Part shown: positions 1-50,599 of the stretch, in pieces
How positions within the stretch are numbered: position 1 is the stretch's first letter
Layout: every line of letters starts with the position of its first letter
Source of the DNA: Candidatus Coatesiibacteriota bacterium
GTDB taxonomy: Bacteria > RBG-13-66-14 > B26-G2 > WVWN01 > G020348885
Direction of reading: 5' to 3'
NCBI GenBank assembly: GCA_020348885.1
Contig: CP070755.1
Span: 613,321-663,919, forward strand
Length of the DNA: 50,599 nt
Program-made: the position numbers and the translations under genes
Notes under the pieces: model-generated
The model's database searches: none
What the model saw: only the letters and a program-made list of their open reading frames with translations
What the model was told of the DNA's origin: nothing

Positions 1-15
1 AAAGTTTAATCCGGC

Positions 16-104
16 GGAGGGGTGTCCGAGCGGCTTAAGGAGCACGCCTGGAGAGCGTGTGGGTCTTCTGGGCCTCGTGGGTTCAAATCCCACCCCCTCC
101 GCCA
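16..104 (+). tRNA. tRNA-Ser (anticodon GGA)
   Basis: The acceptor stem GGAGGGG (16-22) pairs with CCCCTCC (94-100), followed by discriminator G and an encoded CCA (102-104). The anticodon stem CACGC/GCGTG (43-47/55-59) encloses the loop CTGGAGA, so the anticodon at 50-52 is GGA, which reads UCC and UCU. A long variable arm and the T-loop TTCAAAT are visible, as expected for a class II serine tRNA. It is followed by a short hairpin terminator. Confidence 0.97.
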
Positions 105-117
105 TTAATTTTTCATG

Positions 118-141
118 ACCCCCTGTTGGGGGTTTTCGTTT
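118..141 (+). terminator. Rho-independent terminator after tRNA-Ser
   Basis: The stem ACCCCC/GGGGGT with loop TGTT (118-133) is followed by TTTTCGTTT. It sits 14 bases after the tRNA CCA end, so it most likely ends the tRNA transcript. Confidence 0.75.
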
Positions 142-202
142 ACTTGGGCAATCGGCTGTATATTAAGGTTAGAGTTAATGGTAACCGTTTAGAATACGCG
201 CT

Positions 203-224
203 CCCGCCCTCCCGGCGGGTTTTA
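203..224 (+). terminator. Second hairpin with T-run between tRNA and methyltransferase
   Basis: CCCGCC (203-208) pairs with GGCGGG (214-219) and TTTT follows. It lies just upstream of the promoter at 249-276, so it would insulate the methyltransferase operon from tRNA read-through. Confidence 0.55.
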
Positions 225-248
225 ACGTGGTCCCCACTCAAAGTATTC

Positions 249-276
249 TTGTAAATCCCGCGCCGTTTAGTATAAT
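249..276 (+). promoter_or_regulatory. Sigma-70-like promoter of the methyltransferase operon
   Basis: The -35 TTGTAA (249-254) and a perfect -10 TATAAT (271-276) are separated by 16 bases. The expected transcription start is about 283, only about three bases before the GTG at 286. An in-frame TAG at 268 rules out an earlier start, so the mRNA would be nearly leaderless. Confidence 0.65.
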
Positions 277-285
277 AACCTTATC

Positions 286-1224
286 GTGTCGGCCGACGAT
301 GTTAAGACGCGCGCGCCCCGCAATCGCACCGTTGTCCTCGAACCGGGCGACCGGGAACGGTACGCGCCCCGGCTCCTCAGGCTCGACGGGCCCGCAGAGG
401 CAGGCGACCTCGAGAACCGTATCGTCAACCAGGACCTCTTCGACGCATTGCCGTACCTACCCAACGCGTTCGTGGACCTTCTCTTCGTGGACCCGCCTTA
501 TAACCTCTCGAAGGACTTCGGCGCCGCGGAGTTCAAGCGTATGCCGTCGGACGACTACGAAGCGTGGGTCGAATCTTGGTTGGTTCCGCTTCTGCCGACG
601 CTCAAGCCGACGGCGTCGGTTTACGTCTGCGCCGACTGGCAAAGCTCGGCGGCGGCGGCCCGAACACTCGACCGGCACCTGACTGTCCGCAACCGTATCA
701 CATGGGAGCGGGAGAAGGGCCGCGGCGCCCGAACGAACTGGAAGAAATGTGCCGAGGACATCTGGTTCGCGACGGCGGGGGACGACTACTACTTCGACGC
801 GGACGCGGTTCGGCTCAAGCGGCGCGTAATCGCGCCATACCGGGAGGACGGAGAACCAAAGGACTGGGAGGAGACCGACGACGGGAACTTCCGGTTGACG
901 GCACCGTCCAACATCTGGACCGACGTCACGGTCCCGTTCTGGTCGATGCCCGAGAACACGGACCACCCTACCCAGAAGCCCGAGAAGCTCCTCGCCAAAA
1001 TAATCCTCGCGAGTTCCCGGCCCGGCGACTTCGTCTTCGACCCGTTCCTGGGCTCCGGGACGACGGCCGTGGCCGCGAAGAAGCTCGGGCGCCGGTACGC
1101 CGGCGTCGAGATAGATACGGACTACTGCCTTCTGGCCGAGAAACGGTTAGAGTTGGCCGAGGTTGATGTTTCCATCCAGGGGTTCGAGGACGGTGTGTTC
1201 TGGGAGAGGAACGCGAGGGTGTGA
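286..1224 (+). CDS. Site-specific DNA methyltransferase (N6-adenine/N4-cytosine, beta-type order)
   Basis: This 312-residue protein probably transfers a methyl group from S-adenosylmethionine to adenine N6 or cytosine N4 in DNA. The catalytic motif DPPYN is at residues 69-73, HPTQKP at 227-232 and the SAM-binding motif FLGSGTT at 254-260. Catalytic motif first, target-recognition region between, SAM motif last is the beta-class order. The length is normal for a solitary enzyme. No restriction endonuclease lies beside it, so a regulatory or protective role is more likely than a restriction-modification pair; its target cannot be read from sequence. The GTG start has no Shine-Dalgarno. The gene heads a tight plus-strand run and its stop overlaps the next start (GTGA). 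Confidence 0.93.
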   Translation: MSADDVKTRAPRNRTVVLEPGDRERYAPRLLRLDGPAEAGDLENRIVNQDLFDALPYLPNAFVDLLFVDPPYNLSKDFGAAEFKRMPSDDYEAWVESWLVPLLPTLKPTASVYVCADWQSSAAAARTLDRHLTVRNRITWEREKGRGARTNWKKCAEDIWFATAGDDYYFDADAVRLKRRVIAPYREDGEPKDWEETDDGNFRLTAPSNIWTDVTVPFWSMPENTDHPTQKPEKLLAKIILASSRPGDFVFDPFLGSGTTAVAAKKLGRRYAGVEIDTDYCLLAEKRLELAEVDVSIQGFEDGVFWERNARV

Positions 1225-2234
1225 AAGCCGTCGTATTAAAATCGCCCGCTCCCATCGAAACCGAGCCGCTCGAACTCGTCGAGGGCCCGGTCCCGGAGCC
1301 GGAGCCGGGGGAGTTGTTGATAAAGGTTTTGGCCTGCGGCGCTTGCCACACGGATCTTCACCAGGTCGAGGGCGAACTTCCGCCGGTCAAGCTCCCGGTC
1401 GTCCCCGGGCACCAGATCGTCGGTACTATAGAGGAAGTGGGCGACGGCGTGACCCGTTTCAAGGTCGGCGACCGGGTCGGCGCCGCCTGGCTCGCGTGGA
1501 CCTGCGGCGAATGCGACTACTGCGAGCGCGACCTGAAGAACCTTTGCGAGAACGCGAAGTTCACCGGGTACTCGGTGGACGGCGGTTACGCTGAATATAC
1601 CACCGTCGCCGCCGACTTCGCGTATCCGGTACCCGAGGGCGTTTCCGCCGCCCAGGCGGCGCCTCTCCTCTGCGGCGGTATTATCGGCTACAGGGCGTTG
1701 AGGTTGAGTACTGTACAGCCGGGGCAGCGCCTAGGGATGTACGGTTTCGGCAACTCGGCCCACGTCGCGATACAGGTGGCAAACCATTGGGATTGCGAGG
1801 TTTACGTATTCTCCCGGGGCGAACGCCATCGAAAGCTGGCCGAGGAACTCGGCGCCGTCTGGACAGGACGCCCGTACGACGACGCGCCGCCGAAAAGTCT
1901 TCACGCGTCCGTTGTGTTCGTGCCCGCCGGCGAGCTCGTGCCGGTGGCGTTGGTACATCTCGACAAAGGCGGGACCGTCGCGTTGGCCGGAATATATATA
2001 ACGCCGATACCTGAACTCGATTACGAGAAGCATTTGTATCACGAAAAAACCCTGCGGTCCGTGGCCAACAGCACGAGACGCGACGGGGAAGAATTGTTGG
2101 CGCTGGCGGGCGAGATATCTATTAAAACCACCGTCGAGGTTTTTCCTCTCGAAGAGGCGAATCGGGTCTTACGGATGATGAAGGAAGGGCGACTGGAGGC
2201 CGGCGCCGTTTTCGATATCGCGGGCGAGGAGTAG
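1221..2234 (+). CDS. Zinc-dependent alcohol dehydrogenase (AdhA-like family)
   Basis: This 337-residue medium-chain dehydrogenase/reductase should interconvert an alcohol and an aldehyde with NAD(P). Likely catalytic zinc ligands are C42 in CGACHTD, H64 in GHQIVG and C151. The structural zinc cysteines are C95, C98, C101 and C109. GHQIVG replaces the usual GHE, and the dinucleotide-binding turn reads GFGNSAH instead of GxGxxG; both fit the subfamily of zinc-binding dehydrogenases related to mycobacterial AdhA. The GTG start at 1221 overlaps the methyltransferase stop, implying translational coupling. Its substrate and its link to the neighbouring radical SAM and HAD genes are unknown. Confidence 0.9.
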   Translation: MKAVVLKSPAPIETEPLELVEGPVPEPEPGELLIKVLACGACHTDLHQVEGELPPVKLPVVPGHQIVGTIEEVGDGVTRFKVGDRVGAAWLAWTCGECDYCERDLKNLCENAKFTGYSVDGGYAEYTTVAADFAYPVPEGVSAAQAAPLLCGGIIGYRALRLSTVQPGQRLGMYGFGNSAHVAIQVANHWDCEVYVFSRGERHRKLAEELGAVWTGRPYDDAPPKSLHASVVFVPAGELVPVALVHLDKGGTVALAGIYITPIPELDYEKHLYHEKTLRSVANSTRRDGEELLALAGEISIKTTVEVFPLEEANRVLRMMKEGRLEAGAVFDIAGEE

Positions 2235-2245
2235 ATTTCCCTGAC

Positions 2246-4249
2246 GTGAAGTACCGCGGACAGGCTCTCTTTTGGGTTTTGGTTATAGCGGCGGCTGTAT
2301 ATACGATGTACGCCGCTCGTTTCGTTGCGGTCGCCGGGTTCGCAGCGGCGTCGGAACCGGCCGTCAGCGCGCCGCTGTACCTGGCCGAGGGGGTCGGGTC
2401 CCCGGAGAATATCCGGTTGCTTCTCGCCCTTCCGGCGACGGTCGGACTTCCGGCGGCCTTGGATATCTTTATAATAAGGGCCATCGGCCTGCCCGATTGG
2501 CTGTCCGTCGCTACCGCTTACGTCTGGGGCTTGGCGATTTACCTGGGCGCCGCCGCCGGCGTTTACACACTGGCGTCCCGGTTGGTATCGGTTCAGGTGG
2601 CGCTGGCGGCTTCGCTTCTGTACGTCGCCAACGGCAAGGTTGCCGGCGACGCCCTTGCGCTCTCGCCGGCATTAGCGGCCGGGGCGCTGGCTGTCTGGGC
2701 TGCGTTCCTTCTGACCCGGGACGTTGACCGCGGGTCCGTATCGTGGACATCGGTGGTAGTCACCGCTGCGGCGACTCTTTTCGGCCCGATATACTTCGTC
2801 GTTCCGGCGGCGGGTTTCTGGATCCGGGGAGTCGGTATCGCGAAAACGGCCAGATTAACGATTGCCGTTGCCGTCGGCGTCGTCTATGGCGTTCTTCGGT
2901 TCGCCTGCGGCGGCGTTGACGGAATATGGGCAACCGTAAACCCGGGTGTAACCGATCCGCTTTTAACGACCGGCGAGAGGGTTGTTGGCGTCTGGTACGC
3001 GTTTTTCAACAATTCGCTTAATCTACTCCAGGGGTACTACGCCGGCGTCTTCCTGGCAACCACTCTTCTGATGGTTTTGCCGTTGTTTATATTCGGCGTT
3101 ACATGGTTGTATCGCGGGCGCCCGCCCGAACGGTTCGTCGCGTCGTTCGCCTTGACAGTTATCTTCGGCGCGTTAGCGGCGGGCGCCGCCGGCGGGACCG
3201 GAGCCGGAATCGTAACGCCCGTCGCCGCGGCTTACCCGCTCTTCGTAGTAGCGGTAACTGTAGGATTGGTGCTTCTGGGGTATCGCCGCGTGTTAACGTT
3301 TAAATGGTTGGGGAAGATACTGGCGCCGGCTATTTATATAATGATGGTGGTACTCGGGCTGATGGCCCACTGGAACCTGTTCTACCGTAGAACCCTCGAC
3401 GCCGAGCGGGCGGCGGAACTCGACCGGTGGGCGCCGGAAGCGGCCGAGATCGTAGCCGGCGCCGCCGGCGCTTTGACCTTCGGCGATTACGAGGTCGCCC
3501 GGATACTCCCGGTTCCGGTCCTCGACGTCGCCGCGCCAAGCGACCTTTTCGCGCGGGCCGGGCGTTGGGGCATACCGGTGTTACTGGCCGAAGCCGGAGA
3601 GTACGGCGAAGTCGTCGCGGTTTGCCCTCCCGTCGTCGCCGATAGGTACCCGGACGCCCTTGTAAACCTCTCGTCGGGCAACTCGTTATCTATCTATCGG
3701 GTGGTAACAACGAATAATAATTCGGTGGTCTCGACTGGTTCCGAAGGGCGAATTAACCCAGAATACGAAGTTTCTTTTTTCGAGCCGGAAGATAACGGTT
3801 TCGTTTATACTATGATAGGAAAGGGTCGTTCGCCGGGATACGAGAACCCGTACTTCGGCGATGTTCGCCGCGGATTGAAGAACGAAGCAACAGTCTCCGG
3901 TTACGTACAGGAACGCGAGACCCTGGGCGCCGGTTTCAATTCCGGCGTATATCGTACCTTCGAAGAGCGGTTGGACCTTCCGCCCGATATTGACGGTGAG
4001 TCCGGCCCCTGGTATCTGGCCGGGTATTTCCGTTCCGTGGAAGGGACGACCCTTGAAATATCTTCGGCGGGACGTTCTTTGGGTTCGTTTAAGGTCAACG
4101 CCGGGGACGATGTACGGGTAATATCGGCGGAACTGCCGGATTACGTTTTACGATCGGACGTTCCTATTACTGTCCGTTCGACCGACGGCGGTGCTTACGA
4201 ATCGTTCGGCTATGTCATATACCCTTTTAAACGCCTTTGTGCTAAATGA
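2246..4249 (+). CDS. Polytopic membrane protein with C-terminal extracytoplasmic domain
   Basis: This 667-residue protein has about ten hydrophobic segments in residues 1-375 and a soluble C-terminal half (about 380-667) rich in beta-type sequence. This shape resembles GT-C membrane glycosyltransferases that use polyprenyl-phosphate sugars, but I do not see a convincing acidic catalytic motif in the first loop, so the function stays open. The start is GTG at 2246, 11 bases after the dehydrogenase stop. Its stop overlaps the start of the following radical SAM gene (ATGA at 4246), so the two are probably translated together and may act on the same lipid or glycan. Confidence 0.8.
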   Translation: MKYRGQALFWVLVIAAAVYTMYAARFVAVAGFAAASEPAVSAPLYLAEGVGSPENIRLLLALPATVGLPAALDIFIIRAIGLPDWLSVATAYVWGLAIYLGAAAGVYTLASRLVSVQVALAASLLYVANGKVAGDALALSPALAAGALAVWAAFLLTRDVDRGSVSWTSVVVTAAATLFGPIYFVVPAAGFWIRGVGIAKTARLTIAVAVGVVYGVLRFACGGVDGIWATVNPGVTDPLLTTGERVVGVWYAFFNNSLNLLQGYYAGVFLATTLLMVLPLFIFGVTWLYRGRPPERFVASFALTVIFGALAAGAAGGTGAGIVTPVAAAYPLFVVAVTVGLVLLGYRRVLTFKWLGKILAPAIYIMMVVLGLMAHWNLFYRRTLDAERAAELDRWAPEAAEIVAGAAGALTFGDYEVARILPVPVLDVAAPSDLFARAGRWGIPVLLAEAGEYGEVVAVCPPVVADRYPDALVNLSSGNSLSIYRVVTTNNNSVVSTGSEGRINPEYEVSFFEPEDNGFVYTMIGKGRSPGYENPYFGDVRRGLKNEATVSGYVQERETLGAGFNSGVYRTFEERLDLPPDIDGESGPWYLAGYFRSVEGTTLEISSAGRSLGSFKVNAGDDVRVISAELPDYVLRSDVPITVRSTDGGAYESFGYVIYPFKRLCAK

Positions 4250-5694
4250 GGATATCACTGGTAAATCCGCCTTTCCTGCCCGAGTTCGGGCGATACTCGA
4301 GAACGTCGCGTAGCCCGGCGATAACCAAGAGCGGGACCGTTTATTACCCGTTCTGGCTGCTTTACGGTGCTGCGGCCCTCGAGCGCGCTGGACACGAGAT
4401 AGACGTCGTGGACGCGCCCCCCGCCCGCTTGAACGACAATGACGTTCTCCGCCGGGCCGCCGACTTCGAGCCGGAGCTTATCGTCGTAAATACTTCGACG
4501 CCGTCGATAGGGAGCGACGGGCTGTTCGCGTCTCGGCTAAAGGAAACGGCCGGTCGGCCGTTCACCGTGCTGGTTGGGACCCATGTTACGGCGCGCCCGA
4601 GCGACGGGCTATCCGAACCGGCAGTGGACGCCGTTTGCCTTGGTGAGTACGACCGGACGCTGGTCGAACTTGCCGCCGCGTTGTCCGCCGACGACGATTG
4701 GAAACGGGTTAAGGGGCTGGCTTACCGCCAACGCGACAACGTTGTAGAGAACGACCGGCAATCCCCTCTTGAGGAGTTGAACGGGCGCCCGTACCTTGCC
4801 GAAATGGTGAAGAAGTACCTCCGCGTAGAGGATTACTTCTTTGCGGCGGCCCGGTACCCGATGATAACGATGATAACGGGGCGGGGGTGTCCACATAAAT
4901 GCGTCTTCTGTTTGTACCCCCAGGTCTTTCATGGAAACAAATACCGGCTCCGCTCGCCCGGGGACGTGGTGGACGAGTTCGAGTGTATCGCGAGCGAACT
5001 CCCCCAGGTCCGTGAGGTCGTAATAGAAGACGATACGTTCTCCGCCAACAAGAAGCGTGTAAAAGAGATTTGTGAACTGCTAATCGAGCGCCGTATAAAA
5101 ACCCGGTGGTCCGCCAACGTCCGGGCGAATCTCGATTACGAAACGATGGTCGCGATGCGCCGGGCCGGCTGCCGGTTAATCATCGTCGGGTACGAATCCG
5201 GCGACCAGCGTGTCCTCGATTTGATGAATAAGGGTACGACCTTGGAACAGCAGCTCGAGTTCGCGCGGGCGGCGCGCCGGGCCGGGCTTCTGGTCCATGG
5301 TTGCTTCATGGCCGGAACGCCGGGCGAGACCCGCGAGTCCCTGAAACGCACACTCGATTTCGCTATTAAACTCGCGCCCGACACCGCCCAGTTTTTTCCA
5401 TTGATGGTTTACCCTGGGACCAGGGCGTACGCGTGGGCCGAGGAGAACGGTTACCTGACCACGTCCGACTTCCGGGAGTGGGTTACGGCCGAGGGGCTTC
5501 ATAACTGCGTTGTCTCGACCGAAGCGTTGAGCGCCCGGGAGCTGGTCGAGTTCTGCGACTACGCCCGGCGCCGCTTTTATCTCCGCCCCCGGTATATTTT
5601 AAGGAAGGCGTTTCAGGGCGTTTTACATCCGTCGGAGGGGCTAAGGACGTTTTTAAGCTTCAAGGTGTTCGCGAAGCATTTGTTTAAAAGGTAA
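4246..5694 (+). CDS. B12-binding-domain radical SAM protein (HpnJ/BchE-like class)
   Basis: This 482-residue protein has an N-terminal cobalamin-binding-type Rossmann region (about 1-150; VNPPF near the N-terminus) and a radical SAM core with the cluster motif GCPHKCVFC (cysteines 215, 219 and 222). The C-terminal part has the usual G-T-P-G-E and Y-P-G-T turns. The family includes hopanoid-modifying HpnJ, BchE and many unassigned lipid or tetrapyrrole enzymes. The opening 'NPPF ... YPFWLLYGAAALE ... DAPP' reminds me of HpnJ, but no hopanoid gene lies in the window, so I do not assign a substrate. ATG overlaps the previous stop by four bases. Confidence 0.85.
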   Translation: MRISLVNPPFLPEFGRYSRTSRSPAITKSGTVYYPFWLLYGAAALERAGHEIDVVDAPPARLNDNDVLRRAADFEPELIVVNTSTPSIGSDGLFASRLKETAGRPFTVLVGTHVTARPSDGLSEPAVDAVCLGEYDRTLVELAAALSADDDWKRVKGLAYRQRDNVVENDRQSPLEELNGRPYLAEMVKKYLRVEDYFFAAARYPMITMITGRGCPHKCVFCLYPQVFHGNKYRLRSPGDVVDEFECIASELPQVREVVIEDDTFSANKKRVKEICELLIERRIKTRWSANVRANLDYETMVAMRRAGCRLIIVGYESGDQRVLDLMNKGTTLEQQLEFARAARRAGLLVHGCFMAGTPGETRESLKRTLDFAIKLAPDTAQFFPLMVYPGTRAYAWAEENGYLTTSDFREWVTAEGLHNCVVSTEALSARELVEFCDYARRRFYLRPRYILRKAFQGVLHPSEGLRTFLSFKVFAKHLFKR

Positions 5695-5700
5695 TAATAT

Positions 5701-6555
5701 ATGCAGGAATTTCTTGAGGGTTACCGCCATCCGCTAAAGCTTATTGTGGCCGATCTAGACGGTTGTCTAACCGGTTACGAGGAGGGACCGGTGGATGCCG
5801 TCGGGCTGGCGGAGTTAAGGCTGTGGAACGACCGGGCGGCGGAAGATTCCAACGTCCCGCCTCTCGTCCTGATAAGCGGACGTCCGATGGGGTACGTGGA
5901 AGCGTTCGCGAGGATTATAGGCGCGCCGCACCCGTGCATCTTCGAGAACGGCTGCGGGATGTATAGGTCGGACGGCGGGTTGGGGCACGAGTACGCATTT
6001 CATCCGGTCCTCATCGCCGATACGGAAGCTGACGGGGCAGTGGTTATTTTAAACGAATACTTCGAGGAACATCTGATAAAGTCGAAGGGGTGCGGTAGAA
6101 TTATAGGCAAAAAATACGCCATAAGCCTGACGCCCTGCCCCGGCGGGACCGTCGAGGAACTAATGGCAGCCGTGGAAAAAGCCCCCGCCGAGTTACTGGA
6201 CAAATTCTATATAACCCGTTCGATTTCGGTGGTCGACATTACGCCCGCCGGTATCAACAAAGGTTCCGGTTTTGACTGGTTAATCGATGTACTAAGAGAC
6301 GATTACGGTTTTGACTTCTACCCCGATAACGTTCTGGGTATCGGTGACAGTTGGGGCGACTTGCCGTTTTTAGAAAAGTGCGGCGTTTCCACCGCGCCGG
6401 CGAACGCGGCCGCAGAAATCCGAGAACGTGTGGATTACGTATCGGTATCTAACGAAGTACATGCGGTGCTTGACATAATCGCCGGTGCCGTCGTTCACAA
6501 CAAGAGATTGGCCGAGCTCGAAACGGATATGACTAATGAAAAAACCGGTGCGTGA
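5701..6555 (+). CDS. HAD-superfamily phosphatase (Cof/type IIB-like)
   Basis: This 284-residue protein has all four HAD motifs: DLDGCLT (18-24, nucleophile D18 and acid D20), the motif II serine in LISGRP (S59), the motif III lysine in INKGSG and the motif IV GIGDSWGDLPF. The large cap between motifs II and III fits type IIB phosphatases such as Cof-like, sucrose-phosphate and phosphoglycolate phosphatases. The substrate is probably a small phosphorylated sugar or acid. It starts six bases after the radical SAM stop and ends ten bases before mutL, so it belongs to the same transcript. Confidence 0.88.
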   Translation: MQEFLEGYRHPLKLIVADLDGCLTGYEEGPVDAVGLAELRLWNDRAAEDSNVPPLVLISGRPMGYVEAFARIIGAPHPCIFENGCGMYRSDGGLGHEYAFHPVLIADTEADGAVVILNEYFEEHLIKSKGCGRIIGKKYAISLTPCPGGTVEELMAAVEKAPAELLDKFYITRSISVVDITPAGINKGSGFDWLIDVLRDDYGFDFYPDNVLGIGDSWGDLPFLEKCGVSTAPANAAAEIRERVDYVSVSNEVHAVLDIIAGAVVHNKRLAELETDMTNEKTGA

Positions 6556-6564
6556 TGTCCCGAT

Positions 6565-8364
6565 ATGATACGTAAGCTGACCGAGGACGTAATACGTCTC
6601 ATCGCGGCCGGCGAGGTGGTCGAGGGGCCTTGGTCCGTCGTAAAGGAGTTGATGGAGAATAGCCTCGACGCCGGTGCCTCTCGAGTCGAGGTATTTCTCA
6701 AGGGCGGCGGGTTGGATGAGATAACCGTCCGGGACGACGGTTGCGGTATGACCGAGGCAGAGGTAGCGCTGGTTTTCGACCGCCATACGACGAGTAAGAT
6801 AGAGGAAGCCGGCGACTTGGACCGTATTACGACCCTTGGGTTTCGGGGCGAGGCGCTCGCGGCGATAGCCGCCGTATCTAACGTGACGTTGATTACCAAG
6901 CCGCCGGGTGAGTTACTTGGTACTAAAGTCGTGGTTAGCGCCGGGGAAGTCGGAGAGCAGACGCCCGAAGGCGCGCCCGACGGCACGACTGTTACCGTCC
7001 GAAACCTTTTCAAGAACGTACCGGCGCGGGAGAAGTTCGCCGGCGGAAAAACTACCGAGGGCCGGAAAGCGATGGAGCAGTTCCGGCGTGTCGCGCTGGC
7101 TCAAACGGAACCGGAGTAAAAATTAACATCGGGAAGGCGCCTCCAATATACCTGCGCCGGGAACGCCGGTATCCGCGAGCGCGTCGGTGAGGTACTCGGT
7201 TGGGAAAGCCTCGATTATTTATTACCCTTCGAGTTCGAAAAAGACGGGGTGCGTGTATATGGTTACGTTTCGCGGCCGGGAACGTCGTGGGCCCGAGCGG
7301 CGCGGGTGTATACGATAGTCAACCGTCGCCCGGCCAGAAGCCGCCCGGTATTCCAGGGGTTAATGACGGCGTATGCCGGTCACCTCGAAAAGGGCCGCTA
7401 CCCGACGGCCGTGTTGTATCTAGATATCGATGTGGGACGTTTGGACGTGAACGTACATCCCCGAAAGGAAGAGGTAAGATTCGACGACGAGGACGGGTTA
7501 TACCGTGTCATTATGGCGGCCGTAACCGAAGCTATAGTTCAATACAAGCCGGTCGTTCCCGTAGACGCGTTCGTCGGCGGAGATACATCGGAGACGGAAG
7601 GGGTGGAGTATCCACTTAGAGTATCGCCCGCGGTTCGAGACGCCGTCGAGGATTATATCAGGCGCCACGGTTTGGTGCGGATACCCGACGACGTAAATAC
7701 GCGCGAATGGTCGATGGGCTTCAGCAACGGAAGCCCCCGCGTAAGCGTCGCCCAACCGGCCGCGCCGGCTGTGACGGCCGTAACGGGGAGCGAGATAAAA
7801 ATACTCGGGCAGTTGTATAACAAGTACATTATCGCTGATACGGGCAAGGGGTTGGTCGTTATAGACCAGCATACGGCGCACGAACGAGTGATATACGAAC
7901 GGTTGAAAGCGGCATACGGGGTAGGGTCGGTAGTCGGCCAAAGGTTGCTAGTACCGGTGACTTTTGCAATGGACCGGGGCGAGCTGGAATTATTGGACGC
8001 GTTGGCCGACGACTTCGCCGAACTCGGTTTTGAGCTGGAAGCCTTCGGCGGCGATACCTACGCGGTGAAGTCCCATCCCGCCGACCTGTTACCGTCGGAT
8101 GCGGGCGAATTCGTCCGGGGCGTATTGGACGACTTCGTCGAACGCGGCGGGAAACCCGGCGCGCCCCAAGCCCGGGAGCGATTACTCAGGAGCGTAGCTT
8201 GCCGTGCGGCGGTAATGGCAGGGTACCCGTTGGAGCCGGAGGAGATGGCGGCTCTGGTACGCGACTTACTGGCTACCGACAGTCCGACGGTATGCCCCCA
8301 CGGGCGACCAACGATGGTGGACCTCCCGGACCGAGTGTTGAACCGTCTATTTAACAGAAACTGA
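6565..8364 (+). pseudogene. mutL: DNA mismatch repair protein MutL, interrupted by an in-frame stop
   Basis: Read as one frame this is a normal-length MutL (600 codons including the internal stop). The N-terminal GHKL ATPase motifs are ENSLDAGA (31-38), DDGCGM (57-62), HTTSKI (74-79) and GFRGEAL (92-98). The C-terminal endonuclease domain has DQHTAHERVIYE (about 434-445, the DQHAxxExxxxE motif with A to T) and CPHGRP (about 577). TAA at 7117-7119 (codon 185) stops translation, yet the same frame continues at once with K-L-T-S-G-R-R and a typical MutL region, so a point change rather than a frameshift is implied. A usually conserved E-R-P-A-S reads E-G-P-W-S at 20-24. It could be a pseudogene, a sequencing error, or two separately translated halves (a GTG at 7249 has no clear ribosome site). 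Confidence 0.88.
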
Positions 8365-8389
8365 ACGGTTCGTGTTGAAGACCGTTCAG
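8361..8389 (+). terminator. Possible hairpin terminator overlapping the mutL stop
   Basis: CTGAACGGT (8361-8369) pairs perfectly with ACCGTTCAG (8381-8389) around an 11-base loop. The T-run (CTATTTTT) begins only about eight bases later, so termination would be weak. Confidence 0.35.
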
Positions 8390-8450
8390 AATAATGCTAT
8401 TTTTCGCTACTCGTAGAAGTTCGCATGCTTTAAAGAGAGGGGTATCGAGT

Positions 8451-9224
8451 ATGCGCAGTTCGCTGTGGTTTATCTACATATCGGTCGCTGCTTCGGTCTT
8501 ATACGTTTCTTGCGGGGACGGTGGTACGAGCCCCGGCGTCGGCGATGAGGGTTACTTCCCGAATAAGGAAGGTTCGACGTGGACGTACGAGGTTACGGAT
8601 TCGAATATCCGGGAGACCTGGAACGAGACGCGGACCGTGAAAGGGACCAGGGACGTTTACGGCGTTGTTTGTCAGATAATAGAATCCACGTACTCCGACG
8701 CCGAGGGTGAGTTGGACCGGACGTTTATAAAGGACGACGAAAAAAACCAGGTAGACATCTGGGGTACCGAAAGGGCGGTCGATGGTTCAGTCGAGGACAC
8801 CTTCTATTTCGAGGTAGGCGTCCCGTGGTTGAAGTATCCTTGTACCGTCGGCTCAAGTTGGCACGTTTATTCGGCGAAAGGTCTCAAACCTACTGAAATC
8901 CCGTTCGCCGGGTTCGAGGACGACGACCTAGACGACGACGGCATACCGGACTCCGCCGACGTAACCGTAAACGCGGACGTAATCGTCCAGGAAGACGTGA
9001 GCGTGAGGGCCGGAGTTTTCAGCGATTGCTTCAAGGTCGTGTACACTTTCGATTTCGTGGTTTATTGTTCGGAGTGGGGCGATTGGCCGATGGGCGCGAC
9101 TTCGTACCAGTGGTTCAAACCGTACGTAGGGTTCGTACGGAGCTATACGGTTATTGACTTGCCGACACCCTTACCCGACTCTGAGGTTATGGAGGAGCTT
9201 CTTTCGTATGACCTGCCGTCATAG
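8451..9224 (+). CDS. Putative lipoprotein of unknown function
   Basis: A 257-residue exported protein with a hydrophobic N-terminus and Cys at position 21 (LYVSC), a poor but possible lipobox. The mature part is acidic, contains the calcium-loop-like D-D-D-L-D-D-D-G-I-P-D-S near residue 162, and has a 'YFPNKEGSTWTYEV' opening often seen in unassigned outer-surface lipoproteins of such genomes. I start it at ATG 8451 because AGAGAGG lies about ten bases upstream and the signal peptide begins there; an earlier in-frame start at 8394 would add 19 polar residues. No enzyme motif is visible. Confidence 0.72.
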   Translation: MRSSLWFIYISVAASVLYVSCGDGGTSPGVGDEGYFPNKEGSTWTYEVTDSNIRETWNETRTVKGTRDVYGVVCQIIESTYSDAEGELDRTFIKDDEKNQVDIWGTERAVDGSVEDTFYFEVGVPWLKYPCTVGSSWHVYSAKGLKPTEIPFAGFEDDDLDDDGIPDSADVTVNADVIVQEDVSVRAGVFSDCFKVVYTFDFVVYCSEWGDWPMGATSYQWFKPYVGFVRSYTVIDLPTPLPDSEVMEELLSYDLPS

Positions 9225-9580
9225 TAAGGCGATCTCGACCGAATACAAGATACGTCCTTAAAGGTATTACTCGGTACTAAAAGAAAAGCCGTGCGTCGCG
9301 AATAACGTTCCGGGCGGGGCGTTTTCCGGGGAGAGGTAGGCACCGCTACGTCTTGTTACTTGGCAATAGGGTGTACGCCTATAATCTTAGACGCGTTTAT
9401 GTAGTATATATACTAATAGGCCGATGATGTAACGGTAGTAACTATCAGTATATGCGGGTTACCGATAATAACGGGTGGCGATTACCGAAACCGGTTCGTT
9501 CAGTCACGATAGTTCTCGTCTCGAGGTTTCGCGTCTTAAAGGTAGGGAATTAAAGCGTTACACCGAACAGGTTTTTTCGC
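9225..9580. other. Non-coding stretch between lipoprotein and receptor promoter
   Basis: No supported gene on either strand. It contains a perfect 12-base palindrome AGTATATATACT (9403-9414) and a TATAAT at 9380 whose best upstream -35 lies only 14 bases away. There is no clear terminator after the lipoprotein gene. The following 9581-9868 is covered by the promoter and leader entries. Confidence 0.5.
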
Positions 9581-9609
9581 TTGACACGTATTTTCGCGTA
9601 TGGTAGATT
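9581..9609 (+). promoter_or_regulatory. Sigma-70-like promoter of the surface cassette
   Basis: A perfect -35 TTGACA (9581-9586) and the -10 TAGATT (9604-9609) have the ideal 17-base spacing. The predicted transcription start near 9616 leaves about 250 bases of untranslated leader before the TTG at 9869. Confidence 0.7.
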
Positions 9610-9615
9610 CCCGAA

Positions 9616-9868
9616 AATTGGAGGGGTCGAGTAGCCGTTCCCTGGCGTATCGGTGCTGGGGAATCGGGGGATGCATTGGTACAAAGCTTCATGGCTAACT
9701 TCGCCAGCGTAAATTGACCCTTTGATGACCGAGGTTTTTAAAGGAGGTGAAAGGTAGTAAGGGGAATCGAGTTCAAAAGAGGGTTTAATAAAACCAATAA
9801 CGATAGATAAAGTGTTAAACGGGATTTCTTCAATATTGAATTGCCGAAGTAGAAAGGGGGCAAACGCT
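9616..9868 (+). promoter_or_regulatory. Long structured 5' leader of the TonB-receptor gene
   Basis: Two nested pairings are visible: GGGTC (9624-9628) with GACCC (9716-9720), and CTGGCG (9642-9647) with CGCCAG (9702-9707), the latter next to GGCTAACTTCGCCAGCGT. A perfect Shine-Dalgarno core AAAGGAGGTG (9739-9748) follows but no start codon is correctly placed after it. The leader is long and shows stem structure, so a cis-regulatory RNA is possible. I could not match it to a known riboswitch class. Confidence 0.4.
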
Positions 9869-12517
9869 TTGAGAGCACGAGGGAATTCGGCCCGGATAGT
9901 CTTTACCGCGGCGCTTATGCTATTGTACGCTAGCGTAGCTTTCGCCGGTAATACGGGGATTATTTCCGGTTTGGTTACCGACGAAAATGGTAAAGGCGTA
10001 AGCGGAGCCCTGGTGGTCGTAAAAGGCGCGAATATGTTCGCGACGACGAACGCCGACGGGTATTACGTCGTCAACGGCGTACCAGTCGGTTACTTCGACG
10101 TCAAGGCTTCGCGCGTAGGTTATAGTGAGATGGTTCAAACCGGCGTAAAGGTGGTCGCCGACCTCCGGACAAACGTGAGCTTCCAGCTTCAGTCCCAGGT
10201 TACCGGTACGCACGTCATCGAGTCTGAAAAACCGTTGATAGAGTTCAAAGAAACGATGACGGCCGATACCATCGACTCCGACGCGATAGATAAACAGGTG
10301 GTCGACGAGTTCGCCGATATGCTCGCGCGTACGCCCGGTATCGTTTACGAGGACAGTGACGCGAGTACTCTGAACTTGCACATCCGCGGCGGCCGCGGGA
10401 ACGAAATCGCGTATATCGTCGACGGCATCAACATCACCAACCCGATAGTCGGCGGCGCCGGTATGCAAGTACCGACCGACGCTATCGCCGAAATGAGTAT
10501 CATCAAGGCCGGTTGGGACGCCGAGTACGGCGAAGCCCAGTCGGGCATCATCAACATCAGTACGAAGGAAGGCCGCGACACTTATACGGGTAACGTGGAC
10601 GTGGTTTACGAGGTATATACGGGTAAACATGACAAGAGTTCACATAAGTACCTCGAAGCTACGGGGTTGGAAGATCCGGACGTACCTCTCGTAACTTGGG
10701 AAACGCGGACGCGCCAGACGAAGTATTCCAAAGTGTCCGGTAGTTTCGGCGGTCCGATTGTCAACCCGTACCTGAGCTTCTTCGTTGGCGGAGACTATAA
10801 GCGGGATTGGACCGTTTACCCGCTTCCAAACCCGGATACCGAATGGAATGCTAACGCCAAATTGACGATTAAACCGACGAACCGTTACCGCATGAGCCTA
10901 AGCGCCGGGAAATACCGTGAGGACCACGATTACTTCGATAACCAATACCAGTACGTCCTTGACGAGCATTACGAACACCGGATGGTGGACGCGTTAAGGT
11001 TGAGCGGTAAGTGGACCCATAACGTTACGGACAGCGCGTTTTATGAGGTAAACGGCGGTATGTTCAAGGAGCATCGTTTACGTAATACCGACGGTAAATT
11101 CTGGACCGATTACTACCGCGATCCGCCGAACCCGCAGTCCGACCCGACCGGATGGTTCATCACCGACGGCGATTGGCCGTTCTATCAAGACAGGTACCAA
11201 CAGTACTACAACGTCAAGGGCGACTTCACCTACAATATGGCCCGCGGGTCCGAAGGCGGAACCGTGGGTAGGTTGGCCGAGAACCAGATAAAATGCGGGG
11301 GCGACGTTAAGCTCTTCGACCTGGACTTCTACGAAGTGTACGCGCCGTCGGGCAATATCTACACGGACGTTTACTACGTGGAACCCCGCTCGTACGCGGC
11401 TTACGTCCAGGATAAGCTGGAATACTCGGGGATGATTATCAACGTAGGCGTTCGTTTCGATATGTTCGACCCGAACGCCGATTACCCGCTCGACCCATGG
11501 GATTTCCGGTACGCGCTCGACGGTACACCGATAAACCTGGATTCGGATTACGAAACGTATAAAGATACGCCGCGGAAGAAAGCGGATAAAACGTATCAGG
11601 TAAGCCCGCGTATCGGTATAAGTTACCCGATTACCGATCGGGATAAACTGCACTTCTCTTACGGGCACTTCTTCCAGACGCCGCCGTACGCGTACCTGTA
11701 CGAATCGACGCAGCTGGAGCTGAATACGAGCGGGTATCCGTTGATGGGTAATCCTGACCTTAACCCGCAGAAGACGATACAATACGAGATAGGCGTCGAG
11801 CACTTATTTACCGATACGCTTAAAGCCGACGTATCGGCGTACTTCAAGGATATCAAAGACCTGCTCGACACCGAGCGTATCAATTACGAAACGGGGCAGA
11901 ATTACACCCGGTACATAAACGCCGATTTCGGGAGCGTCCGCGGTCTTGAGGTCAAGATTGATCAGCGGGTGACTAGAAACTTCTCGGGTTCGGTAGGGTA
12001 TACGTTCTCGGTGGCCAAGGGTCTTGCTTCGGATATCTACCAGGGTTATAACTACTCGTACCGTACCTGGACCGCGCCTATTCGCGAGAACCTGCTTGAC
12101 TGGGACCAGACGCATACACTCGACTTGATGTTAGACTATCGAACGAATCGCGAGAATCATAACTTCGGCGTAAATACGACCTTGGTTTACGGTTCCGGTA
12201 TGCCGTATTCGAAGCCTAAGGAAGGGTCCGGGCAGCCCGAAGTTAATACGCAGCGGATGCCGTGGACGATGGATTGGGCCATAAAGGTCAACTACGACGT
12301 AAACTTCTTGGGCTTGACATACAGCGCGTACTGCGAAGTGCTGAACCTCCTGAACCGCAGGAACGTATACAACTTCGGCGCCGACGAAGGCGACGGTGCT
12401 GGCGAGGACTGGATTCCGTTCTACTACTTCTACGGCGACGCCGACGGGCCGTACGACGACCTCGAGGTATGGGGCGACCCGATGCGGCTGCGTGTCGGAC
12501 TGAGCGTAGGCTTCTAA
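9869..12517 (+). CDS. TonB-dependent receptor with N-terminal carboxypeptidase-regulatory domain
   Basis: An outer-membrane receptor of 882 residues. After a signal peptide (ending about ASVAFA) comes a beta-sandwich of the CarboxypepD_reg type (GIISGLVTDENGKGVSGA ... GYYVV), then a plug domain with the typical L-x-x-x-P-G-I and I-R-G-G and VDG-I-N-I signatures, then a long barrel ending in Phe. This is the SusC/Oar-like layout of FCB bacteria. I choose TTG at 9869 because AAAGGGGG sits eight bases upstream and the signal peptide begins there; a GTG at 9812 has no ribosome site. It is followed by a hairpin and by the genes for a large secreted protein and a PorV-like barrel, suggesting a surface assembly or uptake unit. 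Confidence 0.9.
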   Translation: MRARGNSARIVFTAALMLLYASVAFAGNTGIISGLVTDENGKGVSGALVVVKGANMFATTNADGYYVVNGVPVGYFDVKASRVGYSEMVQTGVKVVADLRTNVSFQLQSQVTGTHVIESEKPLIEFKETMTADTIDSDAIDKQVVDEFADMLARTPGIVYEDSDASTLNLHIRGGRGNEIAYIVDGINITNPIVGGAGMQVPTDAIAEMSIIKAGWDAEYGEAQSGIINISTKEGRDTYTGNVDVVYEVYTGKHDKSSHKYLEATGLEDPDVPLVTWETRTRQTKYSKVSGSFGGPIVNPYLSFFVGGDYKRDWTVYPLPNPDTEWNANAKLTIKPTNRYRMSLSAGKYREDHDYFDNQYQYVLDEHYEHRMVDALRLSGKWTHNVTDSAFYEVNGGMFKEHRLRNTDGKFWTDYYRDPPNPQSDPTGWFITDGDWPFYQDRYQQYYNVKGDFTYNMARGSEGGTVGRLAENQIKCGGDVKLFDLDFYEVYAPSGNIYTDVYYVEPRSYAAYVQDKLEYSGMIINVGVRFDMFDPNADYPLDPWDFRYALDGTPINLDSDYETYKDTPRKKADKTYQVSPRIGISYPITDRDKLHFSYGHFFQTPPYAYLYESTQLELNTSGYPLMGNPDLNPQKTIQYEIGVEHLFTDTLKADVSAYFKDIKDLLDTERINYETGQNYTRYINADFGSVRGLEVKIDQRVTRNFSGSVGYTFSVAKGLASDIYQGYNYSYRTWTAPIRENLLDWDQTHTLDLMLDYRTNRENHNFGVNTTLVYGSGMPYSKPKEGSGQPEVNTQRMPWTMDWAIKVNYDVNFLGLTYSAYCEVLNLLNRRNVYNFGADEGDGAGEDWIPFYYFYGDADGPYDDLEVWGDPMRLRVGLSVGF

Positions 12518-12528
12518 CGGTATTCAAA

Positions 12529-12553
12529 GGGCGGCCGGAAACGCCGGCCGCCC
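12529..12553 (+). repeat. Strong GC hairpin between receptor and secreted-protein gene
   Basis: GGGCGGCCGG (12529-12538) pairs perfectly with CCGGCCGCCC (12544-12553) around a five-base loop. There is no T-run, so it is more likely an mRNA 3'-end stabiliser or processing barrier than a terminator. Confidence 0.6.
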
Positions 12554-12597
12554 ATAACATAAGCCTGTTAAAGCGGACCCGAAAGGAGTGAACGACT

Positions 12598-14712
12598 TTG
12601 ATTAGGCGACACAACCTTTTCCGGCCGGTGCGTCTGTTGGCTGTCGGCCTTATTATTCTGGGCGCAGCCGTGATGACCGTATCGGCCGTGAAATATAAAC
12701 ACACCGGCACCGGCACCACTTACGGACGCGCCACGGCGTACGATTATATGACTGCCGGGCAACTCTGGTTGAAAGTCTGGAACATCATGGGGTGCGGCGA
12801 CGCGTCCGGCGACCATGCTGGCGAATGGCCCGGAGGCTCAGGTGCCTCGTACGTGTACACGGGTAACTACTGGTTCGGTTGGGCCGAAGGCGAGACGATT
12901 TACGTAATTCAGGAATGGCAGTTAACCGAACTCGAGTGGCACCCGTTACCGCCCTGCGAGAACCAGATTCTGATGAGCAACAACGAAAACTGGTCCGAGT
13001 TGCCGTACGTGGAAGCCGGCATCTCCGCAGACCCCGTATCCGACCTCGATTGCTTCACCTGGTGCGACGACTCGGACGCGGGCGAGAACGGTCCCATAGG
13101 CCTGAGGACGTATATGCGCGGGTACCAGTGGGGCGTCCCCGGCCACGACGACTGGATTGTCTTCGAGTACAAGGTTTGGAACCAACATGGTTCGGATCTG
13201 AACGGCTATTTCCTCGCCAATCCGTACGATAACGACTGCGGCGGCGGCCTCGACTACATCGACGACCTGGTACTCTTCGAGGGTAATGATTCGACTGATT
13301 TATGGACCAACCCTAACGTCGCGGGACAACCGTGGACAAATCCCACACCTGACGGTATCCCCGACGAGAACGACTACGTGAACTTCAATAACCTCGAAGA
13401 AGGCTTCCAGCGTTTGATGCCTGTAATGTACGACGCGGGCGGCGAGGAGCGTGACTTCCCGGGTTACATAGGTCTCAGGATGATGTTCGTCGAGTTCAAC
13501 CCTGAGGACTCGAATACCTTTAGCTACCGGGTAAGGTCCCAGCACTCGTGGGATATTATGAACGACCCGGAGACCGACGCCCATAAGTACGGTTACCTTG
13601 CGGACGTGGATACGTACGAGGAGATAACCACGCCGTATGACTGGCGCGTTTGCCCGGCGAGCGGCCCCTTGGACATAGCCAAGGACGCAACCCAGGTATG
13701 GTGGTGCGCTGTCGTGATGGGCGCGGACCTCAACGACATGAGGATGAACTCGGACCAGATGTACGCCGACTTCCTCGGACCGGACGGGACACCCGGCACC
13801 GACGACGACTGGTTCGTCCCCAGCCCGCCCAGAGCCCCCAGGCTCGTCGGTATCAAGGGCGACGACCAGGTTACCCTCCGCTGGAACCCGGCTTACGAAA
13901 TCGGCAAGAACCTGGAAACCGAACCGGATAACAGTACCGGCGTAGTTGACTTCGACGGTTACGTGGTCTGGCGTAGCGACATCGGTTACGACATCGGTTG
14001 GGAACCGATCATCTGGGTGGATAAATTAACCACAAACGCCAGGGCTTATTTCCCCTGGGGTTGGCGTACCGGCGAACGTACACCCGACGGCTACGACCCG
14101 CAACATCCCGACGGCCATTCGCCGGTGGAACCTGACCTGACCGTCGTACCACAAAATAGGATGGTTACGTACGAAAGCATTACCGGCGATTCTTCGCCCG
14201 TACAGAAGGTGGCCGGTCAGTTCTACGAGTACGTCGATAATGACGTCGTTAACGGCACGCGGTACTATTACGCCGTCGTCGCATACGATTTCGGCGATAG
14301 AGACCCCGTTACCGATGTGACGACCGAACCGGCCATCGGCGGAAAGAACGCTAACGCGCTCGACATTATCCCGACGATGCCGGTAACGAATAATCTGGCG
14401 AACGTGAAGGTCGTTCCCAACCCGTACCGTGGCTCCGCCGACTGGGAAGAGTGGTCGCCTTCGGGCATTCGGTTGGGCCGTATTTACTTCACCAACCTCC
14501 CGGCCGAGTGTACGATAAGGATTTACACGATTGCCGGCGATCTTGTTAAAACTATAGCGAGGAACGACACCGAATACGGCGCCGAGCCCTGGGACCTTAC
14601 GGGCGAAGCGGGTGTTCAGGTGGCGTCGGGCATTTACGTTTACCATATTGAAATGTCCGGCAGCGACGAGACTACGATAGGTAAATTCGCGGTCCTAGTC
14701 GGCCAGAACTAA
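12598..14712 (+). CDS. Large secreted surface protein with C-terminal sorting-type domain (copy 1)
   Basis: A 704-residue exported protein: signal peptide (about 1-30), a long aromatic- and Asp-rich body with conserved cysteines (PPCENQ, DCFTWCDDSD, NDCGGGLDY, WRVCP, WWCAVVMG), a fibronectin-III-like section (PRLVGIKGDDQVTLRWNP onwards) and a C-terminal domain beginning KVVPNPYRGSADW and ending GKFAVLVG. That ending resembles FlgD-like/type IX-type C-terminal domains of FCB surface proteins. The TTG start has AAAGGAG eight bases upstream. A paralogue lies at 15898, with the PorV-like gene between them. Function unknown; a partner of the adjacent receptor is my inference. Confidence 0.85.
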   Translation: MIRRHNLFRPVRLLAVGLIILGAAVMTVSAVKYKHTGTGTTYGRATAYDYMTAGQLWLKVWNIMGCGDASGDHAGEWPGGSGASYVYTGNYWFGWAEGETIYVIQEWQLTELEWHPLPPCENQILMSNNENWSELPYVEAGISADPVSDLDCFTWCDDSDAGENGPIGLRTYMRGYQWGVPGHDDWIVFEYKVWNQHGSDLNGYFLANPYDNDCGGGLDYIDDLVLFEGNDSTDLWTNPNVAGQPWTNPTPDGIPDENDYVNFNNLEEGFQRLMPVMYDAGGEERDFPGYIGLRMMFVEFNPEDSNTFSYRVRSQHSWDIMNDPETDAHKYGYLADVDTYEEITTPYDWRVCPASGPLDIAKDATQVWWCAVVMGADLNDMRMNSDQMYADFLGPDGTPGTDDDWFVPSPPRAPRLVGIKGDDQVTLRWNPAYEIGKNLETEPDNSTGVVDFDGYVVWRSDIGYDIGWEPIIWVDKLTTNARAYFPWGWRTGERTPDGYDPQHPDGHSPVEPDLTVVPQNRMVTYESITGDSSPVQKVAGQFYEYVDNDVVNGTRYYYAVVAYDFGDRDPVTDVTTEPAIGGKNANALDIIPTMPVTNNLANVKVVPNPYRGSADWEEWSPSGIRLGRIYFTNLPAECTIRIYTIAGDLVKTIARNDTEYGAEPWDLTGEAGVQVASGIYVYHIEMSGSDETTIGKFAVLVGQN

Positions 14713-14728
14713 AAAGGAGGCGAAAAAG

Positions 14729-15673
14729 ATGCGGAAGATATTAATCACGGCATTAATACTAGCATGCGCCTCCCCCGCCTTCGCCGCCGGTAAAGAAGGC
14801 ACTTCGGGCGCCCAATTCCTGAAGATAGGCGTTGGGGCGCGTGCGGCCGCGATGGGCGACGCGTATGATACCGTCACGTCGAACGCGGAAGCCATCTTCT
14901 GGAACCCGTCCGGTCTGGTCGGTGTCCAGAACCATTCCATCACGGTTTCCGACAATGAATGGATCGCGGATACCAGGGTAATATCCGGCGCGTACGCGAA
15001 GCGTTTCGGTTTCGGTACATTCGGCGTCGGCGTCCATTACCTGATGTACGGTGAAATGGAAGAGACGACGGTTAACGACCCGGACGGTACCGGTCGTATG
15101 TTCAGCTCAAGCGACATGGCGATTTCCGTCGGTATGGGTCGTTCGTTAACGGACCGTTTCTCCGTCGGAGGCGCAGCGAAAATTCTTCGTCTTAACATCG
15201 ACGACATGAGCGCGATGGGCGTCTGTTTCGACGTTGGTACCCAGTACAGGACCGGGTTCCGTACGCTCAACATGTCGATCGCGCTTCAAAACCTCGGTCC
15301 CGAGCTTAAGTACGGCGGGACCTATCTGGAACTACCTCGCGACAAGACAGAGGACCGCGTGGAGGAAGAGTTCGAAAAGTTCAGCCTACCGGTAGTAGTA
15401 AGGCTGGGACTTTCCTATACCTTTTTCGATAACCTGATACTCGCCGTCCAGGGCGTTCACCCGAACGACGGGAGGGAACGTTTGGACATCGGCGGAGAAT
15501 ATTGGGTCGCGGATATGATAGCTTTGCGCGGCGGTTATAAGTACAACTACGACGCAGCCGAGTATGCCGGCGGCGTCGGGGTGAAATTCTCGTCCCTATC
15601 CGTCGACGCGGCGTACACGGGTATGGGTAATCTGGAATACGCCTTACGCTTGACCGTGGGCGCGAATTTCTAA
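14729..15673 (+). CDS. PorV/PorQ-family (UPF0164-like) outer-membrane barrel
   Basis: This 314-residue protein has a cleavable signal peptide (ending about SPAFA), the family opening 'GTSGAQFLKIGVGARAAAMGDAY', the conserved 'NAEAIFWNPSGL', and a series of beta strands ending in Phe. The family is related to FadL/PorV barrels; PorV shuttles type IX cargo to the surface in Bacteroidetes. AAGGAGG precedes ATG by eight bases. It sits 16 bases after one sorting-domain protein and just upstream of its paralogue, which supports a role in handling those proteins. A strong terminator follows. Confidence 0.88.
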   Translation: MRKILITALILACASPAFAAGKEGTSGAQFLKIGVGARAAAMGDAYDTVTSNAEAIFWNPSGLVGVQNHSITVSDNEWIADTRVISGAYAKRFGFGTFGVGVHYLMYGEMEETTVNDPDGTGRMFSSSDMAISVGMGRSLTDRFSVGGAAKILRLNIDDMSAMGVCFDVGTQYRTGFRTLNMSIALQNLGPELKYGGTYLELPRDKTEDRVEEEFEKFSLPVVVRLGLSYTFFDNLILAVQGVHPNDGRERLDIGGEYWVADMIALRGGYKYNYDAAEYAGGVGVKFSSLSVDAAYTGMGNLEYALRLTVGANF

Positions 15674-15724
15674 ACGGTTCCCCTGCTACCGTTTAAAAAA
15701 CGGCCCCGGAAGGGGCCGTTTTAT
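15671..15724 (+). terminator. Tandem hairpins ending the receptor-PorV operon
   Basis: TAAACGGT (15671-15678) pairs with ACCGTTTA (15688-15695), directly followed by CGGCCCC (15701-15707) pairing with GGGGCCG (15712-15718) around a GGAA tetraloop. The second stem has six A before it and TTTT after it, a strong terminator. Confidence 0.88.
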
Positions 15725-15897
15725 TATGCCCGGCGTTGAGTTCTTCGCCGCGCGGTGTAACAAATACCCAGCTATTTAACAAATAAGATATACTTTCGGC
15801 GGCGAACTTAGTAACTTTTAACACGCCGCCGTCCGCGCCGTAATTATGTCTATTATAGGGCCGGGCTATTGAAGGTAGTTAAGAAGGGGTGGTTCGT

Positions 15898-18012
15898 ATG
15901 AAGGAACGGAATACATTTTCGCGTACGATTCGATTAATTATGCTTGTATTTATAGTAACCGCGGGCGTTGGCCTGTCCGTGTCGGCGGTGAAGTACGGAG
16001 GTTACGGGACCACGGCCGGCCGGTCTCCCTTTGGCGGTTACATGGACGCTGGCGAGTTGTGGCTGAGAGTGTGGAATTTTATGGCCGTAGACGAAGGCGT
16101 ATGGCCGAGCGGGTCCGGCGACGGGTATGTTTACACGGGTAACTACTGGTTCGGTGTGGACGGCCACGTCATCGCATCGTGGCAATTGACGGAAAACGAG
16201 TGGCACCCCCTTCCGCCGTGCGAGAACCAGATTCTAATGAGTAATCATGCTAACTGGTCCGAGTTGCCGTACGTGGAAGCCGGTATCCCGCCGGACCCGG
16301 TTTCGGACCTCGACTGCTTCACCTGGTGCGACGACTCGGACGCTGGCGATACCGGTCCTTTCGGCGTTAAGTCGTATATGCGCGGGTTCCAGTGGGGCGT
16401 TCCGGGACACGACGACTGGGTCATTTTGGAATATAAGGTTTGGAACAACTCTAGTAAATATTTGGAAGAGTACTTCCTGGCCAACCCGTACGACAACGAC
16501 TGCGGCGGCGGGCTGGACTATATCGACGACCTGGTCCTCTTCGAGGGCAATGACCTTACCGACGAGTGGACCAACCCTACGGAGCCGGGTCAACCCTGGA
16601 CCGATAGAATCCCCGACGGCGTTCCCGACGAGAACGACGCGGTGAACTTCGACGCCGACGGCGCGAGTGCGTTCGGCTATCCGCGGTTGATGGTCGCGAC
16701 GTACGACTCCGGCGGCGAGGAGCGCGACTTCCCCGGGTACGTCGGACTGCGATTTATGTTCGTCGAGTTCGACCCGAACGACGAGAGTACTTACAACTAC
16801 CGGGTTACGTCCCAGCACTCGTGGGATATATTGAACGACCCGGAAACCGATGCGGAGAAGTTCGCGTATATGTCCGACGTCGGTACGTACGAGGAGAAGA
16901 CGACGCCGTACGATTGGCGCGTTTGTCCTGCGATGGGGCCGCTGTCGCTTGAGAAGGACGGTACCCAGGTGTGGTGGTGCGCGGTTGTAATGGGCGACGG
17001 CCTTAACGATTTGAGGATGAACGCCGACCAGGTGTACGCGGATTTTTTGGGCCCTGACGGCGAAGCCGGAACCGAGGACGACTGGTACGTGCCGGGGCCG
17101 CCGCACGCTCCCAGGCTTGTGGGTATTAAAGGCGATGCACAAGTAACGCTGCGATGGAACCCGATGTACGAAGTGGGTAAAAACCTGGAAGACGAGGAGG
17201 ACGAGCGGAGCGGTATCATGGACTTCGACGGCTACGTCGTCTGGCGAAGCGATATCGGTTACGATACCGGTTGGGAGCCTATAGTATGGGTTGACAAGAA
17301 AACTACCGACGGAAGAGCGTACTATCCCTGGGGCTGGCGCGTTACCGGCGCCGACGAAACCAAATCCGAACGGGTCCCCGACGGTTACGACCCGAACGAC
17401 CCGGACGGGCACCCGATAACGGAACCCGACTTAACGGCTGTACCGGCCGACCGTATGGTTGCGTACGAGGGTATCAACGGGAGTTCTACGCCAGTACGTA
17501 GGGCCGCCGGTGGGTTTTACGAGTACGCGGACGAGGACGTCGTCAACGGTATGCGTTATTATTACGCCGTGGTCGCTTACGACTTCGGAGACGAGGACCC
17601 GGTGCTCGGATTCAAAAAAACCGAACCGTCTATCGGCGGACGCAACGAGAACGCGTTTAACGTCGTCCCGGCGACGCCGGCCGCCGCTAATTTGGCGAAC
17701 GTTAAAGTCGTCCCGAATCCGTATCGGGGCGCCGCCGACTGGGACGAATGGACGCCGACGGGCATCCGGTTGGGCCGCGTTTGCTTCACCAACCTACCGG
17801 CTGAGTGTGCGATAAGGATTTACACTATCGCCGGAGACCTCGTGAGGACGATACGCAGGAACGACACGGAGTTCGGAGACGAACCTTGGGACCTTACCGG
17901 CGAATCCGGCGTTCAGGTCGCGTCCGGTATATACATATATCACGTCGAAGTACCCGACAGCGACGAGACTAAGATAGGGAAGTTCGCGGTTCTGATAGGT
18001 GATATACGATAG
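15898..18012 (+). CDS. Large secreted surface protein with C-terminal sorting-type domain (copy 2)
   Basis: A 704-residue paralogue of the 12598 protein, similar from the signal peptide to the end (same PPCENQILMSN, DCFTWCDDSDAG, DNDCGGGLDYIDDLVLFEG and KVVPNPYRG blocks). The last hundred residues agree at roughly four of five positions by eye. Differences concentrate in residues 40-80 and in a short acidic insert near 425 (EDEEDERSG). ATG 15898 is chosen because AGAAGGGG lies eight bases upstream. It is separated from the first copy by the PorV-like gene and its terminator, so it is probably transcribed separately; I found no convincing promoter in 15725-15890. Confidence 0.85.
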   Translation: MKERNTFSRTIRLIMLVFIVTAGVGLSVSAVKYGGYGTTAGRSPFGGYMDAGELWLRVWNFMAVDEGVWPSGSGDGYVYTGNYWFGVDGHVIASWQLTENEWHPLPPCENQILMSNHANWSELPYVEAGIPPDPVSDLDCFTWCDDSDAGDTGPFGVKSYMRGFQWGVPGHDDWVILEYKVWNNSSKYLEEYFLANPYDNDCGGGLDYIDDLVLFEGNDLTDEWTNPTEPGQPWTDRIPDGVPDENDAVNFDADGASAFGYPRLMVATYDSGGEERDFPGYVGLRFMFVEFDPNDESTYNYRVTSQHSWDILNDPETDAEKFAYMSDVGTYEEKTTPYDWRVCPAMGPLSLEKDGTQVWWCAVVMGDGLNDLRMNADQVYADFLGPDGEAGTEDDWYVPGPPHAPRLVGIKGDAQVTLRWNPMYEVGKNLEDEEDERSGIMDFDGYVVWRSDIGYDTGWEPIVWVDKKTTDGRAYYPWGWRVTGADETKSERVPDGYDPNDPDGHPITEPDLTAVPADRMVAYEGINGSSTPVRRAAGGFYEYADEDVVNGMRYYYAVVAYDFGDEDPVLGFKKTEPSIGGRNENAFNVVPATPAAANLANVKVVPNPYRGAADWDEWTPTGIRLGRVCFTNLPAECAIRIYTIAGDLVRTIRRNDTEFGDEPWDLTGESGVQVASGIYIYHVEVPDSDETKIGKFAVLIGDIR

Positions 18013-18018
18013 GCGGGC

Positions 18019-18046
18019 AATCCCGGACGTTCGCGGGATTCTTTTA
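18019..18046 (+). terminator. Terminator after surface protein copy 2
   Basis: AATCCCG (18019-18025) pairs with CGGGATT (18034-18040) and CTTTTA follows. Confidence 0.7.
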
Positions 18047-18073
18047 CGTAATTCCGTAGAGGGGTGAACCCGT

Positions 18074-18117
18074 AACGAAACTCGCTCGGGCGCGTAACGC
18101 CCGGCGGGTTCGTTTTA
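18074..18117 (+). terminator. Second, imperfect hairpin before the GWxTD gene
   Basis: A long imperfect stem centred on CGGGCG/CGCCCG (around 18086-18102) with outer CGAA/TTCG pairing, followed by GTTTTACTT. Together with the preceding hairpin it insulates the next promoter. Confidence 0.5.
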
Positions 18118-18125
18118 CTTAAATG

Positions 18126-18154
18126 TTGAAAACGGTGTCCTTTTATTATATCAT
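18126..18154 (+). promoter_or_regulatory. Sigma-70-like promoter of the GWxTD operon
   Basis: TTGAAA (18126-18131), 17 bases, then TATCAT (18149-18154). The expected start of transcription is about 18161, two bases before the ATG, and no Shine-Dalgarno precedes it; another nearly leaderless mRNA. Confidence 0.6.
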
Positions 18155-18162
18155 ACGCGGAA

Positions 18163-19581
18163 ATGCGGGCTAAGGTAACGATAACGCTTTTCCTTTTGAC
18201 TGCCGTCTACGGGACGGTCCCGGGCGTTACGTTTTCGTTTGCGGGGGATGGAAGCGAAACGACGGCGGGCGCGCCCGGTTTCTATGTGGACGTTTCTCAG
18301 TTCTACGCGGGCTCAGCGACAGAGTTGGAGATATACGTCGGTGTGCCGTTGACCGGGTTGGAGTCTGTGGAAGTCAACGAAAACTTAGTGTACTCGTTTA
18401 CCGTCGGCGCCCAATTGGAGACCGGCGACGGCGAGTTGATCGACCGGGACGTAATCTCGAAGACGGCGGTTTTACCCAAATCCGATACCCGCGGCGCGTC
18501 TTTATCCGTGGCGCAGGTTTCGCTGGCGGCGCCGCCCGGCGAGTATGTACTTACGTGCGGCGTCGGCGATCTTAACGTGGAAACGTCCAGGGTAAGAGAA
18601 ATGGACATAATCGTAACCAAGTTCGACACGGGCGAACCTGCTTTCAGTGACCTCGAAGTGGCTTCTTCGATCGCGGCGGCGGACGAAGGGATGGAAAGCG
18701 AATTTATAAAGAGCGGTTACCAGGTGATACCGAACCCTACTAAGCTGATAAGCGACCGACAGGGTGAGTTACTGGTTTATTACGAGTTATACGGACTTGG
18801 CGGAACGGAAAGTGAGCCGTTCGTGTACGATTTGCATTACACTATACAACTAGTGAACGGAAAAGTATATTTAAGAAACAAAGAGGTTTTAAAAGCGGCA
18901 TCCGACGCCGTATCGAAGGTCGGCGACTTTGACCTCGCCGGTTTCCCGGCCGGGCCGTACGTGTTAGCCATAAGGTTAATGGCCGCCGGCGACGCGTCGG
19001 TGTTGGCCGAAACCAGTAAAGAGTTCATATATTATCACGAAGTTACGCCGGAGGAAGTCGCCGAATTCAGAAGTAAATATCTACCGTTTACGAAGGCCGA
19101 AGCAGAACGTATTAGGCGGGAGATATCGTACGTCGCGACGAAAAGCGAGCTCGAAGCGTTCGACGCGATGAGCGACGAGGACAGGCCGATTTTTATCGAG
19201 TTGTTTTGGAAGCGTCGCGACCCGACCCCGCAGACGGAGGAGAACGAGTTTAAGGACGCGTTTTACGAGCGTTTCGATTACGCCGAGGCCCATTTCTCCA
19301 CGCCTTTTCTTGCCGGGGCGGATTCGGATATGGGTTACATATACATCAAGTTCGGGGAACCCGAGGACGTTTCGCGGGAACCGGGCGGTTTACCTTCCGA
19401 AACGGGTTATGAAGGTTCTACCTGGCAGACGGAACCTTTCGAAGTTTGGGAATATTATATCGATGGAAAACTTAGGTGGTTTCTATTCGTGGATTACGAC
19501 GGCGACGGCGATTACTACCTGGATTCGTCCAACGAACCGGGCTACGGCAGGTACGTTTCGCCGGGAAGTTCGTCGAACTGA
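18163..19581 (+). CDS. GWxTD-domain exported protein
   Basis: This 472-residue exported protein has a signal peptide (about 1-27), a beta-rich middle, and a C-terminal GWxTD-type domain (about 300-472) with FIELFWKRRDPTP, F-x-x-R-F-x-Y-A, D-M-G-Y-I-Y-I-K-F-G-E-P-E-D and a terminal W-E-Y. The domain is typical of FCB and allied phyla and its exact role is unknown; an envelope function is likely. It opens an operon with an unknown lipoprotein 18 bases downstream and a BamD-like lipoprotein, which points to outer-membrane assembly. Confidence 0.86.
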   Translation: MRAKVTITLFLLTAVYGTVPGVTFSFAGDGSETTAGAPGFYVDVSQFYAGSATELEIYVGVPLTGLESVEVNENLVYSFTVGAQLETGDGELIDRDVISKTAVLPKSDTRGASLSVAQVSLAAPPGEYVLTCGVGDLNVETSRVREMDIIVTKFDTGEPAFSDLEVASSIAAADEGMESEFIKSGYQVIPNPTKLISDRQGELLVYYELYGLGGTESEPFVYDLHYTIQLVNGKVYLRNKEVLKAASDAVSKVGDFDLAGFPAGPYVLAIRLMAAGDASVLAETSKEFIYYHEVTPEEVAEFRSKYLPFTKAEAERIRREISYVATKSELEAFDAMSDEDRPIFIELFWKRRDPTPQTEENEFKDAFYERFDYAEAHFSTPFLAGADSDMGYIYIKFGEPEDVSREPGGLPSETGYEGSTWQTEPFEVWEYYIDGKLRWFLFVDYDGDGDYYLDSSNEPGYGRYVSPGSSSN

Positions 19582-19599
19582 TACAGGAGGAACTCCCGT

Positions 19600-20235
19600 A
19601 TGAGTAAGTTGAGGAATAGGTACATACCGTTAATATCCATCGTCGCGGCGACGGTAATCGTGGCCGGATGCGGCGTAGATTACGCGCTTCCCGCCGAATA
19701 TCTTTCCGACGGAGAGCTTCTTTCCGAGTCCATGGACGACGCAGCGTCCAAGTTGGTCGGTACGCCATCTTTGACGATGGGCGGGCCTTACGTGCTTACG
19801 AATCTGGACGAGATAGATGAGGAATATTCGATACTTTATAACCGCTTCGAGGACGCCTTGGCCGATGCGCTGGGAGAAACTGAGGTTGGCGTCGTCAGCG
19901 GCGGTGAGGACGACGGCGCCGATTCGGTTAAGTACCGTCTATTGGAATGCAGGGTTCTCAACGAAAAGTCGTCCAGAGGGAAGGTTAAAAGGGTCGGTCA
20001 TACTATCGCGCATATACGGATATTCCACGGCGACGAAATGGTTTGGGCCGGCGAAATCGCGGGTTCCTACGAGAACGAGGTACCCAAGGGCGTAATTTCG
20101 AAGTTGGTCGATGAGCGGATTACCGAAATTGGACCCCAAGCGCCCGAAAAGGGTAAGAACCCGTTTATCGAACCGCTTCTCGTTACCGGGATTACCGGCG
20201 CTTTGATATACTTGTTCGCCGTTTCGGCGCAGTAA
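19600..20235 (+). CDS. Lipoprotein of unknown function
   Basis: A 211-residue protein with a clear lipoprotein signal (VIVAGC, Cys24), AGGAGG 11 bases before the ATG, a mixed alpha/beta body and a hydrophobic C-terminal segment (about 190-209, LLVTGITGALIYLFAVSA) that could re-enter a membrane. I do not recognise the family. Its place between the GWxTD protein and BamD suggests an accessory of outer-membrane assembly. Confidence 0.8.
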   Translation: MSKLRNRYIPLISIVAATVIVAGCGVDYALPAEYLSDGELLSESMDDAASKLVGTPSLTMGGPYVLTNLDEIDEEYSILYNRFEDALADALGETEVGVVSGGEDDGADSVKYRLLECRVLNEKSSRGKVKRVGHTIAHIRIFHGDEMVWAGEIAGSYENEVPKGVISKLVDERITEIGPQAPEKGKNPFIEPLLVTGITGALIYLFAVSAQ

Positions 20236-20250
20236 GGCTAAGGCTTCGAT

Positions 20251-21000
20251 ATGAAACGGTTTGCGATTTTACCGATTACGCTGGTTTCGGTTTTAACCGT
20301 TCTGTTCGCCGGGTCTTGCGGCGAAAAGGATTTTATAAACATCCCGGTAGCCGACTTATACGAGACGGCTATGGCCAAAATGGAGTCCGGCGACGAGGAC
20401 GACGCCAGGGAAATATTCAAGCATATCCAGGCCAGGTCCGACGAATTGGCGGACGAAGCTTTATATCGCGTCGGCGAGACTTACTATCGGCAGAAACTGT
20501 ACGACGACGCGTATGCCGAATTCTCCCGGCTGATTAACCGTTACCCGGCCAGCCCCTGGTGCGACGACGCCCAATTTATGCTGGGGATGTGCCGCTTCGA
20601 TGCCGCCCTCGGCGTCGATAAGGACCCGACGTACGTAGAGGAAGCGGCTGACGAGTTTTATACCCTTATCGAGGAGTACGAGGGCAGCGAGTTAGTGGAC
20701 GATGCGTCCCGGATGATATACGAGTGCCGCCGGAGTATGGCTGAAAAGGACCTATACGTCGCGAAGTTCTACAAGAAAACGGGGAAGTACGAAGCGGCGA
20801 TAGTTTACTTGGAGGCGATACAGGAGGACTATTCGGACTTGGACATAATAGCGGAGGTTTTGTACGTCGAAGCGGAGTGTTATAAGAAACAGGGCGATTC
20901 TAGCAACGCTCGGTTTATATACGAGAAGTTGGTCGACGACTATCCGGAGACCACGTACGGAGAGAAAGCGTCGGAACGCCTGCAGGAGTTGGGGGAGTAA
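20251..21000 (+). CDS. bamD: Outer-membrane assembly lipoprotein BamD
   Basis: This 249-residue lipoprotein (lipobox FAGSC, Cys23) consists of TPR-like helical repeats with the BamD/YfiO-type blocks 'DEALYRVGETYYRQKLYDDAYAEFSRLINRYPASPW' split over repeats two and three and ending in a YPETTYGEKASERL repeat. BamD is the TPR lipoprotein that helps BamA insert beta barrels in the outer membrane. Length fits the family. Many other TPR lipoproteins look similar, so the symbol rests on lipobox plus length plus repeat type. It lies 15 bases after the unknown lipoprotein and is followed by a terminator. Confidence 0.8.
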   Translation: MKRFAILPITLVSVLTVLFAGSCGEKDFINIPVADLYETAMAKMESGDEDDAREIFKHIQARSDELADEALYRVGETYYRQKLYDDAYAEFSRLINRYPASPWCDDAQFMLGMCRFDAALGVDKDPTYVEEAADEFYTLIEEYEGSELVDDASRMIYECRRSMAEKDLYVAKFYKKTGKYEAAIVYLEAIQEDYSDLDIIAEVLYVEAECYKKQGDSSNARFIYEKLVDDYPETTYGEKASERLQELGE

Positions 21001-21009
21001 AATCCCTGG

Positions 21010-21033
21010 GCCCTCTTCGAGGGCTTTTCTTTT
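21010..21033 (+). terminator. Terminator-like hairpin directly before nadD
   Basis: GCCCTC (21010-21015) pairs with GAGGGC (21019-21024) and is followed by TTTTCTTTT, which runs straight into the nadD ATG at 21034. It would end the BamD transcript or limit read-through into nadD. Confidence 0.7.
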
Positions 21034-21627
21034 ATGGATAGGAAAGTAATAGCGGTTTTCGGCGGTACTTTCGACCCGCCGCATATCGGGCACTTGGTCG
21101 CGGCGTCCGACGCGTGCGAAGCGCTCGCATTGGAACGCGTCTTGTTCGTCCCGGCGGCGCGGCCGCCGCACAAACCGGGGGAGGTCGATACTCCGCCCGA
21201 ACTCCGCTTGCGTATGGTCGAACTGGCGGCCGCCGGCGACGACCGATTCGACGCGAGCGATATCGAAATCGGCCGCGACGGGCCGTCGTTCACAATAGAC
21301 ACCGTCCGCGAGTTGAAAGGCGACGATTTCGAGACGGTTTACGTGATTGTGGGAGCCGACGGTCTGGCCGAGATGACAACGTGGAAGGAGTATCGGGCGT
21401 TGTTGGACGAAGCGCGGGTCGTAGCGGTTTCCCGCCCCGGGTTCGACTTCCGGTCGGCGGAGTTTCCCGACGCCGGGGCCGTCCGGTATTTGGAGGTTAC
21501 GCCTATCGGCGTTTCGTCCACGATGATCCGTAAACGCGTGGCCGCCGGCCGCTCCATTAGATATCTGGTTCCCGAGGTTATCGAGGATTTCATTTACGAA
21601 GAAGGTCTTTATGTCGAAAGTGATTAA
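21034..21627 (+). CDS. nadD: Nicotinate-nucleotide adenylyltransferase
   Basis: This 197-residue enzyme adenylylates nicotinate mononucleotide to deamido-NAD in NAD synthesis. The nucleotidyltransferase motif GGTFDPPHIGH is at 10-20 and the SSTMIRKR motif at 161-168; length is normal. The ATG has no Shine-Dalgarno because the preceding T-run of a hairpin abuts it, so expression probably depends on read-through or on a promoter hidden in bamD. Its end overlaps yqeK by 17 bases. Confidence 0.96.
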   Translation: MDRKVIAVFGGTFDPPHIGHLVAASDACEALALERVLFVPAARPPHKPGEVDTPPELRLRMVELAAAGDDRFDASDIEIGRDGPSFTIDTVRELKGDDFETVYVIVGADGLAEMTTWKEYRALLDEARVVAVSRPGFDFRSAEFPDAGAVRYLEVTPIGVSSTMIRKRVAAGRSIRYLVPEVIEDFIYEEGLYVESD

Positions 21628-22273
21628 AAACGCAGTTGCGAAAATAATAGAGACGCTGCCAGCCGAAGGTTCGCGCGAAGAAAAGCTGGCGGCTCTCTTG
21701 ACGGAAGAGCGTTACGCCCATTCCGTTTCGACGGCGGAAGAAGCAGCCCGGCTGGCCCCGTACTACGAGGTGGACGAGGAGAAGGCGTTTACCGCCGGGT
21801 TGCTTCACGACTGCGGCAAAGACCTGTCGCAAGAGGACGCGAAGGCGTTGCCGTTCCCGCCCGGGTTCGAGCCGGACGCCGAAGAGTTGGCGAACAAAGC
21901 ACTGATACACGCGCCTGCCGGCGCGGCTCTGGCCGCCGAAGTGTTCGACGTTAACGACCCGGAGATACTCAGTGCCGTCCGTTATCACATTACCGGGCGC
22001 TCGGACCCCGCGTCGATGGATTTCGTCGTTATGGCGGCCGATTGTATCGAGCCGACGCGCGAGTTCCCGGGCGCCGAGAAACTCCGTGAACTGGCGACCG
22101 TCGATCCGGATGCGGCGGTGGTGGCGTGGGTTCTGCTCAAGGTCGAATCGGCGGCTCGCGACGGCCGAAAACCGCATGGCCGGTCAGGCGAGATGTTAGC
22201 CTCCCTCCCGGTGCCGCTTGTTGCCCTGGGCCGGCGGTATTATAAGGAGATTCTTTCGGAAACCGGCGGTTAA
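21611..22273 (+). CDS. yqeK: HD-domain phosphohydrolase, YqeK family
   Basis: A 220-residue HD-domain protein: H37 in RYAHSV, the HD pair at 66-67 (LLHDCGKD), and a distal Asp in MAADCIEP. YqeK proteins hydrolyse diadenosine tetraphosphate and are commonly encoded right after nadD, as here. The rsfS gene that often follows is absent. The ATG lies inside the nadD 3' end, suggesting translational coupling. The protein has about 30 residues more than the shortest family members at its C-terminus. Confidence 0.88.
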   Translation: MSKVIKNAVAKIIETLPAEGSREEKLAALLTEERYAHSVSTAEEAARLAPYYEVDEEKAFTAGLLHDCGKDLSQEDAKALPFPPGFEPDAEELANKALIHAPAGAALAAEVFDVNDPEILSAVRYHITGRSDPASMDFVVMAADCIEPTREFPGAEKLRELATVDPDAAVVAWVLLKVESAARDGRKPHGRSGEMLASLPVPLVALGRRYYKEILSETGG

Positions 22274-22281
22274 GTTTAAAT

Positions 22282-23706
22282 TCAATCTCGCCGGATAATT
22301 GCCAGCAGTTCTTTGTACGAGACGCCACGGGTCAGGATGATGACCGCGGCGTATATTACGCCGTACGCGGGGATTTCGAGGAAGACGTTAATATCGAACG
22401 GTAGTAACAACAATACGATTAAAACTAGGGTCGCCGGGACTATGGCGGCCGCGTTTTTTATCAGCCCGAATCCCCCTATATACTTGTAGAGGAGCAACGT
22501 CCGTATCACGTTCTGGGTGGTTTCGGTCGCGACGTAGGAGACCGCCGCGCCTATCGGCCCGAATAAGGGTATCAATACGACGTTTGCGGCGACGTTTACG
22601 GCGACGGCGGAACCCGTTACCGCCGTGTTCTGTTTTTCCCGGCGGACCGCGTTCATCGCGGCCCAGAGGGGGTATCCACAGAATACGATAGGTACGGCGA
22701 GCGCCAGTATCTGCAGGATGATTATCGATTCCGCGTACTGGGAACCGAACAGGGCGTATACGAGTTCGTCGGCACGAAGTAACGCGAAGAGCGCCGCGGG
22801 GACCGAGAGTGCCAGAAGGTAGCGTACAGTTTTTCCCAGCGGCCGCGCCACGTCGACGGGCGAGGTAGCGTATCTCCTCGAAAGGAAAGGAAAGAGGGCT
22901 TGGGTTACGGCGGACGGGATAAACGAGAGGAAGTTCACCGGTTTGGCCGCGGCGGTATACTCTCCGGTAGCCGTATCGCCTGCCCAGAACCCGAGAAGGG
23001 TGTAGTGTAGCTGGCCGTATATGATGACGAATACCCCGTTGAGAGCGAAGGGAACGCCTTCTCTAACGAACCTGGGTACGTCTGACGGCTTCAAACGTTC
23101 GAACCTGACGCCCAACCGCGCTCTCATCAGGATGAACGCAAGAACGAAGTAAACGACTTCAGCGGCCAAGAGTACCCACAGCACCCCGCGGGCGCCGGTC
23201 CCGGCGAACACGGCGGCGGAGCCCAAGCCTACTAATAGAGTACTCCGTACGGCGCCGAGCGCCAGGACGTACCCCATCCGCTCGAACGCGTAGAAGAACG
23301 CTATTATTATCGTATCCAGGCCGGCGACCATGCTCAGGGTAACTGACGCCAAGGCAACGAGTTCCCAGGTCGCGGGCGGTTTACCGCTTATGACGATTGC
23401 ACCGACGGTTATGGCGGTTACAACGACGCCGACGGCGGATTTGACGAAGAAAGCGTGAGTGAAGTAGTAGTTTGCTTTCTTTTTCACCGCGGCGACCTGG
23501 CGGATTATCAGGTCGTTCAGGCCGAGATGGACGGCTATTCCGAAAAGGGCGGCGAAGGAGAGGGCGAACTGGTAACGCCCGAGTTCGGTGCTCCCCAGGA
23601 CGCGGGCGATAATGAAGAAAAGGGCCGCGTTGCACGCGACCCTGTAAACGTTGGTCGCGAGCAGAAGCGCCGCGTTCCTGTAAACGTTTGGTTCTCGCTC
23701 GGGCAT
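22282..23706 (-). CDS. Polysaccharide/lipid flippase (Wzx/MATE-like, oligosaccharide flippase)
   Basis: A 474-residue membrane protein with 12 to 14 hydrophobic segments and the family opening 'YRNAALLLATNVYRVACNAALFFIIARVLGSTELGRYQFALSF'. Such proteins flip lipid-linked sugars across the inner membrane. It would fit the glycosyltransferase genes at 38458-41551, though it is not adjacent. It is the last gene of the minus-strand block and its end faces the yqeK end with eight bases between stops and no terminator. Confidence 0.88.
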   Translation of the reverse strand: MPEREPNVYRNAALLLATNVYRVACNAALFFIIARVLGSTELGRYQFALSFAALFGIAVHLGLNDLIIRQVAAVKKKANYYFTHAFFVKSAVGVVVTAITVGAIVISGKPPATWELVALASVTLSMVAGLDTIIIAFFYAFERMGYVLALGAVRSTLLVGLGSAAVFAGTGARGVLWVLLAAEVVYFVLAFILMRARLGVRFERLKPSDVPRFVREGVPFALNGVFVIIYGQLHYTLLGFWAGDTATGEYTAAAKPVNFLSFIPSAVTQALFPFLSRRYATSPVDVARPLGKTVRYLLALSVPAALFALLRADELVYALFGSQYAESIIILQILALAVPIVFCGYPLWAAMNAVRREKQNTAVTGSAVAVNVAANVVLIPLFGPIGAAVSYVATETTQNVIRTLLLYKYIGGFGLIKNAAAIVPATLVLIVLLLLPFDINVFLEIPAYGVIYAAVIILTRGVSYKELLAIIRRD

Positions 23707-23724
23707 CGCTCGTTATACGAAACG

Positions 23725-23741
23725 GCCACCCGTCGGGTGGC
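23725..23741 (-). terminator. Hairpin between pmbA and the flippase gene
   Basis: GCCACCC (23725-23731) pairs with GGGTGGC (23735-23741). On the minus strand it is followed only by CGTTTCGT, so termination would be partial. Confidence 0.35.
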
Positions 23742-23762
23742 TAGCGTTCGATAATAATCCGT

Positions 23763-25064
23763 TTATTCCGTTCCGGTTATAAGCTGGTCGGCGATAACGA
23801 CCGCCGGGACGACGTATGATTCTACCGTCCGTACGTCGGAACTGATTGCCTTAATGCGGTCTTTTAACATCTCGTAAACGTTGCCGCTGAAGATGGTGTT
23901 CTTCGCGCGGCCGACTATCTCGCCGTTTTCGACTTTTAACCCCGTCCAGATACTCGCCGAGATTTCGCCGCCGAGTACGTTCCCCATGCCGGCGCCCGTG
24001 AGAGTGAGCGCGATGATACCGTCATCGATTTCGCCGATGAGTTCATCGTAGGTTTTATCGCCGCCTGAGACGACCACGTTGGAAGTGCCCGGCGTCGGCG
24101 CCGAACCGCCGCGGTTCGCGTTGCCCGTCGGTTCCAAGCCCAACTCGGCGGCCGACGACATATCCAACAGATACGACCGGGGGGCGCCTTCTTCGACAAG
24201 GGGTAGTTTTCTTTTAGCGGTTCCCTCGCCGTCGAAACAGGCCGACGAGTTGGCGAAATCTATCGTCGGGTCGTCGTAAACGGTGAGGCGTTCGTCAAGG
24301 GTTTTTTCGCCGAGTTTCCCGACCAGCGGGGACGACCCCCTTGCGACGTTTTCCCCGTTCAGGCCTATCAACAACGGTCGGAGGACGGCCGGTGTCTCGG
24401 CGAAGTAAACGATTAAGTCGGTTTTTCCGGTCTTTACGGGTACCGTAACGTCCGCCCAGCGGAGGACATCGAGGAGTCGGTCGATTATGCCTTCCTCGTC
24501 TACGTCTAACGATGCCGACGCGTCGTAACCCCAGTGCTCGAATATGTCGCCCTCGCGCGCGCGGGTGAAACTTAATATATATAAATAGCCTGTCGCGTCT
24601 TCCGAGCGGTCCATTCCGGCCGAGTTTATTATGCGACGGCGGCCGACCGTCTTCTTGATTTCGGCCGTTATATTGAGGGTCGGTTCGGCCTCCAGCAGGC
24701 GTGCGACGGCCGCTTCGCCGCTTTCCACCATAGTTTCAACAGGGAGCGCCGCGACGTGCGCGTCGAAGGTCTTTACGTCGGGGCAAGGTGCGCCGCCCGA
24801 AAACTCGAACCGGGCGGTTTTGCCGTACGCGGCGGTCGCCATTGCGTTTTCTATGAGTTCGTCGGCGTTTTCGGCGCTTGTTGCGCTGGCGTATCCGATT
24901 CGCCCGTCGACGATGCATCTCAAGATTACGCGCACCGAATTTTTTACGTCGGCGCGGTTGAGTTTCCCGGCTTCGAAGGTTACGCTTGTCGCTTCATTCT
25001 CAGCGTAGTAAACTTCGGCCGCGTCGGCGGCTTTTTTCGCGCGTTCCAGTATTCGTTCTATCAT
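23763..25064 (-). CDS. pmbA: TldE/PmbA-family peptidase subunit
   Basis: A 433-residue protein of the TldD/PmbA family that lacks the HExxxH metal site, as expected for the TldE (PmbA) partner. Family landmarks include EAGKLNRAD near the N-terminus, the GGSAPTPGTSNVVV block and G-N-V-L-G-G-E-I-S near the C-terminus. TldD/TldE form a metallopeptidase that degrades unfolded peptides and processes some modified peptides. I start it at ATG 25064 (MIERILERAKK); the 28 extra upstream codons overlap the tldD end and are unlike the family. It lies five bases after the tldD stop. Confidence 0.92.
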   Translation of the reverse strand: MIERILERAKKAADAAEVYYAENEATSVTFEAGKLNRADVKNSVRVILRCIVDGRIGYASATSAENADELIENAMATAAYGKTARFEFSGGAPCPDVKTFDAHVAALPVETMVESGEAAVARLLEAEPTLNITAEIKKTVGRRRIINSAGMDRSEDATGYLYILSFTRAREGDIFEHWGYDASASLDVDEEGIIDRLLDVLRWADVTVPVKTGKTDLIVYFAETPAVLRPLLIGLNGENVARGSSPLVGKLGEKTLDERLTVYDDPTIDFANSSACFDGEGTAKRKLPLVEEGAPRSYLLDMSSAAELGLEPTGNANRGGSAPTPGTSNVVVSGGDKTYDELIGEIDDGIIALTLTGAGMGNVLGGEISASIWTGLKVENGEIVGRAKNTIFSGNVYEMLKDRIKAISSDVRTVESYVVPAVVIADQLITGTE

Positions 25065-25069
25065 ACGGG

Positions 25070-26431
25070 CTAACGGCCTCCGATCTGAACGTTTTTTATA
25101 AGGATATGGGGCCCGCCGGCACTGCAGGGAAGCGGCGATTGACCCCATTTACCGCATCCGCCGACGCCTTCGTCCGGAATGAACAGGTCGTCGCCTACGG
25201 CTTCGATGTTCTCCAACGTTTCGAACAGGTTCCCCTGTAACTTTAAATCTCGGACGTGTTCGGCCAACTTACCGCCGCGGATATAGTACCCGTCCTCGGC
25301 GGTGAACGTAAACGTCTCGCCTCCCGTACCGCCGCGTGCGCCGCGGACGTATATCCCGTCGCCGGCGGCTTCAAGCATTTTTTCGAAAGACGTTTCGCCA
25401 GCCTCGACGAACGTGTTGGTCATTCGCGGAATAGGCGCGAACTTGTAGTTGAGTGCGCGTCCGTTTCCCGTCAGCGGTTCGCCCATCAGCGTCGCCGTTT
25501 CGCGGGAGTGCATACGGCCCGCGAGTATCCCTTCTTTGATTAGGTAGTTCTTCTTTGACCGGGTTCCCTCGTCGTCGTAAGGGATGTATCCGCCTTCGCC
25601 GAAGAGCGTACCGTCGTCGACGAAGTTGACTATCTCCGACGCGAACCGGCGGCCGAGTTTCATAATACCGCGCATATGTTCGTCTTTGTAAACGTAGTCG
25701 CCCTCGTCGGTGTGCCCGAACGCCTCGTGGACGAAGACACCGGTTAATTCCGGGTTTATTATCGCCGTATAGACGCCGCCTTTGACCGGTTCGGCTGTGA
25801 GAAGCGCGGCGGTTTTTTTCGCGATCGCTTCGATATCTTCCTCTCGGTTTCTGTATATCCCGAAGGGTTTTATACCGCCGACGTTGAGTCCGGCCTGTTG
25901 TATAAGATCGCCTTCGACGGCGATGGGAACGAACGCCGTGCCTACCCTCGGCACCGTCATGTCGAGTTCTGTTCCGTCGGAGTTTACTATCGCCTTACGG
26001 TCCTTCCTATCGAAGTATGATATACGAGTGTTCTCGATGCCGGGTACCGAGAGCATGAGGTCGTTATAACTCCTTAATATTTCGACCTTTTCCTCCAGCG
26101 GGACGTCGGCGGGTACTTCATCCAGTTCGACGACGATGACGTCTTTGTTAACTTCGCCTGCGCCGAAACCGTCGAGTTCGCCTTTGCGCAGGCGGGCCAC
26201 GTCCAACGCTTTTTCCAGGTAATCGCCGGCCCGGTCAATATCCTCGAACGAAGCTACGCCGAAGTTGCCGTCGACCAGTACGCGGACGTTCCCACCACGG
26301 TACGTGTGCACGTTGGCCGTTTTCAAACCTGTGTTGTCGAACTCGATGTAAGTCGTAACGCCTTCCTCGTAGCGCGCTTCGGCGAAATCGCACGCGGCGC
26401 GCGATACCAAGGTTTTTAATTTGTTAATCAA
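25070..26431 (-). CDS. tldD: Metallopeptidase TldD
   Basis: This 453-residue protein carries the TldD zinc-peptidase motif HEAFGHTDEGD (about 235-245) and the conserved GGCGKWGQ and GGP near the C-terminus. It is the catalytic subunit of the TldD/TldE complex. I start it at TTG 26431, because AGAGGT lies six bases upstream and the alternative upstream codon at 26503 falls inside the promoter. It is cotranscribed with pmbA. No peptide-precursor or maturation gene was found beside it, so its client is unknown. Confidence 0.93.
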   Translation of the reverse strand: MINKLKTLVSRAACDFAEARYEEGVTTYIEFDNTGLKTANVHTYRGGNVRVLVDGNFGVASFEDIDRAGDYLEKALDVARLRKGELDGFGAGEVNKDVIVVELDEVPADVPLEEKVEILRSYNDLMLSVPGIENTRISYFDRKDRKAIVNSDGTELDMTVPRVGTAFVPIAVEGDLIQQAGLNVGGIKPFGIYRNREEDIEAIAKKTAALLTAEPVKGGVYTAIINPELTGVFVHEAFGHTDEGDYVYKDEHMRGIMKLGRRFASEIVNFVDDGTLFGEGGYIPYDDEGTRSKKNYLIKEGILAGRMHSRETATLMGEPLTGNGRALNYKFAPIPRMTNTFVEAGETSFEKMLEAAGDGIYVRGARGGTGGETFTFTAEDGYYIRGGKLAEHVRDLKLQGNLFETLENIEAVGDDLFIPDEGVGGCGKWGQSPLPCSAGGPHILIKNVQIGGR

Positions 26432-26474
26432 AATTTTACCTCTGCTTGGGTTTTCACGTCCAGCTAATATGGTT

Positions 26475-26503
26475 ATTATACGGCTTCGGTCGTTCGGTAT
26501 CAA
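26475..26503 (-). promoter_or_regulatory. Sigma-70-like promoter of tldD-pmbA
   Basis: On the minus strand TTGATA (26503-26498) and TATAAT (26480-26475) are 17 bases apart. The expected start near 26468 gives a leader of about 37 bases with AGAGGT before the TTG start. Confidence 0.72.
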
Positions 26504-26537
26504 CGGAGATATTATGACCGGCCTTTGTTTTATATTT

Positions 26538-26900
26538 CTATTCTTCGCCGTTGCTTTCGAGCATCCACCGGTGGTCGTTAACGAACTCGTCCAGGTTGCG
26601 GCGGAACTCGTCGTTATCAGGGTCTAGAGCGACCGCCCGTTTGTATTCCGCATACGCCTCCTCTAGCTTCGCCTGGGCTTCCAGCGCCACGGCAAGGTTG
26701 TTGTGGAGCCGCGCGTCGTCGGCTTGGAGCGCCAGCGCGTTCCGCAGGCGGAACTCGGCCTCGCCCCACATTTCGGATTTGGAGCACCTTACCGCGAAGT
26801 CGTTGAGGTCCTTGACGGTGACTTGCGAACCGGCGCCGCCGCAGCCGGCGGCGACCGTCGTTAAGACGACCAGAACCGATATTAGTGCTATCCTTCCCAT
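26538..26900 (-). CDS. Small TPR lipoprotein
   Basis: A 120-residue protein with lipobox VAAGC (Cys20) and two to three TPR motifs (AEFRLRNALALQADDARLH, then A-Y-A-E-Y-K-R-A-V-A-L-D-P). Probably an envelope-anchored scaffold. Its ATG is one base after the preceding stop, so it ends the long minus-strand run. No partner can be read from the sequence. Confidence 0.8.
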   Translation of the reverse strand: MGRIALISVLVVLTTVAAGCGGAGSQVTVKDLNDFAVRCSKSEMWGEAEFRLRNALALQADDARLHNNLAVALEAQAKLEEAYAEYKRAVALDPDNDEFRRNLDEFVNDHRWMLESNGEE

Positions 26901-26901
26901 T

Positions 26902-27480
26902 TTACGCCTTCCTGTTTCTAGCCGCAGCCGCCGGAAAACGGTCGATCAGTACGCGGCTTACAATTCCGACTACTACCCCCGAGACGGCCGTCCATACGCC
27001 GAGCGGAAGCGCCAGGTAAAACACGTCTGCGGTTCCGACTACGAGCGATACGTACACTAGTTGGACCGCGTTATGGGCCGCGGCGCCGACCAGCGATACG
27101 GCAATCGGGTCAATCCGCCGGCGGCCTATTAAGACTACCCCCGCCATAACCATCGCCGACGCCAACGCCCCGCCGAAGTTCATCGGGAAGACCGGCGAGA
27201 ACAGCGTCCCCAGAGCCGCGGCCCCCACGACCGCCCGGCTCGCCGAGATAAATATGCCGTACTTCGCGCCCAACTGATATAGAGCTGCGACGACCACTGC
27301 GTTGGCCAGCCCGAGACGGAACGGACCCAGCGGCAGCATTACGAGCCCTTCGATTACGTGTACCGCCGTCGCGATGGCTACGAGTAGCCCTATCACCGCC
27401 GCGGCGCGTAGCGCCTCGACCCGGTCCGCCGGCGACGCCGCTCTCGCACCTTTTATTAGTGTCCCGGACCTCGTTTTCAT
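26902..27480 (-). CDS. Gx transporter family membrane protein
   Basis: A 192-residue protein with five or six hydrophobic segments, matching the 'Gx transporter'/heptaprenyl diphosphate synthase component I family (VHVIEGLVMLPLGPFRLGLANAV; N-F-G-G-A-L-A-S; AAHNAVQLV). Its usual genomic partner, a NusG-domain-II protein, is directly upstream with an ATGA overlap. A small-molecule uptake role is suspected; the substrate is unknown. The first 25 residues are polar and may be unstructured. Confidence 0.85.
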   Translation of the reverse strand: MKTRSGTLIKGARAASPADRVEALRAAAVIGLLVAIATAVHVIEGLVMLPLGPFRLGLANAVVVAALYQLGAKYGIFISASRAVVGAAALGTLFSPVFPMNFGGALASAMVMAGVVLIGRRRIDPIAVSLVGAAAHNAVQLVYVSLVVGTADVFYLALPLGVWTAVSGVVVGIVSRVLIDRFPAAAARNRKA

Positions 27481-27815
27481 TTCACCGTTATCGACACTCG
27501 GTTAGGGAGGCAGATTATCGTATCGCCCTCCGCTTCGGCCCAACCCTGGGAAACGCACGTTTTATTGGGGCAGGGGGAATCCAACACGCGGACGCGGCCG
27601 TCTCTTATTTCTACGACCGTGGTTCCCAGCGGCCCGGGGACGTTAATCGTCCGGTCCTCGTCCAGCGGTACGACCGCGTATTCGGTGCCCTCGGCCGTTA
27701 TATGGACCAGGGCGTCCGTCGCGTCTTCCCGCGGCCCCGCAAGGAATATAATAAGTACGGTTACGGCGATGCTTGCGGCGAGTATCGCACCGATAACTTT
27801 CGGGTTAAAGGACAA
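27477..27815 (-). CDS. NusG-domain-II-containing membrane protein
   Basis: A 112-residue protein: one N-terminal membrane segment (about 7-26) and a small beta domain with the conserved CPNKTCVSQG (cysteines in CPNKTC) and IICLPNRV. It belongs to the NusG domain II family found beside Gx transporters. TTG is the start; it overlaps the end of amrS by 11 bases. Confidence 0.86.
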   Translation of the reverse strand: MSFNPKVIGAILAASIAVTVLIIFLAGPREDATDALVHITAEGTEYAVVPLDEDRTINVPGPLGTTVVEIRDGRVRVLDSPCPNKTCVSQGWAEAEGDTIICLPNRVSITVK

Positions 27816-28809
27816 AGTCCACCGTCCGGCCGCAGTCGTTACATTTCCCGTCGTCTGTTATCCCCACTACTTTCGTGCTGTAACCGGCCCTTTCGACCAG
27901 TAAATTCGCGCACTCGGGGCAAGTCGTGTCGGCGCCACCTACGCCGCCTACGTTACCCAGGTAAACGTAGTAAAGCTCCCGCTCGGCAATCTCTTTGGCC
28001 CGGAGCATCCGGTGGACGGGAGTCGGCGGCGCGTCCATCTCCTGGTACGGGAAGTACCGCGAAAAATGGACCGGCGTATCCCGCCCCAGATTCTCCGCTA
28101 TCCGCGTAACCAGGTCGGTTACGTCCTCCTCCGAGTCGTTCATATCGGTGATGAGGAGATTCGTAACTTCAAGGTGGATGCCTTTTTCTTTAAGCGTTCC
28201 ACACGTGCGGAGGACCGGTTCCAGGCGCGCGCCGCAGTACTTCTTATAAAAATCGTCCCGGATCGATTTGACGTCTATATTGGCGGCGCCGAGTACGGTC
28301 GTGAGCTCTTCCAGCGGCTCGACTTCGATATACCCGTTGCTGACGATGACGCCGTATACGCCTTGCTCGTTACCGAGTTTCATACAGTCGCGGATGTACT
28401 CGAACCATATCAGCGGCTCGGTGTAGGTGTACGCAATGCCGGGGGAGCCGCGGGAAACGGCCAATTCGATCATCGCGTCGGGCGCTACGTACTCGGTCGG
28501 CGCCTTCTCTCGGGATATGTGGAAGTTCTGGCAACCGAGGCATTTAAAATTACAGCCGTTTACGCCTATCGAGAGTACGTCGTCGCCGGGGTGGAAGTGG
28601 TAGAGTGGTTTCTTCTCGATTGGGTCGATCGCAAGGGAGCAAGTACGGCCGTACTCGGTCGCGAACAGTTCGCCGCCTTCGTTGGTCCGGGTCGAACATA
28701 TCCCGGCGTCGCCGTCTGCGATACGGCATCGGTGCGGGCAGAGTTCGCACTCGACGCGCCCGTCGTCCAGCGGGCGCCAGTACTCGGCCGGGTGGTTGGG
28801 TTCGGGCAT
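27805..28809 (-). CDS. amrS: AmmeMemoRadiSam-type radical SAM enzyme
   Basis: A 334-residue radical SAM protein with the motif GCNFKCLGC (Cys 86, 90, 93). An N-terminal cysteine block CELCPHRC (21-28) plus C38 and a C-terminal pair of CxxC motifs (TCPEC, KCNDC) could hold zinc or further clusters. The 'YTYTEPLIWFEYIRD' and 'IDVKSIRDDFYKKYCG' blocks match the AmrS/PflA-like family. The usual partners AMMECR1 and MEMO are not in this window. The reaction is unknown. It lies four bases after the AT-rich gene and overlaps the NusG-II gene. Confidence 0.9.
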   Translation of the reverse strand: MPEPNHPAEYWRPLDDGRVECELCPHRCRIADGDAGICSTRTNEGGELFATEYGRTCSLAIDPIEKKPLYHFHPGDDVLSIGVNGCNFKCLGCQNFHISREKAPTEYVAPDAMIELAVSRGSPGIAYTYTEPLIWFEYIRDCMKLGNEQGVYGVIVSNGYIEVEPLEELTTVLGAANIDVKSIRDDFYKKYCGARLEPVLRTCGTLKEKGIHLEVTNLLITDMNDSEEDVTDLVTRIAENLGRDTPVHFSRYFPYQEMDAPPTPVHRMLRAKEIAERELYYVYLGNVGGVGGADTTCPECANLLVERAGYSTKVVGITDDGKCNDCGRTVDFVL

Positions 28810-28813
28810 AAAG

Positions 28814-30124
28814 TTAAGCGGTTAATGTATATAATCGTAAATTATTTACGCTGCCGGTCACGATATAAACCCCGTTTTTTGTAGTAGCGATATCGAATAT
28901 CCCTCTACTACCGAATGCGCCCAATACACTGATTACCTCTTCGTGTTTAATAAAGTATATCCCCGTCCCGACGTCTAATACGATGAGAGTACCGTCGTCC
29001 GATAAGAAGTTATCTCTACGTGGTTTACCGTCCCGGTATTCTATTTCGCGAACTATATCTCCCGTAGATGTGTCGAAGACGATTAGTTTGTTATCGCTTT
29101 TAATAATTAAGCAAAGGTATTTTTCGTTGTCTGATATAAACAACGAACCCCCGTGACTTCCGCCCGTATTAAGGTCGTAATCCCAAAGGAAATCCCCGTT
29201 ACTATCATAAGCTTCCAGAGTATTGTTATTCGCGATACTATAAGCGTATACCTCGTATATCTCCTCGGGGTGTTCGTCCGTCCGTCTAGAAAGCTCGCTC
29301 TTAAAACCCAGTTGGAAGATATAATTATCGGAACCGATTAAGAACCTATCAGTGTAGTTACTCCTTAAGGGGTCAACTAACGTAGTTTCGTTCAAATTAA
29401 ATAATAACGAACCTTCTAAATCAAAAACGCGAGTACCCCTAGGTAACCCGTTCGGGTAATCTGATAATTTGACGCTTACCACGTCGCCCGCGATAACCCT
29501 GCCGACTCCGTTTTCGAAAACCTCTATCGGATATCCGGTCGGTTCGTAAATCCTCCCTATAACTTCGCCCTTTACGTTATAAATCAACCATTTAACTCGT
29601 TCGTATTTCTCCCTATTCTTCCTATATTCTTCTGTCCATAACCCTTGCCCGTCTAATAGAAAAATACCCTCGAGCGGAGACGTGATGATACGTTCGGACG
29701 ACGGTGTTTCGGTGATTAAGTTATCGTCGGCGTCGTATAATTTATAGACGAAACTACGTCCCTCTAAAGAAAACCCTTTTAAGAACGCCCGGGTGTAGTA
29801 CCCGTTTTCGCCAATCGGGAACAGACCTTCGAAAGACGTTTCTCCGTCTCTAATAACTTTCCCGATATCGCCGTTTGAATCGAAATAAACTATAGCGTTT
29901 CTATAGTAGTAATCGAGGTTATTATGTACCATCCTAAACGGGAATTGCCCTTCCAACTTCGCCATTCCCGCTTCATCAACTACGGTCCGCTCGACCGTAT
30001 CGTCCGTTAAGTCATATTCAGCGATAAGCTTTAATACGTCGCCTTCGACGGTTATATCCGACGAGGTAGAAACTGTCGCGATTGCTAATAACGCAAAGAT
30101 CGGTATTAATCGTACGTATTCCAT
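28814..30124 (-). CDS. Exported repeat protein of unknown function (probable beta-propeller), AT-rich
   Basis: A 436-residue protein with a signal peptide (about 1-21), then repeated short beta-strand units (YDSNGDFLWDYD, VFDTSTGDIVREIEY, YFIKHEEVISVLG) suggestive of a PQQ/WD-like propeller; no catalytic motif is visible. Its DNA is clearly richer in A and T than the genes on either side, and uses AAT, ATA and TTA freely. Recent transfer or weak codon selection could explain this. It is nevertheless packed between hslU and amrS with only a few bases on either side. A related signal peptide opens the decayed gene at 41681. Confidence 0.75.
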   Translation of the reverse strand: MEYVRLIPIFALLAIATVSTSSDITVEGDVLKLIAEYDLTDDTVERTVVDEAGMAKLEGQFPFRMVHNNLDYYYRNAIVYFDSNGDIGKVIRDGETSFEGLFPIGENGYYTRAFLKGFSLEGRSFVYKLYDADDNLITETPSSERIITSPLEGIFLLDGQGLWTEEYRKNREKYERVKWLIYNVKGEVIGRIYEPTGYPIEVFENGVGRVIAGDVVSVKLSDYPNGLPRGTRVFDLEGSLLFNLNETTLVDPLRSNYTDRFLIGSDNYIFQLGFKSELSRRTDEHPEEIYEVYAYSIANNNTLEAYDSNGDFLWDYDLNTGGSHGGSLFISDNEKYLCLIIKSDNKLIVFDTSTGDIVREIEYRDGKPRRDNFLSDDGTLIVLDVGTGIYFIKHEEVISVLGAFGSRGIFDIATTKNGVYIVTGSVNNLRLYTLTA

Positions 30125-30131
30125 TACGCCC

Positions 30132-31574
30132 TTACAGTATATACCTCGCCAGGTCCTCGTCGCCAGCGATGTCGGCCAACTTCTCGACTACGTAAGCTTC
30201 GTCGATTTCGTACTCCTTCTCGCCGGTGTCCGGCGCGTCGAAGGATATCTCGTCCAAAAGCGACTCCATCACCGTGTGTAGGCGCCGGGCGCCTATGTTC
30301 TGGAGCCGGGAGTTCAGGTCCTCGGATATCCGGGCGATAGCGCGAATCGCGCCGTCGGCGAATTTCAACTCGACGCCCTCGGTCGCGAGCAATTCTTCGT
30401 ACTGTTTTACGAGCGCATTCTCCGGTTCAGTAAGTATCAGGTAGAAGTCGTCGGCGTTAAGGCTCTTAAGCTCCACCCTGATGGGAAACCGGCCTTGCAG
30501 TTCCGGTATCAAGTCCGAAGGTTTCGAAACGTGGAACGCGCCGGCGGCGATGAAAAGGATGTGGTCCGTCCGTACCAGTCCGTATTTGGTGTTAACGCTG
30601 GACCCTTCGATTATCGGTAATAGGTCTCGCTGGACTCCCTCACGGCTAACGTCCGGCCCGACTTCGGCCCTGGGGCCGGCGATTTTATCGAGCTCGTCTA
30701 TGAAGACGATGCCGGACTGCTCGAGCCGTTCCATCGCGACGTTGACGGCCTTGTCCATATCTATAAGCTTGGCCGATTCCTCCTCGAAGAGTATTTCCCG
30801 GGCCTCTCCCACCGAGACTTTTCGTTTCTTGGTCTGTTTGGGGAAAATGTTCTGAAACATGTCGCCGAAGTTCATGTCCATCTCGTCTATACCTGCGCTG
30901 GAGAAAACCTCGATGGTCGGTGCCATCGTGACTTCCACCTCGACCTCGACGACCCGGTCCTCAAGTTCCCCTTCGTCGAGCTTCTCGGCCAGTATCTTGC
31001 GGGCGCGTTCGTATTTTTCGTCTTGTGGTTTCTCCGCCGCCGTTTCGTCCGGTTCTTTCGCCGGTTTCGCGTCCCGCGGCTTCCCTATCGGTCCCAGCGG
31101 TATCGCCCGGTGCTCCGTTGCCTCGGGGGCGGCTTTCGCCCCCGGCGGAGGAAGAAGAATGTCGAGTAAGCGTTCCTCGACCGCTTCGGCGGCCCGTTCT
31201 CGGACCTCGTCGGTCATCTCCTGCCGTACCTGGTTCAACGCGATTTCGGCCAGGTCCCGGATTATCGACTCCACGTCCCGGCCGACGTAGCCTACTTCGG
31301 TGAACTTGGAAGCTTCGACTTTAACGAAGGGCGCGCGGGCAAGTCGCGCCAGTCGCCGGGCGATTTCGGTTTTACCTACCCCGGTGGGGCCAATCATAAT
31401 GATATTCTTGGGCGCTATTTCCTCGGCCAACTCTTCGGGAACCTGTCGCCGGCGCCACCGGTTACGTAAGGCGATAGCGACGCAACGCTTGGCCGCGTCC
31501 TGCCCTATTATAAACTTATCAAGCTCCGCGACTATCTCGCGAGGCGTCAGTTCGTACGTCGTATCGTCTTTCAT
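30132..31574 (-). CDS. hslU: ATP-dependent protease ATPase subunit HslU
   Basis: A 480-residue AAA+ unfoldase: Walker A GPTGVGKT (62-69), Walker [11 protein letters not shown]-domain in between (about 110-240), sensor regions, and the C-terminal tail DLARYIL that in the family docks into HslV. A Pro/Lys/Glu-rich stretch (about 135-180) sits in the I-domain, longer than usual. The peptidase hslV, which normally precedes hslU, is not here; a barrel gene takes its place. A partner elsewhere is likely given the intact tail. Confidence 0.95.
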
Positions 31575-31578
31575 GGGT

Positions 31579-33150
31579 TTACATCACCAATTTCAGCCCG
31601 GCCGATACGGTGCGGCCGGGGCCGGGTACGTTATCTATCGCGTAGTAAGTCGCGTCGCCCAGGTTCTCGGCTTTTAGGTAAGCGGTAACGCCGCGGTACA
31701 GGCGGAGCCTGAACGTCGCGTCGGCGACGACCGCCGGTCGGAGGATTATCGTACCCTCCGAATCCGCGTATCGTTCGCCGACTCTAACCAATCCTGCGGA
31801 TAAATGGTGTCCCGCCGGTTCGCCGACGAGGAGCCCGGCGGTCAGCGTATCCCGAGGACGGTACGGAACGTGTCCGCCCGCTATACCCGCCGGCTTTATC
31901 TTCTCATAGCCGTATCCGCCGTACAGGGATACTATTCGGTGAACGTTTGCTTTAGCATTAATCGCGAGCCCCCGAGCATAATATTCCCCCACGTCGTAAT
32001 AGGCGGTTTTAAGGCTATTATCGACGCTTTCCCTCGCGAAATCGCTCCTGAACCTTTTCTCGTAGAAAATCGCTTCGGCGCTTAAAGCGTCGCTGATATT
32101 GTTCACCACTCCTATTTCGATTACGCCGTAGGCGTCCGTATAAGGAACGTAATCGCCGGCCAGCGTATAATCGGTTTCGTAGTACAGTTCCCGGAACGCC
32201 GGTAGACGGACGTACGGGCGGTACTTCGCGAAAACGCCAACGTGCCTGGTCAGGCCGACGTGAACGCTACCGCGCGGGTATAACCTCGTGAGAGTTGCGT
32301 CGCGTCGAAGGACGAAACCGCCTACGCCGGCGCCCAGACGTATTTTTTCGCTTAGGCGGAAGTCGTTGCCCACGAGTATCCCTGTATAGAGGACTCCGGT
32401 GGAACCGCCGCCGGATACGTTTACGTTCTCTTGTTGAAGGATTATCGAACCCCTAAGCGAGTTATCGCCCAACCACAGAAACGCGAAATCGGTATCCGCT
32501 TCCACCAGGTTATCGGTAACCGTAGGGCCTTGTCGCGTTTGCCTGGAGTACGTGTCGGAAACTCTAGTTGACAGCTTGGACGTGCCCCAGAAGTGACTTC
32601 TGAACGCGGCCATTATCCCGCCGCTGTCGAACCCCGTCGGGATAGTTCCGGCTTTTGCACCCCCGGCCCTTTCGTCTTTTCCGACGTAATCGGAGCTGAT
32701 ACCCAGCATCGTCCCGGCCGGGTCGGAGAGCATCACTGAGCCGCCGCCGGCGCGCCGTACGGTACGGTATATATCGTCCTTGGCTGCGGAACGGTCTTCC
32801 TCGTACCCGCCGACGAAGGCGACCGGCCCGGTCTGAAAACCCTCAAACGCGTACGCTTCCAGCCGGTCGGTACCGCCTCCGAACGAAAATTCCGCGTAGT
32901 TGCGGTTGCCACTTCCGTCGTCGGCGTCCGCCGGCGGCCGCAGAAGGACGCCTTCGCCGCCTTCGAAAATCCTTTTGATTTCCTCGTCGAGGGCTCCCTC
33001 GGCCGCGTCCATGAAATCGCTGAAGGCGGGCGTGGCCGCGGCCGCGCAACGGTCGAAAACGTGGATCTCGTCGGCGGGGAGTCCGGTCGGTGTAAAAGCC
33101 GCCGCCGTCGTTGCGGCGAATAATAGAGTTGTTGTGAACGTTTTCCGCAT
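31579..33150 (-). CDS. Outer-membrane beta-barrel resembling a TonB-dependent receptor without a plug
   Basis: An exported protein of 523 residues with signal peptide (about 1-19), alternating strands through most of its length and a receptor-like C-terminus ([33 protein letters not shown] in part). No plug domain (no L-x-P-G-V, no RG and VDG signatures) and no TonB box are visible; the N-terminal 100 residues are helical and Gly-rich. It may be a passive channel or a partner of the TPR protein upstream, whose stop is 22 bases away. ATG 33150 is the start; a TTG directly before it is possible. Confidence 0.75.
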
Positions 33151-33171
33151 CAACTCTTTAACTTCGACCCT

Positions 33172-35730
33172 TTACATCTTGGCGATTTCCGCTTCGGCCT
33201 TCCTTACCCATTTCGGGAAGTCCCGATAATTGGCGATGATTTTGTTGAAGTAACCTACGGCGGCATCTTTGTTGCCGAGATCGAGTTCGCAAACGCCGAG
33301 CCAGTAGTAAGATTGAACGGCCAGAGACCGCCGGCCGTGGTCGATAACCCGTTTATGGAATTCGATCGCGTTTTCGTAGTCGCCCAGCCGTTGGTAGTTG
33401 AAGGCCGCGTAAAGCTCCGCTATTTCGGTTTCCTCAGCGGCCGGATACTTATTGATAAGCTCCAGGAGGATTACGTTGGATTCGGTGTACATCTTCGAAT
33501 CCCGCATCGCGGAACCGGCCGCTAAGAGCGTTTCGGGAACCCGTTCGTCGTCGGGGAACATTTCGGCGAACTCACCGTACGCGCCGATTGCCCGATTAAC
33601 GTCGCCGGCGGATTCGTATAGCTTCGCCAATTTCAGTAACGCGTCGGCCCGGTCGTTCTTCGGCGCGCGGGAGTCCACGATGCTCCGCAAGACGCCGGTG
33701 GCTTCTTCGCTTTTTCCCCGGCGCCTGTATATTTCATACATCAGATTACGCGCCGTTACGAAGGAGGCGGTGTCCGTGTCGTCTATTCGGCCCAGGTAGT
33801 CGAGAGAACGGTTGTACGTGCCCTTCCTGTAGTACGATTGGCCTAGAAGAAGGTACAACTCTTTATTCAAGCGGCTTTTCGGGTATTTCGTTACGTACGC
33901 TTCGGCGGCCTCTATCTTGGAATTGTACTCTCCCTGTTTGTATTTGCAGAGTTCAATCTGGTAGCGGGCTTCGTCCACTCTGGGCGAACCGGGGTAGTAC
34001 TTGACGAGCGATTCGTATGTTTCCACGGCCCTTTCGTATTCGCCTTCGTTGAAACGGCATTGACCCAGTTGGTACATCGCGTCGTCGGCCAGGGCGCTAC
34101 CGGGATAAAGAACGCCTACCCGTTCGAACCAACCGGAGGCCGAGGCGTAATCGCCATCGGCGAACAGAACGGTTCCTATATCGTAAGTAGCGTTCGGCGC
34201 GAATTCGCTTTCGGGGTGGGTTTTTAGGAACTCGCTAAGTTTAGCGACAGCCGGGCCCCGGTCTATCTGGGCGGCGTAGCTGTGCGCTATTAAATACGTG
34301 GCTTTTTCAACGTACATGCTTTCGGGGTAGCTCGTGATTAACTCCGTCAAACGCGAACGCCCGGCCTCGTTGCGCCCGCCGCCGAAGGCGATTTCGGCGG
34401 CTTTGAGTAGTGCGTCGTCGGCGAGCTCGTTTTCCGGATGTTCCTTCGCCAGCGCTACGAATATTTTTTCGGCCGTGGCCGCGTCACCGCGTTTACGTTC
34501 GCAGTAACCCTCCCAATATGCGGCGGTAGGCCCGGTCGCTCCAGCGTCGGGGTCGTCGACCGCCTCGCCGAAGTAACGAGCGGCGCCGGCGTAATCACGT
34601 TCTTCGTATTCTATCCAACCGAGCCAGTAATTCGCCTCCGCCGACCGCGGTTGGCCCGACGACGCGAGGGCCGAAAAACCGTCTCTCGCGTTTTCCAACC
34701 GATTTTCTTCGAGATAGGAAAGCGATATCAAGAAGGACGCGTCGACGGCCAACTCGCCCCCGGGCGCTTCATTTATCGTTTCACCGAGAGCGGCCCGCGC
34801 TTCTTCCCAGGAACCAGCATTAAACAGGTTGTAACCCAGGACGTAGTATAACCTTTCACGAGGTATGTTTTCAGGCGCTTTCGCGATGATACATCGCGTT
34901 ATTTCGGCGGCTACGCCATAGTCTTTCGCACCTGTATAAGCTAACGCAGTGTGGTATTCGACCGCATCGTTATAAAAGACAGTATCTTCCGTTTCCGATT
35001 GGAGCCGCTGTAACTCTTCTAACGCTTCGTGGTAGCGTCCCTCGCCCAGAAAAATGATGGCCGTAGCGTACGTCGCCGCGGGGCCCGCTGACGGGCTGCT
35101 TTTTACGCCTTCCAGATACTTTAGAGCCGTTTCCCGGTCGCCGTTAAGGTAGTGGTTAAGCCCCAGTCTGTACTCGATTAGTTGTTTATCTGGATGCTCC
35201 GGGAACTCGGCCAGCGTGTCGTTGTAAACGTTCGCTGCACCGGCGAAGTCGCCTTCGGCGAAGAACGCCTCGCCGAGTCGCAGGTATGCTTCGGCCGCGT
35301 CGCCCCGATCCGAAGCCCGGGCGACGGTTTTACGGTAGTATTTTTTGGCCTGCTCGAAGTTGTCGAGGGCAAGGAAGCAATCTCCGGTCTTAAGCAACGC
35401 TTTACCGACGCAAACCGATTCGGGGTAATCGGCGGTCAACCGCCGGTATTCGTGAACGGCTTCCGGGTAACTACCGAGTTCTCGTAAGGATTCGCCCAGA
35501 TAGAATTGGGCCCTGTCGGCGTAGCGGCCTTCGGGGTATTCCGCGATGAAATCCTGGAAGTACTGGTATGATACCTTATAAAGTTCCCTTTCGTACATCC
35601 CGAGGGCTGCGGCGTAGTCCTGTTCCTCACCGCCGCCGGCGTTCCGGGCCGTGCATAAAATTAAAGCCGCGCATAGCGCGGCTACCCGGAAGCCGCACCC
35701 CCCGAAGTTTCGTCTAGCCCTGTTTAACAT
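33172..35730 (-). CDS. Large periplasmic TPR protein
   Basis: An 852-residue exported protein (signal peptide about 1-33) built of about twenty TPR-like repeats of the BamD/YbgF kind (e.g. A-A-R-Y-F-G-E-A, Y-P-G-S-A-L-A-D-D-A, Y-Y-L-G-Q-S-Y-Y-R-K-G-T-Y). Such proteins usually scaffold envelope complexes. It lies in one transcript with a plug-less barrel just downstream, so the two may work together. No catalytic motif seen. Confidence 0.85.
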   Translation of the reverse strand: MLNRARRNFGGCGFRVAALCAALILCTARNAGGGEEQDYAAALGMYERELYKVSYQYFQDFIAEYPEGRYADRAQFYLGESLRELGSYPEAVHEYRRLTADYPESVCVGKALLKTGDCFLALDNFEQAKKYYRKTVARASDRGDAAEAYLRLGEAFFAEGDFAGAANVYNDTLAEFPEHPDKQLIEYRLGLNHYLNGDRETALKYLEGVKSSPSAGPAATYATAIIFLGEGRYHEALEELQRLQSETEDTVFYNDAVEYHTALAYTGAKDYGVAAEITRCIIAKAPENIPRERLYYVLGYNLFNAGSWEEARAALGETINEAPGGELAVDASFLISLSYLEENRLENARDGFSALASSGQPRSAEANYWLGWIEYEERDYAGAARYFGEAVDDPDAGATGPTAAYWEGYCERKRGDAATAEKIFVALAKEHPENELADDALLKAAEIAFGGGRNEAGRSRLTELITSYPESMYVEKATYLIAHSYAAQIDRGPAVAKLSEFLKTHPESEFAPNATYDIGTVLFADGDYASASGWFERVGVLYPGSALADDAMYQLGQCRFNEGEYERAVETYESLVKYYPGSPRVDEARYQIELCKYKQGEYNSKIEAAEAYVTKYPKSRLNKELYLLLGQSYYRKGTYNRSLDYLGRIDDTDTASFVTARNLMYEIYRRRGKSEEATGVLRSIVDSRAPKNDRADALLKLAKLYESAGDVNRAIGAYGEFAEMFPDDERVPETLLAAGSAMRDSKMYTESNVILLELINKYPAAEETEIAELYAAFNYQRLGDYENAIEFHKRVIDHGRRSLAVQSYYWLGVCELDLGNKDAAVGYFNKIIANYRDFPKWVRKAEAEIAKM

Positions 35731-35757
35731 TGATATACTTTAGGAACCGCGGTCGGC

Positions 35758-36105
35758 TCAGCGACGCGATACGACGTTGTTATTCTCGTCGAGTACGATT
35801 ACCGTCGCGTTCGGCGGCGAGCCGTCGGTTAATGCGTACGTTAGTATTATGAGCCTATCGCCGGGCGCCCCTTTATGGGCCGCGGCGCCGTTCAGGACTA
35901 CCTCCCGCGAACCACGGGCGCCGGCGATCAAATACGTCTCGATACGTTCGCCATTGTTTATATTAAAAACATAGACGATTTCGCCGACGACCATTCCTGC
36001 GGCGTCGATTAAATCCTCGTCCACCGTTAGGCTACCTTCGTAGTCCGCGTTCGTATCCGTGACGGCGGCCCGATGTATCTTCGATAATAGGAAGCGTCTG
36101 AGCAT
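35758..36105 (-). CDS. panD: Aspartate 1-decarboxylase
   Basis: A 115-residue pro-enzyme that makes beta-alanine for pantothenate. The self-cleavage site is G24-S25 in YEGSLT, which generates the pyruvoyl group; K9 and the N-G-A-A-A-H block are conserved. Length is normal. It follows panC by 12 bases. Confidence 0.95.
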   Translation of the reverse strand: MLRRFLLSKIHRAAVTDTNADYEGSLTVDEDLIDAAGMVVGEIVYVFNINNGERIETYLIAGARGSREVVLNGAAAHKGAPGDRLIILTYALTDGSPPNATVIVLDENNNVVSRR

Positions 36106-36117
36106 TTTCGCCGTCGC

Positions 36118-36963
36118 TCATCCTAAAACTACGTTGTCGATTAATCTCGTTTCGCCGACGAACACCGCCAGAGCGACCAGCGCCGGCGCGGTTATTTCCT
36201 CAATTGGCGAAAGTTCTTCGGCGTCCACCGCCGATATGTAGTCGATTCGCGTGTCCCGTTCGGCTTCGACTATGGCCGTCATCTCAGCAATTATCCTGCC
36301 TACGGAGCGGACCCTCTCGGCGTAGAGTTCTTCCGCCCTTTGAAGCGCCCTGTATAGACACGTCGCCTGCAACCGTTCTTCGGCACTCAGATACTCGTTC
36401 CTCGACGACATCGCGAGTCCGTCGGGTTCCCGAACCGTCGGCAGCACCCGGATTTCTATATCCAAATCCAGGTCGCGGACCATCCGCTTGATTATTACGG
36501 CTTGTTGCGCGTCTTTCTGGCCGAAGTATGCGGCGTCCGGTTTACAAATATTGAATAGCTTGGTTACTACGGTCGTGACGCCGCGAAAGTGCCCCGGACG
36601 TCTGGCGCCGCAAAGTCCGTCGGTTAAGCGTTCGACCTCTACGTACGTCGCGTACCCCGCCGGGTACATCGTATCGGTGGTCGGCGCGAATATCAATTCG
36701 GCGCCGGCGTCGCCGGCGAGTTTCGCGTCATTCTCAAGTCCGCGTGGATATCGCTCGAGGTCCTCGCCCGGCCCGAATTGGGTCGGGTTCACGAAAACAC
36801 TTACGACGGTATAACCGCAGTCAGCCGCCGATGCCCGCACGAGCGACAGATGCCCCTCGTGGAGCGCGCCCATCGTCGGTACCAATCCGACGGTTTTACC
36901 GGCGGTCCGCGCTTCGGCTACGGCCCTCCTTGTCTCGACGATATCGCGTGCGACGTACGTCAA
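36118..36963 (-). CDS. panC: Pantothenate synthetase (pantoate-beta-alanine ligase)
   Basis: This 281-residue enzyme joins pantoate and beta-alanine with ATP. Motifs: PTMGALHEGHLSLV (about 29-42), FVNPTQFGPGEDL, FGQKDAQQ and the MSSRN loop. It starts with TTG one base after the panB stop. With panB and panD it completes the three pantothenate-specific steps. Confidence 0.96.
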   Translation of the reverse strand: MTYVARDIVETRRAVAEARTAGKTVGLVPTMGALHEGHLSLVRASAADCGYTVVSVFVNPTQFGPGEDLERYPRGLENDAKLAGDAGAELIFAPTTDTMYPAGYATYVEVERLTDGLCGARRPGHFRGVTTVVTKLFNICKPDAAYFGQKDAQQAVIIKRMVRDLDLDIEIRVLPTVREPDGLAMSSRNEYLSAEERLQATCLYRALQRAEELYAERVRSVGRIIAEMTAIVEAERDTRIDYISAVDAEELSPIEEITAPALVALAVFVGETRLIDNVVLG

Positions 36964-36964
36964 A

Positions 36965-37831
36965 TCAACCGTCGGTTTTCGACGTACGGATTTCTTCCAG
37001 CACGTCTTTCGGCAGGGACACCGACTCTTCTTCCGACGGGTATTCTCCGCCGCGTACCAATCCGACGTATTCTACTATCGCTCCGCCTATTATTTCCTTT
37101 ACGTCAACGAGGCGGCGGACGAACTTCGGTATATAACCGGTGTAGTATCCGATCAAGTCGTGGAAGACGAGGATTTGCCCGTCGCAGGCTGGCCCGGAAC
37201 CGATCCCTATAGTAGGAACGTCCAAGGATTCGGTAATTATTGCCGCCAGTTCTTGCGGTACCATCTCCAGAACTACAGAGAAACAACCCGCGTTTTGAAG
37301 ACTAAGGGCTTCTCCCATCAGCACGCGGGCTTTGTCGACCGTCTTTCCACGTACGATTTTTCGCCCGAATACGTTCGTGGATTGAGGTGTATAACCTACG
37401 TGGCCCATCACCGGTATCCCGGTTTCGGATAGAGTTTGAATCGCGTCGAGGGTTCCGGCGGCGGCCCCTTCCAGTTTGACGGCCTGGGCGCCCGATTCCT
37501 TGATAACGCGGCCGGCGTTTTCGACGGTTTTTTTTCGCGATACCTGGAATGACATGAACGGCATATCGGCGACGACGAACGCCCGCTTCGCCGCTCGCGC
37601 CACTATTTCGGTGTGGTATATAATTTGCCTGAGAGTTACCTTGAGAGTGTTTTCGTGGCCCTGTACGACCATTCCGAGGGAGTCGCCGACGAGTATCAGG
37701 TCAACGCCGGCGTCGTCCACGATGGACGCGCCGGGGAAGTCGTACGCGGTAAGACATACTATCGGTTCGCCGGCGGCCTTCTTCGCGTGCAGGTCGCTTA
37801 TCGTCAACCTGGTTTCTTCCTTACCAGCCAC
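36965..37831 (-). CDS. panB: 3-methyl-2-oxobutanoate hydroxymethyltransferase
   Basis: This 288-residue TIM-barrel enzyme adds a hydroxymethyl group to 2-oxoisovalerate, the first pantothenate step. Motifs: LTAYDFPGA, LVGDSLGMVVQGHENT, VKLEGA and GHVGYTPQS. The start is GTG 37831, overlapping the folK stop by 11 bases. Confidence 0.96.
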   Translation of the reverse strand: MAGKEETRLTISDLHAKKAAGEPIVCLTAYDFPGASIVDDAGVDLILVGDSLGMVVQGHENTLKVTLRQIIYHTEIVARAAKRAFVVADMPFMSFQVSRKKTVENAGRVIKESGAQAVKLEGAAAGTLDAIQTLSETGIPVMGHVGYTPQSTNVFGRKIVRGKTVDKARVLMGEALSLQNAGCFSVVLEMVPQELAAIITESLDVPTIGIGSGPACDGQILVFHDLIGYYTGYIPKFVRRLVDVKEIIGGAIVEYVGLVRGGEYPSEEESVSLPKDVLEEIRTSKTDG

Positions 37832-38324
37832 GCTCGTTTACTTTTTCGAGTTTATAAGGCGCGAGTTCGGCCAGCGCGTCGGATATTCTCAAACCCGTTC
37901 CGGGTATGAATATGTTCCCTGCCAGGTCCATAAGCGGCACAAGGAAAAACGCGCGTTCGGTCAACGCAGGATGGGGGATAACAAGGTCTTTGTCGTTAAG
38001 AACGGCGTCGCCGAAGAGTAAGATATCGACGTCGATAACCCGGGGGCCTTTCTCGCGGGTTTTTTTACGTCTCATCTTTTTTTCGACTTCCTGGCAGCGC
38101 GCGAGAAGCTCGTGGGGCCCGATCCATGTTTCCACTTCGACTACGCGGTTAAGAAAATCGGGTTGGTCGGGGACTTCGGCCGCCGGTGATTCGTACACCG
38201 GCGACTTATACGCTTCGTACACGCCGGCGCTGGACGAAAGCGAATCCAAAGCGGTACGCAGGTTTTTAATCCGGTCGCCCAGGTTGCTTCCCAGCGCGAT
38301 ATAGGCTATAACTTTTTCTTCCAT
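37821..38324 (-). CDS. folK: 2-amino-4-hydroxy-6-hydroxymethyldihydropteridine pyrophosphokinase
   Basis: A 167-residue folate-pathway kinase. ALGSNLGDR lies at about residues 9-17 and the signature RVIDVDILLFGD is intact. I start it at ATG 38324 because the next upstream ATG (38345) lies above the predicted transcription start. It opens the long minus-strand run. Confidence 0.95.
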   Translation of the reverse strand: MEEKVIAYIALGSNLGDRIKNLRTALDSLSSSAGVYEAYKSPVYESPAAEVPDQPDFLNRVVEVETWIGPHELLARCQEVEKKMRRKKTREKGPRVIDVDILLFGDAVLNDKDLVIPHPALTERAFFLVPLMDLAGNIFIPGTGLRISDALAELAPYKLEKVNERGW

Positions 38325-38335
38325 AGCTAGCGTAG

Positions 38336-38365
38336 AAAATACCATACGAACGGCGGTACAGTCAA
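38336..38365 (-). promoter_or_regulatory. Promoter of the folK-pan run
   Basis: On the minus strand TTGACT (38365-38360) and TATTTT (38341-38336) are 18 bases apart. The expected start near 38329 leaves about five bases before the folK ATG, and no Shine-Dalgarno is present. Confidence 0.55.
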
Positions 38366-38408
38366 CCGAAATCGGGCGACGTAGTTACAGTCCGTTATCC
38401 TGTTTGCC

Positions 38409-38438
38409 TTGATATTAGAAGGGTTTATGTGCTATTAA
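38409..38438 (+). promoter_or_regulatory. Possible promoter of the glycan run
   Basis: TTGATA (38409-38414) with CTATTA or TATTAA 17-18 bases downstream. AAAAGGGG lies about four bases before the ATG at 38458. The -10 is only a fair match. Confidence 0.4.
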
Positions 38439-38457
38439 AAACGTTAAAAGGGGAAGT

Positions 38458-39669
38458 ATGGGAAAATCCGATAGGAAAATCACGGTGGGTACGGTTTCGG
38501 TAGGCGAACACGGCAAGAAGCTTGTATTGGACGCTTTGAACCGGGGGCGTATCTCCGGCGGGAAGTTCGTTGACGAGTTCGAGAAGGCTTTCGCCGTTTA
38601 CCACGGTCTGAAGTACGGCGTGGCCGTCTCGAGCGGGACCGACGCCGACGCGGTCGCCGTCGCGACCCTTCACGACCGCGGCGCTCATAGGGGTGACGAG
38701 ATCGTCGTACCCGCGCTTACATTCATATCCGTGGCGAACGCCGTACTCCACGCCGGGTTCGTTCCTGTCTTCGCCGATATAGATCGCCGGACGTGGAATA
38801 TCGACCCGGCGTCGGTGGAAAGAGTATTAACGTCTAAAACGCGCGCGATACTGGCCGTACACAACTTCGGGCGCCCGGCGGCAATGGACGAACTCGTCGA
38901 TATCTCGTCGTCCCAAAACCTTATGCTAATCGAAGACGCCGCCGAAGCCCACGGCGCGCGTTACCGCGACCGCCTGGTCGGAACCGTCGGCGCTATGGGT
39001 ACATACAGTTTCTACGTAGCTCATATCCTTACAACCGGCGAGGGCGGTATGGTTATAACGGATGACGACGAGTTGGCCGGGTTGCTGCGGAGCCTGCGGG
39101 CCCACGGCCGGGCCTGTGACTGCCGGATCTGCGTACTCAACACCGAATCGGCCTACTGCCCGCTCAGGTACAAGTACGGCGACGACACCGACATCCGCTT
39201 CCATTTCGAACGGGTCGGCTTCTCCAGCAAGATGAACGAGATGGAGGCGGCCCTCGGTATAGAACAAGTAGAGTATATGGACGAAATAGTTGAGAAACGC
39301 CGCGAGAACCTATTTTACCTCAACGAGGCCCTTTCGCCATATAGGAAGTTTCTGGAGCTTTTCGAAGAAGAAGAGCACGAAAAGATAAGCCCGCTGTGTT
39401 ACCCGGTCGTACTGACAGAGGATGCGCCCTTCGAGCGGTTCGAACTGACGGTGTTCTTGGAGCAGCGAGGCGTCGAGACCAGGCCGATGTTCGGGTCTAT
39501 CCCCACCCAACAACCGTCGTACTCCTGGATGGGATACGCGCCCGGCGACTTCCCGGCGGCCGAATACGTAGGCTCGCGCGGTTTCTATATCGGCTGCCAC
39601 CAAAATATATCCCGGGACGACCTTGATTTCGTCGTTAAGAGTTTCGCGGAGTTCCTGAAAGAATACTAA
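38458..39669 (+). CDS. DegT/DnrJ/EryC1/StrS-fold enzyme with His in place of the catalytic Lys
   Basis: A 403-residue PLP-fold protein of the sugar aminotransferase family: SSGTDAD (59-65), EDAAEAHGA (159-167) and TTGEGGM (192-198). Where aminotransferases have the PLP lysine (SFxxxK), this has SFYVAH with H189. In ColD and RfbH-type 3-dehydratases this same position is His and the enzyme removes a sugar hydroxyl instead of transaminating. C220, C222, C225 and C234 form a tight cluster, near the region where RfbH-type E1 binds a 2Fe-2S centre, but the distant first E1 cysteine (in EDCC) is absent (EDAA here). A deoxysugar dehydratase with a metal site is my inference. It heads an operon with two glycosyltransferases. 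Confidence 0.88.
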   Translation: MGKSDRKITVGTVSVGEHGKKLVLDALNRGRISGGKFVDEFEKAFAVYHGLKYGVAVSSGTDADAVAVATLHDRGAHRGDEIVVPALTFISVANAVLHAGFVPVFADIDRRTWNIDPASVERVLTSKTRAILAVHNFGRPAAMDELVDISSSQNLMLIEDAAEAHGARYRDRLVGTVGAMGTYSFYVAHILTTGEGGMVITDDDELAGLLRSLRAHGRACDCRICVLNTESAYCPLRYKYGDDTDIRFHFERVGFSSKMNEMEAALGIEQVEYMDEIVEKRRENLFYLNEALSPYRKFLELFEEEEHEKISPLCYPVVLTEDAPFERFELTVFLEQRGVETRPMFGSIPTQQPSYSWMGYAPGDFPAAEYVGSRGFYIGCHQNISRDDLDFVVKSFAEFLKEY

Positions 39670-39700
39670 ATAATGCGGTTTAGAGGATTAGGCTAACCGA

Positions 39701-40411
39701 TTGAAAATACTGATAGTTATACCGACGTATAACGAAGCCGATAATATCGAGCGGCTTGTACGAACGCTTTTGGAGTTGGAAGCCGCGCCGGACGTACTGG
39801 TCGTGGACGACTCGTCGCCCGATGGAACGGGCGATATCGCCGACGCATTGGCCGCGGAGTTCCCGGGCCGCGTATCCGTAATCCACCGCGAAGCCAAAGA
39901 CGGCCGCGGTGGGGCCGTGCTAGCCGGGTTGGCGCTGGGACTTGCCGACGGATACGAAATACTCTTCGAGATGGACGCCGATTTCTCCCACGACCCGGCT
40001 GAGATCCCGGCGTTTCTGGACTCTATAAAGAGGTATTACTTCGTTATAGGTTCCCGTTATTTACCCGAGTCGGAGATAATCGATTGGCCGGCGACGCGAA
40101 CCTTCTTCAGCCGCTGGGCCAACCGGTACGCTCGGTTATTCCTCCGCATCCCGATAACCGACTATACTAACGGCTATCGGTGCTACAGGCGGGACGCGTT
40201 GGAGAAGCTGAACTTCGAGGCCATCAACAGTAAAGGTTATATCGTGCTTAGCGATATCGCCTGGCAACTTCACCGCGCGGGGCTATCCGTCGGCGAGGTA
40301 CCGACGGTCTTCGTGAACAGGAGCCGCGGAGAGTCCAACCTGAGTTTGCGGGAGGTTTTTTCGGCGTTTATTGGTGTATTGAAGTTGTGGTTTAGGGGGT
40401 TGGCCGGATAG
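39701..40411 (+). CDS. GT2 glycosyltransferase, polyprenol monophosphomannose synthase-like
   Basis: A 236-residue GT2 enzyme: IPTYNEADNI, VVDDSSPDGTGD and the metal-binding EMDADFSHDP, with the RSRGESNLS block near the end that is typical of dolichyl/polyprenol phosphate mannose synthases. It has no C-terminal membrane segments beyond a short hydrophobic tail. It likely makes a lipid-linked mannose donor. TTG start; GAGGA lies about 12 bases upstream. Confidence 0.9.
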   Translation: MKILIVIPTYNEADNIERLVRTLLELEAAPDVLVVDDSSPDGTGDIADALAAEFPGRVSVIHREAKDGRGGAVLAGLALGLADGYEILFEMDADFSHDPAEIPAFLDSIKRYYFVIGSRYLPESEIIDWPATRTFFSRWANRYARLFLRIPITDYTNGYRCYRRDALEKLNFEAINSKGYIVLSDIAWQLHRAGLSVGEVPTVFVNRSRGESNLSLREVFSAFIGVLKLWFRGLAG

Positions 40412-40423
40412 GCCGATGTTGTT

Positions 40424-41551
40424 ATGGCCGCGGGCGGTAAAACCTTACGTATCGCGATATACATAGGTCAACTGGGCCGCGGCGGCGCCGAGGGCCAGGT
40501 CGCGCTGTTGGCGCGAGGGTTACTCGACCGCGGCCACGACGTGCGTATCGCGACCGGCGGAAGCGCGGCGGACGCAATACCCCCGGAGTTGTCGAATCGC
40601 GTAACTCACCTTCCCGGACGCCCGAGGTTAGCCCGCTGGCAGTCTCTACGTAAGTTCCTTCGCGAGTTTGAACCGGACGTTCTCCACAGCCAGCTTTCGG
40701 TAGCCAACGTGTTCGGTACGTTCGCCGGTGCGGCGGAACGCGTTCCGTGCCGGATTATGTCCCTCCTTTCCACTGACCCGCTGAAATCCGCGCCGATTAA
40801 AGCCGCCGAAAGGTTAGCCGCGAAGTTTACCCATCGGGTAATGGTTAACTCGGCGGGCGTGCTGGAAGTCGCCCTCGGGCGGTTGGGCGTACTGGAAGAT
40901 AAGGTCGTATTAATATACAACGGCGTGGATACAGAACGTTTTAATCCGGCACGAAAAACCAAACACGAAGGGGCCGTACGCGGCGCGCTTGATATTCCCG
41001 AAGACGTACCGGTGGTAGGGATGGTAGCGAACTTGCACGCGATAAAGGACCATGCTACGCTTCTTGCGGCGATATCGGGAATACACAGCGACGTTACCGC
41101 GGGGGAAAAGGCTTATATGTTACTGGTGGGTTCCGGTCCGGAAGAGGAGGTAATCCGGGATACGGCGGCGGAGTCGGGATTACTCCCGTACGTCCGGTTC
41201 GCCGGGTCCGTCGCCGACGTAGAACAGTACTACTCGGCGATGGATGTGTTCGCTCTTACGTCCCGGGCCGAGGGGTTCTCGAACGCGGTTTTGGAGGCGA
41301 TGGCATCGGGGTTACCGTGCGTCGTAACCGACGTCGGTGGGAACCGGGAGGCGGTGGAAGACGGCGTGACCGGTTTCGTCGTCCCGCCGGGTAACGCGGG
41401 CGCGGTACGCGAGAAGCTGCTAGCGTTACTAAAGGAAGGAGGGCTGCGCGCGGGGATGGGCGCGGCCGGGCGCCGTGCCGCGGTCGAGAAGTTCGGCGTC
41501 GATAGGATGGTGAAAGAGACCGAGCGGATGTACCGGGGGGTGCTGGAATAG
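40424..41551 (+). CDS. GT4-family glycosyltransferase
   Basis: This 375-residue GT-B enzyme has an N-terminal acceptor domain (YIGQLGRGGAE) and a C-terminal donor domain with YNGVD, VGMVANLHAIKDH and the E-x7-E motif EGFSNAVLE. It should transfer a sugar from a nucleotide donor to a growing surface glycan. It follows the GT2 gene by 12 bases and probably shares its transcript. Acceptor and donor are unknown. Confidence 0.9.
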   Translation: MAAGGKTLRIAIYIGQLGRGGAEGQVALLARGLLDRGHDVRIATGGSAADAIPPELSNRVTHLPGRPRLARWQSLRKFLREFEPDVLHSQLSVANVFGTFAGAAERVPCRIMSLLSTDPLKSAPIKAAERLAAKFTHRVMVNSAGVLEVALGRLGVLEDKVVLIYNGVDTERFNPARKTKHEGAVRGALDIPEDVPVVGMVANLHAIKDHATLLAAISGIHSDVTAGEKAYMLLVGSGPEEEVIRDTAAESGLLPYVRFAGSVADVEQYYSAMDVFALTSRAEGFSNAVLEAMASGLPCVVTDVGGNREAVEDGVTGFVVPPGNAGAVREKLLALLKEGGLRAGMGAAGRRAAVEKFGVDRMVKETERMYRGVLE

Positions 41552-41613
41552 AGAAGTGCAACAGATTTCAGTTTATATTCTATCGCGGTATTCGGAATAA
41601 ATTTGCCGGTTTT

Positions 41614-41642
41614 TTGACGTTTATCGAATTTTGTGCTATGAA
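41614..41642 (+). promoter_or_regulatory. Promoter upstream of the decayed exported-protein gene
   Basis: TTGACG (41614-41619), 17 bases, TATGAA (41637-41642). A strong Shine-Dalgarno AGAGGAGG (41668-41675) then precedes GTG 41681. The expression signals look intact although the gene is not. Confidence 0.55.
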
Positions 41643-41680
41643 CGCGTAAAAGTTATATAGGGCTTCCAGAGGAGGACGCG

Positions 41681-42445
41681 GTGGAATACGTAAAGTTGAT
41701 TGCAGCGGCCGTAGTATTGACGGGTGCTTTTTTGTGATATAGCACATAACAAAAAGTTAAAACCGAGTCGTTTTTTTGTTGTAACATTTCCCTATTCTAT
41801 GCTACCAATATACGAGATGAAAAAAGCTATTGAGTACTCGACCCTTCTAATCCTATTTATAAATCCCAAATACGTTATATAGGAAATATCAAAGACCCCT
41901 GACAGCATCCGTCGGTGTGGTGGATATACTACTATTCCGTAACCTTTCTCTGCGCCGCGTTCGACGATGGGGTAACGGCGCGGTACGACGCGTTGCGGGA
42001 GAATACGCCGGTGTCGGACGGCTTTGGTAACCAGTATAACGTTTGCTTCACCGGACCTGATGACGGGTGGGTAGTAGGGAACAACGCCGTAGGACGGTAC
42101 GACCGCGGCTGTTTTACGTCCTAGGGTGGCCGGTACGGCGTTCTATTTAACGTATACGCCGCGGACGAACTAGTCTCGGTTTCCCAAACGGAAAAATTTA
42201 CGTCGAATGATTTTCCTGACGGTTAAACGGCTTTAATACAGGACTCAGAAAACGACGACTTCGTAGGAATATGCTATACTACTGATACCGATGTAGACGG
42301 TGGAACGTTAAAGCGGGCGGCATTTTTATTTATATTTTGGTAGAACGGGGGCGCCGATTACTTGGGATTATCCGGCGACGCTGGTCTTTACGAAGGTTTC
42401 GACGAAGACCTATACGGGAAAAACAGTACAAGCAGACCTAATTAA
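41681..42445 (+). pseudogene. Remnant of an exported protein gene, frame kept but many stops
   Basis: From GTG 41681 the frame reads a perfect signal-peptide start MEYVKLIAAAVVLTGAFL, similar to the start of the 28814-30124 protein, then TGA at 41735. Continuing in the same frame, further stops occur (including TGA 41900, TAG 42122, TAA 42224, TAG 42341 and TAA 42443), but between them the sequence has coding character: for example NQYNVCFTGPDDGWVVGNNAVGRY, which resembles the 'DGWAVG' repeats of YCF48/propeller proteins, and NVYAADELVSVSQTEKF. All three stop types occur, so recoding is unlikely. Alternatively only the 18-residue hydrophobic peptide is expressed. Confidence 0.5.
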
Positions 42446-42584
42446 ATATAACTACGGGTACAAACGAGACCGACAACGCCTTCGATATACACGTACTTCG
42501 GACTAACCGTAACGGACAAGAGTAAGAAGAGAAGTACGGCGTCTATCAACGGAAGTTTACCTTAACGTAGGAGGAGGTTCGACG

Positions 42585-44963
42585 ATGAAAACCGGAATAG
42601 TTTTCGTAACGGCTTTAATATCGGTTTTATCCGTCGTGGACGTTTACGCTTCATGGGACCTTGAAGATGATGGCGATATCAAATTCTACGACGGTACGAA
42701 ACACGCGACACGCGGCAACGGAAACGAAGAAAGGGATTTCGTTTTTACGGCCGTTCAGGGACCGCCGAATTTAGTCGCTTGTGAGGTGGGCGAAGATATA
42801 TATGTACACGCTGTATTTTTCGCTCCGCCTGAAGATTCGCCGCGACATTTCAGAATATATCATTCGTACGCCAAGGTTACGGGCCAGAACGGGATAGAAT
42901 CGGACGGTTATTTCAGTATGTGTTTGACCGACGATAATATAGCTTACTTCAGGAAATTCCCGTCGATAACCGTGGACGGTTCTAATGACCTCCACGTGGT
43001 CTGGGAGGATAGTCGGCATTCCGACGAGGCCGGTTACCATTGGGATAATTACGAGGTATATTACAAAAAGGCGACGTTTAGTATAACCGGCGGCGAACCT
43101 ATGTGGACCTGGGGAACGGAGGTCCGTATTACGGACCACACGGGGTATTCCGGAACACCCTGCGTAGCCTGTGATTCTATAGGCAACGCCCATATAGTAT
43201 GGCTGGATAACGCCGACGACGACGGATACGGGCGAGGGTTTATGGACGTCCTGTACTGCAAAGTCGCCGCTTTCGGCGGGGTCCGGGATATGACCGTACT
43301 GACCGGTAACAAGAAGGGGTTCGCGGGACGAGCGCCCGAACGTGCGGTTAATTGCGGGTTGGAGCAGTGGGGTAACCCGGTGGTAAAGGTAGATTCGGCT
43401 GATAACGTTTACGTTACGTGGATGGATAATCGCGTCACAGTCGACGGAAACGAACCGGACGATATATACTTGGATAAGGAACAACGTATATATCTGAAGG
43501 TTGGGATGAGCGGCCCGGCCGGTATTTCCTGGTCTCCCCTCCACGACTTAAGTGAGACGTTCGTAGAGGCGGCGAATGAAGAAGTAAACGGTTGGGGTTT
43601 TACGCCACTAAACGACCCGGATAGATCAGTGGGCATCTTGTTGAATCATGGCTCCGGCGGGGATACCAAGTACTACGAATACAGCACGAGAACGAGCTTA
43701 TATTCTTGTGAGTCGTTTAGCGGCTTCGGTTTTTCCGGGTGTTCTTATTATTTGGAAACCGACGTCGCCGGTGGCGTACATGCCGTTTTTAACGGACTTA
43801 CCAGCGGAGGTAGCGATAGGTATCTACAGTATAGATATAAACCGTACGGGGTTTCATGGGAGGATACCGACGTCGAACTGATTGAGAAACTAGACCAGGT
43901 CGTCCACAATGAAATGCATTTCGCATATTTTTATACGCCGACTCTTGCGATAGACGCCGACGGCCACCTTCACGTATTGTATTCTAAAAGGAAATGCCAC
44001 GACGTACGAGGAGGCGGACGCTTCGATTACGGGGTTTACTACGAAAACAACTGGGACCCGGTTTTACGGATGGGGTCGCCGCCCGCACCCCCTACGGACC
44101 TGACGGCCGATTCGGATACCTGCGGCAAGACCGGATCCGTCGACCTCACATGGACCCTCTCGATAAACGACCCCGAGTATTGGAACGGACTTACGGTGGA
44201 GCCGACGCCGGTGGCTTCGCCCGGCCCGTCCGCGGTAGAGGTCTCGACGCCGTCCGACGTGTCGGAAGCTAGCCTATCATCCGGCGGTATATCGTCCGCG
44301 ACGGGCGGCGTACCGACTAAGAAAGCCGAGGGTGATAAACCGAAAGCCGACGCCGTTCCCTCAAGCCAAATCCCGGTCGGTCCGCCCGACGGCGGTACGA
44401 CCGAGCGGGTTAGCATCGTACGTCCCGACGAGCTCGACGTCGAGGAGTATTGGGTAATCGTACATTACTACCCCGGCGGTACGGAGGGCTGGACCGAAGA
44501 GTACCTTGCCGGCGGTCCGGGAACTGATAAGTTCACGATACCCAACGTACCGGCCGGCGCGTTTTCTGACTACTCGTTCTCGGTCTATTGTAAAGACGCG
44601 GTTTACGATTCCGAGATAACCGGTCCGTGCGCGGTCGTAGCTACGGCGGAAGCGGTAACCGACGACGGCGCTTCGTCCATGGCGTTCGTACGGGGCGCGG
44701 TCCCGACGTCCTACGCCCTCTATCAGAGCGTCCCGAACCCCAACGGCGGTAGCTGCTCTATAGCTTACGACCTGCCCGAGACCTGCCGGGCGAAGATAAC
44801 CGTATATGACCTTACCGGGCGTCGGATAAAGACGGTATTAGATACGGACACGGACGCCAGCGCGCACACCTGCACGGTATCCGGTCTCGGAGCCGGAGTT
44901 TACGTTTACCGTTTGGAGGCCGGCGACTTCGTCGCAGCCAGGAAGATGGTGGTTATCAAGTAG
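42585..44963 (+). CDS. Secreted protein with propeller-like body, Fn3-type section and sorting-type C-terminus
   Basis: A 792-residue exported protein: signal peptide (about 1-22), a body of sialidase/propeller-like blades (DLHVVWEDSRHSD, NAHIVWLDNADDD, NVYVTWMDNR, HLHVLYSKRK), a fibronectin-III-like section from about 505, and a C-terminal sorting-type domain starting YALYQSVPNPNGG and ending KMVVIK. A Pro/Ser/Gly/Lys-rich low-complexity stretch (about 545-610) sits inside the Fn3 region. GGAGGAGG precedes the ATG by seven bases. Probably a surface-displayed binding protein; the ligand is unknown. A strong terminator follows. Confidence 0.85.
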   Translation: MKTGIVFVTALISVLSVVDVYASWDLEDDGDIKFYDGTKHATRGNGNEERDFVFTAVQGPPNLVACEVGEDIYVHAVFFAPPEDSPRHFRIYHSYAKVTGQNGIESDGYFSMCLTDDNIAYFRKFPSITVDGSNDLHVVWEDSRHSDEAGYHWDNYEVYYKKATFSITGGEPMWTWGTEVRITDHTGYSGTPCVACDSIGNAHIVWLDNADDDGYGRGFMDVLYCKVAAFGGVRDMTVLTGNKKGFAGRAPERAVNCGLEQWGNPVVKVDSADNVYVTWMDNRVTVDGNEPDDIYLDKEQRIYLKVGMSGPAGISWSPLHDLSETFVEAANEEVNGWGFTPLNDPDRSVGILLNHGSGGDTKYYEYSTRTSLYSCESFSGFGFSGCSYYLETDVAGGVHAVFNGLTSGGSDRYLQYRYKPYGVSWEDTDVELIEKLDQVVHNEMHFAYFYTPTLAIDADGHLHVLYSKRKCHDVRGGGRFDYGVYYENNWDPVLRMGSPPAPPTDLTADSDTCGKTGSVDLTWTLSINDPEYWNGLTVEPTPVASPGPSAVEVSTPSDVSEASLSSGGISSATGGVPTKKAEGDKPKADAVPSSQIPVGPPDGGTTERVSIVRPDELDVEEYWVIVHYYPGGTEGWTEEYLAGGPGTDKFTIPNVPAGAFSDYSFSVYCKDAVYDSEITGPCAVVATAEAVTDDGASSMAFVRGAVPTSYALYQSVPNPNGGSCSIAYDLPETCRAKITVYDLTGRRIKTVLDTDTDASAHTCTVSGLGAGVYVYRLEAGDFVAARKMVVIK

Positions 44964-44986
44964 TTACCCTAAACGCTCCAACGATT

Positions 44987-45010
44987 ACGGCCCCTCCGGG
45001 GGCCGTTTTA
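44987..45010 (+). terminator. Terminator after the propeller protein
   Basis: ACGGCCCC (44987-44994) pairs with GGGGCCGT (44999-45006) and TTTTA follows. Confidence 0.85.
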
Positions 45011-45022
45011 TTTCGAATTAAC

Positions 45023-45051
45023 TTGACGAAACCTGTTCCCGCCTATATAAT
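45023..45051 (+). promoter_or_regulatory. Sigma-70-like promoter of the M23 peptidase gene
   Basis: TTGACG (45023-45028), exactly 17 bases, TATAAT (45046-45051). The start would be about 45058, leaving a leader of some 26 bases before GTG 45084. Confidence 0.8.
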
Positions 45052-45083
45052 ACGCGTTACGCGTTCTAACGGCAGGGTTTTTT

Positions 45084-46040
45084 GTGTTCGGTAGAAAGAA
45101 AAAAGAGAAGATACCGAAGGTTCGAGAAAAGAAGGCGAAACGTGCCGGCCGCGGCTTGGACGTTATACTCGTCCCTCACGGGAACGAGAAGACACGGTAC
45201 TTCAACGTCCACGTTCTCGTCGTCGGCGCCCTCTTGCTGGCGGCGGTCGGCGTGGTTGCCGGGTCCGTTTATATCGTTTACGGTTACTCCAAGAACATAA
45301 TCGATATATCGCAACTCGCCTTTTATGAGGCAAAGCATAAAGAACAGAGCGAGAAGGTCGAGGCGATGGAGGAAGGCGTTACAACGCTGGAGGACGAGCT
45401 TGAGGATATTGACGAGATGCGCGAGCGCATCGTCGCGATTCACCGTTTGAACGAGGTCCGTCCCGAGAACGGCTTGCTCGAGACCGAGTACGACGCGATT
45501 TCGCCCGACGTAACCTTCGACGAACTCAAAACACTCAGTAAACGCTTGGCGTCCATCGAGAAGAACCTTAAAGTGGTGGACGGGAAGTTCGGCGACGACC
45601 CGGAAGCTCTCAACTATATCCCGTCTATTCCGCCGGCCAGGGGCTGGATCGAGCGGGACTACGGCAGCACCGTATCCCCGTTCACCGGCCGCGTCGAGAT
45701 GCACCAGGGCATCGACATCACCAATAAGCGCGGGACGAACGTAGTCGCGACGGCCGACGGCGTGGTCGTCTTCGCCGGGCTGGAGGAACACTACGGACTG
45801 GTAGTGGAGATTGACCACGGAAACGGTTACGCGACCAGATACACTCATAATATGCGCAACCTGGTACAAGCCGGCACGCCCGTACGCCGGGGCGACGTCA
45901 TCGCGAAGATGGGCAGCACCGGCCACTCGGCGACCACCCACGTCCACTACGAGGTCGTTTACGAGGGAAAACCTATTAACCCCCGGTTCTTCATCCTCCA
46001 CGAGCCGGAACCGCCGGTCGAACTGGAGAAGGGGAGTTAA
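45084..46040 (+). CDS. Membrane-anchored M23 peptidase (LytM-like)
   Basis: A 318-residue protein: a basic cytoplasmic start, one membrane segment (about 42-66), a coiled-coil stretch (about 80-165) and a C-terminal M23 domain. Zinc ligands H207, D211 (HQGIDI) and H288 (HVHYE) and catalytic-type H255 and H286 are all present, so it should cleave peptidoglycan cross-bridges or peptide stems. Coiled coil plus LytM resembles cell-division and shape-related hydrolases. Start GTG 45084, after a weak AGGGT. It has its own promoter and terminator. Confidence 0.92.
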   Translation: MFGRKKKEKIPKVREKKAKRAGRGLDVILVPHGNEKTRYFNVHVLVVGALLLAAVGVVAGSVYIVYGYSKNIIDISQLAFYEAKHKEQSEKVEAMEEGVTTLEDELEDIDEMRERIVAIHRLNEVRPENGLLETEYDAISPDVTFDELKTLSKRLASIEKNLKVVDGKFGDDPEALNYIPSIPPARGWIERDYGSTVSPFTGRVEMHQGIDITNKRGTNVVATADGVVVFAGLEEHYGLVVEIDHGNGYATRYTHNMRNLVQAGTPVRRGDVIAKMGSTGHSATTHVHYEVVYEGKPINPRFFILHEPEPPVELEKGS

Positions 46041-46069
46041 CCTAAAGGTTCAATAGTTTATGAGTTGAA

Positions 46070-46100
46070 ACGGCGCGGTTTATCCGCGCCGTCTTTATTT
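46070..46100 (+). terminator. Terminator after the M23 peptidase gene
   Basis: ACGGCGCGG (46070-46078) pairs with CCGCGCCGT (46084-46092) around TTTAT and is followed by CTTTATTT. Confidence 0.85.
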
Positions 46101-46275
46101 AGTTTTCGCTGTTCGAAATGATTTCGTTTGTTCCGATTGTATCGTATGTATTGAATGAATATTATCGGTATGGGCGGAGATTACATTAATAAATAACGCT
46201 TAGCTTACGGGCAGTATCCACGCTGCCAACGATAACTATTATTAAGTGTGCTGTAACGGCTATTTTAAATAACTC

Positions 46276-46304
46276 TTGACTTTAAAATACTGAGATGGTA
46301 ATAT
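46276..46304 (+). promoter_or_regulatory. Sigma-70-like promoter of the small lipoprotein gene
   Basis: TTGACT (46276-46281), 17 bases, TAATAT (46299-46304); the predicted leader is about 44 bases with GGAGGT (46341-46346) before the ATG. Confidence 0.78.
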
Positions 46305-46354
46305 AGTTGCATATCGGGTATTAATTAACCTATTAGAAATGGAGGTAAGTGGGG

Positions 46355-46765
46355 ATGTTTAAGAACAATAACTTGGTAAAGGCGGCGATTTTGGTACTAG
46401 TAATCGCGGCGGTTAGTATCCTCTCGTGCTCGTCCGAGGTGGCGACCACCGGGAGCGACTACGGGGCTTCGAGAGCGATTGCTATTTCAGGGAAGTGTAT
46501 CGCGCCGAGCGAAGAACCGCTGGAAGACGCTTACGTAGAATGGTGGTGCGAACAACACGGGGGCAGCCCGGTTTTCCTCGGTGACGACACTTCCGACGAA
46601 GACGGCAAATACGAGATAGAACACACGTGGGGAACCGCGCATGACGGCTGCACAATAAAGGGAATAGCATCATACCCCGGTTATAAAGACGTGGAAAGGT
46701 ACATTATATTCTATTCGTCACTTATCCCGTACGAGGATATCGACTTCGTATTCGAGGAGGAGTAG
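46355..46765 (+). CDS. Small lipoprotein with a carboxypeptidase-regulatory-like fold
   Basis: This 136-residue lipoprotein (ILSC, Cys25) has a mature part starting 'ISGKCIAPSEEPLEDAYVEW' and continuing 'SDEDGKYEIE', the pattern of a CarboxypepD_reg-like beta-sandwich. Four later cysteines could form disulfides. ATG 46355 is chosen over GTG 46349 because GGAGGT lies eight bases before it. It has its own promoter. The function is unknown. Confidence 0.8.
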   Translation: MFKNNNLVKAAILVLVIAAVSILSCSSEVATTGSDYGASRAIAISGKCIAPSEEPLEDAYVEWWCEQHGGSPVFLGDDTSDEDGKYEIEHTWGTAHDGCTIKGIASYPGYKDVERYIIFYSSLIPYEDIDFVFEEE

Positions 46766-46820
46766 AACTACGGTTTAACCGCTGAGACCGGACGCCTTTT
46801 TAACGTAACGTAAACGTACG

Positions 46821-46844
46821 CGGCCCGACCGGGGAGTCGGGCCG
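46821..46844 (+). terminator. Hairpin after the small lipoprotein gene
   Basis: CGGCCCGAC (46821-46829) pairs with GTCGGGCCG (46836-46844). No proper T-run follows (GTGCTACTGTTT), so it may be a weak terminator or a stabiliser. Confidence 0.45.
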
Positions 46845-46881
46845 TGCTACTGTTTCCGGCATCTTATCCAAACGCCGTAGC

Positions 46882-46910
46882 TTGCGATTATTAACGATCT
46901 GTGTTAGTAT
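46882..46910 (+). promoter_or_regulatory. Promoter of the FG-GAP protein gene
   Basis: TTGCGA (46882-46887), 17 bases, TAGTAT (46905-46910), with GGGAGGAGG before the ATG at 46982. Confidence 0.55.
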
Positions 46911-46981
46911 ATTAAAAAGCTCGCTTTCGTTTATATGTCAACCATAGTAACCAAACCGCTTTACGGGAGGAGGTTAACGAA

Positions 46982-49300
46982 ATGATAAAGGCATTGTTCG
47001 TTCTAATTTTTGCGTGGCCGTTATATTCTTTCGCGGGTTTCGTTGAGGAGCCTCACTTCGGCGCGTACCGCACCGAATCTATAAACTGGTGCGACCTCGA
47101 CCTCGACGGCGACCCGGACCTAGCCGAGGCCACTTCCAACGGCCAGGACGACCGTTTTTACGTAAACCAGGGCGACGGCACTTTCATCGAAATCGTACTG
47201 CCGATGGAGGGTGAGTCCAGCTATTGCATGGCCTGGGGCGACTACGACAACGGCACCGGTCCGGACCTTGTGGTGGGTTGTAATTACTGGCCGCCGATGA
47301 ATTTTATATATGTAAACGACGGGGCCGGCAACTTCGAGAGGGTACCCTTACTTAGTACGGTAAGTCCCTACGAACTCGTGTGCGCCGACATCGACCTCGA
47401 CGGGGACTTGGATTTTGTAATGGGAGACTACGACGATGAATACCATTTATATATATATTCGAACGGCGGCGGCGGGACATTCGAAGAAACGGCTCAATAT
47501 TCGATCGAGTCGGACGTTCTAGGTCCCGTTATTGCGTGGGGCGACGCCGACGGCGACGGCGACCCGGACCTGGCGGTGGGAGTGCACGGCAGTTGGCCGG
47601 GCGAACAGAACTACCTTTACGTGAATGACGGCGACGGGACCTTTACTTCCCAACCTCAGTTCGGGGAAGGGGGTACTCACGCCGTAGCGTGGGCCGATTT
47701 CGATAACGACGGGGACCTAGACCTGGCCGTCGGTAATAAAATTATACCGGATGGCGGAAGCGACGGGCAGAACTACCTTTACGTTAACGACGGGGACCTC
47801 AACTTCACGGCCCGGGAGGAGTTCGGCACGTTGAAACATACACACTCGTTAACCTGGGGCGACTTCGACAACGACGGGGACCTCGACTTGGCCGTTGCGA
47901 ATGCCTTCGAAAAAGTTGAATTATACGTGAACAACGGCGACGGTACCTTTACGGCGACGGAACCTTTCGGGGGCGAAGAATACTTGGCGTTTTCGATATG
48001 TTGGGCCGACTACGGCCTCGACGGCGACCTGGACCTAGCGGCCGGGGTTTATTCCGGCCAGAGTTACTTGTACGTAAACGACGAGAGCGACGAGGACTAT
48101 CTTTCGATTTATCCAGTAGGGCGTTACGGGACCGCCGGTCCGGGCTACTCCAACGGGTCCGGTATAGGGGCTAAGATTTACGCCTACGAGCCTGGTTATT
48201 TAGGGTCAAAGTCGGGGCTACTTGCGTTCCGGGAAGTCGGTTCTGGCCGCAGCCGCGGAGACGACTCGATTAACGTGGAGTTCGGGCTTCCACTAAACGA
48301 GACCGTCGAGGTCCGTATAATCTGGCCCGGTTCCGCGGGTTCAAAGATAACCCAGGACCTGATAGTGGATAAGACCCAGTTCATAACGGTCCACGAATCT
48401 ATATTCCACCTGCTTTCGCCGGAAGACGGGGAGGACGCCGGCGGGTTCCCGCTGGTATTGGACTGGGAGCGAGCGTTCGCAGGAGGTAACGACCCTTACG
48501 ACGCTAACCTGGAGGACTACACCGTAGAGATAGCGTCCGACGGAGACTTCACCAACCTAGTATATACCGCCGATGTGACGGAGAACAAGGCCGTGTTGGA
48601 CGAGGGTTCGGGCCTGGTAAACGGCGAGACTTACTACTGGCGGGTGTTCGCTAACTACGTTGATACGCCGGGTCACTATAGCCAGTACTCGGGCGAAGCG
48701 TGGAGCTTTACCCTTAGCACCGTCGGGATAGCGCTGGACTACTTCGAGGCCGCGTCCGAGAACGACGGAGTAGAGCTTAGTTGGGCCGTGAACGAGACCG
48801 AGGAAACAGAGGTAGCGGGATTCAATCTCTACCGTTCGGTTAAGTCTGAGGTAACCGATACAAAAGCGATAACGTCCCGCGATAAGCTCAACGCGGAGCT
48901 GATAACGGGCGAACCGCCGTACGAATACGTCGACACTGCCGTCGAGAGAGACGTAACCTACAGCTACTGGCTCGAGGCGATAGACGTCGGCGGCGCGAGC
49001 GAGACCTTCGGGCCGGCCGAATGCATCTGGAACGGCGTCCTGCCGACTACCTATGCGCTCTATCAATCCCGTCCGAACCCTGCGACCGGGACCGCGACCA
49101 TCGCCTTCGACCTGCCGGAGGAAACGAAAGTAACGCTGACCGTTTACGATATCAGCGGACGTAAGGTAACGACGCTCGTAAACGAGACGTTGGCCGCCGG
49201 CGAACACGAGCGTACGGTCTCGGCCCTCGCGCCGGGCGTTTACGTGTACAAACTGGAAGCCGGCGCGTTCAGCGCGGCGAAGAAGATGGTGGTACAGTAG
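46982..49300 (+). CDS. Secreted FG-GAP/ASPIC-UnbV protein with Fn3 and sorting-type C-terminus
   Basis: A 772-residue exported protein: signal peptide (about 1-18); about seven FG-GAP/VCBS repeats, each with a D-x-D-x-D-G-D-x-D-L calcium loop (e.g. WCDLDLDGDPDLA, WADFDNDGDLDLAVG); an ASPIC/UnbV-like domain (about 385-475, GSGIGAKIYAYEPG ... FITVHE); Fn3-like sections (about 480-680); and a C-terminal sorting-type domain starting YALYQSRPNPATG and ending KKMVVQ. It is probably a calcium-stabilised propeller shown on the cell surface. Its last domain closely matches that of the 42585 protein, so both likely use the same export route. Confidence 0.9.
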   Translation: MIKALFVLIFAWPLYSFAGFVEEPHFGAYRTESINWCDLDLDGDPDLAEATSNGQDDRFYVNQGDGTFIEIVLPMEGESSYCMAWGDYDNGTGPDLVVGCNYWPPMNFIYVNDGAGNFERVPLLSTVSPYELVCADIDLDGDLDFVMGDYDDEYHLYIYSNGGGGTFEETAQYSIESDVLGPVIAWGDADGDGDPDLAVGVHGSWPGEQNYLYVNDGDGTFTSQPQFGEGGTHAVAWADFDNDGDLDLAVGNKIIPDGGSDGQNYLYVNDGDLNFTAREEFGTLKHTHSLTWGDFDNDGDLDLAVANAFEKVELYVNNGDGTFTATEPFGGEEYLAFSICWADYGLDGDLDLAAGVYSGQSYLYVNDESDEDYLSIYPVGRYGTAGPGYSNGSGIGAKIYAYEPGYLGSKSGLLAFREVGSGRSRGDDSINVEFGLPLNETVEVRIIWPGSAGSKITQDLIVDKTQFITVHESIFHLLSPEDGEDAGGFPLVLDWERAFAGGNDPYDANLEDYTVEIASDGDFTNLVYTADVTENKAVLDEGSGLVNGETYYWRVFANYVDTPGHYSQYSGEAWSFTLSTVGIALDYFEAASENDGVELSWAVNETEETEVAGFNLYRSVKSEVTDTKAITSRDKLNAELITGEPPYEYVDTAVERDVTYSYWLEAIDVGGASETFGPAECIWNGVLPTTYALYQSRPNPATGTATIAFDLPEETKVTLTVYDISGRKVTTLVNETLAAGEHERTVSALAPGVYVYKLEAGAFSAAKKMVVQ

Positions 49301-49314
49301 GGAACGAAGTGTGG

Positions 49315-49336
49315 GGTCGCACCGTTAGGTGCGACC
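49315..49336 (+). repeat. Nine-base-pair hairpin after the FG-GAP gene
   Basis: GGTCGCACC (49315-49323) pairs perfectly with GGTGCGACC (49328-49336) around GTTA. It has no T-run; it is probably an RNA stabiliser upstream of the true terminator. Confidence 0.5.
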
Positions 49337-49405
49337 ACCTCAAAGTAGTTGATTAGAGATAAAAGAACCGGCGTAGTTTACGCGCGCCATCTTCCTATCG
49401 TTTAA

Positions 49406-49432
49406 CGGCGGGCAAAAAGCCCGCCGCTTTTT
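49406..49432 (+). terminator. Terminator between convergent genes
   Basis: CGGCGGGC (49406-49413) pairs with GCCCGCCG (49419-49426) around AAAAA and is followed by CTTTTTC. It ends the plus-strand FG-GAP transcript. Confidence 0.85.
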
Positions 49433-49462
49433 CATGTTTGGTTAGTTCGTACAGCGCCGCCG

Positions 49463-50362
49463 CTATTCCCCCGAGCGGCCGAATAGGGAATCGATCGTCT
49501 CCTCCAAAGCCGTCATCTGCCCGATGTTGTCTTCGGCGGTCTCGGCTTCTTCGGTTCCCGGATAATCGGCCACGACCTGTTCGTACGTATCCAACGCGCC
49601 TTCGAGGTCGTCCATCACCCGGTAGCAGTCGCCGATGTAAAGCAGCGCTTTCCGAGCTTCGTCGGTCTCCGGGTATTCGGCGCGAACCCGTTCGAACCGG
49701 TCTATAGCGCCGCTAGGGTCGTTACTCATCAGGTCGCAGAACCCGAGTTGTAGAATCACCTGGGGAACCAGTCCCGTTTCGTTCTCCGGGTCGTTGCGGA
49801 GTATTTTATCGTAACGCTTCCGCGCCTCCGGTACGTTCGTTCTGTCGAGGTACGCGTTCCCCACCTCCATCGCCAGGTCCATATCGCCCGGCGCGCCCCC
49901 CTCCCGGGCCAGGAACTCCCGGAACGTCTCCAGGTCGCCGGACTTTACCAGCTTGAGCGTTTCGGCGAACTCGTCAGGGGGAACGAGACCGATAACCCGC
50001 GTTATCTCCTCGCCGTCGGACCGGTAGAAGATGCACGTGGGATACGCGCTCACGCCGTAGGACGCCGGCGTGTCCGCGTCCACGTCCGAATCGATGTGAA
50101 CCATAACGTACGCGTCGAGTTCGGTCCGCACGTCCGGGTCCGTCAAGACCGTGTCTTCGAACTCCTCGGATAGTTCGTTCCAATCGGCCGAGTAGTAAAC
50201 GAGAAGGGGTTTGTTCTGTTCCGTCGCCGCGTCTTTTCCCTCCTCCATCGTCTTCAGCCACTTACTCGAGAAGCTTTCCTTTCCGCAGCCGACGGACAGC
50301 GCCAACGCGAACAACAAAATAAGCGCTAAAACGGTTGCCTTTTTTGTGTTAATGTATCTCAT
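49463..50362 (-). CDS. Lipoprotein with a redox-dead thioredoxin fold and TPR repeats
   Basis: A 299-residue protein: lipoprotein-type signal (SVGC, Cys26), a thioredoxin-like domain (about 35-145) and three TPR-like repeats (about 160-285). In the thioredoxin domain the usual A-D-W-C-x-x-C reads ADWNELS (59-65): both active-site cysteines are replaced (Asn62, Ser65), while the cis-Pro loop (AYPTCIFY) is kept. So it probably binds proteins and does no disulfide chemistry. It follows the membrane-protein gene by four bases. Confidence 0.85.
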   Translation of the reverse strand: MRYINTKKATVLALILLFALALSVGCGKESFSSKWLKTMEEGKDAATEQNKPLLVYYSADWNELSEEFEDTVLTDPDVRTELDAYVMVHIDSDVDADTPASYGVSAYPTCIFYRSDGEEITRVIGLVPPDEFAETLKLVKSGDLETFREFLAREGGAPGDMDLAMEVGNAYLDRTNVPEARKRYDKILRNDPENETGLVPQVILQLGFCDLMSNDPSGAIDRFERVRAEYPETDEARKALLYIGDCYRVMDDLEGALDTYEQVVADYPGTEEAETAEDNIGQMTALEETIDSLFGRSGE

Positions 50363-50366
50363 TGCG

Positions 50367-50599
50367 TCACCTGTTTCTCTTGAAAAGCGCGATGGCGAGG
50401 GCGGCGGCGCCGAGAACGATGAGCGCGGCCGCCGCGTAATTGTATCCGGCGGCGATGGGGACGCCGTACTCGCGCCAGTAGAAGTACTCGAATGCGAGGA
50501 TAACGACGCCTGTCCCGACGAAGGCCGACGCGAATGCGATACGCTGGTAGCGTGCGCCGCGCTCGAGCTCTTCCATCAGGGCGCGGTTGCGGAACGCTT
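50367..50599 (-). CDS. Membrane protein, 5' end outside the window
   Basis: An ATG at 50576 would give 69 residues with two membrane segments (about 13-32 and 44-64) and a basic tail (FKRNR). It lacks a ribosome site, and the frame stays open to the window edge reading A-F-R-N-R-A-L before that Met, so the real start is probably beyond the window and this is the C-terminal end of a longer protein. It seems to be in an operon with the following lipoprotein. Function unknown. Confidence 0.6.
   Translation of the reverse strand, partial: AFRNRALMEELERGARYQRIAFASAFVGTGVVILAFEYFYWREYGVPIAAGYNYAAAALIVLGAAALAIALFKRNR

Follow-up and report, generated by a model that had tools for sequence, protein, structure and literature searches.

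What do a TonB-dependent receptor, two large secreted proteins and a PorV/PorQ-type outer-membrane barrel do when their genes lie side by side? The question is raised by a locus of Candidatus Coatesbacteria, in a genome that consists of a single contig of 2.6 Mb; the stretch analyzed here, referred to as the window, spans 50,599 nucleotides. A sequence-only reading had described the four genes as a consecutive cassette of receptor, two secreted proteins and barrel. All four were found on the plus strand and the receptor start at 9869 proved sound, but the order had to be revised. The receptor gene (9869..12517) is followed by the gene of the first secreted protein, here called SecA (12598..14712), the barrel gene (14729..15673), a strong terminator-like hairpin and, last, the gene of the second secreted protein, SecB (15889..18012; ATG 15898 is a likely start). 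The hairpin, AAAACGGCCCC-GGAA-GGGGCCGTTTT, lies 3' of the barrel gene at 15697..15722 on the plus strand (fold −27.7 kcal/mol); the stretch 15672-15728 around it has a folding z of −4.7, and it separates the barrel gene from SecB. The receptor reading frame is open from GTG 9812, and TTG 9869 appears to be the likelier start because it gives the better signal-peptide fit and has AGGGGG upstream. Below, receptor, SecA and barrel are referred to as the trio, and SecA, SecB and their relatives as Sec.

The secreted proteins had been said to belong to no nameable family, and this was borne out, since neither SecA nor SecB has a Pfam family above cut-off and no whole-protein Pfam or NCBIfam assignment was obtained. 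The two are 69% identical in amino acids and 75% in DNA. Sec is one family, composed of a signal peptide, a supersandwich domain of ~370 residues, an FN3-like part and a C-terminal domain (CTD). The signal peptide of SecA was recognized from the sequence and a predicted helix at residues 8-34, while no lipobox was present in the Sec members checked (0/16). In the AlphaFold2 model of SecA, built from a 32-sequence alignment (mean pLDDT 79.4, pTM 0.75), residues ~43-410 resemble the supersandwich domain that GH15, GH65, GH94 and GH116 enzymes carry at their N-terminus, with Z scores of 18-21 over 240-270 residues and an identity of about 6-10%. The best structural match (VIA) reached Z 20.9 with an rmsd of 3.3 over 265 residues at 8% identity, and the match recurred with the predicted fold of L092, a Sec homologue of 28% identity found outside the phylum (Z 18.5, rmsd 3.2, 258 residues). 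As the supersandwich is the N-domain of these enzymes, Sec might itself be an enzyme related to glycosidases or phosphorylases, whose product is imported by the receptor. However, the fold matches are confined to the supersandwich, and the secondary structure of the model lacks the (alpha/alpha)6 barrel that forms the catalytic part of the GH enzymes. With no catalytic domain found in the model, this reading was rejected as very unlikely.

The sorting-type C-terminus that had been noticed in the secreted proteins was supported. The nearest solved relatives of the Sec CTD (~600-704 in SecA, with strands predicted at 604-699) are those of PorZ and PorU. Gly647, in the loop I642-V650, is conserved in 32/32 Sec sequences, and position 696 in the last strand is basic in all 32 (K in 28, R in 4). 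Two motifs, the Lb3b4 Gly and a Lys of the C-terminal strand, are functionally important in the CTDs of the type IX secretion system (T9SS) (PMC11285876), and in the translocon structure of F. johnsoniae the C-terminal-strand Lys contacts PorV (PMC10994853). Judged by alignment, the Sec CTD carries both of these known functional motifs. SecA did not match the general T9SS sorting models TIGR04183 and PF18962 at E 0.1, and L092 scored 21.5 against TIGR04183, just under the cut-off of 23. As it falls short of the general model TIGR04183, we call the domain type A-like.

A SecA orthologue was detected in 14/14 genomes of the phylum. When the other phylum loci were scanned with profiles made here, the order receptor-Sec-barrel was found in 12 of 13; in the thirteenth (G008) the contig begins only within Sec. 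The receptor orthologue adjoins Sec in every phylum genome where the contig reaches, and in Coatesbacteria the trio belongs to the core gene set and is present in one copy. No second full Sec copy is present in G001-G013. A conserved pair of Sec proteins was therefore rejected, as the SecB copy is absent from the other 13 genomes. By this comparison SecB is a local tandem copy, a paralogue of SecA seen in this genome alone, and the conserved triplet includes SecA only.

In a search of 290 genomes, the C-terminal part of Sec was detected in 63 genomes outside the phylum, in some of them with the whole protein. We sampled 40 outside loci from 40 genomes (35 families), one from each and selected by their Sec match, and counted breadth in families rather than phyla. 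The arrangement receptor(-ExbB-ExbD-TonB)-Sec-barrel was present in 28/40 of these loci, representing 25 families. One locus has the order receptor-barrel-Sec, another six are truncated where their contigs stop, and in the remaining five Sec occurs without the trio. The TonB energy genes ExbB, ExbD and TonB lie inside the cluster at 12 loci, namely L055, L056 and L058 of Coatesbacteria and nine of the 40 outside loci. We also searched eight whole genomes, each selected because it had one good Sec locus, for receptor, Sec and barrel. For 18 of 24 receptors a Sec gene was found within 5 kb downstream on the same strand, compared with 0.11 expected by chance, and 15 full triplets were counted, six of them in G071 and three in G168; seven extra triplets fell outside the selection criterion. 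A chance neighbourhood was rejected on the basis of this excess and of the order kept outside the phylum. These numbers, together with those from within the phylum, support the conserved co-occurrence of the three gene types that the sequence-only reading had set as its test. Because it recurs so widely, the trio has the look of an uptake machine that is widespread but undescribed, and not of an accidental gene grouping; in the open-licence literature, we found no account of PorV together with a TonB-receptor operon of this type.

The receptor scored above the Pfam cut-offs for the CarboxypepD_reg extension (58 bits, cut-off 32.3), the plug (45.8, cut-off 23.9) and the beta-barrel (88.1, cut-off 27), the latter two identifying it as a TonB-dependent receptor. 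The trio resembles SusCD in that such a receptor with N-terminal CarboxypepD_reg is combined with a large extracellular partner and occurs in several copies in some genomes, and the SusC-like extension of the receptor could point to genuine SusCD whose SusD has diverged. Against the SusC/RagA model TIGR04056, however, the receptor reached 56.7 bits, far under the cut-off of 368.25, placing it outside the SusC family. SusD (PF07980) was found in 0/14 phylum genomes, with a positive control. Moreover, Sec combines a predicted beta supersandwich with a T9SS CTD and is devoid of a lipid anchor, in contrast to the helical lipoprotein SusD; the trio has an additional barrel, and in Coatesbacteria it is single-copy and core, whereas Sus systems occur in many copies. 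SusCD membership was rejected on the TIGR04056 score and the missing PF07980, and we regard the odds of a diverged SusCD system as negligible. The earlier description of a SusCD-like unit without SusD was thus correct as to the absent SusD but not as to a SusC identity of the receptor. Given the TIGR04056 score, "SusCD-like" can stand solely as a functional analogy: the trio is not SusCD, although by analogy it may work like it.

A segment of the receptor gene has a close relative elsewhere in the genome. The stretch encoding CarboxypepD_reg and plug (window 9974-10430) shares 83% DNA and 85-87% protein identity with part of the gene of an alpha-2-macroglobulin-like protein of 1487 aa (G000:C1:1896171-1896659; L031:6198-6639, within the minus-strand ORF 5833-10296), which probably reflects either a recent gene-to-gene copying event or a join made in the assembly.

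The barrel is a member of the PorV/PorQ family (NF033709, 196.3 bits, cut-off 90) that stays under the cut-offs of the equivalog models NF033710 (69.7, cut-off 250) and NF033711 (121.4, cut-off 220), the closest equivalog being PorQ; the cassette-barrel profile matched the solved PorV structure 6h3i with E 1.8e-28. In a tree of 77 PorV-family proteins, 51 of 52 cassette barrels fell into one clade (SH-aLRT 100), which takes in just two barrels without a trio of their own. Among the barrels of the eight whole genomes, 16 of the best 17 lie directly behind Sec and the seventeenth lies beside Sec in permuted order, while 0/32 of the remaining ones adjoin Sec; the ranking profile was derived from cassette barrels and hence favours them, whereas the tree is independent of it. 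The barrels adjoining Sec are thus essentially one clade, distinct from other PorV paralogues. One of the two clade members without a trio belongs to this genome (L036:4816-6357) and lies beside a T9SS CTD protein of 196 aa (TIGR04183 27.6, cut-off 23) without a receptor, apparently a minimal barrel and CTD pair. At another locus (L026; G004:C1:407827-408216), the cassette barrel matches only the first 134 profile positions and is probably a broken or misassembled gene.

In P. gingivalis, PorZ and PorQ, and likewise PorU and PorV, form subcomplexes (PMC5562754). The trio shares with these pairs a CTD-bearing surface protein next to a PorV/PorQ-family barrel, and the cassette barrel scores best to PorQ and the Sec CTD best to PorZ; Sec differs in resembling neither PorZ nor PorU beyond the CTD and in being partnered with a TonB-dependent receptor. 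T9SS components are encoded in the host. SprA was matched in 14/14 phylum genomes, in 12 of them above cut-off, and a PorU sortase (443.4 bits, cut-off 420) was identified in this genome beside a PorV2-like barrel (G000:C1:755717-760964; L037). By sequence, this PorU and its neighbouring barrel make up the genome's general T9SS pair. The model of the T9SS motor protein GldM, TIGR03517, gave matches in 0/14 genomes and was likewise silent in the control. The known role of PorV is that of a shuttle (PMC5562754), and the cassette barrel could accordingly be a cargo-specific T9SS shuttle and nothing else, with Sec covalently attached or released and the receptor a co-regulated neighbour outside any three-part complex. 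The PorU sortase encoded elsewhere in the genome would fit such a role, as would barrels that accompany a CTD protein without a receptor (L125, L036). However, with a general PorV2/PorU pair at hand, no Sec would need a barrel of its own just to be shuttled, and the receptor stays with Sec and barrel across lineages (28/40 loci). We therefore consider a pure shuttle unlikely and the barrel the likely anchor of SecA; that Sec is held by its cassette barrel is, taken alone, quite probable.

We propose that the trio works as an outer-membrane receptor powered by TonB, with a T9SS-exported extracellular subunit that is held by a dedicated barrel and probably captures glycans, and assign to this whole chain a probability of about 0.5. 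The signal peptide would take SecA across the inner membrane. Its C-terminal Ig-like domain would then be recognized by the SprA/T9SS translocon, as suggested by the CTD motifs and the presence of SprA throughout the phylum. This domain would dock and stay on the PorV/PorQ-type barrel of the cassette, just as PorQ retains PorZ and PorV retains PorU. The supersandwich domain would be positioned over the adjacent receptor and capture a ligand, given its fold most likely a glycan or glycoconjugate, and ExbB-ExbD-TonB, whose genes share the cluster in many relatives, would drive this ligand through the receptor. In this way the trio would fill the role of SusCD, although its parts are unrelated to those of that system.

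The neighbourhood of the trio also bears on its function. Downstream of SecB, on the plus strand, lie genes for a GWxTD-domain protein (18163..19581; TIGR04514 98.6 bits, cut-off 28), a lipoprotein-like protein with syntenic orthologues and no Pfam or NCBIfam match (19600..20235), and BamD/YfiO (20251..21000; TIGR03302 152 bits, cut-off 81.4). In the class to which the window belongs, these three usually follow the barrel, and a GWxTD gene stands after the barrel in most Coatesbacteria and at several outside loci; no mention of GWxTD was found in the open-licence literature searched. In one family (f5), genes for GWxTD, ExbB, ExbD and TonB come after the barrel (Pfam above cut-off), with no bamD seen adjoining the trio. 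The operon itself holds no sugar enzyme here. In the window, the BamD gene is followed by an ORF (21034-21627) that from its position we take to be NadD, and then by a YqeK gene.

That the trio lies beside bamD in the class speaks against uptake, and it could instead belong to a machine for outer-membrane biogenesis or maintenance, BAM-like or a lipid-handling canopy. Its single-copy, core status in the phylum and its clustering with the bamD, lipoprotein and GWxTD genes would agree with this, and the FCB group offers a precedent. In the Bacteroidota BAM complex, BamG, a FadL-type barrel, holds the surface subunit BamH (PMC12611786, PMC12578637) over BamA. Here too, a FadL-superfamily barrel would hold a surface protein with a carbohydrate-binding fold beside another barrel, and as BamH has such a fold yet serves the BAM complex, the supersandwich alone is no proof of a ligand. 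However, BamH is a surface lipoprotein, whereas Sec has a CTD and no lipoprotein anchor, and its neighbour is a TonB receptor in place of BamA. The several complete trio copies in G071 and G168, as known for substrate-specific receptors, the TonB-ExbB-ExbD linkage and the trios of f5 without bamD further argue against a biogenesis machine, which we judge distinctly improbable.

If the uptake reading is true, lineages that lack SusD have capture-and-import receptors of their own, built from two parts, and one shared job, that of barrel-moored surface subunits, falls to many PorV/PorQ paralogues and sorting-domain proteins of these genomes that had been unexplained. More tentatively, and with somewhat less confidence than in the uptake reading, we suggest a new class of outer-membrane machine that is spread over many lineages. 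In it, a TonB-dependent receptor would cooperate with a supersandwich protein that the T9SS delivers and that stays moored for good on its own barrel of the PorV clade; the PorV/PorQ family would then serve surface anchoring in general, beyond its part in secretion. Sec also becomes a defined family, its fold predicted and its partner open to testing, in bacteria that are known mostly from metagenomes alone.

Further secreted proteins were seen in this and related genomes. Other CTD proteins of this genome (L061-L067) were considered as additional cassettes and dismissed, having no matching receptor or barrel neighbour. The window encodes two more secreted proteins at 42585-44963 and 46982-49300 with Por_Secre_tail scores of 29.2 and 42.6 (cut-off 27), the latter also carrying FG-GAP repeats. 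Finally, a shared tail like P-S-S-[LIV]-G-R-V-K-A-L-[YF] was found in several proteins (L030:6592-7587, 7642-8634 and 9753-10382; L025:2206-4308; L027:3333-4157; L065:5185-6087), some of them akin to the Sec N-domain and some encoded directly upstream of the receptor in related genomes; it is possibly a short C-terminal sorting tag.
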